64,000 nucleotides of DNA from Planctomycetota bacterium (lineage in GTDB: Bacteria > Planctomycetota > Phycisphaerae > Sedimentisphaerales > Anaerobacaceae). Location of the stretch: contig JADFMM010000005.1 in assembly GCA_022563885.1 (NCBI GenBank), positions 1 through 64,000 on the forward strand. Reading direction: 5' to 3'. Below the pieces are notes generated by a model that was not told where the DNA came from, searched no databases, and worked only from the letters and a program-made list of their open reading frames with translations. Made by a program: the position numbers and the translations under genes. Shown here piece by piece: positions 1 through 64,000 of the stretch. Numbering within the stretch: the stretch's first letter is position 1; each line of letters starts with the position of its first letter.

Positions 1-63
<63 letters not shown>

Positions 64-74
64 ATATCCTCGAC

Positions 75-102
75 ATGATAGGGACACCGTCCCATAAGTC
101 AA
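75..102 (-). promoter_or_regulatory. Promoter of tRNA-Arg
   Basis: Minus strand: TTGACT (97-102), 16-bp spacer, TATCAT (75-80), about 12 bp before the tRNA 5' end at 63. The rest of 103-285 shows no gene. Confidence 0.6.
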
Positions 103-291
103 GCCTAGATAGAGAGTCACACGGCGCCGGCGCCGATGACTCCTTTCCCTCCCCTTTATGCACCAGCGCTCTCGGAAAGGAAGGTCTGATGATTTGAAGC
201 ATTCCGTTACAGTGGGCCAGTCCACGGCACTATGATGTAGCAGTCCACGGCGGTACGCGCTTTTCTGACCGCTGGGGCGAGCCTGCTATGC

Positions 292-297
292 TATAAT
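292..297 (+). promoter_or_regulatory. -10 element before the retropepsin-like gene
   Basis: A perfect TATAAT lies 30 bp before the chosen ATG at 327. No good -35 hexamer stands at 16-18 bp, so the promoter call rests on the -10 alone. The longer flanking string TATAATTGG recurs before der at 4414. Confidence 0.4.
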
Positions 298-326
298 TGG
301 GCTTTTGTAAAGAAAAGGACAAACTC

Positions 327-1844
327 ATGAAACGATACTGGCCAATTCGATGGACGACCCTTTCGCTGCTCGCCCTGATGTGTGGCATGCTCCTGTCCGG
401 GCTGTCCGATGCCAGGGAACGAGATTGGCAACGAAGAAAGGTGGATTGGCATGTGGGTCGCGGTCAGCGCATTAAAGCAATTCACTATCCCAGGGACAGA
501 GAGCCTGTCAGGCGTTCGAGCGTTCGCCGGAAACTGGGACATGAGGCGAGCCGCCGGCCAAAGGCCGAGGAGAGGTCCGCCGCGGATTCGGGGGCTGTCA
601 CGACCTCGCGTGCACGTGTCTCCGTGCAGACACTCGACGTAAATTCGCCGCCGGTAGAAGGCTTTGTGCCCTGGGTGGCAGTCTCCATCACCAAGGAACG
701 TTCCGCTGATCTGGACTTCGAAGCCGTCCCCGAGCGGTCGCTGGTGGGACGTTACCCAGTCGGCGTGACACCCAGTGAAGACTATGCCATCGGCATCTTC
801 GACACGGGTGCGGGTGTCCACCTCATGGGGTATGAGGCGGCCCAGCGGGCGGGGCTGTACAGCAACGGTATGGTGACCGGCAATGAAGTCACCATCGGGG
901 GCGCGACGAGTACGGTGGACACGTCAGTCAGCTATCCGCTGGGGCTATTCGTCGATGGCCTCGGTGCCATAGATCCAGAGACACTGAAACTGGACACGTC
1001 GAGTATGAAGGGCCAGAGCAATGTCGCCCTCGCCGTGGGACAGAGGCCGGTCGGTCGTCCCGATTTACCGACCGCGATTGGCGCCCCTTTAAGTGCTTAC
1101 TATACCACCGTGATCTACAACGACCGGCCCTTGACGATCATGCGCGATGGGAATGAATACTCCACACCGGACATCATCCTCTATGACCATGGCGATCCGG
1201 ACACACCGAGTTTTCCCTATGCCATCCCGCTGGAACTGCGTCCCCTGGGCGGTATCAGCGTGCAGTACATTCCCACGGTGGATTTTGGACTCGGCGGTCT
1301 CGGCGGCGACCTGGGAGATCTGGATAGCATTCTGGGCGGATTCGGTGGCGGAGGCTCCGATTTCCCACCCTCCATACCCTCCGTGATTATCGGCAACAGT
1401 AGCCAGAGCTTGTTCTTTGTTCACAGCGTTGACCTACGGGATGAAGGGTCTACCGCATTGGACCGTACGCGATTCATGATCGACACGGGCGCTCAGGTGA
1501 CCGTCGTCGGTTCACGCATTGCAGCACGCCTGCGACTCAACGCCTCCGAAGCGGAGTTTGAAGTTGAAATCGAAGATGTCACCGGCACCGTCACCATGTA
1601 CCCTGGTTTTCATCTCGATTCCTTGGACATCCCGGCCCTGGGAGACTGGCTTCACGCAACCCATGTCCCCGTGGTCCTCATCGATATCGGCTCACCGGAG
1701 GGGGGCACGCTTGATGGCATCATCGGCATGAATCTCTTCAACGACTTCAACCTCATCTTCAAGGGGGGCGGGCTGGTACCCGGCGAGGATCCCTCACTGG
1801 AATTCGAGCCCATTGATTGGGATTCAGTAGTCAGTAGTCAGTAG
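327..1844 (+). CDS. Exported protein with two retropepsin-like aspartyl protease domains
   Basis: The protein has 505 residues and starts at ATG 327 after an AAAAGGA ribosome site; an in-frame TTG at 297 is a weaker start. Residues 1-30 (MKRYWPIRW followed by a hydrophobic run) look like a Sec signal peptide, and a basic low-complexity stretch follows to about residue 90. Two retropepsin-type active-site motifs are visible: FDTGAG near residue 159 and IDTGAQ near 386, each followed by hydrophobic strands of the family. Two DTG copies in one chain could form an internal pseudo-dimer like pepsin; this is inference. A Gly-rich linker lies near residues 325-350. The last six codons and the stop are built from a heptamer repeat, so the C-terminus may have been altered. 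Substrate unknown. Confidence 0.75.
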   Translation: MKRYWPIRWTTLSLLALMCGMLLSGLSDARERDWQRRKVDWHVGRGQRIKAIHYPRDREPVRRSSVRRKLGHEASRRPKAEERSAADSGAVTTSRARVSVQTLDVNSPPVEGFVPWVAVSITKERSADLDFEAVPERSLVGRYPVGVTPSEDYAIGIFDTGAGVHLMGYEAAQRAGLYSNGMVTGNEVTIGGATSTVDTSVSYPLGLFVDGLGAIDPETLKLDTSSMKGQSNVALAVGQRPVGRPDLPTAIGAPLSAYYTTVIYNDRPLTIMRDGNEYSTPDIILYDHGDPDTPSFPYAIPLELRPLGGISVQYIPTVDFGLGGLGGDLGDLDSILGGFGGGGSDFPPSIPSVIIGNSSQSLFFVHSVDLRDEGSTALDRTRFMIDTGAQVTVVGSRIAARLRLNASEAEFEVEIEDVTGTVTMYPGFHLDSLDIPALGDWLHATHVPVVLIDIGSPEGGTLDGIIGMNLFNDFNLIFKGGGLVPGEDPSLEFEPIDWDSVVSSQ

Positions 1845-1870
1845 TCAGTAGTCGGTATTCGGTATTCGGT
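1824..1870. repeat. Heptamer tandem repeat over a stop codon
   Basis: Six and a half 7-bp units: four copies of TCAGTAG, two of TCGGTAT and a partial one. The third unit supplies the TAG stop of the upstream gene. Related CAGTAATCAGT words occur near 44234 and 50207. Confidence 0.85.
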
Positions 1871-1966
1871 CCTCCGCCCTCTGTCATCGGTTTGACACCC
1901 CTCCCGCCAGTTCATAGGATGACAGGGGTATCACCGGACCCTTCGGACCTATGCTTGGAATTGTGG

Positions 1967-3265
1967 ATGAAACTCGTTCTGGACGCACTTTATCTGACTG
2001 CCGCCCTGGCCTTGAGCCCGCTGATCGCCTATCGTGCCCTCAAGCACCATCGCTATCGACAGGGCTGGCCGCAGCGCTGCGGCCGGATTGTCCGGAGATC
2101 ACCTCAGAAGAAATGTCTCTGGCTTCACGCGGTGAGCGTCGGTGAGGTCAACGCCGCTCAGAGCATTCTGTCCGAACTTGCCGCCAAGCTGCCGGACACC
2201 GAATTCGTTGTCAGCACCACGACGGACACGGGTTTTGCCCGGGCTCAAAGCCTCTATGGCGACCAACACCTGGTGACCTATTTCCCCTTCGATTTCTCTC
2301 CTTTCGTGGAACGCGCCTTCGCGCAGCTACGCCCTTGCCTCTGCCTCTTGATGGAGTTGGAGATTTGGCCCAACTTCATGAAGACGGCCCATCACCATCG
2401 AGTACCCGTCGTGGTCGTGAACGGACGGATCAGTGACAGGAGCTTCGTCTCCTACAGGCGAGTACGGCCCTTGATCAAATCCATGTTTTCCCGTGTCCAT
2501 CTGGTATTGGCGCAGACTGAGGAGTACGCGGCACGCTTCGTCCAGCTGGGATGCGCCGCCGACAAGGTCATTGCCACCGGCTCGCTCAAATACGACACGG
2601 CCCAAATCGGGGACCATATTGACGGTGCAGACAGCCTCGCTGCACGTCTGGGTCTAAACGGTCACCCCGTCTGGGTGGCCGGGGGAACTGGCGTCGATGA
2701 AGAGGCCCTGATCTTGGAGGCGTTTGAGAACATTAGGCGAGACAGTCGATTTCAGGCGCTGCGCCTGGTCATCGTGCCACGCAAACCTGAGCGTTTTGAC
2801 TTGGTGGCGGAACTGATCCGTCAGACTGGGGTGCCGCTGGTGCGTTACAGCCGGGTCAAAGGCGGCACTCTGTCTCGCAATCGGCAAGCCGATGCCATCG
2901 TCTTGGGAGACACGATGGGGGATCTGCGCAAATTCTACTCGCTCGCGACCGTCGTTTTTGTGGGCAGGTCGCTGGTGCCGATGGGAGGCTCAGACATGCT
3001 GGAGGTCGCAGCGTTGGGCAAGCCCACGCTCTTCGGGCCTCATACCTTCAATTTTAGACAGACGGTTGATGCCTTGCTGAAGGAGGAGGGCGCCCTCGTG
3101 GTGACGGATGCTGCCCAACTCACTGCCGCGGTCACTCGATGCTTGCTCGACCCGGACTATGCGGCGGGGATGGGCCAACGGGCTCAAGAGGTGATCCGCT
3201 CGCAGCAAGGCGCAACAGCACGCTGCCTGCACCAGATCTTGAAGATTTTAGACGCTGGTTGCTAG
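1967..3265 (+). CDS. waaA (kdtA): 3-deoxy-D-manno-octulosonic acid (Kdo) transferase
   Basis: Membrane-bound GT30 glycosyltransferase that adds Kdo from CMP-Kdo to lipid A precursor in LPS synthesis. The 432-residue length fits the family. After an N-terminal membrane anchor (residues 1-20) come the family signatures WLHAVSVGEVNAA, STTTDTGFARA, LMELEIWPN and VNGRISDRSF. The C-terminal nucleotide-binding lobe has VGRSLVPMGGSDMLEVAALGKP, where most homologues have GGxNPLEPA, so the loop is slightly divergent. ATG 1967 gives the standard MKLVLDALY start; in-frame ATG 1919 and TTG 1892 would only add an unlikely tail. It shows the organism makes Kdo-containing LPS. Confidence 0.95.
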   Translation: MKLVLDALYLTAALALSPLIAYRALKHHRYRQGWPQRCGRIVRRSPQKKCLWLHAVSVGEVNAAQSILSELAAKLPDTEFVVSTTTDTGFARAQSLYGDQHLVTYFPFDFSPFVERAFAQLRPCLCLLMELEIWPNFMKTAHHHRVPVVVVNGRISDRSFVSYRRVRPLIKSMFSRVHLVLAQTEEYAARFVQLGCAADKVIATGSLKYDTAQIGDHIDGADSLAARLGLNGHPVWVAGGTGVDEEALILEAFENIRRDSRFQALRLVIVPRKPERFDLVAELIRQTGVPLVRYSRVKGGTLSRNRQADAIVLGDTMGDLRKFYSLATVVFVGRSLVPMGGSDMLEVAALGKPTLFGPHTFNFRQTVDALLKEEGALVVTDAAQLTAAVTRCLLDPDYAAGMGQRAQEVIRSQQGATARCLHQILKILDAGC

Positions 3266-3301
3266 ACTCTGTCCAAAAACTCCGTCGTCAGAATGGGATT
3301 C

Positions 3302-3892
3302 TCAGCCAGAGCCTATTGCCAACTGTTGTACCTTTTCCTGGAAGGCGCGCTGACAGCGAGGACACAGTTGCTGTCCGGAGTCGATGGGCAACAGGTATTC
3401 GGCGTAAAAATCCGCGGATCCGCAACAGTCGCAGCGGGCCTGATCTTCCATCTCTCGGCCGGCGCTGTCCACGAGACAGTTCGCGAAGGTGAACAGATCG
3501 CCGCCGCCGGCCGTGAGGTCGATATCAACCGTGAGATCGGGGATTTCGGACGGGTTGACAGCTGGGGTTTGGATGTTTTCGCCGTCGGCATCCACGTAGG
3601 GCTCGGCTCGGAGGTGGTGCAAACGACAGTGCGCCTCAGCCCTTGCGCGGGCCGACTCTTGCCGGGCACGCGCGAATTCGACGCGAGCCTGTGCAACCGA
3701 AGCGGCCTCCCACATGGCCAAGGCGACTTCCTCGGCCACGCGCCGACTGGTCGTCCCGGCGCTAGCCCCTAGCGGCCTCAGCGATCTGGCTCGCAAGCGA
3801 TTTTCTCCGGGCAGACGTACTTTCCACCACCACCGCTCCCCTTTTCGGTACATTTCGCCCGGCAAACTCACTCTGGCTTGTTCGGTCTTCAT
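3302..3892 (-). CDS. Hypothetical protein with C-terminal zinc-ribbon-like CxxC pairs
   Basis: The protein has 196 residues and converges on kdtA with a 36-bp gap. The N-terminal 30 residues (GEMYRKGERWWWKVRLPGE) resemble the short arm-type motif seen at the start of some tyrosine recombinases. Next comes an Ala/Arg-rich predicted helix (about 45-90). The C-terminus carries CDCCGS and, about 20 residues on, LCPRCQRAF, which could bind one zinc ion. No catalytic residues are recognised and no function is assigned. A possible AAGGA ribosome site is about 14 nt upstream of the ATG, which is rather far. Confidence 0.65.
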   Translation of the reverse strand: MKTEQARVSLPGEMYRKGERWWWKVRLPGENRLRARSLRPLGASAGTTSRRVAEEVALAMWEAASVAQARVEFARARQESARARAEAHCRLHHLRAEPYVDADGENIQTPAVNPSEIPDLTVDIDLTAGGGDLFTFANCLVDSAGREMEDQARCDCCGSADFYAEYLLPIDSGQQLCPRCQRAFQEKVQQLAIGSG

Positions 3893-3999
3893 TTCTGGCC
3901 ACGATCCTTACGGGTCAACAACCCAATGCCACGAGACCGTAACTTTATCGGCGAGAATTCCCTGGGGAATAACATGGGCCTGAATGGAGTCGCTGAAAG

Positions 4000-4080
4000 G
4001 ATAAAAACCCCTGCGTGCGGAGGGAGAGAAGAGGAAAGCGAGATAACGCTAGGGGTTTGCAGTTTTAAGCTATTTTGTGC
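4000..4080 (-). ncRNA. Candidate small RNA with C/U-rich loop and terminator
   Basis: A promoter at 4087-4115 would start RNA near 4080. About 20 nt later the RNA forms a long stem: 4047-4058 pairs with 4005-4015 (AAACCCCT plus GCG, one bulge). The stem closes a loop of about 31 nt and is followed by five U residues. The loop is almost pure pyrimidine and contains CCCTCC and TTTCCTC, which could pair with Shine-Dalgarno sequences. The transcript would be about 75-80 nt. Alternatively this is a transcriptional attenuator in the leader of the 3302-3892 gene. Confidence 0.4.
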
Positions 4081-4115
4081 TATACAAGTATAGCACAAGA
4101 GGCGCCTTAAATCAA
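4075..4115 (-). promoter_or_regulatory. Promoter with palindromic operator over its -10
   Basis: Minus strand: TTGATT (4110-4115), 17-bp spacer, TATACT (4087-4092). The -10 sits inside a perfect 11-bp dyad at 4075-4098: TTGTGCTATAC, two bases, then its exact complement. A perfect dyad over a -10 is typical of a repressor operator. The loop is too short and no T-run follows, so it is a poor terminator. Confidence 0.5.
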
Positions 4116-4194
4116 GGAAAACTTCAGAGGGATTTCTGCCATTTCCTGCGGCCAAAACCCACTGGAGGCAACGCCTTTTTCTTTAAGCCAAAAA

Positions 4195-4268
4195 CGAGGC
4201 CGAAGGGACTCGAACCCTCAACCTTCGGATCGACAGTCCGATGCTCTAACCAATTGAGCTACAGCCCC
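4195..4268 (-). tRNA. tRNA-Asp (GTC)
   Basis: A complete 74-nt cloverleaf on the minus strand. The acceptor pairs GGGGCTG with CGGCCTC (two G-U pairs), and the D-arm is GCTC...GAGC. The anticodon stem TCGGA/TCCGA holds loop CTGTCGA, so the anticodon is GTC. The T-loop TTCGAGT is present. A run of five T directly follows the 3' end. No CCA is encoded. Confidence 0.95.
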
Positions 4269-4285
4269 ATTCCAAACAAAGGCGT

Positions 4286-4315
4286 ACTATACTGACCGAC
4301 TTGCCGCCCTGTCAA
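4286..4315 (-). promoter_or_regulatory. Promoter of tRNA-Asp
   Basis: Minus strand: TTGACA (4310-4315), 18-bp spacer, TATAGT (4286-4291), placing transcription start about 10 bp before the tRNA. Confidence 0.7.
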
Positions 4316-4391
4316 CTGTTTGTTGTGGTAGGACTGATCTTTTTTTGTTCATGCTCTGGGGCTATGACGGCGTTTTCAGAAGAAGCCTAGG

Positions 4392-4419
4392 TTCCGTTCT
4401 CCCCATTTGGTGATATAAT
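4392..4419 (+). promoter_or_regulatory. Probable promoter of der
   Basis: A perfect TATAAT (4414-4419) lies 59 bp before der. The best upstream hexamer is only TTCCGT (4392-4397) at a 16-bp spacer, so the -35 is weak. Confidence 0.4.
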
Positions 4420-4477
4420 TGGAGGGTTTTGAAACGGTCATCTAAGCACAAACATCAAGCGCCTAAGGAAATTAAAT

Positions 4478-5800
4478 ATGGGTTTAGCAAGTGTCGCGAT
4501 CATTGGCCGACCCAACGTGGGCAAGAGCAGTCTCCTCAATGCCCTGGCCGGAAAAATGATTAGCATTGTCGAACCTACGGCTGGGGTGACGAGAGACCGT
4601 GTCACAACACTCATCGAGATTAATGATCATTATTTCGAACTGGTAGACACCGGCGGATATGGCATTGTGGATACTGACGAACTGAGCACGCATGTGAACA
4701 GCCAGATTCATCAGGCGATCCAAAACGCGGAGTTGATCCTGTTCATGGTGGATATCCGAGAGGGGCGAGTTCCCTTAGATGAAGAACTTGCACGGCTGTT
4801 ACGTAAAGCGAATCTCAATGTGATTGGCGTCGCCAATAAGGCGGATAATGCCATGATGTTTCCAGACGCGGCTGAGTTTACCGAGCTTGGGGTGGGCGAG
4901 TTCCTATGTGTGTCCGTAAAGAACAACCTCAATAAGACTGTCCTGCTCGAACGGATTGGTGAAAGGCTCTCCCACCTCAAGAACACTCACAGGCCTCCAA
5001 CGCCTACCATGAAACTCGCCCTCGTGGGCAAACGCAACACCGGCAAGAGCACGTTGGTCAATGCCATGGCCAATTCCGACCGGGTAATCGTCAGCGAAGT
5101 CCCGGGTACCACACGCGACGCCGTGGATGTACGCATAGAGAAGGATGGCCAAACCCTCATCGTCATCGATACCGCCGGCATCCGGAAAAAGAGTAAGATG
5201 TCGGACAGCATAGAATTCTACAGCTACGTACGGGCCACCCGAGCCATATCGCGCGCAGATGTGGTCCTCTTCTTGATCGATGCGACGCTGCCCGTCTCGC
5301 AGGTGGACAAGAAGCTGGCTCACTTTATCTGCCAGGAAAACAAGAGCTGTATCATCGTCGTGAACAAATGGGATCTGGCCAAAGAGCATGCTGTCACGGG
5401 CGACTACGAGGACTACTTGAATCGAGAACTCACCGGTCTGCGCTTTGCCCCGATTGCGTTCACGACAGCGTCCCAAGGAAAGAATGTGCAGAGTCTGCTG
5501 GATCTTTCGGCGGAGATCTTTAAGCAGGGGACGACGTGGATCACGACGGGAGCCCTGAACCGTGCCTTCGATGCCATCAAGTCGGAACGGACCGGCTCGG
5601 GACGACGCAAGCATGGGTGGCCCAAGTTTTACTATGCCACCCAGCTCGCCGTCAATCCCATTACCATACTGATGTTTGTCAATAATCCCAAGCTGTTCGA
5701 TGAGAATCAGCTACGCTTTCTCTCAGGAAGGCTGCGTTCGATGTTGCCGATTCCGGAAGTCCCCCTGAGACTCCTGGCACGCTCACACCGGAGTCCGTGA
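4478..5800 (+). CDS. der: Ribosome-biogenesis GTPase Der (EngA)
   Basis: The tandem-GTPase protein Der acts in 50S ribosomal subunit assembly. Its 440 residues match the family length. The first G domain has GRPNVGKSS (about residue 10), a PTAGVTRD switch, DTGGYG and NKAD. The second has GKRNTGKST (about 186), PGTTRD, DTAGI and NKWD. The last 90 residues form the KH-like domain with the usual basic segment RRKHGWPKFYYATQ. ATG 4478 gives the canonical MGLASVAIIGRPNVGK start. All nucleotide-binding motifs are intact. Confidence 0.97.
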   Translation: MGLASVAIIGRPNVGKSSLLNALAGKMISIVEPTAGVTRDRVTTLIEINDHYFELVDTGGYGIVDTDELSTHVNSQIHQAIQNAELILFMVDIREGRVPLDEELARLLRKANLNVIGVANKADNAMMFPDAAEFTELGVGEFLCVSVKNNLNKTVLLERIGERLSHLKNTHRPPTPTMKLALVGKRNTGKSTLVNAMANSDRVIVSEVPGTTRDAVDVRIEKDGQTLIVIDTAGIRKKSKMSDSIEFYSYVRATRAISRADVVLFLIDATLPVSQVDKKLAHFICQENKSCIIVVNKWDLAKEHAVTGDYEDYLNRELTGLRFAPIAFTTASQGKNVQSLLDLSAEIFKQGTTWITTGALNRAFDAIKSERTGSGRRKHGWPKFYYATQLAVNPITILMFVNNPKLFDENQLRFLSGRLRSMLPIPEVPLRLLARSHRSP

Positions 5801-5846
5801 CGTCCGGAAGAAGCGCGGGATCTGACCGCTCAAGGAGACGAAAACC

Positions 5847-7598
5847 ATGGACACACTCCTACTCATGCTCGTCTGTTTCGGGGGCTATCTGCTCGCCTAT
5901 CACACCTACGGTCGATTCCTGGCCCGGCGTATATTCAAGCTGGTTCCCGATGCCACGGTACCGAGTCGTGCGCTGGAAGATGGAATTGACTACGTCCCCA
6001 CTAAACGGGGTGTGATTTTCGGCCACCACTTCACGTCCATCGCGGGCACAGGCCCAATCGTAGGGCCGGCGATCGGCATCATCTGGGGCTGGCTGCCGGC
6101 GATTCTCTGGATAGTCTTGGGCTCTATTTTCATGGGCGCCGTCCATGACTTCGGCGCCTTGATCGTTTCGATGCGAAATGAGGGCAAGAGCATCTCGGAG
6201 ATCGCCGCTAAGTACATCAATGGCCGGGTGCGCTTCATCTTTTTTGCCTTGGTGTTCCTAAGCCTTCTGATCGTGATCGCCATATTCGGCCTGGTGATCG
6301 CCGTGGTCTTCGCACTCTTCCCCGAATCCGTCTTGCCGGTGTGGTTGGAGATTCCCATCGCCATGATCCTGGGTGTCGCGGTCTACAAGAAAAAAGCGAG
6401 GATCTTGCCGGCCACCATCATCGCGGTAGTCGTCATGTATGTCACGGTCGGCCTGGGGGCCTACATCGAGCATGCCCATCCCGGTAGATTCCTGCTACCG
6501 GATCTGGGAGTATTGCCCGCCACCGGCCTCTGGACGATTATCTTGCTGGCCTATGCCTGGGTGGCTTCGACGTTGCCCGTGACCACCTTGCTGCAGCCGC
6601 GAGACTACATCAACGCCTGGCAACTCTTTGTGGCCATGGCGCTCCTCATCGTCGGTGTTTGCGTGGCGTCTTTCCAGGGCCTCTTGCCTATGGCCGCCCC
6701 CGCCATCAACAGACAGTTGCCCGCCGACGTCCCCAGCCTCTGGCCCTTCATGTTTATCACCATCGCCTGTGGGGCAATCAGCGGTTTTCACTCGCTGGTG
6801 GCCTCGGGCACGAGCGCCAAGCAGGTTGCCAATGAAGAGGACAGCCTCATTGTTGGGTATGGCTCGATGCTGACAGAGGGCGCTTTGGCTGTGCTGGTCA
6901 TTATCTGTGTGGGCGCCGGCATCGCCATGGCGACGGGAGAGTCCGGCCCGTCCGGTTCGAGCGCATGGCACCAACACTATGCTTCATGGTCGGGTGTGAA
7001 GGGACTAGAGTCCAAACTCAACGCGTTCATCGGTGGCGCGGCGAATATTATCGACACCCTCGGATTTCCCCGCTTCCTGGGCACCGCCGTGATGGGGGTC
7101 TTCGTGGCCTCCTTTGCCGGCACGACCCTCGACACATCCGTCCGGCTGCAGAGATACGTGGTCGCGGAACTGGCATCGGATCTAAGGCTCCCGTTTCTGA
7201 CCAACCGCTGGACGGCCACCACCTTCGCCGTCCTGACGGCAGCAGTTCTCGCCTTCGCGACTGGAGCCAATGGCGCCGGAGCGATGACCCTCTGGCCGCT
7301 GTTCGGAGCCGCCAATCAAACCCTTGCGGCGTTGGCTCTGCTGGTCACGACACTCTATTTAAGGAAGCAGGAAGGCTTGAAGTACCTGGTCACCGGGATT
7401 CCCTGTGTGATCATGCTGGTGATCACGAACTACGCCATGGTATTGAATCAGATCGGATTCATGCGGGCCGAGGATCCCAATAGACTGCTAATCACGTTAG
7501 GTGCGGTCATCTTCGGTTTGGCGCTGTGGATGACCTTTGAGGCGTTTTCTGTCTTCTTCCGTGGCACTGGGCACATGCCGAGGATAGCTAGAGCCTAG
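5847..7598 (+). CDS. cstA: CstA-family carbon-starvation/pyruvate transporter
   Basis: Polytopic inner-membrane transporter of the CstA family, whose members carry pyruvate (BtsT) or peptides during carbon limitation. The 583-residue protein has at least 14 hydrophobic segments and the N-terminal family signature GHHFTSIAGTGPIVGPA, followed by GSIFMGAVHDFGAL. It starts at ATG 5847 behind AAGGAGACG, 46 bp after der. The stop overlaps that of convergent ybbR by the bases CTAG, and no terminator is seen between them. Substrate cannot be told from sequence. Confidence 0.9.
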   Translation: MDTLLLMLVCFGGYLLAYHTYGRFLARRIFKLVPDATVPSRALEDGIDYVPTKRGVIFGHHFTSIAGTGPIVGPAIGIIWGWLPAILWIVLGSIFMGAVHDFGALIVSMRNEGKSISEIAAKYINGRVRFIFFALVFLSLLIVIAIFGLVIAVVFALFPESVLPVWLEIPIAMILGVAVYKKKARILPATIIAVVVMYVTVGLGAYIEHAHPGRFLLPDLGVLPATGLWTIILLAYAWVASTLPVTTLLQPRDYINAWQLFVAMALLIVGVCVASFQGLLPMAAPAINRQLPADVPSLWPFMFITIACGAISGFHSLVASGTSAKQVANEEDSLIVGYGSMLTEGALAVLVIICVGAGIAMATGESGPSGSSAWHQHYASWSGVKGLESKLNAFIGGAANIIDTLGFPRFLGTAVMGVFVASFAGTTLDTSVRLQRYVVAELASDLRLPFLTNRWTATTFAVLTAAVLAFATGANGAGAMTLWPLFGAANQTLAALALLVTTLYLRKQEGLKYLVTGIPCVIMLVITNYAMVLNQIGFMRAEDPNRLLITLGAVIFGLALWMTFEAFSVFFRGTGHMPRIARA

Positions 7599-8614
7599 TT
7601 GGGTCCGCCAACGACCGGAGCTTGCTTAACCTCAATCACCTCAAAGGAGACCCGCTGTGGGTCTTGATCGAGAAGAATCTCCCTTTTCCCCACGAACTCC
7701 GGAGGAAAGAAGTACTCCAGGGTCTTGCTCCCAGATTCCGTGCTGTCTATGACGAGTACGACGTGATAGGGCTGGTTTTCATAGGCCCGCTTGGCCTCGT
7801 CAGTCGCCAGGATTTCGATGCCCTCGAGCAGCGTATGTTCGTCTTTGATCTCGACTCTGTAGTTCGCTTGAATCGCCAAGTTGAGCAGGACGGCGGGTTT
7901 GACCTTCACAATGGTCGCGGGTTGAAGGAGATCCTCGGGACTGGGTGTCTTGACGGTAACACTGACCGATGCTGTCTGAGGCCGACCATCGATCACCACG
8001 CCGGGAACCTTTTCGATGGGTGTCGAGCGGGCCCGCTCGATTTCCTCATCCGTCAACCGCACCGAAGCGATCAGGCTTTGACCCGACCATTCCGTCGGGA
8101 CATACATCACCACGTGGGCAGGCTCCGTCACGGCCCCCTGCACCGTCAAACTCTGGTTGTCAAAGCACTGCACCTGGAGTCTCTTTGCCTGGAGTCGTAT
8201 CACACGCACCTCCAGTGAGTTTGGTTCACAGGTTTCTACGGCCAGCCCGTATTCACGAAGCTGCGGATTTCGTCTCAGATAGTCGATCAGACGCAGTCGG
8301 TGGTCCCCCTCCTTGTCGAAGCCCTCCGCTTCCGGCAATAGCCGTAATTCCAATTCCTGTTGCCCTTTGCGGATCTCCGCGATTTGCGTTGCGGGCCCTT
8401 TTAAGGCGATGGTCTCAATCAACACACTCTTGCTGAGCTGACCTTCGGCTCCCAGGAAGCTCACCCAGAGGGAAGGGTCCGCCGCATCTACGAGAGTGAT
8501 CCGGGTCCTCTCAATGGTTTCTCGTTGTTCCTGAGCCAGGTCAGACCATACCCATATAAGGACCGTCACAAAGACAACGACAAGTATCTTTTTTGTCTTG
8601 ACCTGACTCATCAT
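7595..8614 (-). CDS. YbbR-domain protein (CdaR-like), partner of diadenylate cyclase
   Basis: Membrane-anchored extracytoplasmic protein of the YbbR/CdaR type, which in Firmicutes controls the CdaA diadenylate cyclase. One N-terminal membrane segment (KKILVVVFVTVLIWVWSDLA) is followed by about 310 residues of beta-rich repeats with YbbR-like spacing. It lies directly downstream of dacA, the conserved family arrangement. Start chosen at ATG 8614 (MMSQVKTKK); an in-frame TTG at 8644 would overlap the dacA stop. Divergence is high, so the domain call rests partly on context. Confidence 0.75.
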   Translation of the reverse strand: MMSQVKTKKILVVVFVTVLIWVWSDLAQEQRETIERTRITLVDAADPSLWVSFLGAEGQLSKSVLIETIALKGPATQIAEIRKGQQELELRLLPEAEGFDKEGDHRLRLIDYLRRNPQLREYGLAVETCEPNSLEVRVIRLQAKRLQVQCFDNQSLTVQGAVTEPAHVVMYVPTEWSGQSLIASVRLTDEEIERARSTPIEKVPGVVIDGRPQTASVSVTVKTPSPEDLLQPATIVKVKPAVLLNLAIQANYRVEIKDEHTLLEGIEILATDEAKRAYENQPYHVVLVIDSTESGSKTLEYFFPPEFVGKREILLDQDPQRVSFEVIEVKQAPVVGGPN

Positions 8615-8640
8615 GTCTTTTTCGTCCGATCCCGTTGGAC

Positions 8641-9594
8641 TCAAACGGCTTGCTTCTCTCGGCGGACGCGTCGCGTGAATAGACGGCCGATACCCGACTT
8701 GAAGGTCACCGGTGGGGCTTGTGTCATGGTCCCGGTGAGGTGCGCGCGGAGTTGATTTTCGGTAATGTTTCGCGTGAGCCCGCCATCCTTGGCCACGGAG
8801 ATTGCCCCAGATTCTTCACTGACCACCAGACAGAGGGCGTCCGAACCCGTCGCGATGCCGATTGCTGCCCGATGACGCGACCCCAAGTCCCCGTGAAGGA
8901 TTGTGTCGGGGCTGGCATCCTCTTCCGCACCCACCTTCACGGCCCCCGCCTCTGCCAATGGCAATTGGACTCGTGCGGCCACAATCCGGTCATTCCGAAT
9001 CACCACGGCCATGTCATGCAACGTCGTCCCCGGGTGAAAAATCGTCTTCAACAGGTCTGCAGAGACTCGGGCATCGAGCTTGACGCCCGTGTCAATGAAC
9101 TCCCCCAAGGCAACCTGCCCTTCGATGACGACAATCGCCCCGATCTTCGCGGCGGACAGCTGCGTCGCTGCGGTCACCAACGCTTCGACCGTGTGGGAAA
9201 CTTGGTGGGAGGTGTTTTGCCAGAGACGAGGTTGCCCGATGCGGATGAGAACTCGGCGAAGCTCGGGTTGAAACGCGGCCACGGCCACGATGAGCACACC
9301 AATCAGGAATCCCTTGTAGAGATACTGCACTCTCACCAGGGCGAATTGCTCGACGATGAGCTGCAGGACCAAGACGCCCACGACCAAGATGAATATCACA
9401 CCCCGGAAGAGCCGTTCGCCCCGCGTCCCCTCCAGGAAGTCGACCAGCCAGTAGACAATCAAGCCGATGAGGACAAGTTCCACAACAACAACCCACCAAC
9501 TGTTGTTGTGTGCAACACGTTGAAGATACTCAAAAACCCACCAACTATTGTTCTGCGTCATGCGCTTCACATAGTCGATGAGGAAATCCACCAT
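8641..9594 (-). CDS. dacA (cdaA): Membrane diadenylate cyclase (c-di-AMP synthase, CdaA type)
   Basis: Makes cyclic di-AMP from two ATP. The 317-residue protein has three membrane segments (about 33-110) and then a DisA_N catalytic domain: GAIVVIEGQ, IDTGVKLDARVS, LHDMAVVI and GSRHRAAIG (RHR at 240-242), SEESGAIS. In the family the first nucleotide-binding motif is normally DGA; here it reads D194-M195-A196. An insertion of about 10 residues separates LPLA from GSRHR. The N-terminus has a 15-residue duplication (NNSWWV at 15 and 30). AAGGA stands before ATG 9594. Activity is likely but the motif change deserves testing. Confidence 0.88.
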   Translation of the reverse strand: MVDFLIDYVKRMTQNNSWWVFEYLQRVAHNNSWWVVVVELVLIGLIVYWLVDFLEGTRGERLFRGVIFILVVGVLVLQLIVEQFALVRVQYLYKGFLIGVLIVAVAAFQPELRRVLIRIGQPRLWQNTSHQVSHTVEALVTAATQLSAAKIGAIVVIEGQVALGEFIDTGVKLDARVSADLLKTIFHPGTTLHDMAVVIRNDRIVAARVQLPLAEAGAVKVGAEEDASPDTILHGDLGSRHRAAIGIATGSDALCLVVSEESGAISVAKDGGLTRNITENQLRAHLTGTMTQAPPVTFKSGIGRLFTRRVRREKQAV

Positions 9595-9688
9595 TCAAAT
9601 CCTTTTGAAACAGATGCCCGCAACTGACAGACCAGCTGGTCTGCGTGGAGCGCACGCGAGAGACGCTCTCTCTTTCTGAGCGATGTGC

Positions 9689-9964
9689 TTAGGGAAGGCG
9701 ATTTTCTGTCAGCCCACTGGGACGGTCAAGCATCAGGACTCTATCGATGTCGTCAAAGAATCCTCGCTGGTTGACTCGCAAGACCCGCTTGTGCCGCAAT
9801 GCTCGTTCAGCCGACGTCTCACCCGGACCGGCATAGGGACCACACCCGACCAAGAGGAGGCAAATGGCGAGGAATACAAGCCCAAGCGCGGCCATCGGAA
9901 TTCCTATCGCAACTCCCCCGTTTTTCTTCAAATCCTTGCCTGCAAGACTGTGTATGCTTTTCAT
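9689..9964 (-). CDS. Small lipoprotein-like membrane protein, unknown function
   Basis: A 91-residue protein with a strong ribosome site GGGAG before ATG 9964; an upstream in-frame ATG at 10021 lacks one. Hydrophobic residues about 18-40 end in LLVGC, a lipobox-like site. The remainder is short, charged and hydrophilic, with RHKRVLRVNQRGFFDDIDRV and LMLDRPSGLTE. It has its own near-consensus promoter at 10084-10112. It could be a lipoprotein or a single-pass protein. No known function. Confidence 0.65.
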   Translation of the reverse strand: MKSIHSLAGKDLKKNGGVAIGIPMAALGLVFLAICLLLVGCGPYAGPGETSAERALRHKRVLRVNQRGFFDDIDRVLMLDRPSGLTENRLP

Positions 9965-10083
9965 CGTGGCTCCCGTTGAACTGACTGCGCTCAATGCAGA
10001 TGGGTCAGAAAACAGTTTCAAGTTGCTAGACGACGTCGTGACGGCCTCTTGGCGCTTATTCCAGCAGTCCTGATCACGCCGCC

Positions 10084-10112
10084 AGTATAGCAGTGGTCCT
10101 GACCTATGTCAA
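10084..10112 (-). promoter_or_regulatory. Near-consensus promoter of the small lipoprotein gene
   Basis: Minus strand: TTGACA (10107-10112), 17-bp spacer, TATACT (10084-10089). The leader to the ATG would be about 110 nt. Confidence 0.7.
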
Positions 10113-10147
10113 GCTCAACAGGACATTTAGGAATCTTGTGAATCTTG

Positions 10148-10175
10148 TTGCAAAGGTGTCGTTTGGCAATAACAT
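10148..10175 (+). promoter_or_regulatory. Possible promoter of lptF-lptG-lnt
   Basis: TTGCAA (10148-10153), 16-bp spacer, TAACAT (10170-10175), each with four of six consensus bases, 60 bp before lptF. Confidence 0.3.
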
Positions 10176-10235
10176 GGGGCCGCATGATCGCTCGCGTCAT
10201 GTGGCCCGAGTCCTCCTGCGCGGACACGACACAAC

Positions 10236-11816
10236 ATGGTTCTTACGCTGCACCGATACGTTTTCAGGGAACTCATCAGGGTCTTCTTACTGGCCACGGT
10301 GGCACTGACGGTGATCCTGAGTCTAGGTCTCATCCTGCAGCCCATCCAGAAATATGGCATCGGCCCTGAGCAGGTTCCTCACCTCCTAACCTTCTTTGTG
10401 CCCATCACCCTCACCTATGTCCTGCCCATGGCCGCCCTCTTTGCCGCGACTCTGGTCTATGGCCGGCTGGCCGGTGACAATGAACTGATGGCCTGTAAGG
10501 CGGGCGGGGTGAGTCCCCTGACGCTCACCTGCCCCGGTTGCCTGCTGGGCCTCCTCGTGGCCATCGCCAATTTGGTCTTGAGTTTCCACGTCATGCCCTA
10601 TTTCTTTCATCGGGCCGAATACGCGATCAAGGCAGATGCCAAGCAAATCCTATTTCGCAACATTCAGCGCCGGGGCTTTTTTCTTGACCCTGATGGTGAT
10701 TATGCCATTTACGCAGACCACGTCCAGCCCCAGGATGACCTCCTGAGGGGAGTGATCGTCCTGAAGATGTCCGGTGGAAGCGTCGATACCCTCATCGCGG
10801 CAGAGGCGGCTCAGGTCTCATTTGGGGGGACGGGACAAAACAACGCCGTCCAGATTGCAGCAGCCGCGGTGATAGAGATAAAGGCCGCCTCGGCCTTTCG
10901 CATGGGCAACGCTTCCTTCAGCGCGCCATTCGGCTCCATACTCAACGACGAGATCGCGTTCAAACGACTGGACGAAATGAAGGAAATCAGGGACAACCTG
11001 CTGATTTTTCATCCCGTAGAGAAGGAGGCCAAGAAAACCTGCGCCCAGTTTGCCACCGAGCTCCTGGCACGCGATATTCAGCAGGCCCTAGACCAGAATC
11101 GGTTTTTCGAACTGACCGGCGAATCCACCTCCATCCGGTTCAAGGCAGACGGGTGTCTCCTCGGAGCCAGACGCGAAATCAAGTTGATCGGCCATGTGGA
11201 CGTCACCGAGATGGACGGGACCACGGGACGGCCTGGGGAGCGTCTTCTTTGGGAAAAAGCCTCTCTCTATTTGGAAGGAGACCCACTGGCGCTCACCATC
11301 ACCCTGGACCTCCACAACGCCAATGCCGCCAACACACCCAACGTCATAGGACGCAATGTTGTCCCGGACCTACGCCTGCCCGAATCCATCGAACGGTTAC
11401 TCTATTCCGGGGACCTCCTAATGGTGTTGCAGCCCGACTTCATTGAGGCCCAACTGGGAGACAAGATGAGCGAAGACGTGGAGGGGATGAGCAGCTTCCT
11501 CAAATTCGTCATGGCCTTGACCCTGGTTGAGATCGATGCGGAGATCCACTCGCGACTGGTCTTTGGACTCGGCTGTGTTCCCATGATTCTCATAGGCATC
11601 GGGCTCGGCATTATACTACGGGGTGGTCACATGCTGACGGCCTTCGGCTCGAGTTGCCTGCCGGCGTTAATCTTGATTCTCTGCACCGTGAGCGGCAGGC
11701 ATGTCGCCGAAAACCCCGATGCCACGGCCACAGCGGGCTTTTCCATCATGTGGGCAGGATTGGCCTCGCTCTGGATCATGGCGCTGGTCATCTTTCGGAG
11801 GGTGTACCGAGGCTGA
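10236..11816 (+). CDS. lptF: LptF/LptG-family LPS export permease (first copy)
   Basis: Inner-membrane permease subunit of the LptB2FG transporter, which extracts LPS from the membrane and passes it to the periplasmic bridge. N-terminal segments HRYVFRELIRVFLLATVAL and PITLTYVLPMAALFAATLVYGRL match the YjgP/YjgQ family. A large periplasmic region (about residues 130-410) precedes three C-terminal membrane helices. At 526 residues it is about 130 longer than most LptF, the extra lying in the periplasmic part. Followed by lptG after 23 bp. Calling it F rather than G rests on gene order. Confidence 0.85.
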   Translation: MVLTLHRYVFRELIRVFLLATVALTVILSLGLILQPIQKYGIGPEQVPHLLTFFVPITLTYVLPMAALFAATLVYGRLAGDNELMACKAGGVSPLTLTCPGCLLGLLVAIANLVLSFHVMPYFFHRAEYAIKADAKQILFRNIQRRGFFLDPDGDYAIYADHVQPQDDLLRGVIVLKMSGGSVDTLIAAEAAQVSFGGTGQNNAVQIAAAAVIEIKAASAFRMGNASFSAPFGSILNDEIAFKRLDEMKEIRDNLLIFHPVEKEAKKTCAQFATELLARDIQQALDQNRFFELTGESTSIRFKADGCLLGARREIKLIGHVDVTEMDGTTGRPGERLLWEKASLYLEGDPLALTITLDLHNANAANTPNVIGRNVVPDLRLPESIERLLYSGDLLMVLQPDFIEAQLGDKMSEDVEGMSSFLKFVMALTLVEIDAEIHSRLVFGLGCVPMILIGIGLGIILRGGHMLTAFGSSCLPALILILCTVSGRHVAENPDATATAGFSIMWAGLASLWIMALVIFRRVYRG

Positions 11817-11839
11817 GGCGGCCGGCTGAGAGTCAGACA

Positions 11840-12928
11840 ATGAAGATCCTGGATCGCTACATTGCCAAGAGTTTTCTGGTAGGGTATGCCATTGCCTTTT
11901 GTGTGCTCATTGGCATGCGCATCCTCATCGACCTCTCAATCCAATTCGATGAATTCGGCGAGAACGCAGAGCATGGGTACACCGAAGTCATCAAGACCAT
12001 CGCCACCTACTATGCCCTGAACCTGTCGCTCTACTTCAGGGATTTCGCGGGAATGATCACGGTGGTGGCGGCCGCCTTTTCCCTCAGTAGAATGATCCGG
12101 GCCAATGAACTGACGGCCATGATGGCCGCCGGGCTAAGCCTCAAACGCGTGGCGGCACCGATCCTGCTGTTGTCCGTCCTCTTTACCGGCGTCTTGGTGA
12201 TCGATCAGGAGATCATCATTCCCAGCATCAGCCACAAGTTGACTCGGTCCCATGACGCCGTGCCCGGCGAGGAGAAGTATGAGGTATGGTTTCTCGTGGA
12301 CAAGAATCACTCGCTGATCTGCTCGCAACAGTACGAGGTTGGAACATCCACCTTTGTCCGGCCCACGATCATCACGCGAACGCTAACGGAGACACCGGGT
12401 ATCTGGCGCGTGTCCGGCCGGATTTTCGCCGAGAGCGCAACATTCAATCCCACCACACGGGCGTGGGATTTGGTCGACGGTCTGCTAACGCCCGCAGATG
12501 CCCGGGAGCCAATAGAGCCGGTGGCGAGTTACTACGCCGAGGGCCTGCTTCCCGAAAACATCCCCGTCCTGGCCAAGTCCGAGCACAAGAGCCTGCTGAG
12601 TTCAGCGGAGCTAAGAGAGCTGGGGGCGCACACCCGAAAGGACATGAGACAACTTTCCAGTCAGATTCACGCCCGAATCACCGATCCCGTCATCAACTTT
12701 GTCACCCTCATGGTGAGCTTGCCGGCCCTGATCTGCCGTGATCCCAGATCGATGAAGTCGGCGGTGATGAAGAGTTTTGGGCTGACGACGGCCTGCACCC
12801 TAGTGCATTTCGTGACAAAACTGCTGGCGGCGGAGCCCAGCAGATTCATGCCCGAATTCTGGGCCTGGTTACCGGTATTCATCTTCCTCCCCATTGCCGT
12901 CATCGAGCTGGACTCCATGAAGACATGA
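11840..12928 (+). CDS. lptG: LptF/LptG-family LPS export permease (second copy)
   Basis: Partner permease of lptF. Its 362 residues are near standard length. N-terminal MKILDRYIAKSFLVGYAIAF and the second helix region LSRMIRANELTAMMAAGLSL are typical of the family, as is the C-terminal membrane bundle. ATG 11840 is chosen over upstream in-frame starts because it gives the canonical first helix. Its stop overlaps the lnt start by ATGA, so lnt is probably translationally coupled. No ATPase lptB is in the window. Confidence 0.87.
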   Translation: MKILDRYIAKSFLVGYAIAFCVLIGMRILIDLSIQFDEFGENAEHGYTEVIKTIATYYALNLSLYFRDFAGMITVVAAAFSLSRMIRANELTAMMAAGLSLKRVAAPILLLSVLFTGVLVIDQEIIIPSISHKLTRSHDAVPGEEKYEVWFLVDKNHSLICSQQYEVGTSTFVRPTIITRTLTETPGIWRVSGRIFAESATFNPTTRAWDLVDGLLTPADAREPIEPVASYYAEGLLPENIPVLAKSEHKSLLSSAELRELGAHTRKDMRQLSSQIHARITDPVINFVTLMVSLPALICRDPRSMKSAVMKSFGLTTACTLVHFVTKLLAAEPSRFMPEFWAWLPVFIFLPIAVIELDSMKT

Positions 12929-14688
12929 CAGCCCTCTCTCATCGGCATGGGACTTGTCTCCCTACGGAGTATGAATACACTACTACCATGAATCGGCAAA
13001 ACACGCTCAGGGTCATTTCCCTCGCGGGACCGCCTGCGACGGCCGGGTTTCTCACCGTCATCCAAGCGCCAATCGGATGGCACCTCCTGGCCTGGATCTC
13101 GCTTGTACCCTTCCTGCTGAGCTGTGCTTCGTCGGCCCTGTCGAAGAGGACGCTGTGCGTCACCGCCTATGCCGCTGCCGTCGTCTACTGGCTGGTGAAC
13201 ATCCACTGGATTTCGCCGATTACGTTGCCGGGGTGGATTGCCCTCTGTTTCTTTCTGGCCTGGACCTGGCCGGTCGCCGCCTTGACCCTGCGCTACGCGC
13301 TGACCAAGGGCCTGCCCCTCTGGCTGGTCACGGCCGTCGTCATCGTTGGGATGGAGCGTATCCAGGGATACCCGCTGAGCAGTTTCTTTTGGCGCTGCTT
13401 GGCTCACAGTCAATATGAGAACATTCGGTTGATCCAAATCGCGGACACCTTGGGAGCGGCAGGCGTTTCTTTCGTCATCGCCATGGTCAACGGGCTCATC
13501 GCCGGCTTCTGTCTCGCCTACCGGCGGAATCGCCTGTTCAGCAGGCGAGTTGCCGCTCAATGCCTTCTCGGCGTGGCGACCCTGGGCGGTTTGTTTGCGT
13601 ACGGACATTGGCGTGTCGATCAGGCCACAGACGCGATTCAGCCCGGTCCCCTGGTGGCCTCGCTCCAGTCGAACGTGCCCCAATCGGTCAAGGACTCCGG
13701 AGGCAATTCCGATGTCATGTTCGAGGATCTCCTGCGCCAGAGCCACGCCGCGGCGCGGGCCGGCGCAGAATTGATCGTCTGGCCCGAGACCACGGTGCAA
13801 CTGTTCTTCGATGAAGCCCTGGAACCCCTAGGGGAACATAAGGAGAAGTGGAGAGATGTCCACCAGAAGCTCTATGCCCTGGCCAAAAACCAGACGCATT
13901 TGGCGATCGGCGCTTACGGGGGTACCTGGAAATACAACTCGGACGGGAGCCGGGCGCTCCTCCGACACAATTCAGTCTTCTTCATTGACCGTCAAGGAAA
14001 GCTGGACCCGACGCGCTATGACAAGATGAGCCTGGTCATTTTCGGTGAGTACATGCCCTTTCGAGAGAGCTGGCCCTGGCTGTTCAAGCAGCTCCTAAAG
14101 TGCTCACCCTATGATTACGACTATTCTCTGGAAGCCGGCACTGAGCCCCAGCGGTTCACCCTAAACACAGCCACGGAAAGCTATACCTTCGGCCCCCTCA
14201 TCTGTTACGAAGACACGATTCCTGGCATCGCCCGGCAGTTCGTCTTGAATGGCCAAGACAGAAAGCAGGTCGACTGGCTGGTGATTCTCAGCAACGATGG
14301 CTGGTTCGTAGGCTTCGACGGGGACCGGATCCGCCCCAGCGGAGAACTCTCCCAGCACTTGGCGGCCTGTGTCTTTCGAGCGGTCGAAAACCGGATCTCA
14401 ATCCTGCGGAGCGTGAACACGGGCATCAGTGGGTTGATCGATCCCTGTGGGCGCCTGCATAATCGGTATGTCGCGGCGTCGCCGGGCTTTCCCGAGGTGA
14501 TGTTGGAGAGACAGGGGATTGCTGGATGGCTGGTCGATAGAATGCCGATAGACAAGAGGATAAGCCTCTTTACAAGATATGGTCAGTGGTTGGACGGCTG
14601 CTGTGTCATCGCCTTCGCGGCGCTTGCCACATTATCAGTGACTCGGCCTCTGAGGCGGGGCAGAAGACGGCCCACACCCGCTACCTAA
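12925..14688 (+). CDS. lnt: Apolipoprotein N-acyltransferase
   Basis: Adds the third acyl chain to the N-terminal Cys of lipoproteins, the last step of lipoprotein maturation. The N-terminal half has about six membrane segments and the C-terminal half is a nitrilase-like domain. The catalytic set is intact: E288 in VWPETTV, K367 in DKMSLVIFGEYMPF and C427 in LICYEDTIP, numbered from ATG 12925. At 587 residues it is longer than E. coli Lnt; an alternative ATG at 12988 would remove 21 residues. It supports true lipoprotein processing for the lipobox proteins in this window. Confidence 0.93.
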   Translation: MTALSHRHGTCLPTEYEYTTTMNRQNTLRVISLAGPPATAGFLTVIQAPIGWHLLAWISLVPFLLSCASSALSKRTLCVTAYAAAVVYWLVNIHWISPITLPGWIALCFFLAWTWPVAALTLRYALTKGLPLWLVTAVVIVGMERIQGYPLSSFFWRCLAHSQYENIRLIQIADTLGAAGVSFVIAMVNGLIAGFCLAYRRNRLFSRRVAAQCLLGVATLGGLFAYGHWRVDQATDAIQPGPLVASLQSNVPQSVKDSGGNSDVMFEDLLRQSHAAARAGAELIVWPETTVQLFFDEALEPLGEHKEKWRDVHQKLYALAKNQTHLAIGAYGGTWKYNSDGSRALLRHNSVFFIDRQGKLDPTRYDKMSLVIFGEYMPFRESWPWLFKQLLKCSPYDYDYSLEAGTEPQRFTLNTATESYTFGPLICYEDTIPGIARQFVLNGQDRKQVDWLVILSNDGWFVGFDGDRIRPSGELSQHLAACVFRAVENRISILRSVNTGISGLIDPCGRLHNRYVAASPGFPEVMLERQGIAGWLVDRMPIDKRISLFTRYGQWLDGCCVIAFAALATLSVTRPLRRGRRRPTPAT

Positions 14689-14701
14689 TGGAGTTTCCGC
14701 G

Positions 14702-15730
14702 ATGGGGCATCTGCGACAGCGCCACTCACCTAAAGGTATTCCGGCCCGGACCCACCTCTGCTGGCTGGGCCTTCTTTTTCTGTTGTTGGCCGGCTGCGCA
14801 GACGCATCTCGAAGTTCCCACGCAAACTTGCTGTCCTTGGATGACCCCCTGACGGAGCGGGCCCGTAAGATCCTGGCCGACGGACTGTCGGCTCAGGACC
14901 CGCGTGTCCGGATAGCGGCCATCGAAAGCATCGCGGCGACAGATCAGGTCCACATGATGCCTCGGATTCGCCCCCTGCTACGGGACCGCAGCATGCCCGT
15001 TCGCTTCGCAGCCCTGCTCGCAGTCGGTGACACACGCTACTCGCTCGCCCGCGACGATGCCCTGCAAATCTATGGAGAGGGGCGGGAAGATCTCAACATC
15101 CGTGTTGCCGCAGCCTACGCCCTAGGCTGCCTAGGACACCGAGAGTGTACTACGTTCTATTTCAGTGCAATTTCCGACAAGAATCCCACCGTCAGGGCCA
15201 ATGCGGCCCTGCTCATCGGAAAAAACGGCGACAGAAGCGGGCTGAAACTGCTGCACTGGGCCCTTCAAGACAGAGATTCCGATGGATTGGTCCGCACTCA
15301 AGTCGTCGAATCCCTAGCCCGGCTGGGAGATCCCGAGATCTACACGAGGATCTGGAGGGGACTGATCAGCGCCTTCGCCGATGACCGAATTCAGGCCGTA
15401 AGCGCCATGGGAGCCCTCGGAACGGAGCGTTCCCAGGAGACCCTGGTCACAATGCTGGACGACTCGGTTCTAGAGGTGCGGCTCTGTGCGGCCCAACACC
15501 TGGGAAAACTGGGAGACAGCACGGGCCAGCCTCAGGTCATCGAGGCGCTAAACGGGAGGATTGAGGGCCAAGCCCCATCACAGGTCCAAACCCGGGTGCT
15601 GACAGCCACGGCCATCGGGGAGATCGGCACGGATGTATTGGTCAAACACCTGGCCAAATTCCTCACGGACCCCTCTCCCTTCGTCCAGCTCGCGGGGGCC
15701 AGAGCGGTGCTGACGCAGAACAGGGGCTAG
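14702..15730 (+). CDS. HEAT-repeat lipoprotein
   Basis: The 342-residue protein starts at ATG 14702 behind GGAG. An N-terminal signal ends in the lipobox LLLAGC at about residue 31, so it should be lipid-anchored. From about residue 50 to the end there are roughly seven helical HEAT/PBS repeats with motifs such as VRIAAIESIAA, VRFAALLAVGD and VRANAALLIGKNGD. Such repeats form scaffolds for protein contacts. It lies 13 bp after lnt and ends the lpt-lnt run. The binding partner is unknown. Confidence 0.8.
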   Translation: MGHLRQRHSPKGIPARTHLCWLGLLFLLLAGCADASRSSHANLLSLDDPLTERARKILADGLSAQDPRVRIAAIESIAATDQVHMMPRIRPLLRDRSMPVRFAALLAVGDTRYSLARDDALQIYGEGREDLNIRVAAAYALGCLGHRECTTFYFSAISDKNPTVRANAALLIGKNGDRSGLKLLHWALQDRDSDGLVRTQVVESLARLGDPEIYTRIWRGLISAFADDRIQAVSAMGALGTERSQETLVTMLDDSVLEVRLCAAQHLGKLGDSTGQPQVIEALNGRIEGQAPSQVQTRVLTATAIGEIGTDVLVKHLAKFLTDPSPFVQLAGARAVLTQNRG

Positions 15731-15812
15731 GCTCTGCCTGGTATTTAAGGAAACCCCTGGGGGCAACAAACGATGTTAATGAGACCTGTCTAGGTGATAT
15801 GGGAAAAACACC

Positions 15813-15841
15813 TTGACCCATTTTGGGGAAATCCGTACAAT
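15813..15841 (+). promoter_or_regulatory. Promoter of the mre block
   Basis: TTGACC (15813-15818), 17-bp spacer, TACAAT (15836-15841). A leader of about 140 nt runs to the TTG start at 15990. The remainder of 15731-15989 shows no gene. Confidence 0.6.
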
Positions 15842-15989
15842 CGTGCTAAGTGTAGGCAGGGTGGAACGTGTGCTATGCCATGGCGTACTCTTTCCTAGGT
15901 TGGGTCCGCGATGATTATCGGTCCTGAGTCCTGTCTGTTTAGGCACGTGGCAGGCATTCGTTAAGAGACTAGAGTGAAAGGAGCTTGTT

Positions 15990-16862
15990 TTGAGCACGCT
16001 GACAAAGGTCCTCATTGTACTGCAGGTGGTCATCTCGATCTTTCTCTGCGGTATCGTTGTGACATATGTCGCTAATGCGGATGACTTCAAAGAGAAATAC
16101 AGACGAGCCAACAACAGGCTTGGCGGTGCGGAACAACTGGCTGAGCAGGCGAAGAAGGAACTCGACGACTATAAGTCGCAAAAAAATGCCGAGATTGCCG
16201 ACACGGTGGCGGAGCTCGCGCAACGTCAGAGTGAGATCGACAGTCTAAAGACCGATCATGTGGCTGCTGCCAGACAGCAATCCGACCTGAGCAATCAACT
16301 GGCCAGAATGGCCAGTACCGTCGAGGCATCCAACTTGACGGCGTTGGAACAGAACAAGCAATTCGATAAAGCACATGCGGATCGCAACGCATTGGACCTG
16401 GCAAACATCAGCCTCACCAAGGATCTGAAAGAAACCAACGACCTGGTGATCGAGAAGATGGGTCTCATTGCCACACAGAATGAAAAACTCAAACGCTTGC
16501 TGGAGGAGAAGAGCGAGCTGCAAAACCAACTCGAACGGTTCATGCGTCAGTATGGCAAGACCGTGCCGACCCCGAGGCCGGCCACCATGGTCCGCTCCAA
16601 GGCTCGTCCAGCCTTCCGCACGGCGCCCGGCATCGGCCTGAAGGGACTCATCACCGATCTTGATGTCCAGAATCACCTGGCCGAAATCTCGGTGGGCTCT
16701 GCTCATGGCGTCAGAGAAGAGGACAAGTTTTTCGTCACTCGGGGTGATCAATTTGTCTGTAACATCTTGGTCCTTGATGTCGATTCAGATAAATCCGTGG
16801 GTGTACTTGACCTGGTTCAGCTAACACCGAGAGTCGGGGACAAGGTCAGCACCAACTTCTAG
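15990..16862 (+). CDS. Membrane-anchored coiled-coil protein, first gene of the mre block
   Basis: The 290-residue protein starts at TTG 15990 behind AAAGGAG. One N-terminal membrane helix (LTKVLIVLQVVISIFLCGIVV) is followed by a long coiled coil (about 30-185) with many heptad Gln/Lys/Glu positions. A compact C-terminal domain (about 210-290) has GLITDLDVQNHLAEISVGS and VREEDKFFVTRG, reminiscent of the beta domain of MreC-like or flagellar FlgT-C proteins. The position just before mreB suggests a role in cell-wall elongation; this is inference. Confidence 0.72.
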   Translation: MSTLTKVLIVLQVVISIFLCGIVVTYVANADDFKEKYRRANNRLGGAEQLAEQAKKELDDYKSQKNAEIADTVAELAQRQSEIDSLKTDHVAAARQQSDLSNQLARMASTVEASNLTALEQNKQFDKAHADRNALDLANISLTKDLKETNDLVIEKMGLIATQNEKLKRLLEEKSELQNQLERFMRQYGKTVPTPRPATMVRSKARPAFRTAPGIGLKGLITDLDVQNHLAEISVGSAHGVREEDKFFVTRGDQFVCNILVLDVDSDKSVGVLDLVQLTPRVGDKVSTNF

Positions 16863-16924
16863 TCGCATGAGTGCGCTGCCCTGCGAAGGTGCTCTCACAT
16901 TCATCTAGTGAGTCGAGGTTTACA

Positions 16925-17083
16925 GTGAGCCCCATCAATCCAAGTCATCGAAAAGTCGTTATCCCAAGCAATTTCGCCACTGCCGTCCTTGCGGTCTCGT
17001 TGGGCATTTTGCTGGCAACCGTTGGTTTTGTGGCGTTTAAATGCTGGACCCAGTACGGGGCACTCTTTACAATGCCCTCTTAA
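16925..17083 (+). CDS. Small single-pass membrane protein before mreB
   Basis: A 52-residue protein starting at GTG 16925 behind a CGAGG site. An upstream GTG at 16871 would add 18 residues with no membrane logic. A short polar head (SPINPSHRKVVIPSNF) precedes one membrane helix and a short tail ending in YGALFTMPS. It sits between the coiled-coil gene and mreB, which supports it being real and part of the same transcript. No function known. Confidence 0.55.
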   Translation: MSPINPSHRKVVIPSNFATAVLAVSLGILLATVGFVAFKCWTQYGALFTMPS

Positions 17084-17195
17084 GTCATTGACGTCATCCC
17101 GACATTCGTATTGAAACGAGTTCTAGTCATGCAGCATTGGGCGCCGTTAGACTCTCCCCTGAGTCGCCGTCCGCCCTGCGAAAGGAGTCGATCGC

Positions 17196-18251
17196 GTGAT
17201 ACTGGACAGACTGTTTGGCATGTTCAGTACCGATATGGGTATTGATCTCGGTACCTGTTCCACTCTCGTTTGTGTGCGGGACAAGGGGATCGTCCTCAAT
17301 GAGCCTTCCGTAGTCGCCGTGCGCAAGGGCACCAACATCGTTCTCAACAATGGGGAGGCAGTAGGACTCGTGGCACGCGAAATGCTGGGCAAAACCCCCG
17401 GGTCCATCACAGCGATCCGCCCGCTCAAAGACGGTGTCATCAGCGACTTCGAGATCACCGAGGCCATGTTGAGCTACTTCATCCACAAGGTCCACGGACG
17501 AGGGGGCTTGATCAAACCCCGTGTGGTCGTGGCCGTCCCCAGTGGCATTACCGCGGTCGAGCGTCGTGCCGTGGTGGACAGCGCGGAACGGGCCGGCGCG
17601 CGGCGCGTCTATCTAGTAGATGAGCCCATGGCGGCAGGGATCGGTGCCGGGCTGCCAATTACCGACCCAACCGCATCCATGATTATCGACATCGGAGGCG
17701 GTACCACGGAAGTGGCCATCATGAGCTTGGCGGACATCGCCAACGCAGAGTCTATCCGCACCGGCGGCGATGACATGGACGACGCGGTGGTAGCCCACCT
17801 CAAGAGGACGTACAACCTTCTGGTCGGCGACGCCCGCGCAGAGAAGGTGAAGATACAGGTTGGGTCGGCCGCTCCCTTGGATGAAGAGTTGACCATGGAA
17901 GTCGCCGGTCGTGACACCATTTCAGGCCTGCCCCGCAAGATCGTCATTACCAGCGAGGAAATAAGAGAGGCACTCCGCGACCCCGTCGCGGCCATCATTG
18001 AGGCCGTGACTGCCACCCTCGAGAAGGCCGAGCCGGAATTGGCCGCCGACTTGATCGACAACGGCATCTACATCTGCGGCGGCGGCTCTCTATTGCGTGG
18101 TATGAACACCGTCCTCGCCAACGCCACCGGGTTGACGGTGCATGTGGTCGACGACCCGTTAAGCTGCGTCGCGCGAGGAACCAGTGTCTACCTGGAAAAC
18201 CTCGAGATGTGGAAAGACACGATGGACCATACCGATCGAGGCTGGGAATAG
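17196..18251 (+). CDS. mreB: Rod-shape-determining actin homologue MreB
   Basis: Actin-like ATPase that organises lateral cell-wall synthesis. 351 residues from GTG 17196. The phosphate-1 motif MGIDLGTCSTLV, the connect-1 region LVDEPMAAGIGAGLPI, the phosphate-2 motif IIDIGGGTTEVAI and the adenosine motif YICGGGSLLRGM are all present. The N-terminal MILDRLFGMF could act as a membrane-binding amphipathic helix. It is followed by mreC, mreD and mrdA in the standard order. Confidence 0.97.
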   Translation: MILDRLFGMFSTDMGIDLGTCSTLVCVRDKGIVLNEPSVVAVRKGTNIVLNNGEAVGLVAREMLGKTPGSITAIRPLKDGVISDFEITEAMLSYFIHKVHGRGGLIKPRVVVAVPSGITAVERRAVVDSAERAGARRVYLVDEPMAAGIGAGLPITDPTASMIIDIGGGTTEVAIMSLADIANAESIRTGGDDMDDAVVAHLKRTYNLLVGDARAEKVKIQVGSAAPLDEELTMEVAGRDTISGLPRKIVITSEEIREALRDPVAAIIEAVTATLEKAEPELAADLIDNGIYICGGGSLLRGMNTVLANATGLTVHVVDDPLSCVARGTSVYLENLEMWKDTMDHTDRGWE

Positions 18252-18315
18252 CGTCCGCCGCGGTGTCGAAGATCAGGTTTGATGCAACCCCTTGTCGAGC
18301 AGAAACCGCCTAGCC

Positions 18316-19143
18316 ATGACGAATAGATCCTATAACCGTTCAAAGAGGATGCTATTTACTGGGTTGCTGCTAGGTTCCGTCATTCTTCTGCTCATTCCCC
18401 ATGGTGTCACGGGCAAGCTGCAATCCATCGTGACAGGAGTGTTCAGCTTACCCCTCCGCATGGGCAGAATTGCCTCTCTGGCGGCTCGCGTGCCCTTGAC
18501 GCGGGCCTCAGCGAGTGCGTCGGAGTTTCATCGCCTCCAGTTGGACAAGCAGCAGGAACAGGCTAACCACATCGCCAACCTGGAAGCCCGGCTCAGCGAA
18601 CAAGAGGCTGAAATCGAGCGCCTGTCGCGGTTCAGATCGACCCCCAACTGGGAACGAACCGGGTTCATACCGGCAGACGCGACCCACAATCTGAGCGCTG
18701 ACCGGCTCGTCATCAATCGTGGGCTGAAAGATGGTGTCCGTGTCGGACAATACGTCATAGCGAGCAACGCCATCATAGGATTAATCTGTGAGTCAGAGGC
18801 TGGAAACTCCCGCCTCGCCCTGGTCAGCGACCCGAAATGTCGGATTCCCGCCTACATCCAGTCGGACCAAACCTCGGACCAAACCTTGGGCATGGTGACG
18901 GGGATGGGCCAGGGAAAGGTGAAGATCACGAATGTGAAGAGCAATCAAACTGTCAAGGCGGGAGACAAGGTGTACGCGAAGGCGTGGCCGGGGCGTCTGG
19001 AGCATCCATTTCTCATCGGCGAAGTCCAGGAGGTGAAAGACGACAGGACCGATCCGCTGCTCCTGGACATCTCGGTAAGACCTGCAGCCAAACTGCTCGA
19101 AGTTTTAAAAGTCAGCGTGATACACTGCGGGCAGCCCATTTGA
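18316..19143 (+). CDS. mreC: Rod-shape-determining protein MreC
   Basis: Bitopic periplasmic scaffold that activates PBP2. A membrane helix (about 12-33) is followed by a coiled coil (about 65-110) and a beta-barrel domain with VINRGLKDGVRVGQYVI and RLALVSDPKCRIPAYI, matching MreC. ATG 18316 is used; an in-frame TTG at 18292 is possible and neither has a strong ribosome site. The gene lies 64 bp after mreB. The C-terminal part is shorter than in E. coli, near the common 275-300 residue length. Confidence 0.9.
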   Translation: MTNRSYNRSKRMLFTGLLLGSVILLLIPHGVTGKLQSIVTGVFSLPLRMGRIASLAARVPLTRASASASEFHRLQLDKQQEQANHIANLEARLSEQEAEIERLSRFRSTPNWERTGFIPADATHNLSADRLVINRGLKDGVRVGQYVIASNAIIGLICESEAGNSRLALVSDPKCRIPAYIQSDQTSDQTLGMVTGMGQGKVKITNVKSNQTVKAGDKVYAKAWPGRLEHPFLIGEVQEVKDDRTDPLLLDISVRPAAKLLEVLKVSVIHCGQPI

Positions 19144-19188
19144 ACTGGATTGTCTGTCTAATCCTCATGTGCAGGAGATTCGGCAAAG

Positions 19189-19695
19189 ATGGAAGCGATG
19201 CACTGGATACGGCTCTCTGTCCTGGTGGTCGTCTTCGCGCTGCTGCAGAGTAGTTTGATCGGTATGATCGGCATTACCGCACACCATATTCAGCCCAGCC
19301 TCTTCGTCATCTTACTCATCTATGTCGCCGTCCACTCCACTCCTACGGATGCCATCGGGACCTCCTTTCTGATCGGCTTGGTGGCCGATCTCTTCGGATA
19401 TGCCGTCGGTCCCCAGGTCATCGCATTTGGCGTTGTGGGTACTCTCGTTGCCGAGCTGCGCTCATTTGTCGTGCTGCGACAGATGCCTCAGCAGATGCTG
19501 GCAGCCTTCGTGGCAGGGGTTCTCACGGCGGGTATCGCGCTGTTGCTTTACCCCTTGAAGGGACAGTCAGGTCCTCCCATGTCACCCGCAGTCCTCCTGG
19601 GCCAACCGCTCTACTCGGCACTCCTTTACCCCTTTGTCTCCTGGCCCTTGAATTTTTTGGTAGGATTGAGGCGGTGCAAGACCTTGAGTTCGTGA
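19189..19695 (+). CDS. mreD: Rod-shape-determining protein MreD
   Basis: A 168-residue polytopic protein with about five membrane helices, the size and hydropathy of MreD. Sequence similarity to any one MreD is low, as usual for this family (GLVADLFGYAVGPQVIAFGV is the most typical stretch). The position between mreC and mrdA makes the call firm. It sits 13 bp before mrdA. Confidence 0.85.
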   Translation: MEAMHWIRLSVLVVVFALLQSSLIGMIGITAHHIQPSLFVILLIYVAVHSTPTDAIGTSFLIGLVADLFGYAVGPQVIAFGVVGTLVAELRSFVVLRQMPQQMLAAFVAGVLTAGIALLLYPLKGQSGPPMSPAVLLGQPLYSALLYPFVSWPLNFLVGLRRCKTLSS

Positions 19696-19708
19696 TAACA
19701 AGGGCAAA

Positions 19709-21862
19709 ATGTACAGCAAGCGAATAAAAATCCTGGTCACTCTCATCTGCCTCATGACAGCCGTTCCGGCGGTACGGCTGGTACAGTTGCAGCTCATACA
19801 CCACCCCGCTGTCTTCGAGCGCATCGATGATCTCACCAAGGGCAGTCGTCACCAGATGCAAACATTGCGGGGGCAGATCCTCGATCGGCACGGCCGTGTT
19901 TTGGCCTATGAAGAGGCGGTGTTCCGGCTCTATGTGAGTTATGATTTAACCCAGCATGTTGACAGCCGTGTCACAACGGCCAATGACCTGAAGGCAGTCC
20001 GGAAGAAGGATCCCGAAGCCCGGCGTGCAGCCCTTGAAGCAGTCGACAAGCAACAATCTAGTCGAGAGAACGACCTGCGTTTACTGCTGGATCGGTGTCA
20101 GCATTTTGGAATCTCCCAAGCCACCATCCTGGGTGTGATTCGTCGCAAAAACGACGCTATCTGGGATCTCCGCATGCTCCAAGTCTGGAAGACCCGTTGC
20201 CGGGGTTCTGAGCTATATGAGCGGTATCGTGGTGACAGGATTGGCAGCGTGAAAGCCTCACAGGCACGTCCGGATCTTGAGGCCGCGATCGAAGATGCAA
20301 ACAGACGTTTACTCTTAATCAATGACGTCGACATTACCGAAATGCACGACCCGTGGCCGGTCCTCGATTTGCCAACAGACCACGATGTATTGGCCGCCCA
20401 GTTGGAATTTCTGGAAATCGAGCATTTTGCCATCGCACCGGAAGCCTTGCGGCGTTACCCCTACGGTCAGGCTGCAGCGCAAACCATCGGCTGGGTGGGG
20501 CCGGTCACCAAGGAAAACATGAAACTCTTCAAAAAGGACCCCTTGCGTGAATACCGTGTCGGCGATCTCTGCGGAAGATTCGGTGGCATCGAATACGTGG
20601 CCGAGCCCCTCTTGCGCGGCCGACGAGGCGAGGAAAGGAGAGATCTTGACGGCAATGTCCTCGAACAGACAGAGCCGCAGATGGGGCAAGACGTCCAATT
20701 GACCCTAGACATCGAACTGCAGCGAGACATTGAGAATCTCATCCTCTTCAAGCATCCCCACGACCTTCACTGCCGAGACACTGGCAAGGCAGTGGTGGTC
20801 CTTGATATCGAATCCGGCGATCTCCTCGCCCTGGTGTCTCTGCCGACATTCGATCGGACCACGGTGCGGAAAAACTACGATTGGCTGCAAGATCCAAGCA
20901 ACAGCGGCACTCCGCTCCTCAACAGGGCACTGAACAAACACTACCCGCCCGGCTCCGTCGCCAAGCCCCTGATCTGTGTCGCGGGACTGGAAACGCAGGC
21001 GATCACGCCCGACGAAACGATTGGTTGTCCTCCGCGGGCCGCCCCCATGCTCCCGAATTGTTGGATTTTCAACCAAAGTAACGGCCAAAACTGTCACGAT
21101 TTTTATTGGACCAACAACAATGCACGAAATGCGCTCAAAGGCAGCTGCAACATCTATTTCTCCCACCTGGCGGAGCGAATTGAGGCCCGAGCGCTGCAAG
21201 AATGGCTCTTCAAATTCGGCTACGGCAGGCAGGTCCCTCTTTTTCCACCCACCGTTCCCGCCGGCCAACAGCGACGATCGCTAAGACAAGCCGCAGGCCG
21301 CATATCGGGTCAACGTCCCAAGAACCAACCGGTCACATCGTTTGATCAGATCCCCCTGCTGGAAAAGGGCCATCGACGGCTGGTCGGCATCGGCCAAGGC
21401 GAATGCTTCGTCACCCCCTTGCAGGTGGCGAACTCGATGGCTACTTTGGCTCGCGATGGTCGCGCATTGACCCCGCGGCTCTTTCTAATGCCCGTGGACC
21501 CATCCCCTCGCAAGGAGGTCGATTTGCAGATTTCCGAGGGCACGCTGCTTACCATCCTGGAGGGGCTCGATGCCGTCGTGAATGAAACGCATGGGACGGC
21601 GTACGAAACGTTTCAGGAAAGCGGCTTTGCGGCTGACCGTGTCCGTGCCTATGGCAAGACGGGTTCCACAGAGGGACCCGCAAATGCCTGGTTTGCGGGC
21701 TTTGCCAAGGACGATTCGGGAAGAGGAATTGCCCTGGCCGTCGTCGTCGAGGGCGGCCAGAGTGGCAGCCGAGACGCGGCACCTCTTGGGCGTAAAATCA
21801 TGCGCTTCTGCATCAACCGCGGCTATGTCGGACATCAAATCCGTTCAGGGGACTCTTTGTGA
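19709..21862 (+). CDS. mrdA (pbp2): Penicillin-binding protein 2 (elongation transpeptidase)
   Basis: Class B PBP that cross-links peptidoglycan in the elongasome with MreBCD. At 717 residues it is longer than E. coli PBP2 (633). An N-terminal membrane anchor (8-27) is followed by the dimerisation domain (RGQILDRHGRVLAYE). All transpeptidase motifs are present: SVAK at S416, SCN at S479 and KTGS at K650. A charged insertion (about 90-160) lies in the pedestal domain. Its last 28 bp overlap the end of ftsI on the other strand. Confidence 0.94.
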   Translation: MYSKRIKILVTLICLMTAVPAVRLVQLQLIHHPAVFERIDDLTKGSRHQMQTLRGQILDRHGRVLAYEEAVFRLYVSYDLTQHVDSRVTTANDLKAVRKKDPEARRAALEAVDKQQSSRENDLRLLLDRCQHFGISQATILGVIRRKNDAIWDLRMLQVWKTRCRGSELYERYRGDRIGSVKASQARPDLEAAIEDANRRLLLINDVDITEMHDPWPVLDLPTDHDVLAAQLEFLEIEHFAIAPEALRRYPYGQAAAQTIGWVGPVTKENMKLFKKDPLREYRVGDLCGRFGGIEYVAEPLLRGRRGEERRDLDGNVLEQTEPQMGQDVQLTLDIELQRDIENLILFKHPHDLHCRDTGKAVVVLDIESGDLLALVSLPTFDRTTVRKNYDWLQDPSNSGTPLLNRALNKHYPPGSVAKPLICVAGLETQAITPDETIGCPPRAAPMLPNCWIFNQSNGQNCHDFYWTNNNARNALKGSCNIYFSHLAERIEARALQEWLFKFGYGRQVPLFPPTVPAGQQRRSLRQAAGRISGQRPKNQPVTSFDQIPLLEKGHRRLVGIGQGECFVTPLQVANSMATLARDGRALTPRLFLMPVDPSPRKEVDLQISEGTLLTILEGLDAVVNETHGTAYETFQESGFAADRVRAYGKTGSTEGPANAWFAGFAKDDSGRGIALAVVVEGGQSGSRDAAPLGRKIMRFCINRGYVGHQIRSGDSL

Positions 21863-23589
21863 GCCAAGGCCCAGCCCCGGGCCTCTAGGTAGTTTAATGT
21901 CTTGTCCATAATCTTCGCGACGACCGGACCGGAGACCTTGCCTCCGGTGTAACCGAGCTTTCGGTTGGGCCGACGGATGGAGACGAGTACAACAACAGCC
22001 GGGTCCCCCGCGGGGGCGCCAGCGATAAAGGAGGCCACGTAGGCCCCCTCTTCATAGCCTCGGCCCGATTCCCTGGCAATTTGGGCGGTGCCGGTTTTCC
22101 CGAACACCTGCCACTTGTCGAGTTGGGCCCTGTGACCGGTCCCCTCATTCACAACTGCCGTCAGTGCGTCATCGACGATCCACTTGGCCACCTCCGGATC
22201 GATGACATAGCCCACTTGGTCGGCCACCTCGAAGCGCGAGTCACGCACCTCCGGCAGGCCGTTGCTATCCACGAAGGCCTTGACCAGATGGAGACGAACC
22301 ACTCGCCCTTGGTTGCAGAGGATGCAGAAGGATCGAATCAACTGCATGGCCGTCACGGAGATCTCCTGGCCGAAGGGAATGCGCGTGACGCTGTAACCCG
22401 TCCACTGGTCTGCGCTTCTCAACAATCCCGTGGCCTCTCCAGACAGCTTGATGCCGGTCTTATGGCCGAATCCCAGGCGAACCAGGCCATCATGCAGGCG
22501 CTTCTTTCCCAACCTCTGTCCTATCTTAGCCATTCCGATATTGCTGGACTTGACGAGAATCTCCTTCGCTGTCAGGTGCTGATATTTGCGATAGTTATAT
22601 TCCTTGATGCTTCCGAATCCCTTGCCGTGATAGAGACCATTTTCGCAGAATATCTTCTCCTCACGGCTGATGACGCCGGCATCCAAGGCGATCGCCATCA
22701 CCATCGGCTTCATGATGCTGCCCGGCTCATATTGATCGTTGAGCGCATGGTTGGTAAAGAGCCGTGGATTCTCCGCCCACTGCCGATGCGCGTGCGTTGG
22801 ATCAAAATCAGGCAGAGAGACCATTGCCCATATCGCGCCGGTCTTGGGATGAACGACGATGGCATGGCCCGACTCTGCTTCGAAGGCCGTGAGCTGTTCG
22901 GCCAGGCACTCCCGAACGAAGCTCTGGATGGTGGCGTCGAGCGTGAGGATCACGCCCTGGCCCGACTGGGAGCCTGATCGTTGCACAGGGGCCCGTAGCA
23001 GCGAGCGAATGGGACGCCTCGATACGTCCGCCAGTAAGACCTCGTAATGGGAATGACCCCTGAGCAGGGCATCATACTCCAGTTCGATGCCGCACGATCC
23101 CTTGCCGTCAACCGTCGTAAAACCCACCACGTGACTGAGCAGCGACCCCATCGGATAGGTCCGCAGCCATTGCTTCTCTACCCCCACGCCGAAGATGCGA
23201 TCCACGACGATGGCCTCCTCATACCCAACATCCCTCTTGATCTCCAGATATCCCCGGTGTTTGTTCTCCAGGATCTCGCGACAGACGGTGTGAGCACCGA
23301 TCTTCAGGATTTCCGCGATCGCGGCCGAGGTCGCTTTGACATCGACAATGGCCCGTGGTTCCACGAAGACGGTCAGGACGGGCTTGCCGGCCGCCAGGAT
23401 CCGGGCGCGTCCGTCCAAGATAATGCCACGATTGCCCACATGGGGAATCCGCTTCTGCTGTGCCTTGATACTCTGCTTAACGAAACGATCATGCTGCTTA
23501 TACTGCAGGTCGAAACAACGGAGGATGAGCAGGCTAAATACAACGACCAACAGAGAGAACAGCACGAGGATGGCGGGCAGACGTTTCAA
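21835..23589 (-). CDS. ftsI: Division transpeptidase PBP3 (FtsI)
   Basis: Class B PBP for septal peptidoglycan. An N-terminal membrane helix (6-24) is followed by the pedestal domain (NRGIILDGRARILAAGKP) and transpeptidase motifs SIMK at S291, SSN at 348-350 and KTGT at K498, numbered from TTG 23589. No PASTA domain. TTG 23589 lacks a ribosome site, while AGGAGG at the ftsL stop stands five bases before an in-frame ATT (23629-23631) that would add 14 residues, so an ATT start is possible. It follows the ftsL-like gene, the dcw order. Confidence 0.92.
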   Translation of the reverse strand: MKRLPAILVLFSLLVVVFSLLILRCFDLQYKQHDRFVKQSIKAQQKRIPHVGNRGIILDGRARILAAGKPVLTVFVEPRAIVDVKATSAAIAEILKIGAHTVCREILENKHRGYLEIKRDVGYEEAIVVDRIFGVGVEKQWLRTYPMGSLLSHVVGFTTVDGKGSCGIELEYDALLRGHSHYEVLLADVSRRPIRSLLRAPVQRSGSQSGQGVILTLDATIQSFVRECLAEQLTAFEAESGHAIVVHPKTGAIWAMVSLPDFDPTHAHRQWAENPRLFTNHALNDQYEPGSIMKPMVMAIALDAGVISREEKIFCENGLYHGKGFGSIKEYNYRKYQHLTAKEILVKSSNIGMAKIGQRLGKKRLHDGLVRLGFGHKTGIKLSGEATGLLRSADQWTGYSVTRIPFGQEISVTAMQLIRSFCILCNQGRVVRLHLVKAFVDSNGLPEVRDSRFEVADQVGYVIDPEVAKWIVDDALTAVVNEGTGHRAQLDKWQVFGKTGTAQIARESGRGYEEGAYVASFIAGAPAGDPAVVVLVSIRRPNRKLGYTGGKVSGPVVAKIMDKTLNYLEARGWALAHKESPERI

Positions 23590-23640
23590 CCCGGGTTCGG
23601 CCTGGGTGCACAGCTGATCAGATCTGTCAATGACCGCCTC

Positions 23641-23877
23641 CTAATCGGCATCACGGGGAAACTCGAGCGCTAGCCGCTTTTCGACTTCTTCTGGGTTGGT
23701 TAAGTTCTCGAGCTGAAGTTGTTTTTGCCAAAGCTGCGCCTCGAGGTGCTTCTTCTCGACTCGCCCCATGCGGAGCGTATAGAACATCCGACTGTTTTCG
23801 CCGCGCAGGAAGATGGCGAGCACCAAAATGGCAACAAAGCAGAAGGTCATGTAAACAAAACAGAGACGAGCTACCAT
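23641..23877 (-). CDS. ftsL: FtsL-like bitopic division protein
   Basis: 78 residues with a short cytoplasmic head, one membrane helix (about 5-24) and a coiled coil (KKHLEAQLWQKQLQLENL) ending in EEVEKRLALEF. FtsL proteins are poorly conserved in sequence, so the call rests on size, topology and the position between rsmH and ftsI. Its TAG stop lies within the ribosome site proposed for ftsI. Confidence 0.7.
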   Translation of the reverse strand: MVARLCFVYMTFCFVAILVLAIFLRGENSRMFYTLRMGRVEKKHLEAQLWQKQLQLENLTNPEEVEKRLALEFPRDAD

Positions 23878-23886
23878 AACTAATGG

Positions 23887-24735
23887 TCACTGTGAAGGTA
23901 GCCTCAGACGCATGCCGGGATGAACCTTGTCTGTGTTTCCCAACTGGGATTTGTTCAAGCGGAGAATGTCCGAATACCGGTTGCCATCCCCTAAGAGCTT
24001 TGCTGCGATCTTCCACAGGCTATCCCCATCTTCAACTTTATACGACCTGCGGGAGGTTTCCTCGGTCTTCGGTCGGTCATCCGGTCGAGGATCGCCTACA
24101 CCCCCTACGGCTCGAGTCACGCGCTGGAGCGATTCAGGGGCTGCCGATTTCAAGAGAGGAATGATCAATTCTTGTCCAATCTGCAATTCATTCGGAGAGC
24201 TCAGCCTATGGCGATTCGCAGCATACAGCCTGTCGCGGGTCGCCTGCACATTCCCCTCTCGATCACCGTACCACTTCACGGCAATCGTGTCCAGGATATC
24301 ACCCGACTTCACGATGTACGTGCGGGGAGGCACGGAACGTGTGACATCACCAAGCCCCTGCGCCTTGGCGATCTCCTCCGCTTGCTTCTGTGCCCTGTTC
24401 TCCCCTAGGACCCTTTCGACGCGCTTCGCCAAATCGCTGGGAATCGGCGCGGTGGATCGAATAATCGAGGTGTCGGGGAGTGAACCCGCCCTCGGGCCGC
24501 GGAATCCGAAGCCTCCTTGACCTACCGAACGGGGCAGAGGAGGGGCCATTTGCTTACCCACCTGACGAACATTTTCGCCAATCCGTTGCGTGTCAGCCCC
24601 AGAAAACGCCATATTATGGGTCAATTCGTTGCTTACACGCCCCATGGGAACACCGGGGACCCCATTGATTAGAAAGGCTATTACAAATATGAAGACCAAT
24701 CCCAATAGCAATCCAATTTTTGTGTCCGATGTCAT
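23887..24735 (-). CDS. Membrane-anchored protein with two LysM domains
   Basis: 282 residues. An N-terminal membrane helix (KIGLLLGLVFIFVIAFLI) is followed by a Pro/Gly/Arg-rich linker and two LysM domains: about 140-195 (YIVKSGDILDTIAVKWYGD) and about 230-280 (YKVEDGDSLWKIAAKLLGD). LysM binds peptidoglycan glycan strands. Placed between rsmH and ftsL, it is in the slot where dcw clusters usually have no such gene, so a division role is a reasonable inference. Confidence 0.85.
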   Translation of the reverse strand: MTSDTKIGLLLGLVFIFVIAFLINGVPGVPMGRVSNELTHNMAFSGADTQRIGENVRQVGKQMAPPLPRSVGQGGFGFRGPRAGSLPDTSIIRSTAPIPSDLAKRVERVLGENRAQKQAEEIAKAQGLGDVTRSVPPRTYIVKSGDILDTIAVKWYGDREGNVQATRDRLYAANRHRLSSPNELQIGQELIIPLLKSAAPESLQRVTRAVGGVGDPRPDDRPKTEETSRRSYKVEDGDSLWKIAAKLLGDGNRYSDILRLNKSQLGNTDKVHPGMRLRLPSQ

Positions 24736-24810
24736 AGTTCTCTTCCTGATCAGATGTTAACGTCCCTCTGGTTCAGACATTCCATCCATGGCTGACCTCC
24801 CTACATACCT

Positions 24811-25737
24811 TCAAAGTCTTCGCGCCAATCGCAGCTTGGCGCTGCGTGCGCGTCGGTTGTGTCCGATCTCATCCTTGGTCGGCACGATGGGTTTTTTTGT
24901 CAGAATCTGATAGATGCCCACCTTAGCGTTTTCTTTAAAGTCAAGTTTTACCATGCGGTCTTCCAGACTGTGAAAGCTGATGATAGCCAGAGTGCCCCCC
25001 GGTTTGAGCAAGGGGGGCGCCGCCATCAATAGATGACGCAGATTCGCGAGTTCACTGTTCACGACAATTCGCAGCGCCTGAAAGGTACGTGTCGCCGGAT
25101 GGAGACGTGTCCGTCTGCCGGCGCCGGATCGATAGAGCGCTTTGCTCACGATCGCAGCCAGTTGCTTCGTCGTTCGAATCGGTTCCTGCCTGCGGTGGTG
25201 AACGATGAACCGGGCTATTCGCCTGGAGGCTCGATCCTGTCCATATTCAAATATCAAATCAGCCAGTTTTTTTTCAACTGTCTTGTTTACTATATCGGCA
25301 GCCGTGACCTTTAAGCTTCTGTCTATTCTCATGTCTAGGGGCATATCCGACTGAAAACTTATGCCGAGTTCAGGGTCCATGAGCTGAGCAGACGAATAGC
25401 CTAGATCGGCTAGGATAAGATCTGCTTTGTCAACCCCCATCCGTTGGAGACAAGAGCCCGTCTCTGCAAAGTTCGCATGCGCGAGGCGTATCTTGCAGCG
25501 AAGGTCCTTCAATTTCGACCTGGAGTTCCGTAGCGCCTTTTCATCGATGTCTAGCCCAACAATCACCCCGCGCGTGTCCAGTCTGCTCCCCAGGAGGTGG
25601 CTATGTCCCCCCTGCCCGACCGTGACATCCACGATGATTCCGTTCGGCGGCACATGGACGTGCTCGGCCAGAGGATGTGCCAAGACAGGGATGTGTTCCC
25701 CTGCAGGCCGTATCGCCTCGGCCGGCTCCGGATGCAT
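24811..25737 (-). CDS. rsmH (mraW): 16S rRNA m4C1402 methyltransferase
   Basis: S-adenosylmethionine-dependent N4-methyltransferase acting on 16S rRNA C1402. 308 residues, standard length. Motifs: HIPVLAHPLAEH near the start, the SAM-binding DVTVGQGGHS, LILADLGYSSAQL, GISFQSDMPLDMR, FQALRIVVNSEL and SFHSLEDRMVK. It usually follows mraZ directly; here a 68-residue gene lies between. Confidence 0.96.
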   Translation of the reverse strand: MHPEPAEAIRPAGEHIPVLAHPLAEHVHVPPNGIIVDVTVGQGGHSHLLGSRLDTRGVIVGLDIDEKALRNSRSKLKDLRCKIRLAHANFAETGSCLQRMGVDKADLILADLGYSSAQLMDPELGISFQSDMPLDMRIDRSLKVTAADIVNKTVEKKLADLIFEYGQDRASRRIARFIVHHRRQEPIRTTKQLAAIVSKALYRSGAGRRTRLHPATRTFQALRIVVNSELANLRHLLMAAPPLLKPGGTLAIISFHSLEDRMVKLDFKENAKVGIYQILTKKPIVPTKDEIGHNRRARSAKLRLARRL

Positions 25738-25796
25738 GACGAGTCAGTCCTCCTCGGGACCTAGGGCGTGGCGCGCTGGCACCCGTGCCCCAAAGG

Positions 25797-26003
25797 CTAG
25801 CCCATCGTCAGGGCGCTTGCCTGCGCCCGAGACCGTTCTATGGCAGCAGAAAAGGCGACCTTCAGTTGGGGGTAGCTCTTCTTCAGCGTAGCCAAACGGT
25901 GATTTAGGACGTCGAGAGAAGCCTGTGCCTCCGTGTCTAACGCCCCACCTTGATTCAATGATTCCATGATAATGCGACAATGATCTAAATCCGTTTCAAT
26001 CAT
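25797..26003 (-). CDS. Small helical protein between mraZ and rsmH, unknown
   Basis: 68 residues, predicted almost fully helical (HRLATLKKSYPQLKVAFSAAIERSRAQ). A very strong ribosome site AAGGAGG lies five bases before ATG 26003, which supports a real gene. No membrane segment and no known motif. It would be cotranscribed with mraZ and rsmH. The 140 bp between it and mraZ show nothing clear. Confidence 0.6.
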   Translation of the reverse strand: MIETDLDHCRIIMESLNQGGALDTEAQASLDVLNHRLATLKKSYPQLKVAFSAAIERSRAQASALTMG

Positions 26004-26143
26004 GCTGCCTCCTTCAAGAGTTCAGGGCTCTGTCTAAGCACTCAATCTGGCTTCCCCTCGGGGTCTGCGCTAGGCCCTCAACTCGGACCGAAGGCTGCCT
26101 CGGGGTCAAAGATGAGCGGCTCGTCATTAGGAACGAGCCACCC

Positions 26144-26620
26144 TCAGGGTGTTGGTTCCTCCGGCTTCTGCAGCACATACTGCCGCGCCTGAGACACCTG
26201 TTTCTGGTACTGGGCCATATGGCTCGACACATACTGCTCCCAGTCCTCCTCGTTCCAAAGCTCTATGTGATCCCTCACACCCAGCAAGGTGATTTTGTCC
26301 TTGAGACGGGCCCGCTTGCGCAGGCGTTCATTGAGCAAAATCCGACCCTGGCTGTCCAGGTCCACCTTGCTGGAAAATGCGAAGCTAATCCGTTCGTAAG
26401 CCACGGCCTCATCTGGGGCTATCGCGTGTGGAGCCATCGCCAAGGCGATGCGCTCGAAATAGCTTTCAGGGTACAAACACAAGATCCCGTTCGCACCCAA
26501 CACCAGATAGAAGTTGCTGCCATGTTCATCGACATCAATCTGATTGCGAAGCTTATTGGAAACAAGCACTCTTCCCTTACCGTCAACGACGTGCTGAAAT
26601 TCGCCTGTTAGCAACAACAT
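26144..26620 (-). CDS. mraZ: Transcriptional regulator MraZ
   Basis: AbrB-fold DNA-binding protein that represses its own dcw operon. From ATG 26620 it has 158 residues, close to the usual 145-155. Both copies of the family motif are present: KGRVLVSNKLRNQI in the first half and QGRILLNERLRKRA in the second, each preceded by the start of a beta strand. ATG 26620 gives the standard MLLLTGEFQHVVDGKGR; the in-frame start at 26656 would overlap the promoter. Confidence 0.95.
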   Translation of the reverse strand: MLLLTGEFQHVVDGKGRVLVSNKLRNQIDVDEHGSNFYLVLGANGILCLYPESYFERIALAMAPHAIAPDEAVAYERISFAFSSKVDLDSQGRILLNERLRKRARLKDKITLLGVRDHIELWNEEDWEQYVSSHMAQYQKQVSQARQYVLQKPEEPTP

Positions 26621-26655
26621 GGAAATTCTTCCACTTAAGGACCAAAGAGCGAGCA

Positions 26656-26683
26656 ATCATAGCATACATCGACACTCAGTCAA
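26656..26683 (-). promoter_or_regulatory. mraZ/dcw promoter
   Basis: Minus strand: TTGACT (26678-26683), 16-bp spacer, TATGAT (26656-26661). Transcription would start about 30 nt before the mraZ ATG. Confidence 0.65.
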
Positions 26684-26690
26684 CATTTCT

Positions 26691-26725
26691 TCCCACTTTC
26701 CCCCATTATTTTCCATATTTCACCA
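26691..26725 (-). promoter_or_regulatory. MraZ-box array, four direct repeats at 10-bp spacing
   Basis: Minus strand reading gives TGGTG, TGGAA, TGGGG and TGGGA at exact 10-bp steps (plus-strand 26721, 26711, 26701 and 26691). This is the TGGGN-N5 layout known for MraZ operators. The array ends 7 bp upstream of the -35. Confidence 0.75.
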
Positions 26726-27051
26726 CCATCTTCTATAAATCGTCTTTTCTCGGCCCTTCGATTGCCCCCTATTTTCGCCTTGGCGGCCATTCGGGGCAGG
26801 TCACCCAACAAAAATGAGTGTCTGTGATGGGCCGCCGGGCAGCTCCCCTGGGTCAAGGTCGAGCCCTTGAGCTGGCCAGTACAGCGGCGGCGGGAGTCAG
26901 TTCCCTCTCAAGGGAGCCTCGCAAGCAAGCGGAAAACTTGATAATTTTGGACAAATCCGACAGTATCAGTGGCATACGTAAAACCACAGTGCACCCAAAC
27001 TTGTCAGAGTGGGCCTACGGCAGGGCCTTGAAATCAAGACACGGAGAAACG

Positions 27052-27963
27052 ATGCCGCCAGGAGCGTATCAGATAGATCATCATGAGGTGCTGACCTTCC
27101 TCCAGCGGGCGCTGGCTGACAGAATGGACGCCCAGGCCCTCGAGTGGTTGGACGCCAAGCGAACCCAAATTTCAAGGGCTAAGGGCCCGTCTGTCTTTTT
27201 TATGGCCTTCAGTGCAGTCCCTCGATTTGTCGGCAAGGCCGACTTGCCCTGGTCTTCGGAGGAACTGGAGAGAGCAGAGACACTGAGAAAGAGCTGGACG
27301 CCCCGACATTGGAGCTGCGACCAGGCGGCTCGCGCACTGTTGCTCTTGTCCCTTCCAGTTGAGGACCGGGAGCGTTATCTGAAGACTCTGAATCAGCTCT
27401 TTCAAGCCGCCGATTTCGCGGAATTGGTGGCCCTGTATCAGAGTTTGCCCCTAATGGCCTATCCCCAACAGCATGTTCTCCGTGCCGCCGAAGGAATTCG
27501 CAGCAACATGACGACAGTCTTCGATGCGGTTGCCCTACGGAACCCCTACCCTTTTGATCACCTCAAAGAAGAAGCCTGGAATCAGTTGATCTTAAAGGCG
27601 GTATTCATCGGCAGTCCTTTGCACCCGATCATTGGACTGGACCAGCGGACCAGTCCACAGCTGGCCAGGATGCTAATAGACTATGCTCATGAACGCTGGG
27701 CGGCCGGTCGGACCGTGACTCCGGAGATCTGGCGATTGATCGGTCCCCATGCGGACGCGGCCATGCTGGAGGATCTATCGAAGATCCTTGCCGGTGCTCA
27801 ACCCCAGCTGCAAGAAGCGGCCGCCCTAGCACTTTCGCAATGTTCGCTGCCACAGGCACGCACACGGCTCGAATCTCAGCCGGTTTTACTCTCAGCCATT
27901 GACGAAGGATCCCTAAGCTGGGAAGCCTTTAACGAGAAATGGCTGATAGACCCGGTATCGTAA
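27052..27963 (+). CDS. eboA: EboA-family protein
   Basis: 303 residues from ATG 27052, which has GGAG seven bases upstream; longer in-frame starts back to 26818 lack support. The protein is helical with HEAT-like spacing (LQRALADRMDAQALEWL, LARMLIDYAHERW, LQEAAALALSQC). It matches EboA in size, helical make-up and position as first gene of an ebo cluster. Biochemical role unknown; ebo genes in cyanobacteria are needed to move a scytonemin precursor to the periplasm. Region 26726-27051 otherwise has no gene. Confidence 0.75.
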   Translation: MPPGAYQIDHHEVLTFLQRALADRMDAQALEWLDAKRTQISRAKGPSVFFMAFSAVPRFVGKADLPWSSEELERAETLRKSWTPRHWSCDQAARALLLLSLPVEDRERYLKTLNQLFQAADFAELVALYQSLPLMAYPQQHVLRAAEGIRSNMTTVFDAVALRNPYPFDHLKEEAWNQLILKAVFIGSPLHPIIGLDQRTSPQLARMLIDYAHERWAAGRTVTPEIWRLIGPHADAAMLEDLSKILAGAQPQLQEAAALALSQCSLPQARTRLESQPVLLSAIDEGSLSWEAFNEKWLIDPVS

Positions 27964-28003
27964 GTCGTCAGACACAGTCAATCGTGAATCACAAGGAGCG
28001 TAA

Positions 28004-28945
28004 ATGCCTGATGCGAATCAAAGATCGGATCAGATGATATTCATTGATCCTCATATTCATATGGTTTCCCGTACCACCAGCGACTATCAGGCCATGAGAG
28101 CCGCAGGCGTTGTCGCTGTGATTGAACCGGCATTCTGGCAGGGCCAACCTCGCACGACGGTCGGTTCGTTTAAGGACTACTTCAGCAGCCTGGTGGGATG
28201 GGAACGTTTTCGAGCCGCCCAGTTCGGCGTTCGTCACTACTGCTGCATCGGGCTGAACTCGAAAGAAGCCAACGATGAAGCACTGGCTGAAGAGGTGATG
28301 GAGTGGTTACCCTTGTATGCCTGCAAGGAAGGCGTGGTGGCCATTGGGGAAATCGGGTTTGACGATATCACGCCGGCGGAAGAGAAGTATTTTCGTCTAC
28401 AACTGGAGCTGGCCCAGGACCAGGAGATGCTGGTCATGATCCACACGCCTCATCGGAACAAGAAGACCGGGACCCTACGCAGCATGGATGTGATTGAAGA
28501 CGTCGGCTTGGATCCGTCTCGTGTGGTGATAGACCATAATAACGAAGAAACACTCGAGGGCGTCCTGGACCGTGGCTATTGGACTGCGTTCACGATCTAT
28601 CCTCACACCAAAATGGGAAGTGAGCGCATGGTAGAGGTGGTTCGCCGCTATGGTTGCGAACGGATCATTATCGATAGCAGTGCCGATTGGGGAGAAAGCG
28701 ATCCTTTAGCGGTGCCCAAGACCGCCCGATTGATGTTGGAACGAGGCATTCCCCAAGACCAGGTGCGGACCGTGTGTTATGAGAACGCGTTGGCCGCCTA
28801 TGGACAGAGCGGCCAGATGAAAGCGGATGACTGGCTCAATCCGATACCCATTGACCAACGACAGTTGTTCAGGGGGAATTCTGTATTACGCGGTCAGGAG
28901 CCAAAAGTGGCCGGTGTTTCGAAGGAAAATGACATTGTTGAGTAG
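28004..28945 (+). CDS. eboB: TatD-like metal-dependent hydrolase EboB
   Basis: 313 residues from ATG 28004 behind AAGGAG. A TIM-barrel hydrolase with metal-site motifs DPHIHM (N-terminus), GEIGFDD, IHTPHRNK, IDHNNEE and IDSSADWGESD, as in TatD-related proteins of ebo clusters. It follows eboA by 40 bp and its 3' end overlaps eboC by 17 bp. Substrate unknown. Confidence 0.85.
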   Translation: MPDANQRSDQMIFIDPHIHMVSRTTSDYQAMRAAGVVAVIEPAFWQGQPRTTVGSFKDYFSSLVGWERFRAAQFGVRHYCCIGLNSKEANDEALAEEVMEWLPLYACKEGVVAIGEIGFDDITPAEEKYFRLQLELAQDQEMLVMIHTPHRNKKTGTLRSMDVIEDVGLDPSRVVIDHNNEETLEGVLDRGYWTAFTIYPHTKMGSERMVEVVRRYGCERIIIDSSADWGESDPLAVPKTARLMLERGIPQDQVRTVCYENALAAYGQSGQMKADDWLNPIPIDQRQLFRGNSVLRGQEPKVAGVSKENDIVE

Positions 28946-29855
28946 GGAGCGTTTCAGAGCGTTTCTGGAGTTGATGCGCCCTGCTAACATCATCACCGCC
29001 CATGCAGATATTCTGGCTGGAGTTGCCGCGTCCGGAGTGATCGGCACTTCCAATGAATTGACGCCGGGCGGAGCCTCGGAATTCCGGATTCTCCCTCTGC
29101 TGGTGTTACTGCTCTCCACGACGGGCCTCTATGGAGGTGGGGTCGTCCTCAACGATGTCTTTGACGCCCGGCTGGATGCCAAAGAACGCCCCGAGCGTGC
29201 GATTCCCAGCGCTCGGGTGACACGCCGTGAAGGGGCGATCTTGGGAGGATCGCTCTTAGCGATTGGCGTAGTCTCCGCCTTTCAAATCTCACCTCTCAGT
29301 GGGACGCTCGCCGGTGCGATGAGCGGAGCCGTGATTCTATACGATGCATTCAGCAAGCATCATGCGTATTGGGGACCGTTAAACATGGGAGTCTGCCGGG
29401 GGAGTAACCTTTTATTGGGGATCAGTATTCTGCCTTCGAGAGTCTCCGAGCTATGGTTTCTGGCACTGTTGCCGGTCATCTATATTGCCGCGATTACCAT
29501 CATGAGTCATGGCGAGGTTCGTGGAGGAGACAGAAGGAAGGGATTCCTGGCGATCGCCATGGTATCTCTGGTGGTCGCGGGGACCCTCTCGCTGGGGGCA
29601 CTGGAAAGGTATAAGGTCCTGATCGCTTTCCCCTTCATTTTCCTTTTTTCCGTGAGGGTCCTGCCTCCCTTCATCCGAGCCGCCTGCAAACCTCAGCCGG
29701 AAAAGATCAGAAACGCCGTAATGGTGGGTGTCCTCTCTCTGATTCTGTTTGATGCGATGGTCGCAGCAGGGTTTTCAGGATGGAGGTATGGACTGATCGT
29801 CCTGCTGCTCTACCCCCTCTCCAGACAAATTGCCAAATATTTCGCCGTCACTTAA
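28929..29855 (+). CDS. eboC: UbiA-like prenyltransferase EboC
   Basis: 308-residue integral membrane protein of the UbiA superfamily, which transfers isoprenoid chains to aromatic or other acceptors. The first Asp-rich motif NDVFDARLDAKERPERAIPS is intact; the second is reduced to YDAFSKHH. About eight membrane segments. ATG 28929 has AAGGA just upstream and overlaps the eboB stop, suggesting coupled translation. In ebo clusters this protein may attach the cargo to a lipid carrier; that is a hypothesis. Confidence 0.85.
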   Translation: MTLLSRERFRAFLELMRPANIITAHADILAGVAASGVIGTSNELTPGGASEFRILPLLVLLLSTTGLYGGGVVLNDVFDARLDAKERPERAIPSARVTRREGAILGGSLLAIGVVSAFQISPLSGTLAGAMSGAVILYDAFSKHHAYWGPLNMGVCRGSNLLLGISILPSRVSELWFLALLPVIYIAAITIMSHGEVRGGDRRKGFLAIAMVSLVVAGTLSLGALERYKVLIAFPFIFLFSVRVLPPFIRAACKPQPEKIRNAVMVGVLSLILFDAMVAAGFSGWRYGLIVLLLYPLSRQIAKYFAVT

Positions 29856-29871
29856 GCCAGGTTTTTTTGCT

Positions 29872-31043
29872 ATGACCGAGTTTTCACCCATTCGCCAGGA
29901 ATTCAATGTTCGCTATGGGTATGATGTGCATTTTACGTCTGGGTTGTTTCGAGAGGACAATCTGTTGCTGCTCGAAACCCTTGCCACTGATAAAAAGGGA
30001 AGTCCGGCTAGAATGCTGGTCGTGGTGGATGGGGGGTGGTGCAGTCTCACCGGGGACTTCTCGGGGAAATCGATGCCTATGTCAAAAGGCACCGGGACAG
30101 GGTCCAATTGGCGGCCCCCCCGCTTCGGGTGCCCGGCGGCGAGAAGTGCAAGAATAGCGTTGACTCGCTCGATCGGGTCTTGAATCAGGTCAACGAACTC
30201 GGAATAGACCGACATTCCTATATCTTGGCGATTGGAGGTGGCGCGGTGCTGGACATGGCGGGCTATGCCGCCGCCCTGGCCCATCGCGGCATCCGCTTTA
30301 TTCGAGTACCCACCACCGTGCTCGCCCAATGCGACTCAGGCGTAGGCGTGAAGAATGGCATCAATGCCTTTGGCAAGAAAAACTTCCTGGGAACCTTTGT
30401 CCCCCCCTCTGCCGTCCTGAATGACTTTGAATTCTTGACCACCCTGGAAGACCGGGACTGGCGCTCCGGAATATCGGAAGCGGTGAAGGTGGCCTTAATA
30501 AAGGATGCATCGTTTTTTGACCATATCGAACGTCATGCGGCTTCCCTGGCGAAACGGGATATGGCCCTCACCCAGCAAGTCATCTATCGCTGTGCCGCGA
30601 TGCATCTGGAGCATATCCGGTGCAACAACGATCCCTTCGAAAAGGGCTCCTCACGGCCCCTGGATTTCGGGCACTGGGCCGCGCACAAGCTGGAACAGTT
30701 GACCGACTATGAATTGCGGCATGGGGAGGCGGTCGCCATCGGGATTGCTTTAGACTGTGTCTATTCCCATCTATCCGGTCTGCTGGGCAGCAAGGCTTTA
30801 GAACGCATTCTGAGCACATTTGAAACCTTGGGATTGCAACTGTACTCACCGGCACTGCTGGAATGCGAGCCCCATTCGCCCAAACGCACCCTCTCAGTTT
30901 TCGCAGGCATTCAGGAGTTTCGGGAACACCTGGGAGGAGAACTGACCCTCATGCTGCTCACTCAAATCGGCAGCGCCGTAAACGTGCATCAGGTAGATGA
31001 AGCCCTATACCGGCGCGCGATCCATATACTCAAAGAAAGGTGA
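29872..31043 (+). pseudogene. eboD: EboD, 3-dehydroquinate-synthase-like cyclase, split by frameshift
   Basis: The first 55 codons from ATG 29872 are in one frame (MTEFSPIRQEFNVRYGYDVHF to VVVDGG). The rest continues in the next frame from about 30036 (VQSHRGLLGEIDAYVKRH onward). The break lies in six G at 30031-30036; a seventh G would join them into one protein of about 390 residues, the normal EboD length. The second part keeps the sugar-phosphate-cyclase motifs: the NAD site AIGGGAVLDMAGYAA, VPTTVLAQCDSGVGVKNGIN and metal ligands around FGHWAAHKLE and RHGEAVAIGI. It may be a sequencing error or a true lesion; -1/+1 slippage is also possible. Confidence 0.85.
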
Positions 31044-31047
31044 CTCC

Positions 31048-32268
31048 ATGAAAATCGGAACCGATGGCCAGTTCCACTTGACCTACTGCAGCAATATTCA
31101 TCCGGGCGAGCACTGGCCGGAAGTCTTCGCCAATCTGAAAACTTACATCCCTCCCCTAAAATCCCGGTTTGTGCCGAAGGAACCATTTGGAATCGGCCTG
31201 CGGCTGGCCAATCCGGCCTCCGAGGAGCTTCTTGAGGGAGATACACTGTCACGGTTTAGAGAGTGGCTCGATCAAAACGATCTCTATGTCTTTACTCTCA
31301 ACGGATTCCCCTACGGCGGATTTCATCGACAGGTGGTCAAGGAAGAGGTCTATGCCCCGGACTGGCGTACTACCGAGCGCCAGACTTACACGGTCCGATT
31401 GGCAAGAATCCTGGCCGCCCTGCTGCCGGAAGGGATGGATGGAGGCATCTCCAGCGTGCCGGTCTCTTATAAACCGTGGTTCAAGAAGGAAGAGGAGCGG
31501 GACGACTGCCGGGAACAATCCGCAATTCAACTGGCCATGACGGTTCGGACGCTGATGGATCTTCATGATGAAAGCGGGAAATGGATTCATCTCGATCTGG
31601 AACCAGAACCCGATGGGATGTTGGAAAACAGCACGGACGTGATCGAGTTTTTCGAAAAGTGGCTGCTACCAAAAGGCGGGGCCCATCTGGCAAAGACGCT
31701 GGAAATCTCAGTCACTCAGGCGCAAGAACACATCCTGCGGCACATCGGAATATGCTACGACACCTGCCATTTTGCCGTTTCCTATGAAAAACCCCACGAG
31801 GTCTTGGAACGATTCAAGCAAGCCGGTATTCGCATTGGCAAGATCCAGATTAGCGCCGCCCTGAAATTGAAACTCCAGGCTTCAGCACAAGCCCGTCAAA
31901 GCGCACGGGAGCGTCTGGAACCTTTTGCCGAATCGACCTATTTGCATCAGGTGGTTGAGAAACGCTCTAATGGCACTTTCCATACCTATTCTGACCTGAT
32001 CGACGCCCTGCCCCACCTCAGCGAGACACCGGGACAGGAGTGGCGCATCCATTTTCACGTGCCTATTTTTATCGAGGACTACCAAACGCTGCAATCGACG
32101 CAGGATGACATCAAAACGGTGTTGAAGCTGCTGGAAGCAGATCCGGTTTGTTCCCACCTCGAGATCGAAACCTATACCTGGGAGGTCTTGCCGGCGGAGA
32201 TGAAAAAGGATCTTTCCGCATCCATTGAGCGCGAATACGAATGGGTCTTGAGCCACATTTCCGGCTGA
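31048..32268 (+). CDS. eboE: Metabolite traffic protein EboE (TIM barrel)
   Basis: 406 residues from ATG 31048, four bases after the eboD stop and behind AAGG. Resembles sugar-phosphate isomerase/AP-endonuclease TIM barrels: IHLDLEPEPDG, GICYDTCHFAVSYE, IGKIQISAALKL and WRIHFHVPIFIED are placed as in EboE proteins and supply candidate Glu, His and Asp metal ligands. Reaction unknown. Transcribed with the other ebo genes. Confidence 0.88.
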   Translation: MKIGTDGQFHLTYCSNIHPGEHWPEVFANLKTYIPPLKSRFVPKEPFGIGLRLANPASEELLEGDTLSRFREWLDQNDLYVFTLNGFPYGGFHRQVVKEEVYAPDWRTTERQTYTVRLARILAALLPEGMDGGISSVPVSYKPWFKKEEERDDCREQSAIQLAMTVRTLMDLHDESGKWIHLDLEPEPDGMLENSTDVIEFFEKWLLPKGGAHLAKTLEISVTQAQEHILRHIGICYDTCHFAVSYEKPHEVLERFKQAGIRIGKIQISAALKLKLQASAQARQSARERLEPFAESTYLHQVVEKRSNGTFHTYSDLIDALPHLSETPGQEWRIHFHVPIFIEDYQTLQSTQDDIKTVLKLLEADPVCSHLEIETYTWEVLPAEMKKDLSASIEREYEWVLSHISG

Positions 32269-32278
32269 GAAGCGGCTC

Positions 32279-33652
32279 ATGCAAAAAACGGTTGTCATCA
32301 ATGTCGTTGGTTTAACGCCGAAACTTCTCGGCGAGTTCACGCCATTCCTGACAAATTGGTCTTCGGCCGGCACCACCTATTCCATCACACCCGAACTGCC
32401 CGCGCTAACCTGTTCGGCACAGGCCACCTACCTGACAGGCGTTCCTGCGTCCAAGCACGGTATTGTAGGCAACGGGTGGTATTTTCGAGACGACTGCGAA
32501 ATCAAATTCTGGAGGCAGTCCAACAGACTGGTCCAGGCGCCAAAGATCTGGGAAACCGCGCGAAAGCAAGAACCTTCCTTCACCTGCGCCAATCTCTTTT
32601 GGTGGTACAACATGTATTCCACCGTCGATGTCGCGGTGACACCGCGCCCCATGTATCCCGCCGATGGCCGCAAATTCCCGGACATCTATACCCACCCTCA
32701 ATCTCTGCGATTCGAACTTCAGGAGGCATTGGGCCAATTTCCCTTGTTCGAGTTTTGGGGACCTCGCACCACCATTCGTTCCAGTCAGTGGATCGCCGAG
32801 TCCGCAAAGAGGGTGGAGGCGCGTTCCCATCCCGATCTGACGCTGATCTACCTTCCTCACCTCGATTACAATCTGCAGCGTACCGGAACCAGCGCTCCGG
32901 AGGTTTCTCAAGACCTTCAGGACATTGATGGCGTCTGCCAGGATCTAATCGAATTCTACGAACAACGAGGCGCTCAGGTGATAGTCCTCTCCGAATACGG
33001 AATCACGCCCGTCCATCGACCAATATCCCTGAATCGTCTCTTCTGTGAACATGGCCTCATCGCCATCCGTGAAGAACTGGGCCGTCACCTATTGGACGCC
33101 GGAGCCAGTGCCGCCTTCGCCGTTGCGGACCATCAAATCGCCCATGTCTATGTGAACAATCCCGAGAAAATGTCCCTCGTACGGAAAATCTTGGAAGAGA
33201 CCGAAGGGATCGCCATGATCCTGGATGCCGAAGGAAAAAAGCGGGCCCGCCTGGATCATTCACGTGCGGGCGAACTGGTGGCGATTGCCGAGCCCAACGC
33301 CTGGTTCACCTATTACTACTGGCTGGATGACAGAGTAGCCCCGGACTTTGCCCGTACCGTGGATATTCATCGAAAACCCGGCTACGATCCTTGCGAATTG
33401 TTCGTTGATCCAGCCCTGCCTTTTCCTCAGCTAAAGGCCGCCTGGACCTTATTAAAAAAGAAGCTGGGATTTCGCTATCTAATGGAATTGATTCCTTTGA
33501 CGCCCGAGCTGGTAAAGGGATCTCACGGTTGCCAGCCACCCACACCTGAGGAGGGCCCGCTGCTGATCACGCAACGAAAAGACGCCCGCGAAAGGTCCTC
33601 CCTACCTGCCACCGAGGTTCATGACCTGATCTTGGAGCATGTTTTTCAGTAG
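32279..33652 (+). CDS. eboF: Nucleotide pyrophosphatase/phosphodiesterase-like EboF
   Basis: 457-residue member of the alkaline-phosphatase superfamily, type I phosphodiesterase/NPP group. Visible: N-terminal NVVGLTPKLLG where the first metal Asp usually lies, the nucleophile segment PALTCSAQATYLTG, KHGIVGNGWYFRD, LPHLDYNLQRTG and LSEYGITPVHRP. The usual first-metal Asp appears replaced by Asn/Gly context (VVGLTP), a feature to check. No signal peptide. Last gene of the ebo cluster, 10 bp after eboE. Confidence 0.87.
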   Translation: MQKTVVINVVGLTPKLLGEFTPFLTNWSSAGTTYSITPELPALTCSAQATYLTGVPASKHGIVGNGWYFRDDCEIKFWRQSNRLVQAPKIWETARKQEPSFTCANLFWWYNMYSTVDVAVTPRPMYPADGRKFPDIYTHPQSLRFELQEALGQFPLFEFWGPRTTIRSSQWIAESAKRVEARSHPDLTLIYLPHLDYNLQRTGTSAPEVSQDLQDIDGVCQDLIEFYEQRGAQVIVLSEYGITPVHRPISLNRLFCEHGLIAIREELGRHLLDAGASAAFAVADHQIAHVYVNNPEKMSLVRKILEETEGIAMILDAEGKKRARLDHSRAGELVAIAEPNAWFTYYYWLDDRVAPDFARTVDIHRKPGYDPCELFVDPALPFPQLKAAWTLLKKKLGFRYLMELIPLTPELVKGSHGCQPPTPEEGPLLITQRKDARERSSLPATEVHDLILEHVFQ

Positions 33653-33668
33653 CGCCGGAGACAGGAAA

Positions 33669-33713
33669 GCGGGTGGCGGGAATCGAACCCGCATGGCCAG
33701 CTTGGAAGGCTGC
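33669..33713 (-). pseudogene. 3' fragment of tRNA-Gly (TCC), likely attachment site
   Basis: Minus strand holds the 3' half of a tRNA: anticodon loop CTTCCAA (TCC, Gly), T-arm GCGGG/CCCGC and acceptor strand CACCCGC. The 5' acceptor partner (GCGGGTG) and a normal D-arm are missing upstream, where unrelated sequence begins. Such 3' fragments arise when an integrase inserts DNA into a tRNA gene. Confidence 0.6.
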
Positions 33714-33773
33714 ACACTACCGGTCACCAACTCTATTGGCAACAAAGACTTAGAGAATTCTAAGTACCAAGGT

Positions 33774-33920
33774 ATGCCCCAGAGTATGCCTTGCGGGCAT
33801 GAAAACGACACACATCTAGCACATCTGGTCCAAGTCTGGCCGCATCTGCCAGATCATATCAAGCGAGCCATCAAAGCACTGATCACCACCGTTAAGGAAA
33901 ACTCAGATGAAATGGGATGA
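33774..33920 (+). pseudogene. C-terminal remnant of an integrase-like protein
   Basis: A short open stretch reads GMPQSMPCGHENDTHLAHL then VQVWPHLPDHIKRAIKALI before a stop at 33918-33920. It resembles the tail of tyrosine recombinases of Planctomycetota-type elements, where a short AWPxLPxxIxxxI segment ends the protein; this is from memory of the family. There is no catalytic domain upstream, only the tRNA fragment. Overlaps the next gene start by 14 bp. Confidence 0.4.
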
Positions 33921-34303
33921 ACTAACACCCATGCAGGAAAGCTTCTGCTTCCACTACACCACCATTGGCAGCGTCACGTTCTCCTGTGGCGTCAAGTACA
34001 GCCCTGGCAGCGGGATATGCCGAGAAGAGTGCTGGTGTCAGTGCCTGCCAGCTCCTGAAGAAGGACATCATCTGGGACCGGATAAAGGCCCTTCAGGCCG
34101 AGCACATGAGCAGGAACCAGATAACCGTGGACAATATCTTGGCCGACCTGGAGCACGACAAGCTCTTGGCCCGTGAGAACCATCAGTACGCCGTAGCCAA
34201 GGGCTGCACGGAATTGCAGGGAAAGTATTTGAGCATGTTCGCCGATCGACACGTGATTGAGTCTGAGGAGATCCAAGAGTTAAAAGGACTGGAGCGAGCT
34301 TAG
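33907..34303 (+). pseudogene. Frameshifted phage terminase small subunit
   Basis: The first part (ATG 33907, MKWDELTPMQESFCFHYTTIGS) matches the start of terminase small subunits. The continuation lies in another frame from about 33980 (ALAAGYAEKSAGVSACQLL, then IWDRIKALQAEHMSRNQIT, then LEHDKLLARENHQYAVAK). The GYxxKSA helix-turn-helix core and the long C-terminal helices are typical. The frame break falls between them, so the gene is broken. With the integrase tail and tRNA fragment it marks a decayed prophage. Confidence 0.6.
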
Positions 34304-34708
34304 CAGCAAAACGGGACGCAAGGATAAGCCTAGAGGCCGACATTGAGCAAAGGGGCGAGTATGAGCATTAACCCAGGTGGGCAGAGGCAGAAAAGGCCCC
34401 GGGGGGTCGCAGAACGGCTTCACCCCAATTTTCCCACGAGACGAGATCGTGATAGTACGCCCGGGCATGCGTCCAATTCCTTTATATTAACGACTAACTA
34501 TATCTTGTTTAGCTATCGGCTAGTATAACCGTGTTACGAATTGGTGGGTTCGTGCTACCCGCAAGATCGGCCTGTTGGCTTGGCCCTTTGAAAACTCGGT
34601 AATTATTTAGCGTGCTGGGGGGGTGGCTCCGACGCCACCGAAAAAAGCTGATCCGGAAGGAACGCCACAGGAGACTGACTGCCCGGGAGAACAAGAGGGC
34701 CGAGGGGG
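34304..34708. other. Gene-free stretch, decayed accessory DNA
   Basis: No convincing reading frame. It holds a seven-G run and a small hairpin GGTGGC/GCCACC near 34622-34640, with no T-run. Probably remnant DNA of the prophage. Confidence 0.4.
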
Positions 34709-34933
34709 CTAGCCCTTTAACTCAGACAGCGGAATCCCGAATCGATCGGCGATAAGCTTGAGGTATATGTCGTCAATTTCCTTATGCTGGGATTTTGGGA
34801 CGGGAAAGGTTACCCTGAGGCCATCTTTGTCATTGCCAACTAGATCACCGTGGCTTCCCTTCCCCTTATCTTTGTGCCAGACAACGTCGTGGCGTCTCAG
34901 TCGCTTTCTGGTTTTCCGGAAGCTTTGAGGCAT
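34709..34933 (-). CDS. hicA: HicA-family mRNA interferase toxin
   Basis: 74 residues. HicA toxins are small double-stranded-RNA-binding-fold nucleases that cleave mRNA. Visible: RKTRKRLRRHDVVWHKDKGKGSHGDL with the Gly-Ser-His catalytic centre (GSH at about 26-28), then TFPVPKSQHKEIDDIYLKLIADRFGI. The gene follows hicB after 3 bp, antitoxin first, an order found in a share of hicAB loci. Confidence 0.82.
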   Translation of the reverse strand: MPQSFRKTRKRLRRHDVVWHKDKGKGSHGDLVGNDKDGLRVTFPVPKSQHKEIDDIYLKLIADRFGIPLSELKG

Positions 34934-34936
34934 CCG

Positions 34937-35320
34937 TTATACGGGGACAAGGTACTCTTCAGGCACATCTGCAGTTGCCATAACGTTATCAAGGAGGGGT
35001 GCCGGATGCCCTAGTCTCTTATTGGCATTTGCTACGACTCTTTCGAGTAACTCAGCCGGAACAGGTCGTTGCGCTTCCACGGCACTCCTATACTTTTCCC
35101 ACACGCTGTTTGAGGCGTAGAATATCAAATACGCGTCGTGCTTGCTGCATGATTTTAATTGGAGTTCAATGAGTTCTAAGAGTTCCTCCAATGCAGCCTG
35201 CACACTGTCTCCCGTACCGATCACGTCAAGATCCAGGCAATGTGCCACAATGGCGAACCGCGTCTCGTCTGATGGGTAAACACAGATTCGGAAACTCATA
35301 CTACGAGGGATATTGGGCAT
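34937..35320 (-). CDS. hicB: HicB-like antitoxin
   Basis: Up to 127 residues; ATG 35299 (MSFRICVYP) is an alternative start and neither has a clear ribosome site. The N-terminal half has the HicB fold pattern: FRICVYPSDETRFAIVAHCLDLDVIGTGDSVQAALEEL, with the conserved CLDLDVIG strand. The C-terminal half would hold the DNA-binding or toxin-binding part but shows no obvious ribbon-helix-helix. It pairs with hicA downstream and is probably self-regulated from the promoter at 35474-35503. Confidence 0.75.
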   Translation of the reverse strand: MPNIPRSMSFRICVYPSDETRFAIVAHCLDLDVIGTGDSVQAALEELLELIELQLKSCSKHDAYLIFYASNSVWEKYRSAVEAQRPVPAELLERVVANANKRLGHPAPLLDNVMATADVPEEYLVPV

Positions 35321-35343
35321 ACACGGACCGTCTCTTTCACGAT

Positions 35344-35430
35344 CTAAAGGTCTCTACTTGTGGTTCTCTCAATCCGTTGACTAGAACTACCGGCCAATAA
35401 TTCTACAGGATCTAGGGTGGGGCTCATCAT
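35344..35430 (-). CDS. Possible 28-residue leader peptide before hicB
   Basis: ATG 35430 (ATGATG) stands eight bases after a strong AGGAGG, just downstream of the hicBA promoter. It reads MMSPTLDPVELLAGSS and ends at 35344, 24 bp before hicB. The strong ribosome site contrasts with the poor one of hicB, so it could couple or tune hicB translation. It may also be chance. Confidence 0.35.
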   Translation of the reverse strand: MMSPTLDPVELLAGSSSQRIERTTSRDL

Positions 35431-35473
35431 GCATTACCTCCTAGCAGGGCCCATCCCAAGCCTTACTCTACAA

Positions 35474-35503
35474 AGTATACCGGATTCTGCGGACTCCGGT
35501 CAA
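35474..35503 (-). promoter_or_regulatory. Promoter of hicBA
   Basis: Minus strand: TTGACC (35498-35503), 18-bp spacer, TATACT (35474-35479). No clear gene lies in 35504-35796. Confidence 0.6.
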
Positions 35504-35796
35504 ACTGATTACAGGTCAGTCATGTTTTTACATCGACCGAATCCATACTGGACGTGGGCCAAAATAACTATCTGCCGGTAAAACTGCCGTTTTTAGCCCG
35601 TCAGACCCTACAAACCGAACACGCCCCGTACCGGCGATTAGCGTCCTCCAGGGCACTGGGACCTTGGCCTCCCGGCTCCCCCAGACCGCCCCCCTTTCGC
35701 TCAGACTCCCGCAGACGCGATCTGAGCGACGAACGCGGAACCACGACCAATGGAGCCCGGCTACGGGGTAAGTTGAAGTGCAAGGAGAGGGTGTTT

Positions 35797-36860
35797 GGGG
35801 TCAGAGCTTGATTAGTGATTAGTTGTTGCGTTGCGAGGAAACGTCGGTTAGCTTACCCGGCATGGCTAGGCCCTTACGCATTGAGTATCCTGGAGCGCTG
35901 CACCATGTCATCTCGCGCGGAAATGAACAGCGGCCTATCGTGAGAGACGATGGAGACCGTGCGAAACGCCTTGAATGGCTTCGCCGCACGGTTGAGACCT
36001 ATGGGTGGGATCTCCATGCCTTTGTCTTGATGACGAACCACGAACATCTCTTTTTGGAGACCCCCGAACCCAACCTCTCCTCAGGCATGCAATATCTCAA
36101 TGGCAGTTATACCAGCTATTTCAATCGGCGTTGGCGACGATCAGGTCATCTGTTCCAGGGACGATTCAAAGCCCATATCGTTGACTCCGAAGGCTATTTT
36201 CAAGTCGTCAGTCGGTATATTCATCTCAATCCAGTAAGAGCAAGAATAGTGCCGAAGCCCAATGAGTATCCTTGGAGCAGTTTTCCTGGTTATACACGAG
36301 CCACCAAGGCGTTAGATTGGATCACGTACGAACGCGTGCTCATGGACTTCGGTCCCGGCAACCGAACGACGCAAAGGCGTCGGTACCGACGCTACGTTGA
36401 AGCGGGAATTCAAGGCTCGCCCGAATACCCCTTTGACGGCGTTGTTGAAGGCTTGGTGCTGGGATCACAGGGGTTCATTGACCGGATCCGTGAGTTGATC
36501 AGTCAGCGCAGTGATGATCCGGCCGTTGTCGAAATCCACCGCCTTCGCGTACGGCCCTCTCTTGGCGATATCGCACGTGTGGCCACCCATCAGAGGAAAG
36601 CGTCATCCACTCAGTGGCGACAAGGGCGCCGCAGTGACGACGGGAGCCGCGCAGTGATTGCATTCGTCAGTCGCCGTTGGTATGGGTATCGCTGCAACGA
36701 AATTGCCGAAATGCTTGGATACACAAGTGTCTCCAGCATCAGCCGGTCTGTTCGACACGTAGAAACCAACATAGACAAGTACGCAGAACTCTTGGGCTTG
36801 CTTAAAAAGAGGTTGGCGCCGCATGCAAGAAAGGCTATTCACTAATCAAGCTCTGACCCC
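35797..36860 (+). mobile_element. Y1-transposase (RAYT-type) element with 22-bp terminal inverted repeats
   Basis: A 1,064-bp unit bounded by a perfect 22-bp inverted repeat: 35797-35818 (GGGGTCAGAGCTTGATTAG plus TGA) and its exact complement at 36839-36860. It holds a single transposase gene. The right repeat contains the stop codon of that gene. No target-site duplication was identified. Confidence 0.85.
35862..36845 (+). CDS. REP-associated tyrosine (Y1, HUH) transposase
   Basis: 327 residues from ATG 35862 (MARPLRIEYPGALHHVISRG, the standard RAYT start). The HUH metal site is H60-E-H62 in MTNHEHLFLE, where most have NHxHLL, and the catalytic Tyr is Y119 in YIHLNPVRARIV. A C-terminal extension (about 220-320) looks like a DnaA-type helix-turn-helix: RAVIAFVSRRWYGYRCNEIA then GYTSVSSISR. 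It is intact, so the element may be active or recently so. Confidence 0.9.
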   Translation: MARPLRIEYPGALHHVISRGNEQRPIVRDDGDRAKRLEWLRRTVETYGWDLHAFVLMTNHEHLFLETPEPNLSSGMQYLNGSYTSYFNRRWRRSGHLFQGRFKAHIVDSEGYFQVVSRYIHLNPVRARIVPKPNEYPWSSFPGYTRATKALDWITYERVLMDFGPGNRTTQRRRYRRYVEAGIQGSPEYPFDGVVEGLVLGSQGFIDRIRELISQRSDDPAVVEIHRLRVRPSLGDIARVATHQRKASSTQWRQGRRSDDGSRAVIAFVSRRWYGYRCNEIAEMLGYTSVSSISRSVRHVETNIDKYAELLGLLKKRLAPHARKAIH

Positions 36861-36872
36861 CTGACCCTTCCC

Positions 36873-37037
36873 GATAGGCGCAAGTGGGCCGTGCACGCGG
36901 GTCAGGATCTGGTGTCATGCCCTCTGCACGACATGGGATTTGGGCTCGACGATAGCGGCTGGGCCAAGCAGCGGGCCTGGGCGCCGGACTGCGTGGAGAA
37001 GAACGGGAAGTACTGTCTTAACACCCTGACCTACTGA
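36873..37037 (+). pseudogene. Short fragment resembling a GH43-type glycosidase
   Basis: A 54-codon open stretch without start reads RRKWAVHAGQDLVS, WAKQRAWAPDCVEKNGKYC and ends in TGA. The QDLVxW and WAPDCVEKNGKYY pattern is typical of blade regions in GH43 beta-propeller enzymes. It lies directly beside the transposon. The rest of 37038-37214 shows no gene. Confidence 0.4.
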
Positions 37038-37214
37038 GAGGACCAACAGGGTTTATCAGACATCCTAAAAGCAAAGGAACCCGTCCACAGCTTTATCCCC
37101 GGCCCCCGCATTTGTGAGTGTCCCTCCCCCATACACGCCTTCCCTGTGAAGGAATGCCACAATAATTGCCAATTAATTGTAAAATACGATGTTAAAACCT
37201 AATGGTCCTGTGTC

Positions 37215-37826
37215 TTGTTGGTGACGATCGACAGTTCGGGTGCTGCAGCCGGTTGGAACTGCGGGAGATTGAAGTTGGCCGCCTTATTACCGCAAGAGAA
37301 GATTTTAGTGCGACAGTTCAATAAGGGCGATATTGGTGCTCTGCGCCAGATATACGCCCAGTACAAGGTGGATCTGACGATACTGGCAACGGCGCTGCTC
37401 TTTGACAAGGCTTTAGCAGAAGATGTGGTGCATGAAGTGTTCGCCCGGTTGCTGGATACAACGCGTAAGATCCGTATCAACAGCAGTTTACGAGGGTATC
37501 TGTTGCGGGCCGTGGCCAATGGGGCCCGTAACGTGAATCGATCTGATAGAAGGAAGGATCTTGATCAGGACCTTTGTGGGGCAGACTGCTTTCCTCTCGC
37601 AGAGTCGCCGGAGTATTCCGCGATCTTCAAGGAACAACGTGAAAAACTAGTCTCTGCGTTGCCAGAACTGCCCTATGAACAACGAGAAGTGCTTCTCCTG
37701 CGCCATTTTGGCGGTCTGCGTTTTCAAGACATTGCCAAGAGCCAAGGGGTTTCTGTCAGCACCGTTCAAGGCCGCTACCGCTACGGCCTGGAAAAGCTGC
37801 GGTCTTCAATGGGAGGTGACCTATGA
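37215..37826 (+). CDS. ECF-type RNA polymerase sigma factor
   Basis: 203 residues. Region 2 (about 33-100) has FNKGDIGALRQIYAQYKVDL, KALAEDVVHEVFARLL and LRGYLLRAVANGARN. Region 4 (about 145-195) has LPELPYEQREVLLLRHFGGLRFQDIAKSQGVSVSTVQGRYRYGLEKLR. No sigma 3 region, hence extracytoplasmic-function type. Start is one of TTG 37215, TTG 37218 or GTG 37221. Its stop overlaps the next gene start (ATGA), so the two should be made together, as sigma/anti-sigma pairs often are. Confidence 0.9.
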   Translation: MLVTIDSSGAAAGWNCGRLKLAALLPQEKILVRQFNKGDIGALRQIYAQYKVDLTILATALLFDKALAEDVVHEVFARLLDTTRKIRINSSLRGYLLRAVANGARNVNRSDRRKDLDQDLCGADCFPLAESPEYSAIFKEQREKLVSALPELPYEQREVLLLRHFGGLRFQDIAKSQGVSVSTVQGRYRYGLEKLRSSMGGDL

Positions 37827-40800
37827 GGCCGACGATTGACAATCTTCTCAAGAGTTTAGAGACGCAACCCAGCGAGAGCCTGGAGCAAAGAATGAACGAT
37901 CTCTTTGCATCTCAGCCTGTCATGCGTTTGGGCATTTGGAGAAGAATCGTGCAAAGTCCTATCGCCAGATTTGCCATGGCTGCAGTGTTCATTGCCGGTG
38001 TCTTTGTCCTAGCTAGTTATTTGCGGGGAGACCATGGTGTTACACCGCCCCCCAATGCACCTGTTGCCCATGAAACTCAGCCGCTTGATAGCAATCAGAC
38101 AACTGCGTTGACGCAGTTACAGCCAGTTCAAACAGAACTTGAACAGGCCAGAGTGTTTTTCGAGCAAGCCGATACTGATGGCCTCTTGGCTTTACTGGAA
38201 ACGGGCGGAAATCTGACCCAGATTACGGTGGCGCGTTATTTGGGACAGCTTGGAGACGAGAAGGCGATTCCTCCCTTGCAGACCTTTGCCGAGCAATGGC
38301 AGGGGAGTGAAACAGGCAATCCCTTCCAAACAGCTATTGAGAGAATTGAGCAACAAGGTCAGAGCAATCCTCCACCGCTAGACCCGAATCAACCCAACGC
38401 CAAGACTACACCACCGATCGACGGATCTAGCGAGCCAAAGGCAGAGACGATCATCACTGGAATGGTTCTCGATGCCGACGGTTTGCGCCCTATTTCTGGC
38501 GCTACTGTTTCGTGTATGACTGGGAATAGAACGACTACAGATGCCCAAGGTCAGTTTACCCTCTCTGTAAAGAGGGATCACCCTGGAGGAGCCCGTGTCC
38601 GGGCGCTGGCATCGGGCTACGCCACACAGCGAGTCAATGTCAGTGTTGGGAAGGGCATGACACAAAGGCTCGACTTTAAGCTGGGACCTGGCTTCAAGGT
38701 GGTTGGTACCGTGAGGGACATTCACGGTCAACCTATCAAGGCAGCCACTATTCGCGTTTCTGGTATGGGATTTGGGGTAGGGGGTATCTATACCGGCGCT
38801 GATGGCAGGTTTATAGTTGAAGGTCTTAATCCGAATGAGGAATCCTATAGGCTGTACGCAGAGCACCCGGGCTATGTCGAATCCTTTGTCCACCTGCCCC
38901 CAACGTCTGCAGGACAGATCTGCAATCGTGATATCGTCTTAGCGCAGGGAATAACGTTATTTGGCCAGGTCACCGATTGGCAGGGAAAACCGATTTCAGG
39001 CGTCCAGGTCGGTCGCAATCGGTTCGCTCAGGCCAAAACGATCTCAGATACCAATGGCAGGTACAGTTTGAAGAATGTCCCGAGAGATGAACGTTTTCTT
39101 TGGGCGGCCCATGAGGAGCATGGCCTGTTGGTACAGTCGGTGTATTTGTCTGGTGATGCTTCTGAGTTTCGTATCGATCTGCTGCTTGACAAGCCCCATC
39201 CCTTGCATGGACAGGTTTTAGATCAAGCGGGCGATCCGGTTCCTGGTGTCAGCGTAGGTATTCACGCGTACGGAGGAGTGTCCCACCTGTGGCGAAAACG
39301 CCGACTAAGCGATAGCCAAGGGAATTTCGTGATACCCAATGCACCGAAACAGGGTGCGTTAACACTAAGTGTCTATAAGGAAGATATCGCCAGCGAAACA
39401 TATGAGATCAATCTGGGTGAGCAAGGGTGCACGCTCACGGTGTCGTATGTGGGGTGCATCTACGGTAAGGTTGTTGATAATGCAACGGATGAGCCAATTC
39501 GAAGGTTTATTGTGAAGCTACGTTCCGAGCAAGGGGGGTACCCCGCAAGCTGGGCCGATGGCCTCCGCATTAGCTCTGATCAGGGCTTCTTTGGTACGGA
39601 TGGTGCAAAGCTTGCCCTGTACCGGGATTTTAGTGTGACCGTCATTGCGGACGGTTACAAACACTTAGACGTTCTACCCGTGAAGGTGCAGCCCACCTCT
39701 TCTGACCCAAATCGCGTGCTGTTTCGTTTGGAAAGAGCTTCCGTGATGGCGGGGCGCGTGGTGGACAAACAGGGAAGACCGATTTCTGGGGCGAAGATTG
39801 CCGTATTCTCTAGGGCCAATTTGGATACGCGATCAGATTGGCTTCAGGTGGTAACCGATGAAGTTGGTTTGTTCACGCTCTCTGGTATGGATCCCGAGCA
39901 GCACTGTCTCCATGTTACTGCCGAGGGGTTTGTTGCCTTTGCCGGCTTGCTCGAGGAATTGGTGATCGGACAGACGCAGCTAAGAGACATTGTGCTTGGC
40001 GTAGGATCGCATATTTGGGGCCAGGTATTCGATGATCACGGTCAACCCGTTGAGGATGCAAAGGTAACGGCCCACAACAATAGCGCTATTGCAGATAGAG
40101 AATCCATGCGTAAGGCTCTCAATGGTCGCATGCCAAGTCTGGCTCCGCGAACGAGAACAAACCAAGTCGGATACTATGAGCTGCATGATGTTTCGATTGG
40201 TCGTGTCGGCGTCTCCGTCATGACTCCGAAAACGAATCAACGACTTGCCTATGAGAACATTATTACGAATCCCGAGGACTCCATCGAATTGAACTTTGGC
40301 AATGAAGTCGGCTTTACCGTAGAGGGTATCGTCCGAGTTCTCATAGTGCCGCTCGAAGGCGCAAACGTGAGATTGGACACGAAAGAAGGAATACGCCGGA
40401 GTAAGTCAGCGCAAACAGATTCCTCAGGGAAATTCAGTATCAGTGGTTTGTCCCCGGGGAGCTATCAACTGGGTGTGCGATCTTGGCCCCAGCCTGGAAG
40501 TTCGGCGCGTGAAAAGCGTCATTTGTATGTGCTCCTTGACGTGCACCAGGACTTGAGCTTGGACATTGAGATGGAGGAGAAAACTGTCCTGGAAGTTGGG
40601 AGTTGTTCTGTTCGCGGCCGGATTCCACTTTCGTTGAGAACCCAAGCAGATGCGACGCAGATTCGAGCCACACGCTCAATTGATATTGGTCCTAATTCTA
40701 AAGAGGGCGGGTATCCCTGGGAAAATGTGCCAGCAGAGTTTAAGGTACGACCTGATGGGACATTTGTTGGCGAGCAGCTTGGGCCGGGTATCTACCGACT

Positions 40801-41536
40801 GGTTCTGTCTAGGGATCAAAGAATTGTGGCTATATCTGATGCTATTGTTCTTTCCGAAGGAGAAAACCTATCTGACGTTGGTTTTACCATGGGGGCGGGC
40901 GAGGTTTCTATTCGGGTCATTGATGCGGCGACCGGGCAAGGCATTCCCAACGCTAGCTTTCAACTCATCAACGACATGGGAATCTCCTTCAGAGCTCAAG
41001 AATTTGTACCTGAGGAAAAGCATGCGATGCATGTCGATAGTCAGGGACAGTGTCTAATTGATCGGCTTCCCGAGGGCCATTATCACACTAAGGCAACCGC
41101 GTCTGGATACTTGCTAAATGAATCTCAAGACGGGATAGTTCAAATGGGGAGCCTTACGCCCCTGGTGGTGTCATTAAATCCTGCTGCCAGTGTTGATTTT
41201 GAAATCTCGGATACACTCTTACAGGATGTGTCGGGCAATTATATCCTTGTGGACTGCCGAATAACGGAGACTGATACGCAGCGCGTTCTGCAAAACAAGA
41301 ATCTCTATACCACCTCCGACCGCCATACGTATGGCATGCGTTTGACCGGGCAAGGTGACTGGGCGTCACATAATCCCATTGCTTTGCCCGAAGGCCACTA
41401 TACGATTGCCTACACCGTACACTCAATGACGATTAAAGACAAATCGCAAGCAGGGCCTAGCAAGAAACTGGCCCAGGGCGAAACCACTGTTACCTGTCTG
41501 CAGAATCAAACGACGACAATCTCAATCTTTGAATGA
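37823..41536 (+). CDS. Giant membrane-anchored protein with carboxypeptidase-regulatory-like repeats
   Basis: 1,237 residues. The N-terminal 45 residues are cytoplasmic (MRPTIDNLLKSLETQPSES), then one membrane helix (about 47-68), a helical segment (about 95-180) and at least eight Ig-like carboxypeptidase-regulatory domains. These carry the repeated pattern GxVxDxxGxPIxGAxV: DADGLRPISGATVSC, DIHGQPIKAATIRV, DWQGKPISGVQVG, DKQGRPISGAKIAV and DDHGQPVEDAKVTA. Translation is coupled to the sigma gene. The cytoplasmic head could bind the sigma factor and the external domains could sense a surface ligand; this is inference. No protease domain seen. Confidence 0.8.
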   Translation: MRPTIDNLLKSLETQPSESLEQRMNDLFASQPVMRLGIWRRIVQSPIARFAMAAVFIAGVFVLASYLRGDHGVTPPPNAPVAHETQPLDSNQTTALTQLQPVQTELEQARVFFEQADTDGLLALLETGGNLTQITVARYLGQLGDEKAIPPLQTFAEQWQGSETGNPFQTAIERIEQQGQSNPPPLDPNQPNAKTTPPIDGSSEPKAETIITGMVLDADGLRPISGATVSCMTGNRTTTDAQGQFTLSVKRDHPGGARVRALASGYATQRVNVSVGKGMTQRLDFKLGPGFKVVGTVRDIHGQPIKAATIRVSGMGFGVGGIYTGADGRFIVEGLNPNEESYRLYAEHPGYVESFVHLPPTSAGQICNRDIVLAQGITLFGQVTDWQGKPISGVQVGRNRFAQAKTISDTNGRYSLKNVPRDERFLWAAHEEHGLLVQSVYLSGDASEFRIDLLLDKPHPLHGQVLDQAGDPVPGVSVGIHAYGGVSHLWRKRRLSDSQGNFVIPNAPKQGALTLSVYKEDIASETYEINLGEQGCTLTVSYVGCIYGKVVDNATDEPIRRFIVKLRSEQGGYPASWADGLRISSDQGFFGTDGAKLALYRDFSVTVIADGYKHLDVLPVKVQPTSSDPNRVLFRLERASVMAGRVVDKQGRPISGAKIAVFSRANLDTRSDWLQVVTDEVGLFTLSGMDPEQHCLHVTAEGFVAFAGLLEELVIGQTQLRDIVLGVGSHIWGQVFDDHGQPVEDAKVTAHNNSAIADRESMRKALNGRMPSLAPRTRTNQVGYYELHDVSIGRVGVSVMTPKTNQRLAYENIITNPEDSIELNFGNEVGFTVEGIVRVLIVPLEGANVRLDTKEGIRRSKSAQTDSSGKFSISGLSPGSYQLGVRSWPQPGSSAREKRHLYVLLDVHQDLSLDIEMEEKTVLEVGSCSVRGRIPLSLRTQADATQIRATRSIDIGPNSKEGGYPWENVPAEFKVRPDGTFVGEQLGPGIYRLVLSRDQRIVAISDAIVLSEGENLSDVGFTMGAGEVSIRVIDAATGQGIPNASFQLINDMGISFRAQEFVPEEKHAMHVDSQGQCLIDRLPEGHYHTKATASGYLLNESQDGIVQMGSLTPLVVSLNPAASVDFEISDTLLQDVSGNYILVDCRITETDTQRVLQNKNLYTTSDRHTYGMRLTGQGDWASHNPIALPEGHYTIAYTVHSMTIKDKSQAGPSKKLAQGETTVTCLQNQTTTISIFE

Positions 41537-41657
41537 AATAAATAACAGCATTTGATGTATTGATGAAGATTTACGCTGGCATCTTTCTGGCCGGTCTTGA
41601 AATACGGCCAAGGACCCGTCGATAGCTGTTTGTACCGGGTGATGGCAAGGGTGGTTT

Positions 41658-41900
41658 GAACCGTAGAATATCGAGCAAGGAACAGCAGAATATCGAAGGA
41701 TAGTGAGTTTGATCGCGTGGAACGGTTTATCGACTCGCCATCGAAACTCGACCCTCTGATTCAGGAGAACGACGAATTGATGTCAATCTTAGTGGTCAGC
41801 GTTAAGACGGCAGAGAAGAATCTGAACCAGGATTTGATAAGATTGCTTATGAGGCGTAGTAACTTCACCATTGGACATTCGTTGTTCGATATTCTTCGGT
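41658..41900. repeat. Inverted AATATCGAAC-type repeats around a protein-gene scrap
   Basis: Left arm 41658-41681 and right arm 41877-41900 are inverted copies matching at about 21 of 24 bases, built on AGAATATCGA(G/A)CAA. Between them, 41717-41820 encodes LDPLIQENDELMSILVVSV followed by KTAEKN, similar to the tail of four-helix-bundle (23S rRNA intervening-sequence) proteins. The flanks 41537-41657 and 41901-42009 show no gene. Confidence 0.5.
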
Positions 41901-42009
41901 TTATTCTGGTAGATTTCGAAGAGCGAGGAGGGCTAAGGGGTCGTTCATCAAAAAAAGTAAGCAATTTCGTGCCCAGCTTTATCCCTGTTCATCTCCAGAT
42001 CTCCGGTCC

Positions 42010-42315
42010 CTATGGTTGCCCTTCCCGTTCTTCCATCCTTTGCGGATACTCTGACCCAATGTCTCCTCCCTTCGGACTGTAGGCCATCGAGTGCCTCAGT
42101 TCAAAGACTGCGCCATCCGTCACCGGGTCTTCGGTATAGAATAGGGCCGTCGTTTCTATCTGGTGTTCATCGATGACGGTCGCTATGGATTCGACGATCT
42201 GAAGGCCCCCTAGAATGGGACCGACGAAATAGATCAGTGCGCATAGGGCACCCGTTCCCCAAACGAACTTTACGAGTCGAGCCCATCCACCATTTCTGGG
42301 TTTCAAGCGAAACAT
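42010..42315 (-). CDS. Small membrane protein downstream of the YeiH gene
   Basis: 101 residues from ATG 42315, with AGGGG nine bases upstream; a GTG at 42339 would overlap the YeiH stop. One N-terminal membrane segment (FVWGTGALCALIYFVGPILGG) is followed by a short extracytoplasmic part containing ESIATVIDEHQIETTALFYT. No family recognised. It probably shares the YeiH transcript. Confidence 0.6.
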   Translation of the reverse strand: MFRLKPRNGGWARLVKFVWGTGALCALIYFVGPILGGLQIVESIATVIDEHQIETTALFYTEDPVTDGAVFELRHSMAYSPKGGDIGSEYPQRMEEREGQP

Positions 42316-42335
42316 TTCTGAAAACCCCTCTCGGC

Positions 42336-44077
42336 TCACAGCTTAGACAGCACGCCAGGGAAGACCTTGTAAAACATCAGATAGGCCATCGCCAGCGTCA
42401 AAATCAAATTGAAGGCTTGCCCACAGAGATAGAGCAGCAGGGGCTTGCCGCCTTTGAAATGCGTCTTCAATTCTCTAAAATTGGTCGCCAAGCCGATGCT
42501 GACAAAGGCCAGGCAAAAGAACCCGCCACGGAAGGCCTTGGACCATCCTCGAATCACACCATGATCAATCAGCGTATATCCCAGGTCGCTGCCAATGGTG
42601 TGGTATATGCCTGAAAACACGATCGAGGCCAGAATAAACCCGAGCACAAACTTGGGAAAACGGATCCAAATCTCAGCAGCGGAGACCCGCCGACCTGGGA
42701 TACGGTCGACCTTGGTGGCCCAGTACAGGGCCACCGCAAAAGCGATGACACCAATCAGGATGTTCTGGATCATCTTAATGGTTGCGGCCACGTACAAGGC
42801 GCGGTCACCCAGGAACTCTCCCGCCGCCGCCACCGCCCCGGTGGCATCGATGGTCCCACCGAGCCAAGCACCGCCCAGGACCTCGGGCATCCCGACGGCC
42901 TTGATCACCGCCGGCATCACGACCATCATGATCGACGTGAACACCATGGACAGTCCCACGGCCAGGGTCAATTCTTCCTTCTTGGCTCTGCACGCCGCCG
43001 CCGTTGCGATTGCCGCAGATACGCCACATACCGACATATCGGCAGAGATGGTGATATTCAAGGTCTTGGAGGGGATCCTCAATATCCTCTGGCCAAACCA
43101 ATAGGTGCTGATCAGAACCACCGGCGTGACGACCCAGGCCACCCATAGCCCGGGGGCGCGATTAACAGGATCTTCCCGAACAGTATCTCCGCCCCGAGCA
43201 GCACCAGGCCGGTTTTGATGTAGTACTCGGTTGCCACCGCAGGACGGGCCCATCGAGGCGTTCCGAGGGTATTGCTGATCAGCAGGCCTAAGAGAATGGC
43301 CCAGGCCGCATAGCCGATCCCCCGTTCTTTCATCATGCTGTTCGCACCGATGGTGTAGGCCAGGACACCGATGAGAAACACAAAGAAAAAACCGGGCAAA
43401 AACCTCCTGAGGGACGTTCCCATGTAATGACGGCCAAACCCGAAGAAGACCGCCAGCATCCCGGCCAACCCGATCAAGCCCGGCACACGATTGTATGAAG
43501 AAGGGCTTACCTTCTTCTTGGCCTTGGCTTCAAGGGATTGTGCCGATCGCCAGGCATCGATCGCCTCGACTGAACTCGCATTGTGGGTCTGATCTTGAAA
43601 CTCCATTTCCGTGGCGAGTTGCTCCGCCGACTGGGCGCTTTGATAGGTTCTCTCGACCTCGGCCTGAGCCTGGTCGTAGGCATCCCGGTCGGCTTGGGAC
43701 ACTGTTTTGGGTCTCTGGACAAAAGCCCAAAACGGATTGCCTTTCCAGGACTGCGGGGTTGCGGTAAAGGCCTGTATCCTTTTCCCCAGGGGCGTGCCCG
43801 TTGCCTTCAGCTTTCGCTTGGCCTCGAGCGCCTCGTGCCAATCTAATGTCTTAAACGGGGCCCGGTCGGATGCGGCTCGTAGACGATCGTTGAGTTCCCG
43901 AATCTTCGCATTCGTTTCCTGGATTGATAGGGAGCCGAAGAAATAGAGCACAAGTCCAAGCCCAAGTAATCCAAATGCCAACCAGATCGCCCAATAGTCC
44001 TCCTTCTTCCAGAGATCGGACCAGTCCCACGCTTGTCGCATCGCCGCACGGTTGTGGTCTTGTGATGAATCGGACAT
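42336..44077 (-). pseudogene. yeiH: YeiH-family putative sulfate exporter, split by frameshift
   Basis: From ATG 44077 (AAGGA upstream) one frame runs MSDSSQDHN to [20 protein letters not shown]; the continuation [21 protein letters not shown] to the stop at 42336 is in another frame. The break lies in five G at 43152-43156 (C on the coding strand); six would restore one protein of about 580 residues. The family hallmarks are kept: [52 protein letters not shown] and [16 protein letters not shown] long coiled-coil insert follows the first helix, larger than in typical 350-residue homologues. Transport of sulfate is only a family suggestion. Confidence 0.85.
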
Positions 44078-44110
44078 GCCTGGGTTCCTTTTGCAGATTG
44101 GAAAGATCTG

Positions 44111-44139
44111 TACATAATCCAAAATGAAAGGCTCGTCAA
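44111..44139 (-). promoter_or_regulatory. Promoter of the YeiH gene
   Basis: Minus strand: TTGACG (44134-44139), 17-bp spacer, TATGTA (44111-44116), about 30 bp before the start codon. Confidence 0.55.
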
Positions 44140-44233
44140 TGCTAGCCCGAGTCGCCAGCAGGGCAATCGCACATACACCTGGGCAGACGTTAATGCCCGT
44201 TTTTTCTAACCATCGCCGGGGTCTCACGGGGGT

Positions 44234-44300
44234 AGTAATCAGTAATCAGTGACAAAGTAATCAGTTTCTGGCCCGTACCGATCACTGATTACCGATTACT
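44234..44300. repeat. Inverted repeat of AGTAATCAGT words
   Basis: Arms 44234-44252 and 44282-44300 are 19-bp inverted copies with one mismatch and a 29-bp loop. It lies between the NUDIX gene end and the YeiH promoter and could act as a hairpin terminator for the NUDIX gene, though there is no T-run. Confidence 0.65.
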
Positions 44301-44359
44301 CGAACGGTAGGAATCCTGGCCAACTAGCATTTCTGCTACATTTCGTACGAATCTGGAAT

Positions 44360-44902
44360 CTACCCTCTGTTTCTTTCCAGGAAGAACAGGCCCGCGTAGA
44401 CCTTTAGGTCAATATCGGCACCTTCCCGTTCTTTCGCCGCCAACCACGCGGCAATCTCCTGCGTCGCCACTTCGTGGACGGTGATGCTTTCCGTCTCATC
44501 ACCGCCGCCTTCGCCAACCTTTTTCAGATCCGTGGCCAAGAACAAGGTTAAGCGCTCGGAACACATGCCGGGGGCGGAGGGACCTTCGCAGAGCCGCTGC
44601 AGACGTCCAGCCACGTAGCCGGTCTCTTCTTGAAGTTCCCGTTGAACCGCCATTTCCAGGGACTCGTCCTCCTGCCCTGTGATGTCTCCCACCAGTCCGG
44701 CTGGCAACTCAATCACACGGCTCGCCAGGGGGGGGCGATATTGCTCGACGAGCACGATCCGATCCTCCTTCGTCAGCGGCACGATGCCAATGATTCCAGA
44801 GATGTTCATGCGTTTGACATATTCCCACTGGCCGCGTTTGACCATGCTCAAGTACTGTCCCTGCCAAAGGAGCTCTTCGCTGTTCTGCATCTGCATCCAC
44901 AT
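44360..44902 (-). CDS. NUDIX hydrolase, ADP-ribose-pyrophosphatase type
   Basis: 180 residues. A NUDIX box is present: GLVGDITGQEDESLEMAVQ then RELQEETGY, with the REUxEE core intact. The preceding ELPAGLVGD and the following GPSAPGMCSERLTLFLA fit ADP-ribose/nucleotide-sugar pyrophosphatases. ATG 44902 lies just after AAAGG; ATG 44896 is equally possible. Stand-alone gene. Confidence 0.88.
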   Translation of the reverse strand: MWMQMQNSEELLWQGQYLSMVKRGQWEYVKRMNISGIIGIVPLTKEDRIVLVEQYRPPLASRVIELPAGLVGDITGQEDESLEMAVQRELQEETGYVAGRLQRLCEGPSAPGMCSERLTLFLATDLKKVGEGGGDETESITVHEVATQEIAAWLAAKEREGADIDLKVYAGLFFLERNRG

Positions 44903-45230
44903 AGACCTTTCTAGGCTTTGTCAGAAAACGCCATCACCGGTCAATAGTCCCCTAAAGGATCGCGCTGTTTCACCGGTTTCGCCGACGTCACCACTGTTCC
45001 CAATGCACATCCTCGGGGTTCCCGGTACCCTCTGTCTCTATACGCCTGTCAGGCCTGAATCCGAGACGATTTCCCAGCGGCCGAGGCGGGTCATCATCTC
45101 ACGTAGGACTGCGAAGGTCAAGAAGTCCATTGCTCGAGGATCAAGGAGAAAGCACTCAGCTATTGGCGCTTGGGGACGTCATTTGCCGGTGCCTAAGCAT
45201 ATGAAAACATATGCGGTACGACAGTTTCAG

Positions 45231-45291
45231 TGACATTATGTGGCAAGAATTCACAGCTCTTGCGAGCTTGTAATACAGAGGGGCTGTGGTC
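45231..45291 (+). repeat. Copy A of a 60-bp dispersed intergenic repeat
   Basis: Starts TGACATTATGTGGCAAGAA; about 80 percent identical by eye, without gaps, to 54287-54347. The surrounding 44903-45657 carries no recognisable gene. Confidence 0.6.
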
Positions 45292-45306
45292 GCTGTAGAG
45301 CCTGGG

Positions 45307-45443
45307 GAATGACGAACATCGATTAACGAATAATGATTTCAGAAGTATTGCAGAATTAGGACGTACGAATGGACGAACGGCCGCCCACCCTTCATCCCTT
45401 CTCACATACTTCGATATTCGATATCGTTCGGTGTTCGACATTC
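45307..45443. repeat. Inverted pair of GAATGxCGAACA-type repeats
   Basis: Left arm 45307-45347 (GAATGACGAACATCGATTAA onward) and right arm 45403-45443 are related inverted copies of the AATATCGAA word family also seen near 41658 and 41877. They enclose 55 bp without a gene. Confidence 0.45.
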
Positions 45444-45657
45444 GAAAGGACCACACTAGGGGCCTGTCGGAGAATTCCGACGTCGGCCCGAGAGCGAGCG
45501 ATTTTTTCACCTGGCAAAGACGACGAAGCAGGCGATGTTGGTTTTATCGTCGATGCAGCCGGGTGCAGCCAGGTGGAAAAAGGGCCGCTCGAAGCCAGAT
45601 CGGGTTTTCCGACAGAGCCGAGCACTAAACCCAAGCATAGGAGACGTTGAACCCGCC

Positions 45658-46098
45658 ATGGAACAAACGCTACAGGAAACCTCCTTACAAATCGTTCGAA
45701 ACATCGGTGCATCCGTGAGCGACGTCTACGAGGCCTGGGCCGACCCTGCCAAAATGAAGCAGTGGATGGGTCCCGGCGACACCCAGTGCGAGAACGTTGA
45801 CATCGATCTCAGGATTGAGGGCAAATACCGTATTCACATGATCTCCAGTGACTGCGATAACCCCATTGCCGTCGGCGAGTACCGCGAGATCGTGCCCGAG
45901 AAAAAGCTGGTCTTCACCTGGTCCTGGGAGGGCAGCGACATGCCGGAGACCCTGGTGACCTTGACTCTAGAGCCGGACGGGGATCAGACTCGCCTGACCC
46001 TGCGTCATGAGGGTTTCCTGGAACGCGCCGTAACCGACAATCACCAGGAAGGCTGGAAGGGTTGTCTCGACGGGTTGGTGGCTTTTTGTCAGCAATGA
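45658..46098 (+). CDS. SRPBCC (AHSA1-like) domain protein
   Basis: 146 residues from ATG 45658. One START-like domain: IVRNIGASVSDVYEAWADP at the N-terminus, MKQWMGPG, VGEYREIVPEKKLVFTWSW and LTLRHEGFLERAVTDNHQEGW at the C-terminus, all typical of the activator-of-Hsp90-ATPase-homologue family. Such proteins bind hydrophobic ligands; no specific ligand can be named. Convergent with the 46126-48882 gene. Confidence 0.88.
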   Translation: MEQTLQETSLQIVRNIGASVSDVYEAWADPAKMKQWMGPGDTQCENVDIDLRIEGKYRIHMISSDCDNPIAVGEYREIVPEKKLVFTWSWEGSDMPETLVTLTLEPDGDQTRLTLRHEGFLERAVTDNHQEGWKGCLDGLVAFCQQ

Positions 46099-46125
46099 TG
46101 CGGTGTGCTAGGGTGCTGCAATTGG

Positions 46126-48882
46126 CTACGGCTCAACTCGCACTAACGCCGGTCCGGCCAGATCGACGATCACATAGCCGATGTTTTGGTTGAGCGTGAC
46201 ATGGCGGAAGTTCAGGTCTTGAGATCCGTGGCGACCGTGAGCCGAGAGAACCTTCTGAATCCTTTGGGGTGCGCGCTCAACGCCGGAAATCAGTACGGAA
46301 TAGGAAGCACTTCGGTCGAGACCACCCCAGCCGTCCAATGTGAACTGCAAGGTGCCCTGGGGATCGACGGAGATGTCCTTCACTGAACAGGGCGCATGGA
46401 TGATCCAGTCTCGTCCCGGGACTTTCTTGATGTCGTACAGTGTCCCTTGACCGAAGAGTTCGGGCAGATGGGATTGGAGGGTGCCGGGGTTGATCGCGGG
46501 GCCGTCTCGCAACTGGCTCCTGAGGAGGAAGAAATCGGGCAGCAGTCCCTGCCTGATCGGGTCGCCGGTGGGGAAGGTCTGCTGGAGGCCGGACGCGGTG
46601 ATGCCCTGGGCCAGATGCAGCCAAGGCCCTCCGGGATCATAGTCGCTGAGCAGATAGAGGGCGGAGGCATAGACCATGCCACACCACTGAACGGGACGAC
46701 CGAACCACGATCCCTCCCAACCGGTGGCGCCGAGGACCGGGATCGTGGCATAGAGTCCGACCTCGCGGGGACCAGGATTCTCCAGGTAGATGAAGGGCAC
46801 CCCGGTCCAGGCCCAGTAACGCGCCTGTTCGAGATATTCCTCCCGATCAGACAGGAGGAAGCCGAGGCAGTAGCATTTGACCAGATGGGCGGAGGCCATG
46901 ATGTCGGGCGTGTGCAGAGGGATCTCCCAGGTCTGGGCCCCTCTGGGGACGCTGTTCTCATAGAGGCGGGTCTGCTGGTCCAGCAGCGCCAGTGCCCTCT
47001 GGATCAATTCGGGATCGGCCGACAGCGTCGCGCCCTCCAAAATGCTGACCAGGTCACGGGCGCCGTGACCATTGGCGTGGTTGGCAAAGTGGGTGACTGA
47101 ATAGTCTGTGTCACCGGGTTGCCCTGGTTGCCCGGGTCGGTAAGTGAGTGTGCCGTCGGGATTGAATTTCGCGAGTCTTGCGATTGCCGTCTGATAGGCG
47201 TTCGAGACGAGTCTCTCTATTTTGCCGAACACCAGTGACGGCGTCGGGGGGCGGACGTGGGACACGGCGCTGGTGAGGTCCCAATGGTCGGGTATCTCCG
47301 ATAGGGCCAGGTCGCGAGTTTCCTCAAGGCGTCGAACCATTTGGTTTTGATCCGGCGAGAGAGACGTGGACAGCCACGCCATGAACATGGCCGCGTCGGC
47401 CGCCTTGCTCAGTCTAAAACGTCCCTGCCACAGGGCATGCCTGAAGAGGCCGCCTTCCCGTATGCCGGAGTCGAGCCAGCCGTGACTGAGAAGCGTGACG
47501 GCCCCCGCGAATCCACCGCTCACCTCCGGAACATCGGGAATATCGCGAAGACGCACGTATTGCTCGATTGCGGGGACTACGGATCGGCCCGCTCCCCCTA
47601 TGATTGTCACGGTGGTGCTTATACTCTGGCCTGCGCGCAAAGACCGCGATCGATAGGCTACCAAATCATTCTCAAGCCGGTGTTGGCCGACCGCCGGCCC
47701 GGTGATGGCCATCAGGTGGGCATCGGCAGGGGTGGTTCGATCGGGTGAATCGAAGGTGGCGCAGGCCCAGGGAGCCGGTTCCCATATCAACCCCAGGAAG
47801 TGATCATCGTGGACGATCGCCATCAATGGTATCGTGACCTTCAGTGGATCGGGGACGCGACGAAGATGATCGGCCGTCGTGATATCGGCCTGACTGCTGC
47901 TGGGCTCATTGGCCAGGTATTCCAAGCCCGCGAAAATGGCCTGGTCCTTTTTCGCACCGTAGGTGCCCAGGCCGGGATACAGGGTTATCCAGGGCAATAG
48001 GATCACCTCACGGTCCTGATCGACCGAGACTCGCATGTCCACGGTCAGGGTGCCCTCCAGACGGCCGGCACGAATGCGACGCGTCACCTGCCAGGTGCCG
48101 CCATGACTGTCCGACATCTTGACTTCGACGGTGACGTCGTTGGGCCCGGATGCCCGCAGCGTCGCGGGAGCGTTGCCCAGGTTTAGCCATTCGGTTTGAT
48201 CGTCGAGGACGAGGCCGATCAACTCGGATTGATAGCCTGCCGCCAGGCCTGTGTTGCCGATCAGAAGCTCGAAATTGCCGAGGCGGGAACCGTAGTGCTT
48301 GAAGGTTAGCTCTCCCGAGGAGACCTCCATGGCGCGGCGTCTCATGGGCTGCGCCGGGACGGGGGGCTCGAAGGGAGGGGCAGGGATCTTGGGCAGGCTG
48401 GTCACCGTGATGCCTTGAACGGTGATCTGTCCGGTACTGGCGGCGGGATCCAAACGAAAGCGTGTGCCTGGCCCCAGGGACTGCCGTATGATCAGGTCGT
48501 AGTCGTGCCACTGATCGTCATTCTGAACGACAAATCGAAGCGAATCGCCCGCTTTAAAGGTGGACCCGTAGAAGAGTTCGCCGGCTGCGTTGGCATTGGA
48601 CTTCATGCGAACCAGGACCCGAGTCAGGCGATCCCGCGCCAGGCTGATGGCAGGGCCCTCGATCCAGGGGTCGTTCCCCGTCGACCGGAAGGTGATCCCC
48701 TCCCGCGTCTGGACCAGGGCATCCACATGATGGTTTCCCTTCCATCCATTTAGGCCGGTCCGGAAATCCCAAGTCTGTTCGGTGGCGGAGTGTACGCTCT
48801 GAACGGATGGGCAGGTCAGCAATAAGACTATGCCGTATCGAAACAGGCGACCGCTCTGGGCCGCATTGCATTGAATGCCCAT
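46126..48882 (-). CDS. Large exported protein, probably carbohydrate-active, unknown family
   Basis: 918 residues. N-terminal signal-like stretch (LFRYGIVLLLTCPSVQSVHS). Residues about 38-165 form a beta-rich carbohydrate-binding-like domain (WDFRTGLNGWKGNHH, FRLDPAASTGQITVQGI). The middle (about 180-430) looks like a beta-sandwich with GNFELLIGNTGLAAGYQSE. The C-terminal half (about 460-850) is helical with aromatic-rich motifs HFANHANGHGARDLVS, RYWAWTGVPFIYLENPGP and GWEGSWFGRPVQWCGMVYA, as in alpha/alpha-barrel glycosidases or lyases. No family is assigned. It follows transaldolase after 23 bp, so the two share a transcript. Confidence 0.65.
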   Translation of the reverse strand: MGIQCNAAQSGRLFRYGIVLLLTCPSVQSVHSATEQTWDFRTGLNGWKGNHHVDALVQTREGITFRSTGNDPWIEGPAISLARDRLTRVLVRMKSNANAAGELFYGSTFKAGDSLRFVVQNDDQWHDYDLIIRQSLGPGTRFRLDPAASTGQITVQGITVTSLPKIPAPPFEPPVPAQPMRRRAMEVSSGELTFKHYGSRLGNFELLIGNTGLAAGYQSELIGLVLDDQTEWLNLGNAPATLRASGPNDVTVEVKMSDSHGGTWQVTRRIRAGRLEGTLTVDMRVSVDQDREVILLPWITLYPGLGTYGAKKDQAIFAGLEYLANEPSSSQADITTADHLRRVPDPLKVTIPLMAIVHDDHFLGLIWEPAPWACATFDSPDRTTPADAHLMAITGPAVGQHRLENDLVAYRSRSLRAGQSISTTVTIIGGAGRSVVPAIEQYVRLRDIPDVPEVSGGFAGAVTLLSHGWLDSGIREGGLFRHALWQGRFRLSKAADAAMFMAWLSTSLSPDQNQMVRRLEETRDLALSEIPDHWDLTSAVSHVRPPTPSLVFGKIERLVSNAYQTAIARLAKFNPDGTLTYRPGQPGQPGDTDYSVTHFANHANGHGARDLVSILEGATLSADPELIQRALALLDQQTRLYENSVPRGAQTWEIPLHTPDIMASAHLVKCYCLGFLLSDREEYLEQARYWAWTGVPFIYLENPGPREVGLYATIPVLGATGWEGSWFGRPVQWCGMVYASALYLLSDYDPGGPWLHLAQGITASGLQQTFPTGDPIRQGLLPDFFLLRSQLRDGPAINPGTLQSHLPELFGQGTLYDIKKVPGRDWIIHAPCSVKDISVDPQGTLQFTLDGWGGLDRSASYSVLISGVERAPQRIQKVLSAHGRHGSQDLNFRHVTLNQNIGYVIVDLAGPALVRVEP

Positions 48883-48905
48883 GTGATCACCCCAGTTGCC
48901 GATCC

Positions 48906-49850
48906 CTACGCCGAAGCAGATTGGGTATCGAACACCTTCGAGTCTTCGACAAAACGGATCATGCCCTCATCGGTTAAGGCGTGATCGGCAACCTTTGCCA
49001 GGATGGGCGCCGGAACGGTAAGAATATCGGCGCCCGCCAGCAGGCATTCAGTAACCTGTGCGGCATTGCGGAAGCTGGCGGCCAGAATCTCCGTATGAAT
49101 ATCATAGTTGGTAAAGACCACTGCAATTTCGTTGATCAGGCGAGAGCCCGTGTCCTTGCGGGCGCCGCCGCTGGCAACATACTCCGTGTTGAGGACCCGC
49201 TGATCCTCTGGGGCCGTTGGCTGCTCTTCGACCCAGTAGAGAGAATTGCCGACTGTCCTGTCGGCACTGTCATTCTTGCGGGCGTAGTCGGCCATGCGAC
49301 CCAGGAAGGGACTGACATAGGTGGCACCGGCGTTCGCAGCCCAAAGCGCCTGGGTGGAGTTGAAAATCAGCGTGCAATTCGTCTTGATGTTCCGTTCCCA
49401 CAGGGCACGAATCACCTTCAAACCCGTATAGGGATCCAGATTGGGGTCCAGGGCTTGGTAGCCGCCAATGGGCACCTTGATAATGACGTTTTCCGCCCAG
49501 GATCCCAAATGCTCGGCCTGTTCGATCATCTTGTCCTGAGATACTTCCGTGAGTTCCAAGCTTACGGGATTTGGATGGAGCAGTTCGCATATCCGCTTGG
49601 AAATCGTTTCGACATCGTCCCAATTGGCGGCCCCCGCCCGCTTCATGAGCGTCGGGTTGGTGGTGACCCCGTTGATAATGCCCGCTCTGTAGAGCGGTTC
49701 GATTTCTTCATAGGCGGCCGTATCGGCAAAAATTCGAGGTGCACGCGGGGCGGGATGGGCCAGAGGTTTGCCCTCCGGCGTGATGTTGATCTCGGCCATC
49801 CGGATGCGGCGACTGTGGGCATTGGCCTTGGTTTGCTGAATTTCAAACAT
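48906..49850 (-). CDS. tal: Transaldolase
   Basis: 314 residues from ATG 49850 behind GGGAG. Transaldolase moves a dihydroxyacetone unit between sugar phosphates in the pentose phosphate pathway. Motifs: IFADTAAYEEIEPLYRAGI, GVTTNPTLMKRAG, VSLELT, the Schiff-base Lys in ENVIIKVPI, TLIFNSTQALWAANAGATYVSPFLGR and AASFRNAAQV. It is near the small FSA/TalC group but carries an extra 60-residue segment (about 190-250). Linked to the exported enzyme gene downstream. Confidence 0.9.
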   Translation of the reverse strand: MFEIQQTKANAHSRRIRMAEINITPEGKPLAHPAPRAPRIFADTAAYEEIEPLYRAGIINGVTTNPTLMKRAGAANWDDVETISKRICELLHPNPVSLELTEVSQDKMIEQAEHLGSWAENVIIKVPIGGYQALDPNLDPYTGLKVIRALWERNIKTNCTLIFNSTQALWAANAGATYVSPFLGRMADYARKNDSADRTVGNSLYWVEEQPTAPEDQRVLNTEYVASGGARKDTGSRLINEIAVVFTNYDIHTEILAASFRNAAQVTECLLAGADILTVPAPILAKVADHALTDEGMIRFVEDSKVFDTQSASA

Positions 49851-50215
49851 CTGCAGATCTCCCTATCTGAGGGACCGACGAGCAACAGCCTGCGCCACTT
49901 GAGGACCAGATCATTGCCCGCGCATCCCAATAAAGGATCGGCCAGAAATAAGTTGGACAATGTGGGGTGCAATTGGGCATTCAAAAGTCCAAGTTATTTC
50001 TTGCCGGTCCCTAACACTTGTTCCGAGGATTCAACTCATGGATAGAGTACGTTCAATTCGCAAGAATCGATACTGGGAACTTTACCGGGATGCGGGGACA
50101 CTGTCTAGTCTTAGGCATCAAGGCGATCGCACGTACGTGCCGGATTCGTGTACTTTTCGCCAAGAGCGCCGCTGATCTGGGATTCCCACCGTTGAAGTAA
50201 TTCAGTAAACAGTAA
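49851..50215. other. Intergenic stretch with CAGTAATCAGTAGTC repeat at its left end
   Basis: No supported gene. At the left end (50201-50225) the words CAGTAAACAGTAATCAGTAG run into the 3' end of the sulfatase on the minus strand and supply its stop TGA. Confidence 0.5.
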
Positions 50216-52039
50216 TCAGTAGTCGGTCGCCGCCGGGGAGGTTCTCGAGATCGGGACGCCGGCCCCGGATACGTAGTCGACCACGCTTGGTCCGTTGGAA
50301 TTCTCGTCGACTTTCTGGAGGAAGGTGTAAAAGGCGCCGCTAAGAACTTTCCCCGCCTTGTCGAGGAAATGTCCTTCCAACGCCACCCGATTGCCTTTCG
50401 TTAGCTGAATATCGAAGGTGACATAGGTGTCTTCGGGGGCGGTGGGCACAGTGGTCGCCTTTCCGTCGAGAAGGAGGCAGGCTTGGGCGACCGGGCGGGA
50501 TTCGACCCTCCTCAAGCTGCCGTTCAGGGGGACGTTCGCCTCCGGGTGGAACATATACATCGAAACGCGGTAGTTGCCACCGGTCTCGACCTGGAGATTC
50601 CAGTGACCCGGTGTGTCCTGTTTCGCGAGATTTCCCCAGTTATCCGCATAGGATCCCGTCCAGTTGCAGGAGGACAACCACGTGATCGCCTCATGGGGCG
50701 TGCCGACGCTCACAAAATTCGTCTGCTCCATGATGGGCCGGGTCCCGGCGACCCACTGCTCGTAAAAACGGCGCATCGTGCGAACGACGCCGGGATGCCG
50801 GTCGTAGAGATCGATCTTCTGTCCCGGATCGGTGGAGACATCATGGAGTTCCTTGCCATCGACGAGTCGCCATTTCTTCCAGAGCACGGCTCCGGCCCAT
50901 GGCTTGAACGTTGCCCGGTACTGGATCACCACCTTGCGATCGTCGAGCGCGTTTTCGTCGCCCTCGAGGAGGGGGCGCAGGCTGTGACCATCGAACGCAG
51001 TGCCGCCTGTGCCCCGCGTCAACCCGCAAAGATCGATCAGGGAAGGAAGCAGATCGGTGCTGTGGGTGAGCGCGTCGATGTCGCGTCCCTCGTCATAGCC
51101 GCCGGCGGGCCAGCGGAGGAAAAACGGCACGCGATGGCCACCATCGTATTGGGAGGTTTTATGCCCCCGCATTCCGGCATTGAAGACGGTGTGGCCTCTC
51201 ACCGTCCCGTTGTCGCTCATGAAAATGAGGATGGTGTTTTCCCTTAATCCCTTCTTCTCCAGAAAGGCATCCAGCCTGGCGACGTTCTCGTCGATGTTGG
51301 CGATCATGCCGAAGAAGTTGGGAATGACCCCTCCCTGGTCCCGGTAGGGCTTCGCGTACTTCTGGGGAACCACGAAGGGCGAGTGAGCCGCCGTGGTGGG
51401 GAGGTAGACAAAGAAGGGCTTCTCCTGTTTCTCGATCCATGCCATCGCCTCCCGGAAGAAGACATCGGTGTTGTAACCCTCGAAACGCTTCAGCTCGTTG
51501 TTGTGCCAATAGTGGTCATCAAAGGCGTCGTTCTCCCAGTGCTCCGCGAGTGAACCGATCCCCCAGGCCTTATTGTGAAGCGATACTTCAAAGCCACGGT
51601 CATGGGGCCGAAAGGGATAGTTGTCACCCAGATGCCACTTCCCGAAATGCCCGGTGGCATAGCCGTTTTCCCTGAAGAACTGTGGCATCATCGGCAACTC
51701 GCGCCTGGGCAGGGAGCGGCCCTCACAAACCGCGGTGGCGCCGTTGCGAAAAGCATCGATCCCCGTCATCAACTCGCCTCGGGTGGGCGTGCACATCGGA
51801 GCGACGTGGAAGTCGGTGAAGCGAATGCTCTCGTCGCGCAGTGCATCGAGCTTGGGCGTTTTCAAGACTGGGTTGCCGTGGGCTGAAAGGTCCCCGTAGC
51901 CCTGATCATCGGTGAGGATGAAGATGACGTTCGGCTTTGCGAAGCCGAATGCGGGCGGGACGAGGGCAAGGGCGAAGGCGAGGCAGAAGAGGCTCGGGCA
52001 GAGCCGCGGAGCCGCAGAGACTATTGTGAGTTTTTTCAT
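50216..52039 (-). CDS. Exported sulfatase with C-terminal beta domain
   Basis: 607 residues from ATG 52039, GAGGA eight bases upstream. Signal peptide about 1-33 (ending PPAFGFA). Formylglycine-dependent type I sulfatase: FILTDDQGYGDLSAHG with metal Asp pair, the maturation motif C83-TPTR (CTPTRGELMTG), GHFGKWHLGD and MSDNGTVRGH. Residues about 470-600 form a beta-rich domain (NWTGSYADNWGN, YRVSMYMFHPEANVPLNG) often fused to such arylsulfatases. The cleaved substrate is not predictable. Requires a formylglycine-generating enzyme encoded elsewhere. Confidence 0.92.
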   Translation of the reverse strand: MKKLTIVSAAPRLCPSLFCLAFALALVPPAFGFAKPNVIFILTDDQGYGDLSAHGNPVLKTPKLDALRDESIRFTDFHVAPMCTPTRGELMTGIDAFRNGATAVCEGRSLPRRELPMMPQFFRENGYATGHFGKWHLGDNYPFRPHDRGFEVSLHNKAWGIGSLAEHWENDAFDDHYWHNNELKRFEGYNTDVFFREAMAWIEKQEKPFFVYLPTTAAHSPFVVPQKYAKPYRDQGGVIPNFFGMIANIDENVARLDAFLEKKGLRENTILIFMSDNGTVRGHTVFNAGMRGHKTSQYDGGHRVPFFLRWPAGGYDEGRDIDALTHSTDLLPSLIDLCGLTRGTGGTAFDGHSLRPLLEGDENALDDRKVVIQYRATFKPWAGAVLWKKWRLVDGKELHDVSTDPGQKIDLYDRHPGVVRTMRRFYEQWVAGTRPIMEQTNFVSVGTPHEAITWLSSCNWTGSYADNWGNLAKQDTPGHWNLQVETGGNYRVSMYMFHPEANVPLNGSLRRVESRPVAQACLLLDGKATTVPTAPEDTYVTFDIQLTKGNRVALEGHFLDKAGKVLSGAFYTFLQKVDENSNGPSVVDYVSGAGVPISRTSPAATDY

Positions 52040-52077
52040 TCTTCTGTCCTCATTATCTGCGTCAAGGGTCGGACTCA

Positions 52078-52106
52078 CATATACAAGCGCTCACAGGAGC
52101 GATCAA
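52078..52106 (-). promoter_or_regulatory. Possible promoter of the 50-52 kb sulfatase
   Basis: Minus strand: TTGATC (52101-52106), 17-bp spacer, TATATG (52078-52083). Confidence 0.4.
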
Positions 52107-52147
52107 GATGGTTTTTTGGCCTGCTTCAGTTCACGGTCACAATGTCC

Positions 52148-52256
52148 ATCGTCGTGGTCGTGGTCGTTGTCGTAATCGTAATCGAAACGGCGAATTGGCT
52201 CTACAAGTTAATCGATTACGACAACGACAACCGCTGCGCTGACAACGACAACGAAG
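52148..52256. repeat. GTCGTG/GACAAC low-complexity inverted repeat
   Basis: Left part is hexamer-like runs of GTCGTG, GTCGTT and GTAATC; right part holds CGATTACGACAAC, an exact complement of GTTGTCGTAATCG in the left part. The region lies between the sulfatase promoter and the GH gene promoter and shows no gene. Confidence 0.7.
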
Positions 52257-52332
52257 GGAGTAGGCAGACTGGTACCCATGCCAGTTTGGTTTTGAACCAG
52301 GCCGGTTTCTTGATTTTTTGCCCCAATATGAA

Positions 52333-52361
52333 TTCCGAAAGGGTACAAGAGTGCCTATAAT
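52333..52361 (+). promoter_or_regulatory. Possible promoter of the GH71/99-like gene
   Basis: TATAAT (52356-52361) with a weak TTCCGA (52333-52338) at 17 bp; the same TTCCG/TATAAT pairing is seen before der. Confidence 0.4.
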
Positions 52362-52420
52362 CGCAAGGCGTTCTCTCGTATGGACCCATTCTTGTAGAGG
52401 ATATTGGCCCAGTTTGCCAT

Positions 52421-54253
52421 ATGAAGATCCTACTGCCACTTTCTCTCGGATGGCTGCTGACCACGATGGCGTTGGCACAGAGTCATTCTCCGCCGGCACT
52501 CTCTGGAACCGACGCCCTGGGCAGGCCAATGCCTCATCCCTCCGAAGTGCGTGCTCACCAGAATGATCGATACGTGGGTGTCTTCTACTTCCTCTGGCTC
52601 AACCTCAACCGTGTTTATGACAATTCCGAAATCCTCCGCGCGCATCCCGACGCCCGGCAGACCAACGCATCGCCACCCTGGGGTCCGATCAATGCCTTTC
52701 ACTTTTGGGGCGAGCCGCTGTTCGGTTATTACCGCAGTGACGATCCCTGGGTCTTACGACGTCACGCGGCCCTGCTCTCCGACGCCGGCGTCGACTTCCT
52801 CGTTTTCGATACTACGAACGCTTTGATTTATGAAAATGTCGTGACGAAACTCTGTGAGGTGTTCGAGGAGCAGCGTCTGCTGGGTGAGCACGTGCCTAAG
52901 ATTGCCTTCATGGTCAACACCCGCGCGGGTAAGACCGCACAGAAGATCTATGAGTGGCTCTACCAACCAGGACGCTATCCGGAGCTGTGGTTCCACTGGC
53001 AGGGCAAACCTCTCTTGCTCTGCGATCCCGAGAAAGCCTCCGCAAATATCGCGGACTTCTTCACCTTGCGCAAGGCCCACTGGCCCTTTGAACTGGTCAA
53101 TACGCAAAACGCCTGGCATTGGGAGGCGACCTATCCGCAGGTCTACTCCTATGACGGCGACCCGTCTCGGCCCGAACAAGTCAATGTCTCCGTGGGCCAG
53201 AACCTGCATCAGGAAGATGGTCGGGTCGAGATGATGAGCACGGGCAGGGCGCGGGGGCGGAGTTTTCACGGGGGCCGGGTAGACGATCGGCCCTCGGCTT
53301 TCCTATCTGGATTCAACTTCGAGGAGCAATGGCAACGGGCCTTTGAACTGGACCCGGAAGTGGTCTTCATTACCGGTTGGAATGAATGGATCGCCATGCA
53401 GCTCAACAAGAAGCAGGGACCGGCCGTCTTCTGCGACCAGTTCGATCTCGAGTTCAGCCGTGATGTGGAGATGATGAAGGGCGGCTACGGCGACAACTAC
53501 TACATGCAGATGGCGGCGAATATCCGGCGTTTCAAGGGAATGAAATCGCCTGCACTGGCACCGCAAGGCAAAAGGATCGAGATTTCGCGTTCCTTCGCCC
53601 AGTGGCAGGAGGTGTCGCCCGCCTACGGTGATCATGCCCTGGACACGTTGGCTCGTGATTTTCCCGGATGCGGTGACCATCACTACAGGGTCGACTCGGG
53701 TCGAAACGACTTCAAAATATTGAAGGTGACACACGATCAGGACGCAATTTACTTCTACGCACAGACAGATAAGAACATCTCGCCCCACACCGACGAAAAC
53801 TGGATGTGGCTCCTGATCGATATCAAAGGCACCGAGATGCCGGAGTGGGAGGGATTCAATTTCCTCGTGAACCGCCATGTATCCAGCTCAACTGAAACGC
53901 AGGTCGAAGTCTGCACGGGTGACTGGGACTGGAAACCGATTGGCGATATACGGTACCGAGTGGAAGGTCGGCAGATGCACTTGGCCATCCCGAGACGTTT
54001 GATCGGAATTGAAGGAGACAAATTCGCCATTGAGTTCAAGTGGATCGATAACACTCAAAAACCGGGGGACATCTTGGATGTGTATGTCAACGGTGATGCC
54101 GCACCGGGAGGACGGTTCCGCTATCGCTACGACGTTCGGCCGCAACCAAAAAGTTATTCAACCACAGATGACTCTGAGGTCACAGCCCGGCCTTCGGCCG
54201 GAACCCATGATATCTCTTACAGAGGCACAAGGTACGCGGAAACACGCAGATAA
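52421..54253 (+). CDS. Exported glycoside hydrolase, GH71/99-like, with C-terminal binding domain
   Basis: 610 residues. Signal peptide about 1-19 (ending TMALA). The catalytic TIM barrel (about 45-390) has YVGVFYFLWLN, NAFHFWGEPLFGYYRS, AGVDFLVFDTTNA and FITGWNEWIA, the pattern of GH71/GH99-related proteins that cut alpha-mannan or alpha-glucan type chains. The last 210 residues form a beta-sandwich like CBM9 or DOMON (IYFYAQTDKNI, WMWLLIDIKGTEMPEW). A fragment homologous to its last 32 codons is found at 55181-55276. No strong ribosome site precedes ATG 52421. Confidence 0.8.
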   Translation: MKILLPLSLGWLLTTMALAQSHSPPALSGTDALGRPMPHPSEVRAHQNDRYVGVFYFLWLNLNRVYDNSEILRAHPDARQTNASPPWGPINAFHFWGEPLFGYYRSDDPWVLRRHAALLSDAGVDFLVFDTTNALIYENVVTKLCEVFEEQRLLGEHVPKIAFMVNTRAGKTAQKIYEWLYQPGRYPELWFHWQGKPLLLCDPEKASANIADFFTLRKAHWPFELVNTQNAWHWEATYPQVYSYDGDPSRPEQVNVSVGQNLHQEDGRVEMMSTGRARGRSFHGGRVDDRPSAFLSGFNFEEQWQRAFELDPEVVFITGWNEWIAMQLNKKQGPAVFCDQFDLEFSRDVEMMKGGYGDNYYMQMAANIRRFKGMKSPALAPQGKRIEISRSFAQWQEVSPAYGDHALDTLARDFPGCGDHHYRVDSGRNDFKILKVTHDQDAIYFYAQTDKNISPHTDENWMWLLIDIKGTEMPEWEGFNFLVNRHVSSSTETQVEVCTGDWDWKPIGDIRYRVEGRQMHLAIPRRLIGIEGDKFAIEFKWIDNTQKPGDILDVYVNGDAAPGGRFRYRYDVRPQPKSYSTTDDSEVTARPSAGTHDISYRGTRYAETRR

Positions 54254-54286
54254 CTTCTGGTGAAACAACACCTTAGGGCAAGCCCG

Positions 54287-54347
54287 TGACATTATCTGGA
54301 AAGAATTTCAAGTTCTTGCGACCTTGTGACACAGAGAGGCTGTCGAT
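54287..54347 (+). repeat. Copy B of the 60-bp dispersed intergenic repeat
   Basis: Starts TGACATTATCTGGAAAGAA, aligned without gaps to 45231-45291. It lies 33 bp after the GH71/99-like gene. Confidence 0.6.
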
Positions 54348-54469
54348 GTTGCTATCCTCTTTCTCTCTGTCAGTGAAACCGTTATTAGCTCAAGCCGACC
54401 CATTGAAGGGTTTTTGACGCGATATCCGTCGTTAGTGATCAAGCCGGCGGAACGCTCAAACGGCTTGAT

Positions 54470-54868
54470 TCATTTCAAGAGCTGGAAGAAGGGGTATCGG
54501 GAAGCCTTCTTGTCGAAAGTGAGTAAACTGTCACTGCCCGCGGATTGGGCCGAGCAGGCGATCAACAGGTCGGAGAGATCGATCTTGCTTTCTCTACCCT
54601 GGGTCATGAACCCCGTGACGATATCATCCGCTTCAAACTCTAGTATGGGCATGTGCATGAGATCCTCAATGGCACTAAGGATGTTTGAACGCCCAGGATC
54701 ATAAACACTTTCGAGGACCCATAGGGTCTCCAAAACCACGAGTAATGGGATTAGAAAGCGTTCGCCTTTCTCTTCAGCCTGTTTGAAGCGGGCATATACG
54801 AGTTGGGCCTGGTTCTTGTCATCACGCACCAAGAAGCGTACTAGGATGTTGGTATCCAAGGCGATCAC
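54470..54868 (-). CDS. vapC: PIN-domain toxin (VapC-like)
   Basis: 132 residues. PIN-fold ribonuclease with acidic metal site: D5 in MIALDTNILVRFLVRDD, E47-type Glu in VVLETLWVLE, and D residues in SKIDLSDLLIA and LLTFDKKA. Its start overlaps the AbrB-type antitoxin stop by 4 bp, as in VapBC operons. Toxins of this type cleave tRNA or rRNA. Confidence 0.9.
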   Translation of the reverse strand: MIALDTNILVRFLVRDDKNQAQLVYARFKQAEEKGERFLIPLLVVLETLWVLESVYDPGRSNILSAIEDLMHMPILEFEADDIVTGFMTQGRESKIDLSDLLIACSAQSAGSDSLLTFDKKASRYPFFQLLK

Positions 54869-55113
54869 TTGTTTCGCTTCCTCATGCGATCGCCAATGGC
54901 GCGATTCATGTCATCCACCGACTTCTTCGAGATCTTGAGGCTGGAAAGTCTGCCGAATACCTCTTCTACCGATTTTGTCAGTGGCCTCAGCACGACTTCC
55001 GACTGCCCGCGGACCTCGAATGCCACCCGATCGCCGGGATTCAGTCCCAGCGAATTACGCACGACCTTGGGGATTGTTATCTGCCCCTTACTTGTAATCA
55101 ACGCGGTTACCAT
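54865..55113 (-). CDS. vapB: AbrB/MazE-type antitoxin (VapB-like)
   Basis: 82 residues. N-terminal swapped-hairpin DNA-binding domain: ALITSKGQITIPKVVRNSLGLNPGDRVAFEV. The C-terminal helix (about 50-82) would wrap the PIN toxin. Ribosome site AAGGAG. Just upstream, repeated GTAAT(T) words between the promoter and the start (about 55120-55160) are candidate operators for self-repression. Confidence 0.9.
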   Translation of the reverse strand: MVTALITSKGQITIPKVVRNSLGLNPGDRVAFEVRGQSEVVLRPLTKSVEEVFGRLSSLKISKKSVDDMNRAIGDRMRKRNK

Positions 55114-55153
55114 GACTAGAACTCCTTACATTACTTAATTACCTTATAATTAC

Positions 55154-55182
55154 ATTATAGTAAGGATTTTCGGCCATGTCAA
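55154..55182 (-). promoter_or_regulatory. Consensus sigma70 promoter of the toxin-antitoxin pair
   Basis: Minus strand: perfect TTGACA (55177-55182), 17-bp spacer, perfect TATAAT (55154-55159). The -35 overlaps the edge of the GH gene fragment at 55181. Confidence 0.8.
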
Positions 55183-55297
55183 GGTGGATCATAACACACA
55201 AAAACCAGGGGATCTATTGGATGCGTACCCCGACGCTGGTGCTGCCCTTGAGGGGCGATTCCGCTATCGCTATGAACGGGTCCTTGGAAACCCTTAA
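55181..55297 (+). pseudogene. 3' fragment of a GH71/99-like paralogue
   Basis: 32 codons read KVDHNTQKPGDLLDAY then GRFRYRYE, matching KWIDNTQKPGDILDVY and GRFRYRYD at the end of the 52421-54253 gene (about 20 of 31 residues alike), then run into a stop at 55295. DNA identity is also clear (AAAAACC.GGGGA, TTCCGCTATCGCTA). It is a remnant of a second copy whose body has been lost; the toxin-antitoxin pair lies where the body would be. Confidence 0.75.
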
Positions 55298-55325
55298 AGC
55301 TTCTCTAGCCAGGCGTAGATGGGCA

Positions 55326-55652
55326 TCATGGCCTGGTATTGTTTTGCACGTCCTTAGGTTCGGGGCCGAAGTGAAAGGCCGGTTGGGCGCCGCACTCACT
55401 AGCGTTGCCGTCGGCGCAGAAAAAGGACATGTGGATATGGATGTTGTAGGGCGTCTTGTCTTGACTAAAGCGCACGTCGCGGTAGATGCGAAAGAGCTTG
55501 CCTGACATCGGCCGTTTGGTGACGGTTGTCAGCAGTTCCTCCATCTCAAGCGCAACGGCCTGGGCCGGCGCTTCGACGCTCTCTTTGTATAGGGACTTGT
55601 GCTTGGTAACGTCCTTGCATTTGTTGATTCCCTGCCTGTATACTCGCCGCAC
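55326..55652 (-). pseudogene. Broken DUF2461-family gene
   Basis: Minus strand reads KSLYKESVEAPAQAVALEM, KLFRIYRDVRFSQDKTPYN and AFHFGPE, the core of DUF2461 proteins (FRIxRDxRFSxDKxPYK). The N-terminal 20-30 residues are missing and the C-terminal half is cut, with only loosely similar residues in another frame at 55214-55330. The remaining 108 codons are about half the family length. Confidence 0.6.
55615..55644 (+). promoter_or_regulatory. Probable promoter of the 55.7 kb sulfatase
   Basis: TTGCAT (55615-55620), 18-bp spacer, TATACT (55639-55644). Confidence 0.4.
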
Positions 55653-55697
55653 ACATTATCGTGGTGCTTTCGATTATTCAACAGACTGGAGGACAAT

Positions 55698-57221
55698 ATG
55701 GTTCGAATTCAAATGACGCTGGTCACGCTTGGCTTGATGATTTCTGGGTCCAGTCTCGGAGCGGCTGAACGTAACATCATTTTCTTTATCACCGATGACG
55801 AGAGCCCGACCTTGGGCTGTTATGGGGATCAGGTGGCCGTGACGCCACAGATCGACGCCTTGGCGGCTGATGGCACGCTCTTTCGCAATGCATTTGCCAC
55901 CACCGCCAGTTGCAGCGCGAGTCGTTCGGTCGTGATGTCCGGGCTGCACAACCACAAGAATGGGCAGTACGGGCATCAACATCACTTCCATAAATTCGCT
56001 TCGTTCTATAACGTCGTGAGTCTGTCGCTGCCGCGTGTCTTGCAGAATGCCGGTTACCGAACGGCACAGATTGGCAAGTATCACGTCGCGCCCGAAGAGG
56101 TGTATCGCTTTGAAACCTACCTCAAGGGCAACGGACGCAGTACGGTCCAGATGGCCAATGCCAGCCGGGCGTTCCTGACGGACGGGACGGATCCTCGACC
56201 CTTCTTCCTCTATTTTGCCACCAACGACCCACACCGTGGTGGGGGCACCGACAAGACCTCGAAACTTGTCCTGAAACCCGACTTGTTTGGCAACAAGCCC
56301 AACGGGGGCGCCTATCCGGGGATTAAGGAAGTCTTTTTCGATCCGGCCCAGGTGAACATTCCCCCCTTTCTTCCCGACACGCCAGAGACGCGGGAAGAAC
56401 TGGCACAGTACTACCAATCTTGCGCTCGCATCGACCAAGGTCTGGGACGATTGATCGAGATACTCAAGGAAGCCGACCTCTACGACAAAACCATGATCGT
56501 CTTCACATCCGACCATGGCATGGCCTTTTCCGGAGGGAAAACCACGGTATACGAAGGCGGTCTGCAGGTCCCCTTTGTGGTACGCAATCCCTATGAGAAG
56601 AAACGCGGCGTTGCGTCCAATGCCATGATCAGCCACATTGATATCACGCCTTCCCTCTTGGACTTTGCCGGCGGCTTGGACGCGAAAACGAATGGCCCCA
56701 AGAAATGGATTGAACCCAACAGCTATTGGAAGCAACGGGGTGAAAACCTCAAGGAGAACCGTAGCGGTGGCCACGAATTCCGTCGCTATCACGGTAAATC
56801 CTGGGTGTCAATCCTGGGCCAACCGGACGCCGAACACTGGGATACCATCTTCGCCTCCCACACCTTCCATGAGATCCAGATGTACTATCCCATGCGCGTG
56901 GTGCGCGACAAGAAATACAAACTGATCTGGAACATCGCCCACGGTCTGCCCTACCCCTTTGCTTCCGACCTGTGGAAGGCCTCCAGCTGGCAGGCGCAGT
57001 TCCGTAAGGGCATGGATGCGCCCTATGGTTTGAAGACCGTGGGTGAATACATACACCGCTCGGCCTTTGAGCTCTTCGACATGCAGGAGGATCCATGCGA
57101 AACGAAAAACCTCGCCAATGATCCCAGACACCGCGCTCTGCTTGCCGAATATCAGGCGAAGCTCAAGGCCTTCCAAAAGCAGATGGATGATCCCTGGATT
57201 ATGAAGTGGGATTACGAGTAG
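55698..57221 (+). CDS. Exported sulfatase
   Basis: 507 residues from ATG 55698 with GGAGG six bases upstream. Signal peptide about 1-23. Sulfatase features: IIFFITDDESPTLGCYGD (metal Asp pair), C72-SASR maturation motif (CSASRSVVMSG), TAQIGKYHVAPE, FTSDHGMAFSGGKTTVYEGG and a C-terminal DLFDMQEDPCETKNLA-like end (ELFDMQEDPCETKNLA). Related to heparan N-sulfatase-like sulfamidases by the last motif and by length; substrate not certain. Confidence 0.92.
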   Translation: MVRIQMTLVTLGLMISGSSLGAAERNIIFFITDDESPTLGCYGDQVAVTPQIDALAADGTLFRNAFATTASCSASRSVVMSGLHNHKNGQYGHQHHFHKFASFYNVVSLSLPRVLQNAGYRTAQIGKYHVAPEEVYRFETYLKGNGRSTVQMANASRAFLTDGTDPRPFFLYFATNDPHRGGGTDKTSKLVLKPDLFGNKPNGGAYPGIKEVFFDPAQVNIPPFLPDTPETREELAQYYQSCARIDQGLGRLIEILKEADLYDKTMIVFTSDHGMAFSGGKTTVYEGGLQVPFVVRNPYEKKRGVASNAMISHIDITPSLLDFAGGLDAKTNGPKKWIEPNSYWKQRGENLKENRSGGHEFRRYHGKSWVSILGQPDAEHWDTIFASHTFHEIQMYYPMRVVRDKKYKLIWNIAHGLPYPFASDLWKASSWQAQFRKGMDAPYGLKTVGEYIHRSAFELFDMQEDPCETKNLANDPRHRALLAEYQAKLKAFQKQMDDPWIMKWDYE

Positions 57222-57287
57222 ACCCCATCCCAAGCCTTCTCAGTTCCCGGGGATCGTCAAATCATGAAAACCGCATCAACACAGATC

Positions 57288-59339
57288 TCAAGGCAACCTT
57301 TTCAAGCGGATATCCTTGACCTTTATTAGCATGGCCGGCCCGCGGTGAAGCTGCAACGCGATGATGCCGGATTTGGCCGCCTTCTCCTCTTGGCGGTCGG
57401 TGATGTCGACCGTCACCACACCATTGATCTTATGGACGAGTCGAGTGCCCTTCGCCCTGATGCTGTACTCGTTCCACTGGGCAAGGTCGATCGGTGTGGC
57501 TTCTCCCAGGGTCTCTGTCACCCGGTTATTTCCGTCCGGTTCAACGACGACCCTCGTCGGCCGCTGGGCCATGATGCCGCGACCACGCTCCTCGTAGAGC
57601 ATCCCGGCATAGGATGGATTGGGATGGATGTCCATCTGGTATCCGCCCACCACGAATGCGCCCCGCTCGGGGAACTTGCGGGAGCGATACTGGACCCCCG
57701 AATTGTTGTTGCCGACCATGCTGAGTTTCAGAGTCAGTTCGAAATTCTGCACGTCAGCGCCCTGCCAGATGAGAAAGGTGTTCGATGATATGGGATTCTC
57801 ATCAGAGGTTGCGCCGTGGATGACGCCGTCCTTGACGGACCATAGCTTGGGGTCTCCCTTCCAGCCTGCGAGGTCCTCGCCATTGAATAGGGATTCCCAT
57901 TTGGCTGCCTCTTCTTTCTCTTGCGCCAGCATGTTGCCGGACGGAAACTTCTCCCAGGAGTAGGCCCCACCGTAGGCGTCCCGCAACTCGTTCGTTCGTT
58001 TGCGCATGCTGTGGAGCGCTGCCGCGTGCGCTGAGTCCCCCACCAGGTTCCTAAGCTGGTCGGGATCGGTATCCAGGTCATGCAAGTACTCATACACGGG
58101 CGTCTGCTCGAAGTAACGGGCGTAGACATAGCGACCCGAGCGGACGCCTTCCCACTTCGGTATGCGGGTGTCTGCGTTCATGAGATGTTCACAGAAGAAG
58201 TCTCTCCGCCAGGTCTGGACGGTTTTCCCCCCGACCCATTCTGCGAGACTGTGTCCTTGATAGGATTCGGGCACGGTCACGCCGGCGTAGTCCAGCAGTG
58301 TTGCGGGGATGTCAATGTTGAGTGCCAGGGGTTCGAGGAGGCGGCCGGGCCGCCCGGCGTGGGAGCGGGGGTCGTATACGATCAAGGGGACACGGAGCGA
58401 TTCCTCGTAGTGTGACCACTTACCGGCAAAGCCACGCTGTCCCATGTAGTAGCCGTTGTCACCGGAGTAGATGATCACGGTGTTGTCCGCCAGGCCCTGC
58501 TTCTCCAAGGCAGCGAGCAATCTGCCGACCACTCGGTCAATACCGCTAAGCATGCGATAGTAGGCCCGCATGTTTTTCTGGTACTTCTCCGGTGTGTCCC
58601 AGCGCCAGAAGAAACGTTCCCGGTTTATAGACTTCTTCAGAAAGACCGGATGTCGTTCGTAGATGTCGGGATCGGAGAATTTCGGTTGGGGGATAGTGAC
58701 GTCGTCATACATGCCGTCGACCGCCTTGGGCCAGGGAAAGTGATTCTCCTTGTCACTGTCTTCCGCGTGCGAGGCATTGAAGCTGACCGACAGGCAGAAG
58801 GGCCGTTCCCTTGACTGGGCATCGATGAACTCAATAGCACGATCGCCCGCGATCTCCGTGAGGTGACGCAGACTGCCGTCTTTCTGTTTCTTGAAGTAGG
58901 GGTTGCGATTCAGGGGACGGAAATAGTCGAACATTTCCTCTTTCGCGTTGCCGATCACACGGACGCCGAACTTGCCAACGAAGCCCGTCTGGTACCCGGC
59001 CTGACGCAGCAGAGCGGGGTAGCTCCGGTCGGTGTATTCCTTGGCGATCGGTGGTGTACCGAAGGTAAACCTGTGCGTTCGCTCATACAGTCCCGTGAGG
59101 AGCGAGGCCCGACTCGCTGCGCAGATGGAGGTGGTCACGAAGGCATTTCGGAAGCGCACCCCCCGCGCTGCCAGAGAGTCGATGACGGGGGTCTTGACGA
59201 TGGGATGGCCCGCACAGCCCAGCGTATCGTTGCGCTGGTCGTCTGTCAGGATGAAGACCAAATTGGGACGAGAGGCCGCAACACCGGCACGCGTGCCGAT
59301 CAGCAGCAAGACGATTATGAGTAGTGTTTTTGCTTTCAT
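57288..59339 (-). CDS. Exported sulfatase fused to a DUF1080 (3-keto-disaccharide hydrolase) domain
   Basis: 683 residues from ATG 59339. Signal peptide about 1-22. The sulfatase domain (about 25-460) has LVFILTDDQRNDTLGC, C73-AASR (CAASRASLLTG), TGFVGKFGV and IYSGDNGYYMGQRGF. The DUF1080 domain (about 475-683) has WESLFNGEDLAGWKG, WSVKDGVIHG, FELTLKLSMVGNNNSGVQYR and YQMDIHPNPSYAGMLYEE. DUF1080 enzymes cleave 3-keto-glycosides, so the fusion suggests combined desulfation and sugar-bond handling; activity of the fused form is inference. Confidence 0.92.
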   Translation of the reverse strand: MKAKTLLIIVLLLIGTRAGVAASRPNLVFILTDDQRNDTLGCAGHPIVKTPVIDSLAARGVRFRNAFVTTSICAASRASLLTGLYERTHRFTFGTPPIAKEYTDRSYPALLRQAGYQTGFVGKFGVRVIGNAKEEMFDYFRPLNRNPYFKKQKDGSLRHLTEIAGDRAIEFIDAQSRERPFCLSVSFNASHAEDSDKENHFPWPKAVDGMYDDVTIPQPKFSDPDIYERHPVFLKKSINRERFFWRWDTPEKYQKNMRAYYRMLSGIDRVVGRLLAALEKQGLADNTVIIYSGDNGYYMGQRGFAGKWSHYEESLRVPLIVYDPRSHAGRPGRLLEPLALNIDIPATLLDYAGVTVPESYQGHSLAEWVGGKTVQTWRRDFFCEHLMNADTRIPKWEGVRSGRYVYARYFEQTPVYEYLHDLDTDPDQLRNLVGDSAHAAALHSMRKRTNELRDAYGGAYSWEKFPSGNMLAQEKEEAAKWESLFNGEDLAGWKGDPKLWSVKDGVIHGATSDENPISSNTFLIWQGADVQNFELTLKLSMVGNNNSGVQYRSRKFPERGAFVVGGYQMDIHPNPSYAGMLYEERGRGIMAQRPTRVVVEPDGNNRVTETLGEATPIDLAQWNEYSIRAKGTRLVHKINGVVTVDITDRQEEKAAKSGIIALQLHRGPAMLIKVKDIRLKRLP

Positions 59340-59556
59340 GGTGGTTTCCAAATGGGGTGAGTTCTAATTATTAGGGTATCAAGTTTGAGCGCCTACGGGG
59401 CCACCGGTTGAAAATCTGCGTTCAACATAGGGCCGCGATTATAATGACACGACCATGAAAAATCAAACCAGAAACGTCCACTGTTAGGAGGGTCGGGTAT
59501 GGGACGAACGTGATTGCCCGGACAGGCGAGTGGGCAGCCTTCTTGCAGGCAAAACC

Positions 59557-59585
59557 TTTCAAACACGGCGATGTCGTGCTATGAT
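59557..59585 (+). promoter_or_regulatory. Possible promoter of the esterase gene
   Basis: TTTCAA (59557-59562), 17-bp spacer, TATGAT (59580-59585), in the 330-bp gap between the divergent sulfatase and esterase genes, which holds no other gene. Confidence 0.35.
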
Positions 59586-59668
59586 ACCGGCTGGCAACTA
59601 TGCAGACGACAGGCCCCTCATTACGGATACACGAACTGATTCTCAATTATGTGGAGCGAAGGAGACCT

Positions 59669-60640
59669 ATGAGAACGACCAGAACGCATCCCCATGGGAA
59701 AACACTTAGCCCGTTGATCGAAGCCGTGCGAGAGAATGCGCGGCGCAGCGGTTTCGGTGCTCTGCGGCAGCTCTGCTGCTCGGTACTTCTGGCGGCCTTC
59801 ATGCTGGCCCCCGCCATGGCCGCGGAGGACGCCTCCCACGGTCCGGATTCGCAGCGACAGGAGGGCGTGCCCCGCGGAACCGTGACAAGACACGTCTGGA
59901 AGTCGAAAGTCTACGAAGGAACGATTCGAGAGTTCTTCGTCTACGTTCCCGCTCAGTACGACGGCAGCGAGCCGGCGGCGGTCATGGTCTTCCAGGATGG
60001 GCATACCTTCGTGAAAGAGGACGGCGACTATCGAGTCCCCGTCGTGTTCGACAATCTCATTCACAAGGGTGAGATGCCGGTCACGGTAGCGATCATGATC
60101 AATCCGGGCGTCTTCGGGGATAAACTGACCGAGCAGCAGGGATGGAGTCGGCCCCGGGGGATGAAGAGAAACCGTAGCGTGGAGTACGACACCCCCGACG
60201 GGACCTATGCTCGATTTCTCGAGACGGAAATCCTGCCTGAAGTGGGTAAGACTGTGAAGCTCACGGACGATCCCAAGAGGCGGGCCATCTGTGGCAACAG
60301 TTCGGGCGGCATCTGCGCCTTCACGGTCGCCTACGAGCGGCCGGATCTCTTTCGCAAGGTCGTGAGCCACATCGGCAGTTTCACCAACATCCGTGGGGGC
60401 TATCACTATCCCGCCCTGATCAGGAAAGGCGAGAAGAGGCCGCTGCGAGTCTTCCTGCAAGATGGGTCGGGTGATCTTGACAATGCCCATGGCAACTGGT
60501 GGTTGTCCAATCAGCAGATGGAAGCCGCCCTGAAGTTTGCCAAGTGGGACTATAAGGCGGTGTGGGGAGAGGGCGGCCACAATGGCAAACATGGCGGGGC
60601 GATCTTTCCCGATACCCTGCGATGGATTTGGCGAGATTGA
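59669..60640 (+). CDS. Exported esterase (esterase D / enterochelin-esterase-like alpha/beta hydrolase)
   Basis: 323 residues from ATG 59669 behind AAGGAG. A long basic head precedes the signal (LCCSVLLAAFMLAPAMAA, cleavage near 51). The alpha/beta-hydrolase domain has REFFVYVPAQYDGSEPAAVMVFQDG, the nucleophile elbow GNSSGGICAF (Ser in GNSSG) and a C-terminal His in GEGGHNGKHGG. Such enzymes next to sulfatases often remove acyl groups from polysaccharides. The stop is followed at once by a repeat region. Confidence 0.87.
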   Translation: MRTTRTHPHGKTLSPLIEAVRENARRSGFGALRQLCCSVLLAAFMLAPAMAAEDASHGPDSQRQEGVPRGTVTRHVWKSKVYEGTIREFFVYVPAQYDGSEPAAVMVFQDGHTFVKEDGDYRVPVVFDNLIHKGEMPVTVAIMINPGVFGDKLTEQQGWSRPRGMKRNRSVEYDTPDGTYARFLETEILPEVGKTVKLTDDPKRRAICGNSSGGICAFTVAYERPDLFRKVVSHIGSFTNIRGGYHYPALIRKGEKRPLRVFLQDGSGDLDNAHGNWWLSNQQMEAALKFAKWDYKAVWGEGGHNGKHGGAIFPDTLRWIWRD

Positions 60641-60850
60641 AATCCGAAGCACGAAATCCGAAATCCTAAAAAACATCGAATGTCCAAAACCCGAAATCTC
60701 AAAACAAGATCGCCCATCCAGGCCTGGCAGACATTTGGTCATTTAAGTTTTGGATTTCCGTTCCGGGCAACGCCTTTTGAAAAGCCTTCGGCTTTACTGA
60801 ATTATTGCTTTTGTGTTTCGGATTTCGAGATTCGGATTTCGAATTTAACG
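60641..60850. repeat. Inverted GAAATCCGAA / TTCGGATTTC repeat region
   Basis: The left part has GAAATCCGAAGCACGAAATC words; the right part (about 60812-60848) has TTCGGATTTCGAGATTCGG, its inverted relative. Inside is a hairpin AAAGCC-TTC-GGCTTT (60781-60795). It begins at the esterase stop and runs into the 5' end of the next reading frame. Confidence 0.7.
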
Positions 60851-61785
60851 AGAGTAACAAGGGGATTTGTATAATAGCGACCCACCAGAGAAAAAGCAGC
60901 CTCGCGGTATTCCTGGTCGTCAACGGCCTCTTACTGTCTACCCTCTCCGCAGACGGACCCGCGACGGGTGAAGAGGGCTTGGCAGCACAGTACTCTCGCG
61001 ATGAGGGCATTCAAGAAGATCCAGATGTGATCCTCTTCACGGGTTTCGACTCGGAGGAGTGGCGGGATCAATGGTCGGGCGGGAAGCGAACGACGGTCAG
61101 TGTTATCGGCAAGGACAGAGAACGGGGCTTTGAGCCCTTACAGGACCAGGCGATGCGGATAAGGGTGACCCAGGGTGAACACTATGGTGCGAGCCTTCAA
61201 TACGACTTCGAGGAACGAATGGGTCGCGAGCCGGAGGAGATCTGTTTTCGCTATTATCTTCGTTTCGGGAGCGATTGGAATCCGAGGCGAGGCGGCAAAT
61301 TACCCGGTATCGGAGGCACCTATGGTCGGGCGGGCTGGGGTGGCAGACCCAGCAATGGGCGCAACGGGTGGTCGGCCCGCGGCCAGTTCAAGGGTCAGCG
61401 CGAGGGCAAAACCCCTATCGGTTTCTACTGTTATCACGCGGATATGAAAGGCCGCTACGGAAGTGCCTGGATCTGGCAGAACGACGAACTCGGCTTTCTC
61501 GAGAACAATCGATGGTACTGCATCGAGCAGTACGTCAAGATGAACACGCCGGGAAAGAACGATGGCATCCTGCGGGGCTGGGTCGATGGACGGCTCGCAT
61601 TCGAAAGGAAAGATGTACGCATGCGCGACGTGTCGGACTTAAAGATCGAATGCGTCTGGATCAATCTCTACCATGGTGGAACGTGGTCCGCGGAGAGCGA
61701 CGACCACCTTTTCATAGACAATCTGGTGATTGCCAGAAAGTACATTGGCCCAATGGTCGTGAAAGCCGGGCACCCACGGAGATAG
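60805..61785 (+). CDS. Exported polysaccharide-lyase-like protein
   Basis: Up to 326 residues; the open frame starts at TTG 60805 inside the repeat. No ATG/GTG/TTG follows the AAGGGG at 60859-60864, only ATT and ATA in frame, so the true start is unclear. A signal-like segment (SSLAVFLVVNGLLLSTLSADG) follows. The mature part (about 70-325) is a beta-jelly-roll-like domain with LFTGFDSEEWRDQW, ICFRYYLRFGSDWNP, GKLPGIGGTYGRAGWGG and WYCIEQYVKMNTPGKNDG, resembling PL14-type alginate/glucuronan lyase-fold proteins. Family call is tentative. Confidence 0.65.
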   Translation: MLLCFGFRDSDFEFNESNKGICIIATHQRKSSLAVFLVVNGLLLSTLSADGPATGEEGLAAQYSRDEGIQEDPDVILFTGFDSEEWRDQWSGGKRTTVSVIGKDRERGFEPLQDQAMRIRVTQGEHYGASLQYDFEERMGREPEEICFRYYLRFGSDWNPRRGGKLPGIGGTYGRAGWGGRPSNGRNGWSARGQFKGQREGKTPIGFYCYHADMKGRYGSAWIWQNDELGFLENNRWYCIEQYVKMNTPGKNDGILRGWVDGRLAFERKDVRMRDVSDLKIECVWINLYHGGTWSAESDDHLFIDNLVIARKYIGPMVVKAGHPRR

Positions 61786-61807
61786 CGTTTTCCATCACGA
61801 AGCGAGC

Positions 61808-63187
61808 CTAAAGCGTCATACTCGACTTGCCTTTCGGCAAATCGAAACAAACGACAATGTGTGTCCCGTCGCGCATCCACGTCCCGGGCTTCAACTTCGG
61901 GGCCATCGAGACCTTTTCCAGTGCGGTCCTTTGTTCGTTGGATCTGATTCGCGGCGTCGCATCATCGCGCGCAGCAACACGCAGTGTGAAGCGCGGCGTC
62001 GCAAACGGGGCCTGGATTGCCAGTCCCGCTTCGTCCCGACGGATTTGGGTCAGTTCCTTTGCGGCCCAATAGCGTGCGATTTCGCTGAGCTTCATCCAGA
62101 TCGTCTCGTCGCGGAATCGTCCATCCAGGGCCTCAACCACCCGCTTGAAATCCTCAAAGCCCTCCTTTGTTCCATTGCAGTACATGCCCGGCCAGTGGCA
62201 CAGCATGATCGCGGGTCGACCCTGCTCGATGAGGTCCACCATGCGACCCTTGCCGGCCTCGGCGTCCGTATAACGATGTCCCTCGGACTTGGTCACGCCT
62301 TGCCAGCCGCCGAACCAATCACCGGTTCCCGCCGGAATGTTGACCGTGAGTCTCACATCGTGTGCATCGACGCCGCTCACATGCTCCAGCGTCGGTTCGG
62401 TGCTTTCGCTTCCGGTGTGAACGTATTTGAAGTAATGAGGGATCTCGGCGGAGAAAACGTCGCGTACCGCTTGGCCAACCGCCAGCGAGAGTTCCGACTT
62501 TACGAGATTTCCGAAACCCCCCGGCGTCGTGATGCCTTCACACGGCAGATCACAATTCTTCAGGATGCGGAGTGCATAGGCGATATACGCGGCGAGTTCA
62601 TCAACGCTCTTCTTTTCGCGCGGATACGAATTCTCGATGTTGGCGGGGCCGACCCCCGGGAAGGGGCGTCCCGTCTTGATGTCGATGACCCGCGTGTGGG
62701 TGATCATCTCGGGATGAATATCCCAGTTTGGCAGCATCAGCTCACGGACGAGTTTCAGGCTGTCCAGCAATTCGCGCCGCGACCAGCCCGGCAACTCGCG
62801 ATCGAGCCAGCCGACGCAGGCCGGATTCGGGACGACGCTGTATTTCCCTTTCACGCCCTGTGCGGCGCACCACTCGCCGAATTCTCGCAGGAACGCGTCG
62901 GGGATTTCGCGCGGCCAGGTCTGCCAGGGTCTCTTGTACGTGTCACGGTTGGGGAATGCCGCGGCAAACTGAGGCGTGCAAAAATGCCCCATGTTCACCA
63001 GACAAGTCGAGTCGTCGATGATGAACGAAAGCGGCGTACGACCCATCGGGTTGAGCACCTCGACATCCGTCGCTTGCCGCGAAGAGGTTTCCTGGGAGAG
63101 CACATTTCCCGTGGTCAAACCGAGCGCCGCGCCGGCAATCGCCGTGCCTGTCGTCTTCAAAAAGTTGCGCCGTGAATCGTGCCTCAT
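61808..63187 (-). CDS. Tat-exported protein, possible polysaccharide deacetylase-like fold
   Basis: 459 residues from ATG 63187, GGAGG ten bases upstream. A twin-arginine signal is clear (SRRNFLKTTGTAIAGAALGL). The mature part has FIIDDSTCLVNMGHF, GVKGKYSVVPNP, DIHPEMITHTRVID, NCDLPCEGITTPGGFGN and PAIMLCHWPGMYCNG, with Asp and His placed as in NodB-type deacetylases, though the standard motifs are not exact. No firm family. The adjacent amidohydrolase lies 41 bp upstream on the same strand. Confidence 0.65.
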   Translation of the reverse strand: MRHDSRRNFLKTTGTAIAGAALGLTTGNVLSQETSSRQATDVEVLNPMGRTPLSFIIDDSTCLVNMGHFCTPQFAAAFPNRDTYKRPWQTWPREIPDAFLREFGEWCAAQGVKGKYSVVPNPACVGWLDRELPGWSRRELLDSLKLVRELMLPNWDIHPEMITHTRVIDIKTGRPFPGVGPANIENSYPREKKSVDELAAYIAYALRILKNCDLPCEGITTPGGFGNLVKSELSLAVGQAVRDVFSAEIPHYFKYVHTGSESTEPTLEHVSGVDAHDVRLTVNIPAGTGDWFGGWQGVTKSEGHRYTDAEAGKGRMVDLIEQGRPAIMLCHWPGMYCNGTKEGFEDFKRVVEALDGRFRDETIWMKLSEIARYWAAKELTQIRRDEAGLAIQAPFATPRFTLRVAARDDATPRIRSNEQRTALEKVSMAPKLKPGTWMRDGTHIVVCFDLPKGKSSMTL

Positions 63188-63228
63188 CGTCGCTGAGCCT
63201 CCATAGGAACCGCGCATAATTAAATGGC

Positions 63229-64000
63229 TCACTTTATGATGCGCCGCTCCTTATCTTGTGCCGTCGGCATTGACGATCCGCTTTTTCTGAAGTTGTGGGT
63301 AAGCGGATCAATTCCTAGAACGTTTGCCATGGTCAGGCCCCACATTTTTTCCCGCACCTTATCCGGCACGTTATTGGCATCCAGAAATCTTTGAAACCGT
63401 TCGATGTTCGTTTCCAAGCCGGATGGGCCTTCATCTGTGCCGAACACGATATGTTCAAATGCGCTGGGACCGCCTTTCAATGTGTGTGATGTCGCTTCTC
63501 CTTCATCTGAAGCCCACCAAAGAATACTCTTGAATTCCGCCAGCCGGTCCAATTTGATGAACTTGTGCAAGGTTGATCCCGTCACGTCAAAATAGAGATT
63601 GGGATTCCATCTGGCTGCTTCCGCCGCTTCTTCGTACCAGGGATTGCCAAAATGCGCCCCTTGGATTGTCGCTCTTGGAAACATTCTGCAAATCGTATCA
63701 AGATACATCGGGCGCATTCTTGACGAGGACCCCCATGAAGGCTCATCCTTGATTCGTCGCGAACTGATCCCCGTATGGAAGAGCATGTGCATCCCGTATT
63801 CTTCGCAAAGGCGGTAAACCTGGAAATAGATGGGGTCATCGTAGTTGTGCCGGGGGCTGTGGAATTTCATGCCGACAAAACCCGCCTCATGAAACCGCTG
63901 CACTTCACGCACCGCGCTGGGATCGTCAAGGTCTGTTCTACCAAAACCGATAAAAACATCCGGATATTTCTTTACGGCCTCTTTCACAGTTTCGATATCT
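63229..64000 (-). CDS. Amidohydrolase (Amidohydro_2 type), 5' end beyond window
   Basis: Open to the window edge; at least 257 residues. Motifs of the PF04909 metal-dependent hydrolases: GFVGMKFHSPRHN, MHMLFHTGIS (metal His), IQGAHFGNPWYEE, YFDVTGSTLHKF and FEHIVFGTDEGPSG (metal Asp). The N-terminal HxH strand is expected beyond 64000. Probably cotranscribed with the Tat-exported protein. Confidence 0.85.
   Translation of the reverse strand, partial: DIETVKEAVKKYPDVFIGFGRTDLDDPSAVREVQRFHEAGFVGMKFHSPRHNYDDPIYFQVYRLCEEYGMHMLFHTGISSRRIKDEPSWGSSSRMRPMYLDTICRMFPRATIQGAHFGNPWYEEAAEAARWNPNLYFDVTGSTLHKFIKLDRLAEFKSILWWASDEGEATSHTLKGGPSAFEHIVFGTDEGPSGLETNIERFQRFLDANNVPDKVREKMWGLTMANVLGIDPLTHNFRKSGSSMPTAQDKERRIIK

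Follow-up and report, generated by a model that had tools for sequence, protein, structure and literature searches.

The locus considered here lies at positions 37215-41536 of a 64,000-nucleotide stretch of DNA from a Planctomycetota bacterium (contig JADFMM010000005.1; hereafter the window), and raises the question of whether a sigma factor and the large membrane protein encoded directly after it form a regulatory pair, in which the latter is both the anti-sigma factor and the sensor. The open frame of the sigma factor spans 37215-37826 (+), with its first TTG at 37215. Based on a ribosome-binding-like GGGAG seven nucleotides upstream (37263..37267, +) and a GGAG...GTTGGCC stretch common to two relatives, we prefer the TTG at 37275 as the start, so that the gene probably occupies 37275..37826 (+) and encodes a product of 183 aa; in an alignment with these relatives (L155 and L197) the stretch from GGAG to TTG is conserved and similarity is much lower above it. 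Sigma residue numbers are counted below from TTG 37215 and are to be reduced by 20 for the start at TTG 37275. The protein, whose closest relatives are 61% identical, matches Sigma70_r4_2 (46.5 bits; cut-off 25.7) and Sigma70_r2 (29 bits; cut-off 24) in Pfam and TIGR02937 in NCBIfam (79.3 bits; cut-off 42.9), with no region 1 or region 3 match in the Pfam search, which is the make-up of ECF sigma factors, with sigma2 and sigma4 only in about 180-200 aa.

The sigma stop codon TGA (37824-37826) and the ATG of the partner (37823-37825) share an ATGA at 37823..37826 (+), as the original prediction had it, and a ribosome-binding-like GGGAGG (37811..37816, +) lies within the sigma gene, 6 nt from the partner ATG. 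The fetched loci contain 182 distinct related sigma ORFs, 13 of which are long (fused or extended, by subtraction); 152 of the 169 others are followed on the same strand, at -30 to +60 nt, by a partner with a membrane helix. The same exact 4-nt overlap recurs in 94 of these 152 pairs, whose loci were picked by similarity to the sigma factor or the partner (including 24 of the 80 loci of one search) and are not a random sample. The overlap suggests that translation of the two genes is coupled, and the sigma factor and its partner would thereby be made in step.

The partner (37823-41536, +; 1,237 aa) opens with a cytoplasmic head (residues 1-43; 37823..37951, +), a candidate short anti-sigma domain with two predicted helices (5-13 and 17-29), for which model confidence is low (pLDDT about 50-57). 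It is followed, after a basic stretch, by a single membrane helix at about residues 46-67 (37958..38023, +), with a hydropathy peak at 42-60 and a modelled helix at 46-67, bearing out the short head and single helix that had been predicted. No zinc-binding anti-sigma domain had been recognized in the partner, and this too agrees with our findings: the head is devoid of Cys and His, and the protein has no anti-sigma Pfam domain. The presumed sensor is an array of carboxypeptidase-regulatory-like beta domains (residues 208-1102; 38444..41128, +), in which PF13620 matches eight stretches (E=5.5e-79), SpaA matches residues 1027-1101, and about ten repeat starts are readable. The predicted number of eight or more repeats therefore stands, but their description as Ig-like does not, the repeats being of the transthyretin-like PF13620 type; when residues 1-346 were modelled, the fold corresponded to that of the transthyretin-like domain in carboxypeptidase D (5aq0_A; TM-score by target length 0.80). 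The C-terminal part (residues 1103-1237; 41129..41536, +) has weak Pfam matches only and is without a confident family. Between the membrane and the repeats we also observed a helical domain that was absent from the first description (residues 93-180; 38099..38362, +); it is weakly HEAT-like (HEAT_PBS and HEAT_2 below cut-off), is modelled with a pLDDT of 78-93 from residue 101 onward, and aligns in 11 chosen related partners.

Across the 152 pairs the similarity matrices of sigma factor and head correlate with r=0.70, a value reached in 0 of 1000 permutations (maximum 0.13). For the outside part the correlation with the sigma factor is 0.13, or 0.03 given the head, though the former, weak as it is, likewise exceeds every one of the 1000 permutations (maximum 0.09). 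By segment, in the 96 pairs whose outer part has 300 residues or more, the correlation is 0.65 for head residues 1-25, 0.58 from residue 26 to the membrane helix, 0.09 for the helix itself, and 0.002-0.12 in six outer blocks of 50 residues, two of which are slightly above their permutations; it thus drops sharply at the membrane. These data support the co-evolution of head and sigma factor and their cognate pairing.

In the 97 pairs of the window's sigma group, the strongest covarying positions are sigma 51 and head 21 (0.41, as against a maximum of 0.16 in 60 shuffled pairings), and three further sigma/head pairs exceed the shuffled maximum. Positions 51 and 21 bear opposite charges in 70 of the 97 and like charges in 0 of 97 (mean of 12.2 and minimum of 5 in 10,000 shuffles). 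The window has the complementary Lys51 and Glu21, the sole Lys/Glu pair among the 97, where Lys/Asp is commonest (52), and it has His73 in the sigma factor with Asp26 in the head, the commonest combination there (48). A tree-based analysis of co-change places 51 x 21 as the best of 7,000 pairs (p=1.8e-7; best of 20 shuffled pairings 3.3e-7) and, with charge classes alone, 6th of 3,403; 73 x 26 ranks 8th with p=8.7e-5, which fails Bonferroni correction, and no other pair among the top 15 involves a listed contact residue. A value of p=5e-9 for 73 x 26 with H/Q classes was set aside since the classes were chosen after seeing the data. Sigma 51, 73 and 56 align with residues 30, 51 and 35 of E. 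coli RpoE, onto which the pairs 51 x 21, 73 x 26 and 56 x 12 accordingly map, and RpoE 31, 35 and 51 are among the contacts common to four sigma/anti-sigma structures (PMC7406223 Table 2). As placed by this alignment, the top three covarying sigma positions are on or adjoining the known anti-sigma docking surface. The remaining pair that exceeds the shuffled maximum, 135 x 23, corresponds to RpoE 121, which is not a listed contact. No signal between the head and sigma4 was prominent, and in the same 97 pairs none between head helix 1 and sigma4 rises above the shuffled maximum.

The window head has no match in Pfam, and other heads give scattered weak matches, none convincing (best E=0.009 in 49 heads, among the first 25 of 35 families). 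The NCBIfam 'anti-sigma factor' NF052375 has matches in 2 of 49 heads (E=7e-4 at best) and in 4 of 55 full-length proteins (E=2e-4 at best), one inspected match having 13.8 bits against a cut-off of 100, and a head profile searched against PDB sequences returned chance-level matches (best E=0.15; 18 sequences up to E=10). Short heads are present in 85 of the 118 sampled genomes of the order, with up to 32 per genome and about 500 domain matches altogether (sum of the table), and are rare outside the order. The window head is divergent: it scores 0.0 bits on a profile of heads alone that excluded both it and L155, on which 232 of 1731 reported shuffled window heads (2000 made) score as high, and 124 of 1000 head-shuffles equal it on a profile that includes the membrane helix. 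We assign it to the family because of its relatives L155 and L197, the two closest, which keep the head and the ATGA overlap, and because of the two covarying positions. L155 scores 39.6 bits (at most 31.1 in 1000 shuffles), and the window and L155 heads align with a score of 64, where 2000 shuffles gave 43 at best. When the window/L155 pair was compared with the family profile to profile, the probability came out at 98%; this comparison includes the membrane helix and was set aside.

Homologs of the window sensor occur elsewhere on other inner parts. In G028 one (37% over 1169 aa) stands on a zinc-motif head, the sigma factors being 25% identical over 129 residues; in G001 another (35% over 767 aa) stands on a different head, with sigma factors 28% identical over 154; and in G016 a third (36% over 380 aa) follows a sigma factor in one frame, which runs off its contig. 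The original prediction had staked itself on the pair staying together in relatives: this is the case for the head, which L155 and L197 retain with the sigma factor, but not for the sensor, which accompanies other sigma factors in G028 and G001. The paralogous pairs that it suggested looking for in the genome were found, together with sigma/sensor fusions. Sequence comparison thus supports modular swapping, in which sigma factor and head behave as one exchangeable cassette and sensors are swapped between cassettes.

Based on the head/sigma co-evolution, the opposite charges, the paralogous pairs, the zinc-motif head swap and the sigma fusions, all of which favor the predicted one-protein anti-sigma and sensor, we consider it quite probable that the ECF sigma factor is here paired with its cognate anti-sigma factor, a membrane protein that carries its own outer sensor. 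In such a mechanism the head (residues 1-43) would bind the sigma factor directly and sequester it at the membrane. Head helix 2 would lie against regions 2.1/2.2 of sigma2, the face that binds RNA polymerase and on which CnrY places its helix 2 and class I anti-sigma domains their helix 4; helix 1 would probably reach sigma4. On the outside, the helical domain and the repeats would respond to a ligand or to a mechanical state and so set the sigma factor free, most likely through regulated intramembrane proteolysis; that they sense polysaccharide or a surface is a guess.

Co-evolution points to pairing and probably contact but is silent on the sign of the effect, and the N-terminal parts of some FecR-like proteins act positively on the sigma factor, so that the head could instead chaperone, anchor or activate its partner. 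We regard such a positive role as quite unlikely, since the leading covarying sigma residues are on or adjoin the surface blocked by known anti-sigma domains, and one of the homologous sensors is built on a head with a zinc motif (ZAS-type), of a kind that is inhibitory in studied cases. Because head and sigma genes adjoin on the DNA, plain linkage could also yield some correlation of their trees, and carboxypeptidase-regulatory-like repeats are common in surface proteins; the partner might then be a surface or adhesion protein that is merely co-transcribed with the sigma factor or is its target. This is very improbable, for the correlation falls at the membrane helix, yet head and outside are one gene, the complementary charges adjoin the known docking surface, and G016 has a sigma factor and a homologous sensor in one fusion.

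With respect to target genes, control of the nearby sulfatase and polysaccharide genes, as originally suggested, appears unlikely. The window does encode sulfatases at 51023-51934, 55770-56672 and 58278-59267, and two fused paralogs (C55 and C110) adjoin a sulfatase; however, the nearest is about 9.5 kb from the pair, 145 matches to sulfatases were counted in the 6.5 Mb genome, where 150 of 175 candidates were scored, and inspection by eye of the ORFs listed for L117 (9.3 kb) and L118 (7.2 kb), the loci holding homologous sensors, revealed none. Sulfatases are too common in this genome for their linkage to be informative, and it was rejected as evidence. Alignment with L155 and L197 displayed no clear conserved promoter block above the ribosome-binding site of the sigma gene, and a scan that used the sigma-70 rather than an ECF consensus found 3 promoter-like sites against 4.6 expected. 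Peptidase_M50, which would mark site-2 protease candidates, has five matches at E<=0.001, of which three are fragments of a single frame, and was discarded as evidence for proteolytic release, being undiscriminating (positive in 14 of 14 control genomes).

Among known systems, the pair resembles CnrY/CnrH of Cupriavidus metallidurans (class II; PDB 4CXF) in its short zinc-free head with two helices (here predicted) and one membrane helix, and the window partner has the class II layout, with fewer than 50 aa on the cytoplasmic side and then one membrane helix. The last helix is likewise expected on sigma2, in the window from the covarying pairs. It differs in that CnrY was not among the sequences returned by the PDB profile search, in that the window heads are an expanded family mainly of one order, and in that its sensor is on the same chain as the head, whereas CnrY is described as working with a separate sensor, CnrX (PMC4598750). 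The window head would dock on or adjoining the same sigma2.1/2.2 surface as class I domains (RseA, RsiW, RskA, ChrR; ZAS), its positions following the order of linker H3-H4 and helix 4; but the head, with about 43 residues, lacks both HxxxCxxC and the four-helix domain of about 100 aa, and falls outside class I and the zinc anti-sigma factors. RsgI proteins have a short inner part, a membrane helix and large outer domains. The window family would share with RsgI/SigI of Clostridium thermocellum, as presented in PMC12203970 and PMC4711584, the character of one-protein anti-sigma sensors (there of biomass) in many paralogous copies, but its sigma factor is ECF rather than SigI and its outer part consists of carboxypeptidase-regulatory-like repeats; the Pfam search of the partner gave no RsgI domain and no FecR domain (E up to 1), setting it apart from both families. 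The window pair hence combines a CnrY-like short head with an RsgI-like one-protein sensor.

With somewhat less than even confidence, we suggest that the short heads constitute a separate lineage-specific anti-sigma class, in which the sigma-plus-head cassette is the interchangeable output module of one Planctomycetota order, providing as many as dozens of orthogonal locks in a single genome, frequently arranged in tandem, onto which outer sensors are shuffled and whose specificity would stem largely from the charge pair sigma 51/head 21. If so, an unnamed N-terminal domain would gain a function, and anonymous membrane proteins would become predicted anti-sigma sensors; the many paralogous sigma/anti-sigma pairs that nature supplies, with a residue pair predicted to set specificity, would be material for studying the evolution of orthogonality and for independent gene switches. 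There would also be a hint of the way in which uncultured Planctomycetota link transcription to a multitude of outer cues. A further parallel is offered by the ECF48, ECF52 and ECF53 fusions (e.g. SCO4117), which as described in PMC8999054 are actinobacterial and have zinc domains: in these a membrane helix connects the sigma factor with an outer sensor and, while the window pair differs in being two overlapping genes, repeat sensors are fused to sigma factors both in G016 and in this genome.

The ECF sigma factor encoded in the window contains sigma regions 2 and 4 as recognized by Pfam. Its gene probably starts at the TTG at 37275, which is preceded by a GGGAG seven bases upstream; the DNA of two relatives shows clear similarity to the window from this site onward and much lower similarity above it (sigma residues are numbered here from the TTG at 37215). 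The noted ATGA overlap was borne out: the TGA of the sigma gene, ending at 37826 on the forward strand, is overlapped by the ATG of a 1,237-residue membrane protein (37823-41536, forward strand), and at the level of sequence the case for the pairing of the two is strong. Likewise, the short head of this partner, noted as lacking a recognizable zinc-binding domain, comprises 43 residues without cysteine or histidine and is followed by a membrane helix. Outside, residues 93-180 form a small helical domain, for which the model has a pLDDT of 78-93 from residue 101 onward; beyond it comes an array of carboxypeptidase-regulatory-like domains, with eight stretches matched by PF13620 and about ten repeat starts discernible by eye. 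The repeats of the original prediction are present, but their designation as Ig-like is not right, because a structural model covering residues 1-346 matches the transthyretin-like domain of carboxypeptidase D. The pair is flanked upstream by a transposase of the IS200-like Y1_Tnp family (35823-36845, forward strand). Just downstream lies an interspersed-repeat core (41860-41905); scoring 40 of 53 candidates gave at least 28 further matches elsewhere in the genome, the majority roughly 30-50 bases long and 84-93% identical, with five reaching about 100 bases. Next comes a seemingly split gene for a PF03601 (Cons_hypoth698) membrane protein (42336-44227, reverse strand), whose downstream frame covers only profile positions 88-303, while an overlapping upstream frame reads like the membrane-spanning first part.

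Among at least 80 named loci listed in the sigma search, the 24 closest (36-61% identical) belong to MAGs that carry the label Sedimentisphaerales, Phycisphaerales, Phycisphaerae or Planctomycetota or, in one case, Spirochaetes; the remaining 56, at 25-35% identity and from many phyla, were left out of further analysis. In the retrieved loci, the gene after a sigma gene related to that of the window usually encodes a protein with a conserved N-terminal head, and the two genes often share the ATGA overlap; the head has the consensus M[KR]PxxxIxxLIKxLxxxTSxxxDxRVLxDxLxALExS...WRxIMKSxxTKLAAAAVII. In the first batch, 90 of 125 next ORFs matched a profile of head plus membrane helix (E<1e-3); many of these 90 had served to train it. 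Both batches yielded 182 distinct sigma ORFs, of which 13 long ones (fused or extended) were set aside; 152 of the remaining 169 have a membrane partner at -30 to +60 nt (94 at exactly -4), nine have no partner in this range and eight none with a membrane helix by the rule used, some of these owing to the choice of a wrong frame (L032, L197). The outside of these partners varies widely, from 130 to over 1,200 residues (some cut by contig ends), and the carboxypeptidase-regulatory-like family occurs in only four of 55 short-head partners, including that of the window. The heads match no convincing Pfam family, and the only NCBIfam hint is a weak match to NF052375 in two of 49. With a 70-position head profile (E<=1e-4; at most 20-50 candidates scored per genome, so that misses are possible, and some matches being the profile's own rows), we recovered the family in at least 85 of 118 genomes of the order Sedimentisphaerales, with up to 32 matches per genome, in at least 21 of 198 across the class (17 of these in the order), and in at least four of 294 across the phylum, all in the order.

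Judged by its sequence, the window's head is a divergent member of this family, an assignment that depends on its two closest relatives as links. When the window and the locus L155 are kept out of a head-only profile, the window's head scores 0.0 bits with it, a value equalled by shuffled heads, and a profile including the membrane helix gives 31.7 bits, reached in 124 of 1000 head-shuffles. The sigma factor of L155, from another genome, is 61% identical and has the same ATGA overlap; its head aligns with that of the window from MRP to QP with a score of 64 (best of 2000 shuffles, 43) and itself scores 39.6 bits against the family profile (maximum of 1000 shuffles, 31.1). Similarly, L197, a named MAG contig, encodes a sigma factor 61% identical, then an ATGA and a head of the same type. 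The 643-residue partner of L155 has no Pfam match; therefore the sensor has changed even between such close sigma factors.

A split of the pair in relatives, which was to count against the original prediction, is found for the sensor but not for the sigma factor with its head. The window's outer region is 37% identical over 1169 residues to a protein of genome G028 with an HxxxCxxC head, and 35% identical over 767 residues to a G001 protein whose head is of a third kind, the respective sigma factors being 25% identical to the window's over 129 and 28% over 154 residues; it is also 36% identical over 380 residues to a G016 protein whose repeats lie in frame behind a sigma factor, in an open frame that continues past the end of the contig. 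Across 152 pairs, sigma similarity correlates with head similarity at 0.70 (permutation maximum 0.13) and with outside similarity at 0.13 (maximum 0.09), the latter falling to 0.03 given the head; the observed 0.70 and 0.13 both exceed the values of all 1000 permutations. Within the window's sigma group (97 pairs) the two correlations stand at 0.54 and 0.14. Along the partner (96 pairs), the correlation with sigma is 0.65 and 0.58 for the two head parts, drops to 0.09 in the membrane helix and does not exceed 0.12 in any of six 50-residue outer windows, two of them lying slightly above their permutation maxima. Part of the sigma/head correlation could be linkage; a break at the membrane helix, within a single gene, is however to be expected if sigma and head form an exchangeable cassette.

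Residue-level covariation was analyzed in 97 pairs (score at least 175, no zinc motif), nearly all short-head with at least one exception (L125). In window numbering, four sigma-by-head column pairs lie above the maximum seen in 60 shuffled pairings (0.159), namely 51x21 (0.412), 73x26 (0.263), 56x12 (0.207) and 135x23 (0.198). At 51x21, 70 of the 97 pairs combine opposite charges, in three cases the other way round (sigma Glu, head Arg), and none combines like charges, against 12.2 expected and never fewer than five in 10,000 shuffles. Lys/Asp is commonest here (52); the window has the complementary Lys51/Glu21, the only such pair, and at 73x26 the commonest combination, His73/Asp26 (48 of 97). 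After tree correction, 51x21 comes first among 7,000 pairs (p=1.8e-7, against a Bonferroni limit of 7.1e-6), but the lowest p among 20 shuffled pairings was 3.3e-7; 73x26 ranks eighth and fails the limit (p=8.7e-5), and when charge classes alone are used 51x21 ranks sixth of 3,403. Sigma positions 51, 73, 56 and 135 align with E. coli RpoE 30, 51, 35 and 121. RpoE 31, 35 and 51 are among the contacts common to four sigma/anti-sigma structures in Table 2 of PMC7406223, a list from which 30 and 121 are absent, and face the H3-H4 linker and helix 4 of the anti-sigma domain (PMC7406223). The 15 of 171 sigma columns that map to this list contribute only 73x26 to the 15 best tree-corrected pairs. 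As head positions 12, 21 and 26 fall in the same order as RseA residues 48, 51 and 55-59 (PMC7406223), the second helix of the head may take the place of anti-sigma helix 4.

Known anti-sigma domains that are short, zinc-free and made of two helices include that of the class II protein CnrY (PMC4598750, PMC7406223); one-protein anti-sigma sensors are represented by RsgI, which senses plant biomass (PMC12203970, PMC4711584), and ECF sigma factors fused to membrane and outer domains have been described (PMC8999054). A search of titles and the starts of abstracts returned no paper on the short-head family, though its sigma group may well figure in the large ECF reclassification or in Planctomycetes surveys. 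The pair of the window would be a variant of these known arrangements.

At rest the head probably holds the sigma factor at the membrane and covers the face needed for RNA polymerase, and a change in the outer domains would lead to its release. In studied systems, release usually comes about through cleavage by proteases within the membrane and outside it, and we assume this route here. The proposed control of nearby sulfatase genes is unsupported, since the 6.5-Mb genome (470 contigs) holds at least 145 PF00884 matches (150 of 175 candidates scored; some are pieces of one gene), or about one per 45 kb.

Paralogous pairs, sought as a check on the original prediction, are present in this genome: contig C355 carries another pair in which the partner is long and carboxypeptidase-regulatory-like, C458 two short-head pairs, and C241 a pair with a zinc-finger-like head on the partner (zf-HC2, 21.3 bits against a cut-off of 22.2). 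On three further contigs, sigma factor, membrane segment and carboxypeptidase-regulatory-like repeats share a single reading frame (C55, L040:4316-8371; C110, L042:2384-6214; C44, L047:4350-7274), the first two adjoining sulfatase genes, and on C307 they are split in two frames (L043:5943-7277 and 3389-5974). A short-head pair whose sigma factor is 48% identical also occurs on a contig binned as Spirochaetes (Zod_Metabat.857), through either a binning error or transfer. Finally, in relatives, five loci of 7.8-18 kb (L176, L190, L192, L291, L292) each line up four or five sigma genes with their partners in tandem on the same strand, not all of the partners being short-head, and such arrays would favour recombinational swapping of the outer parts.
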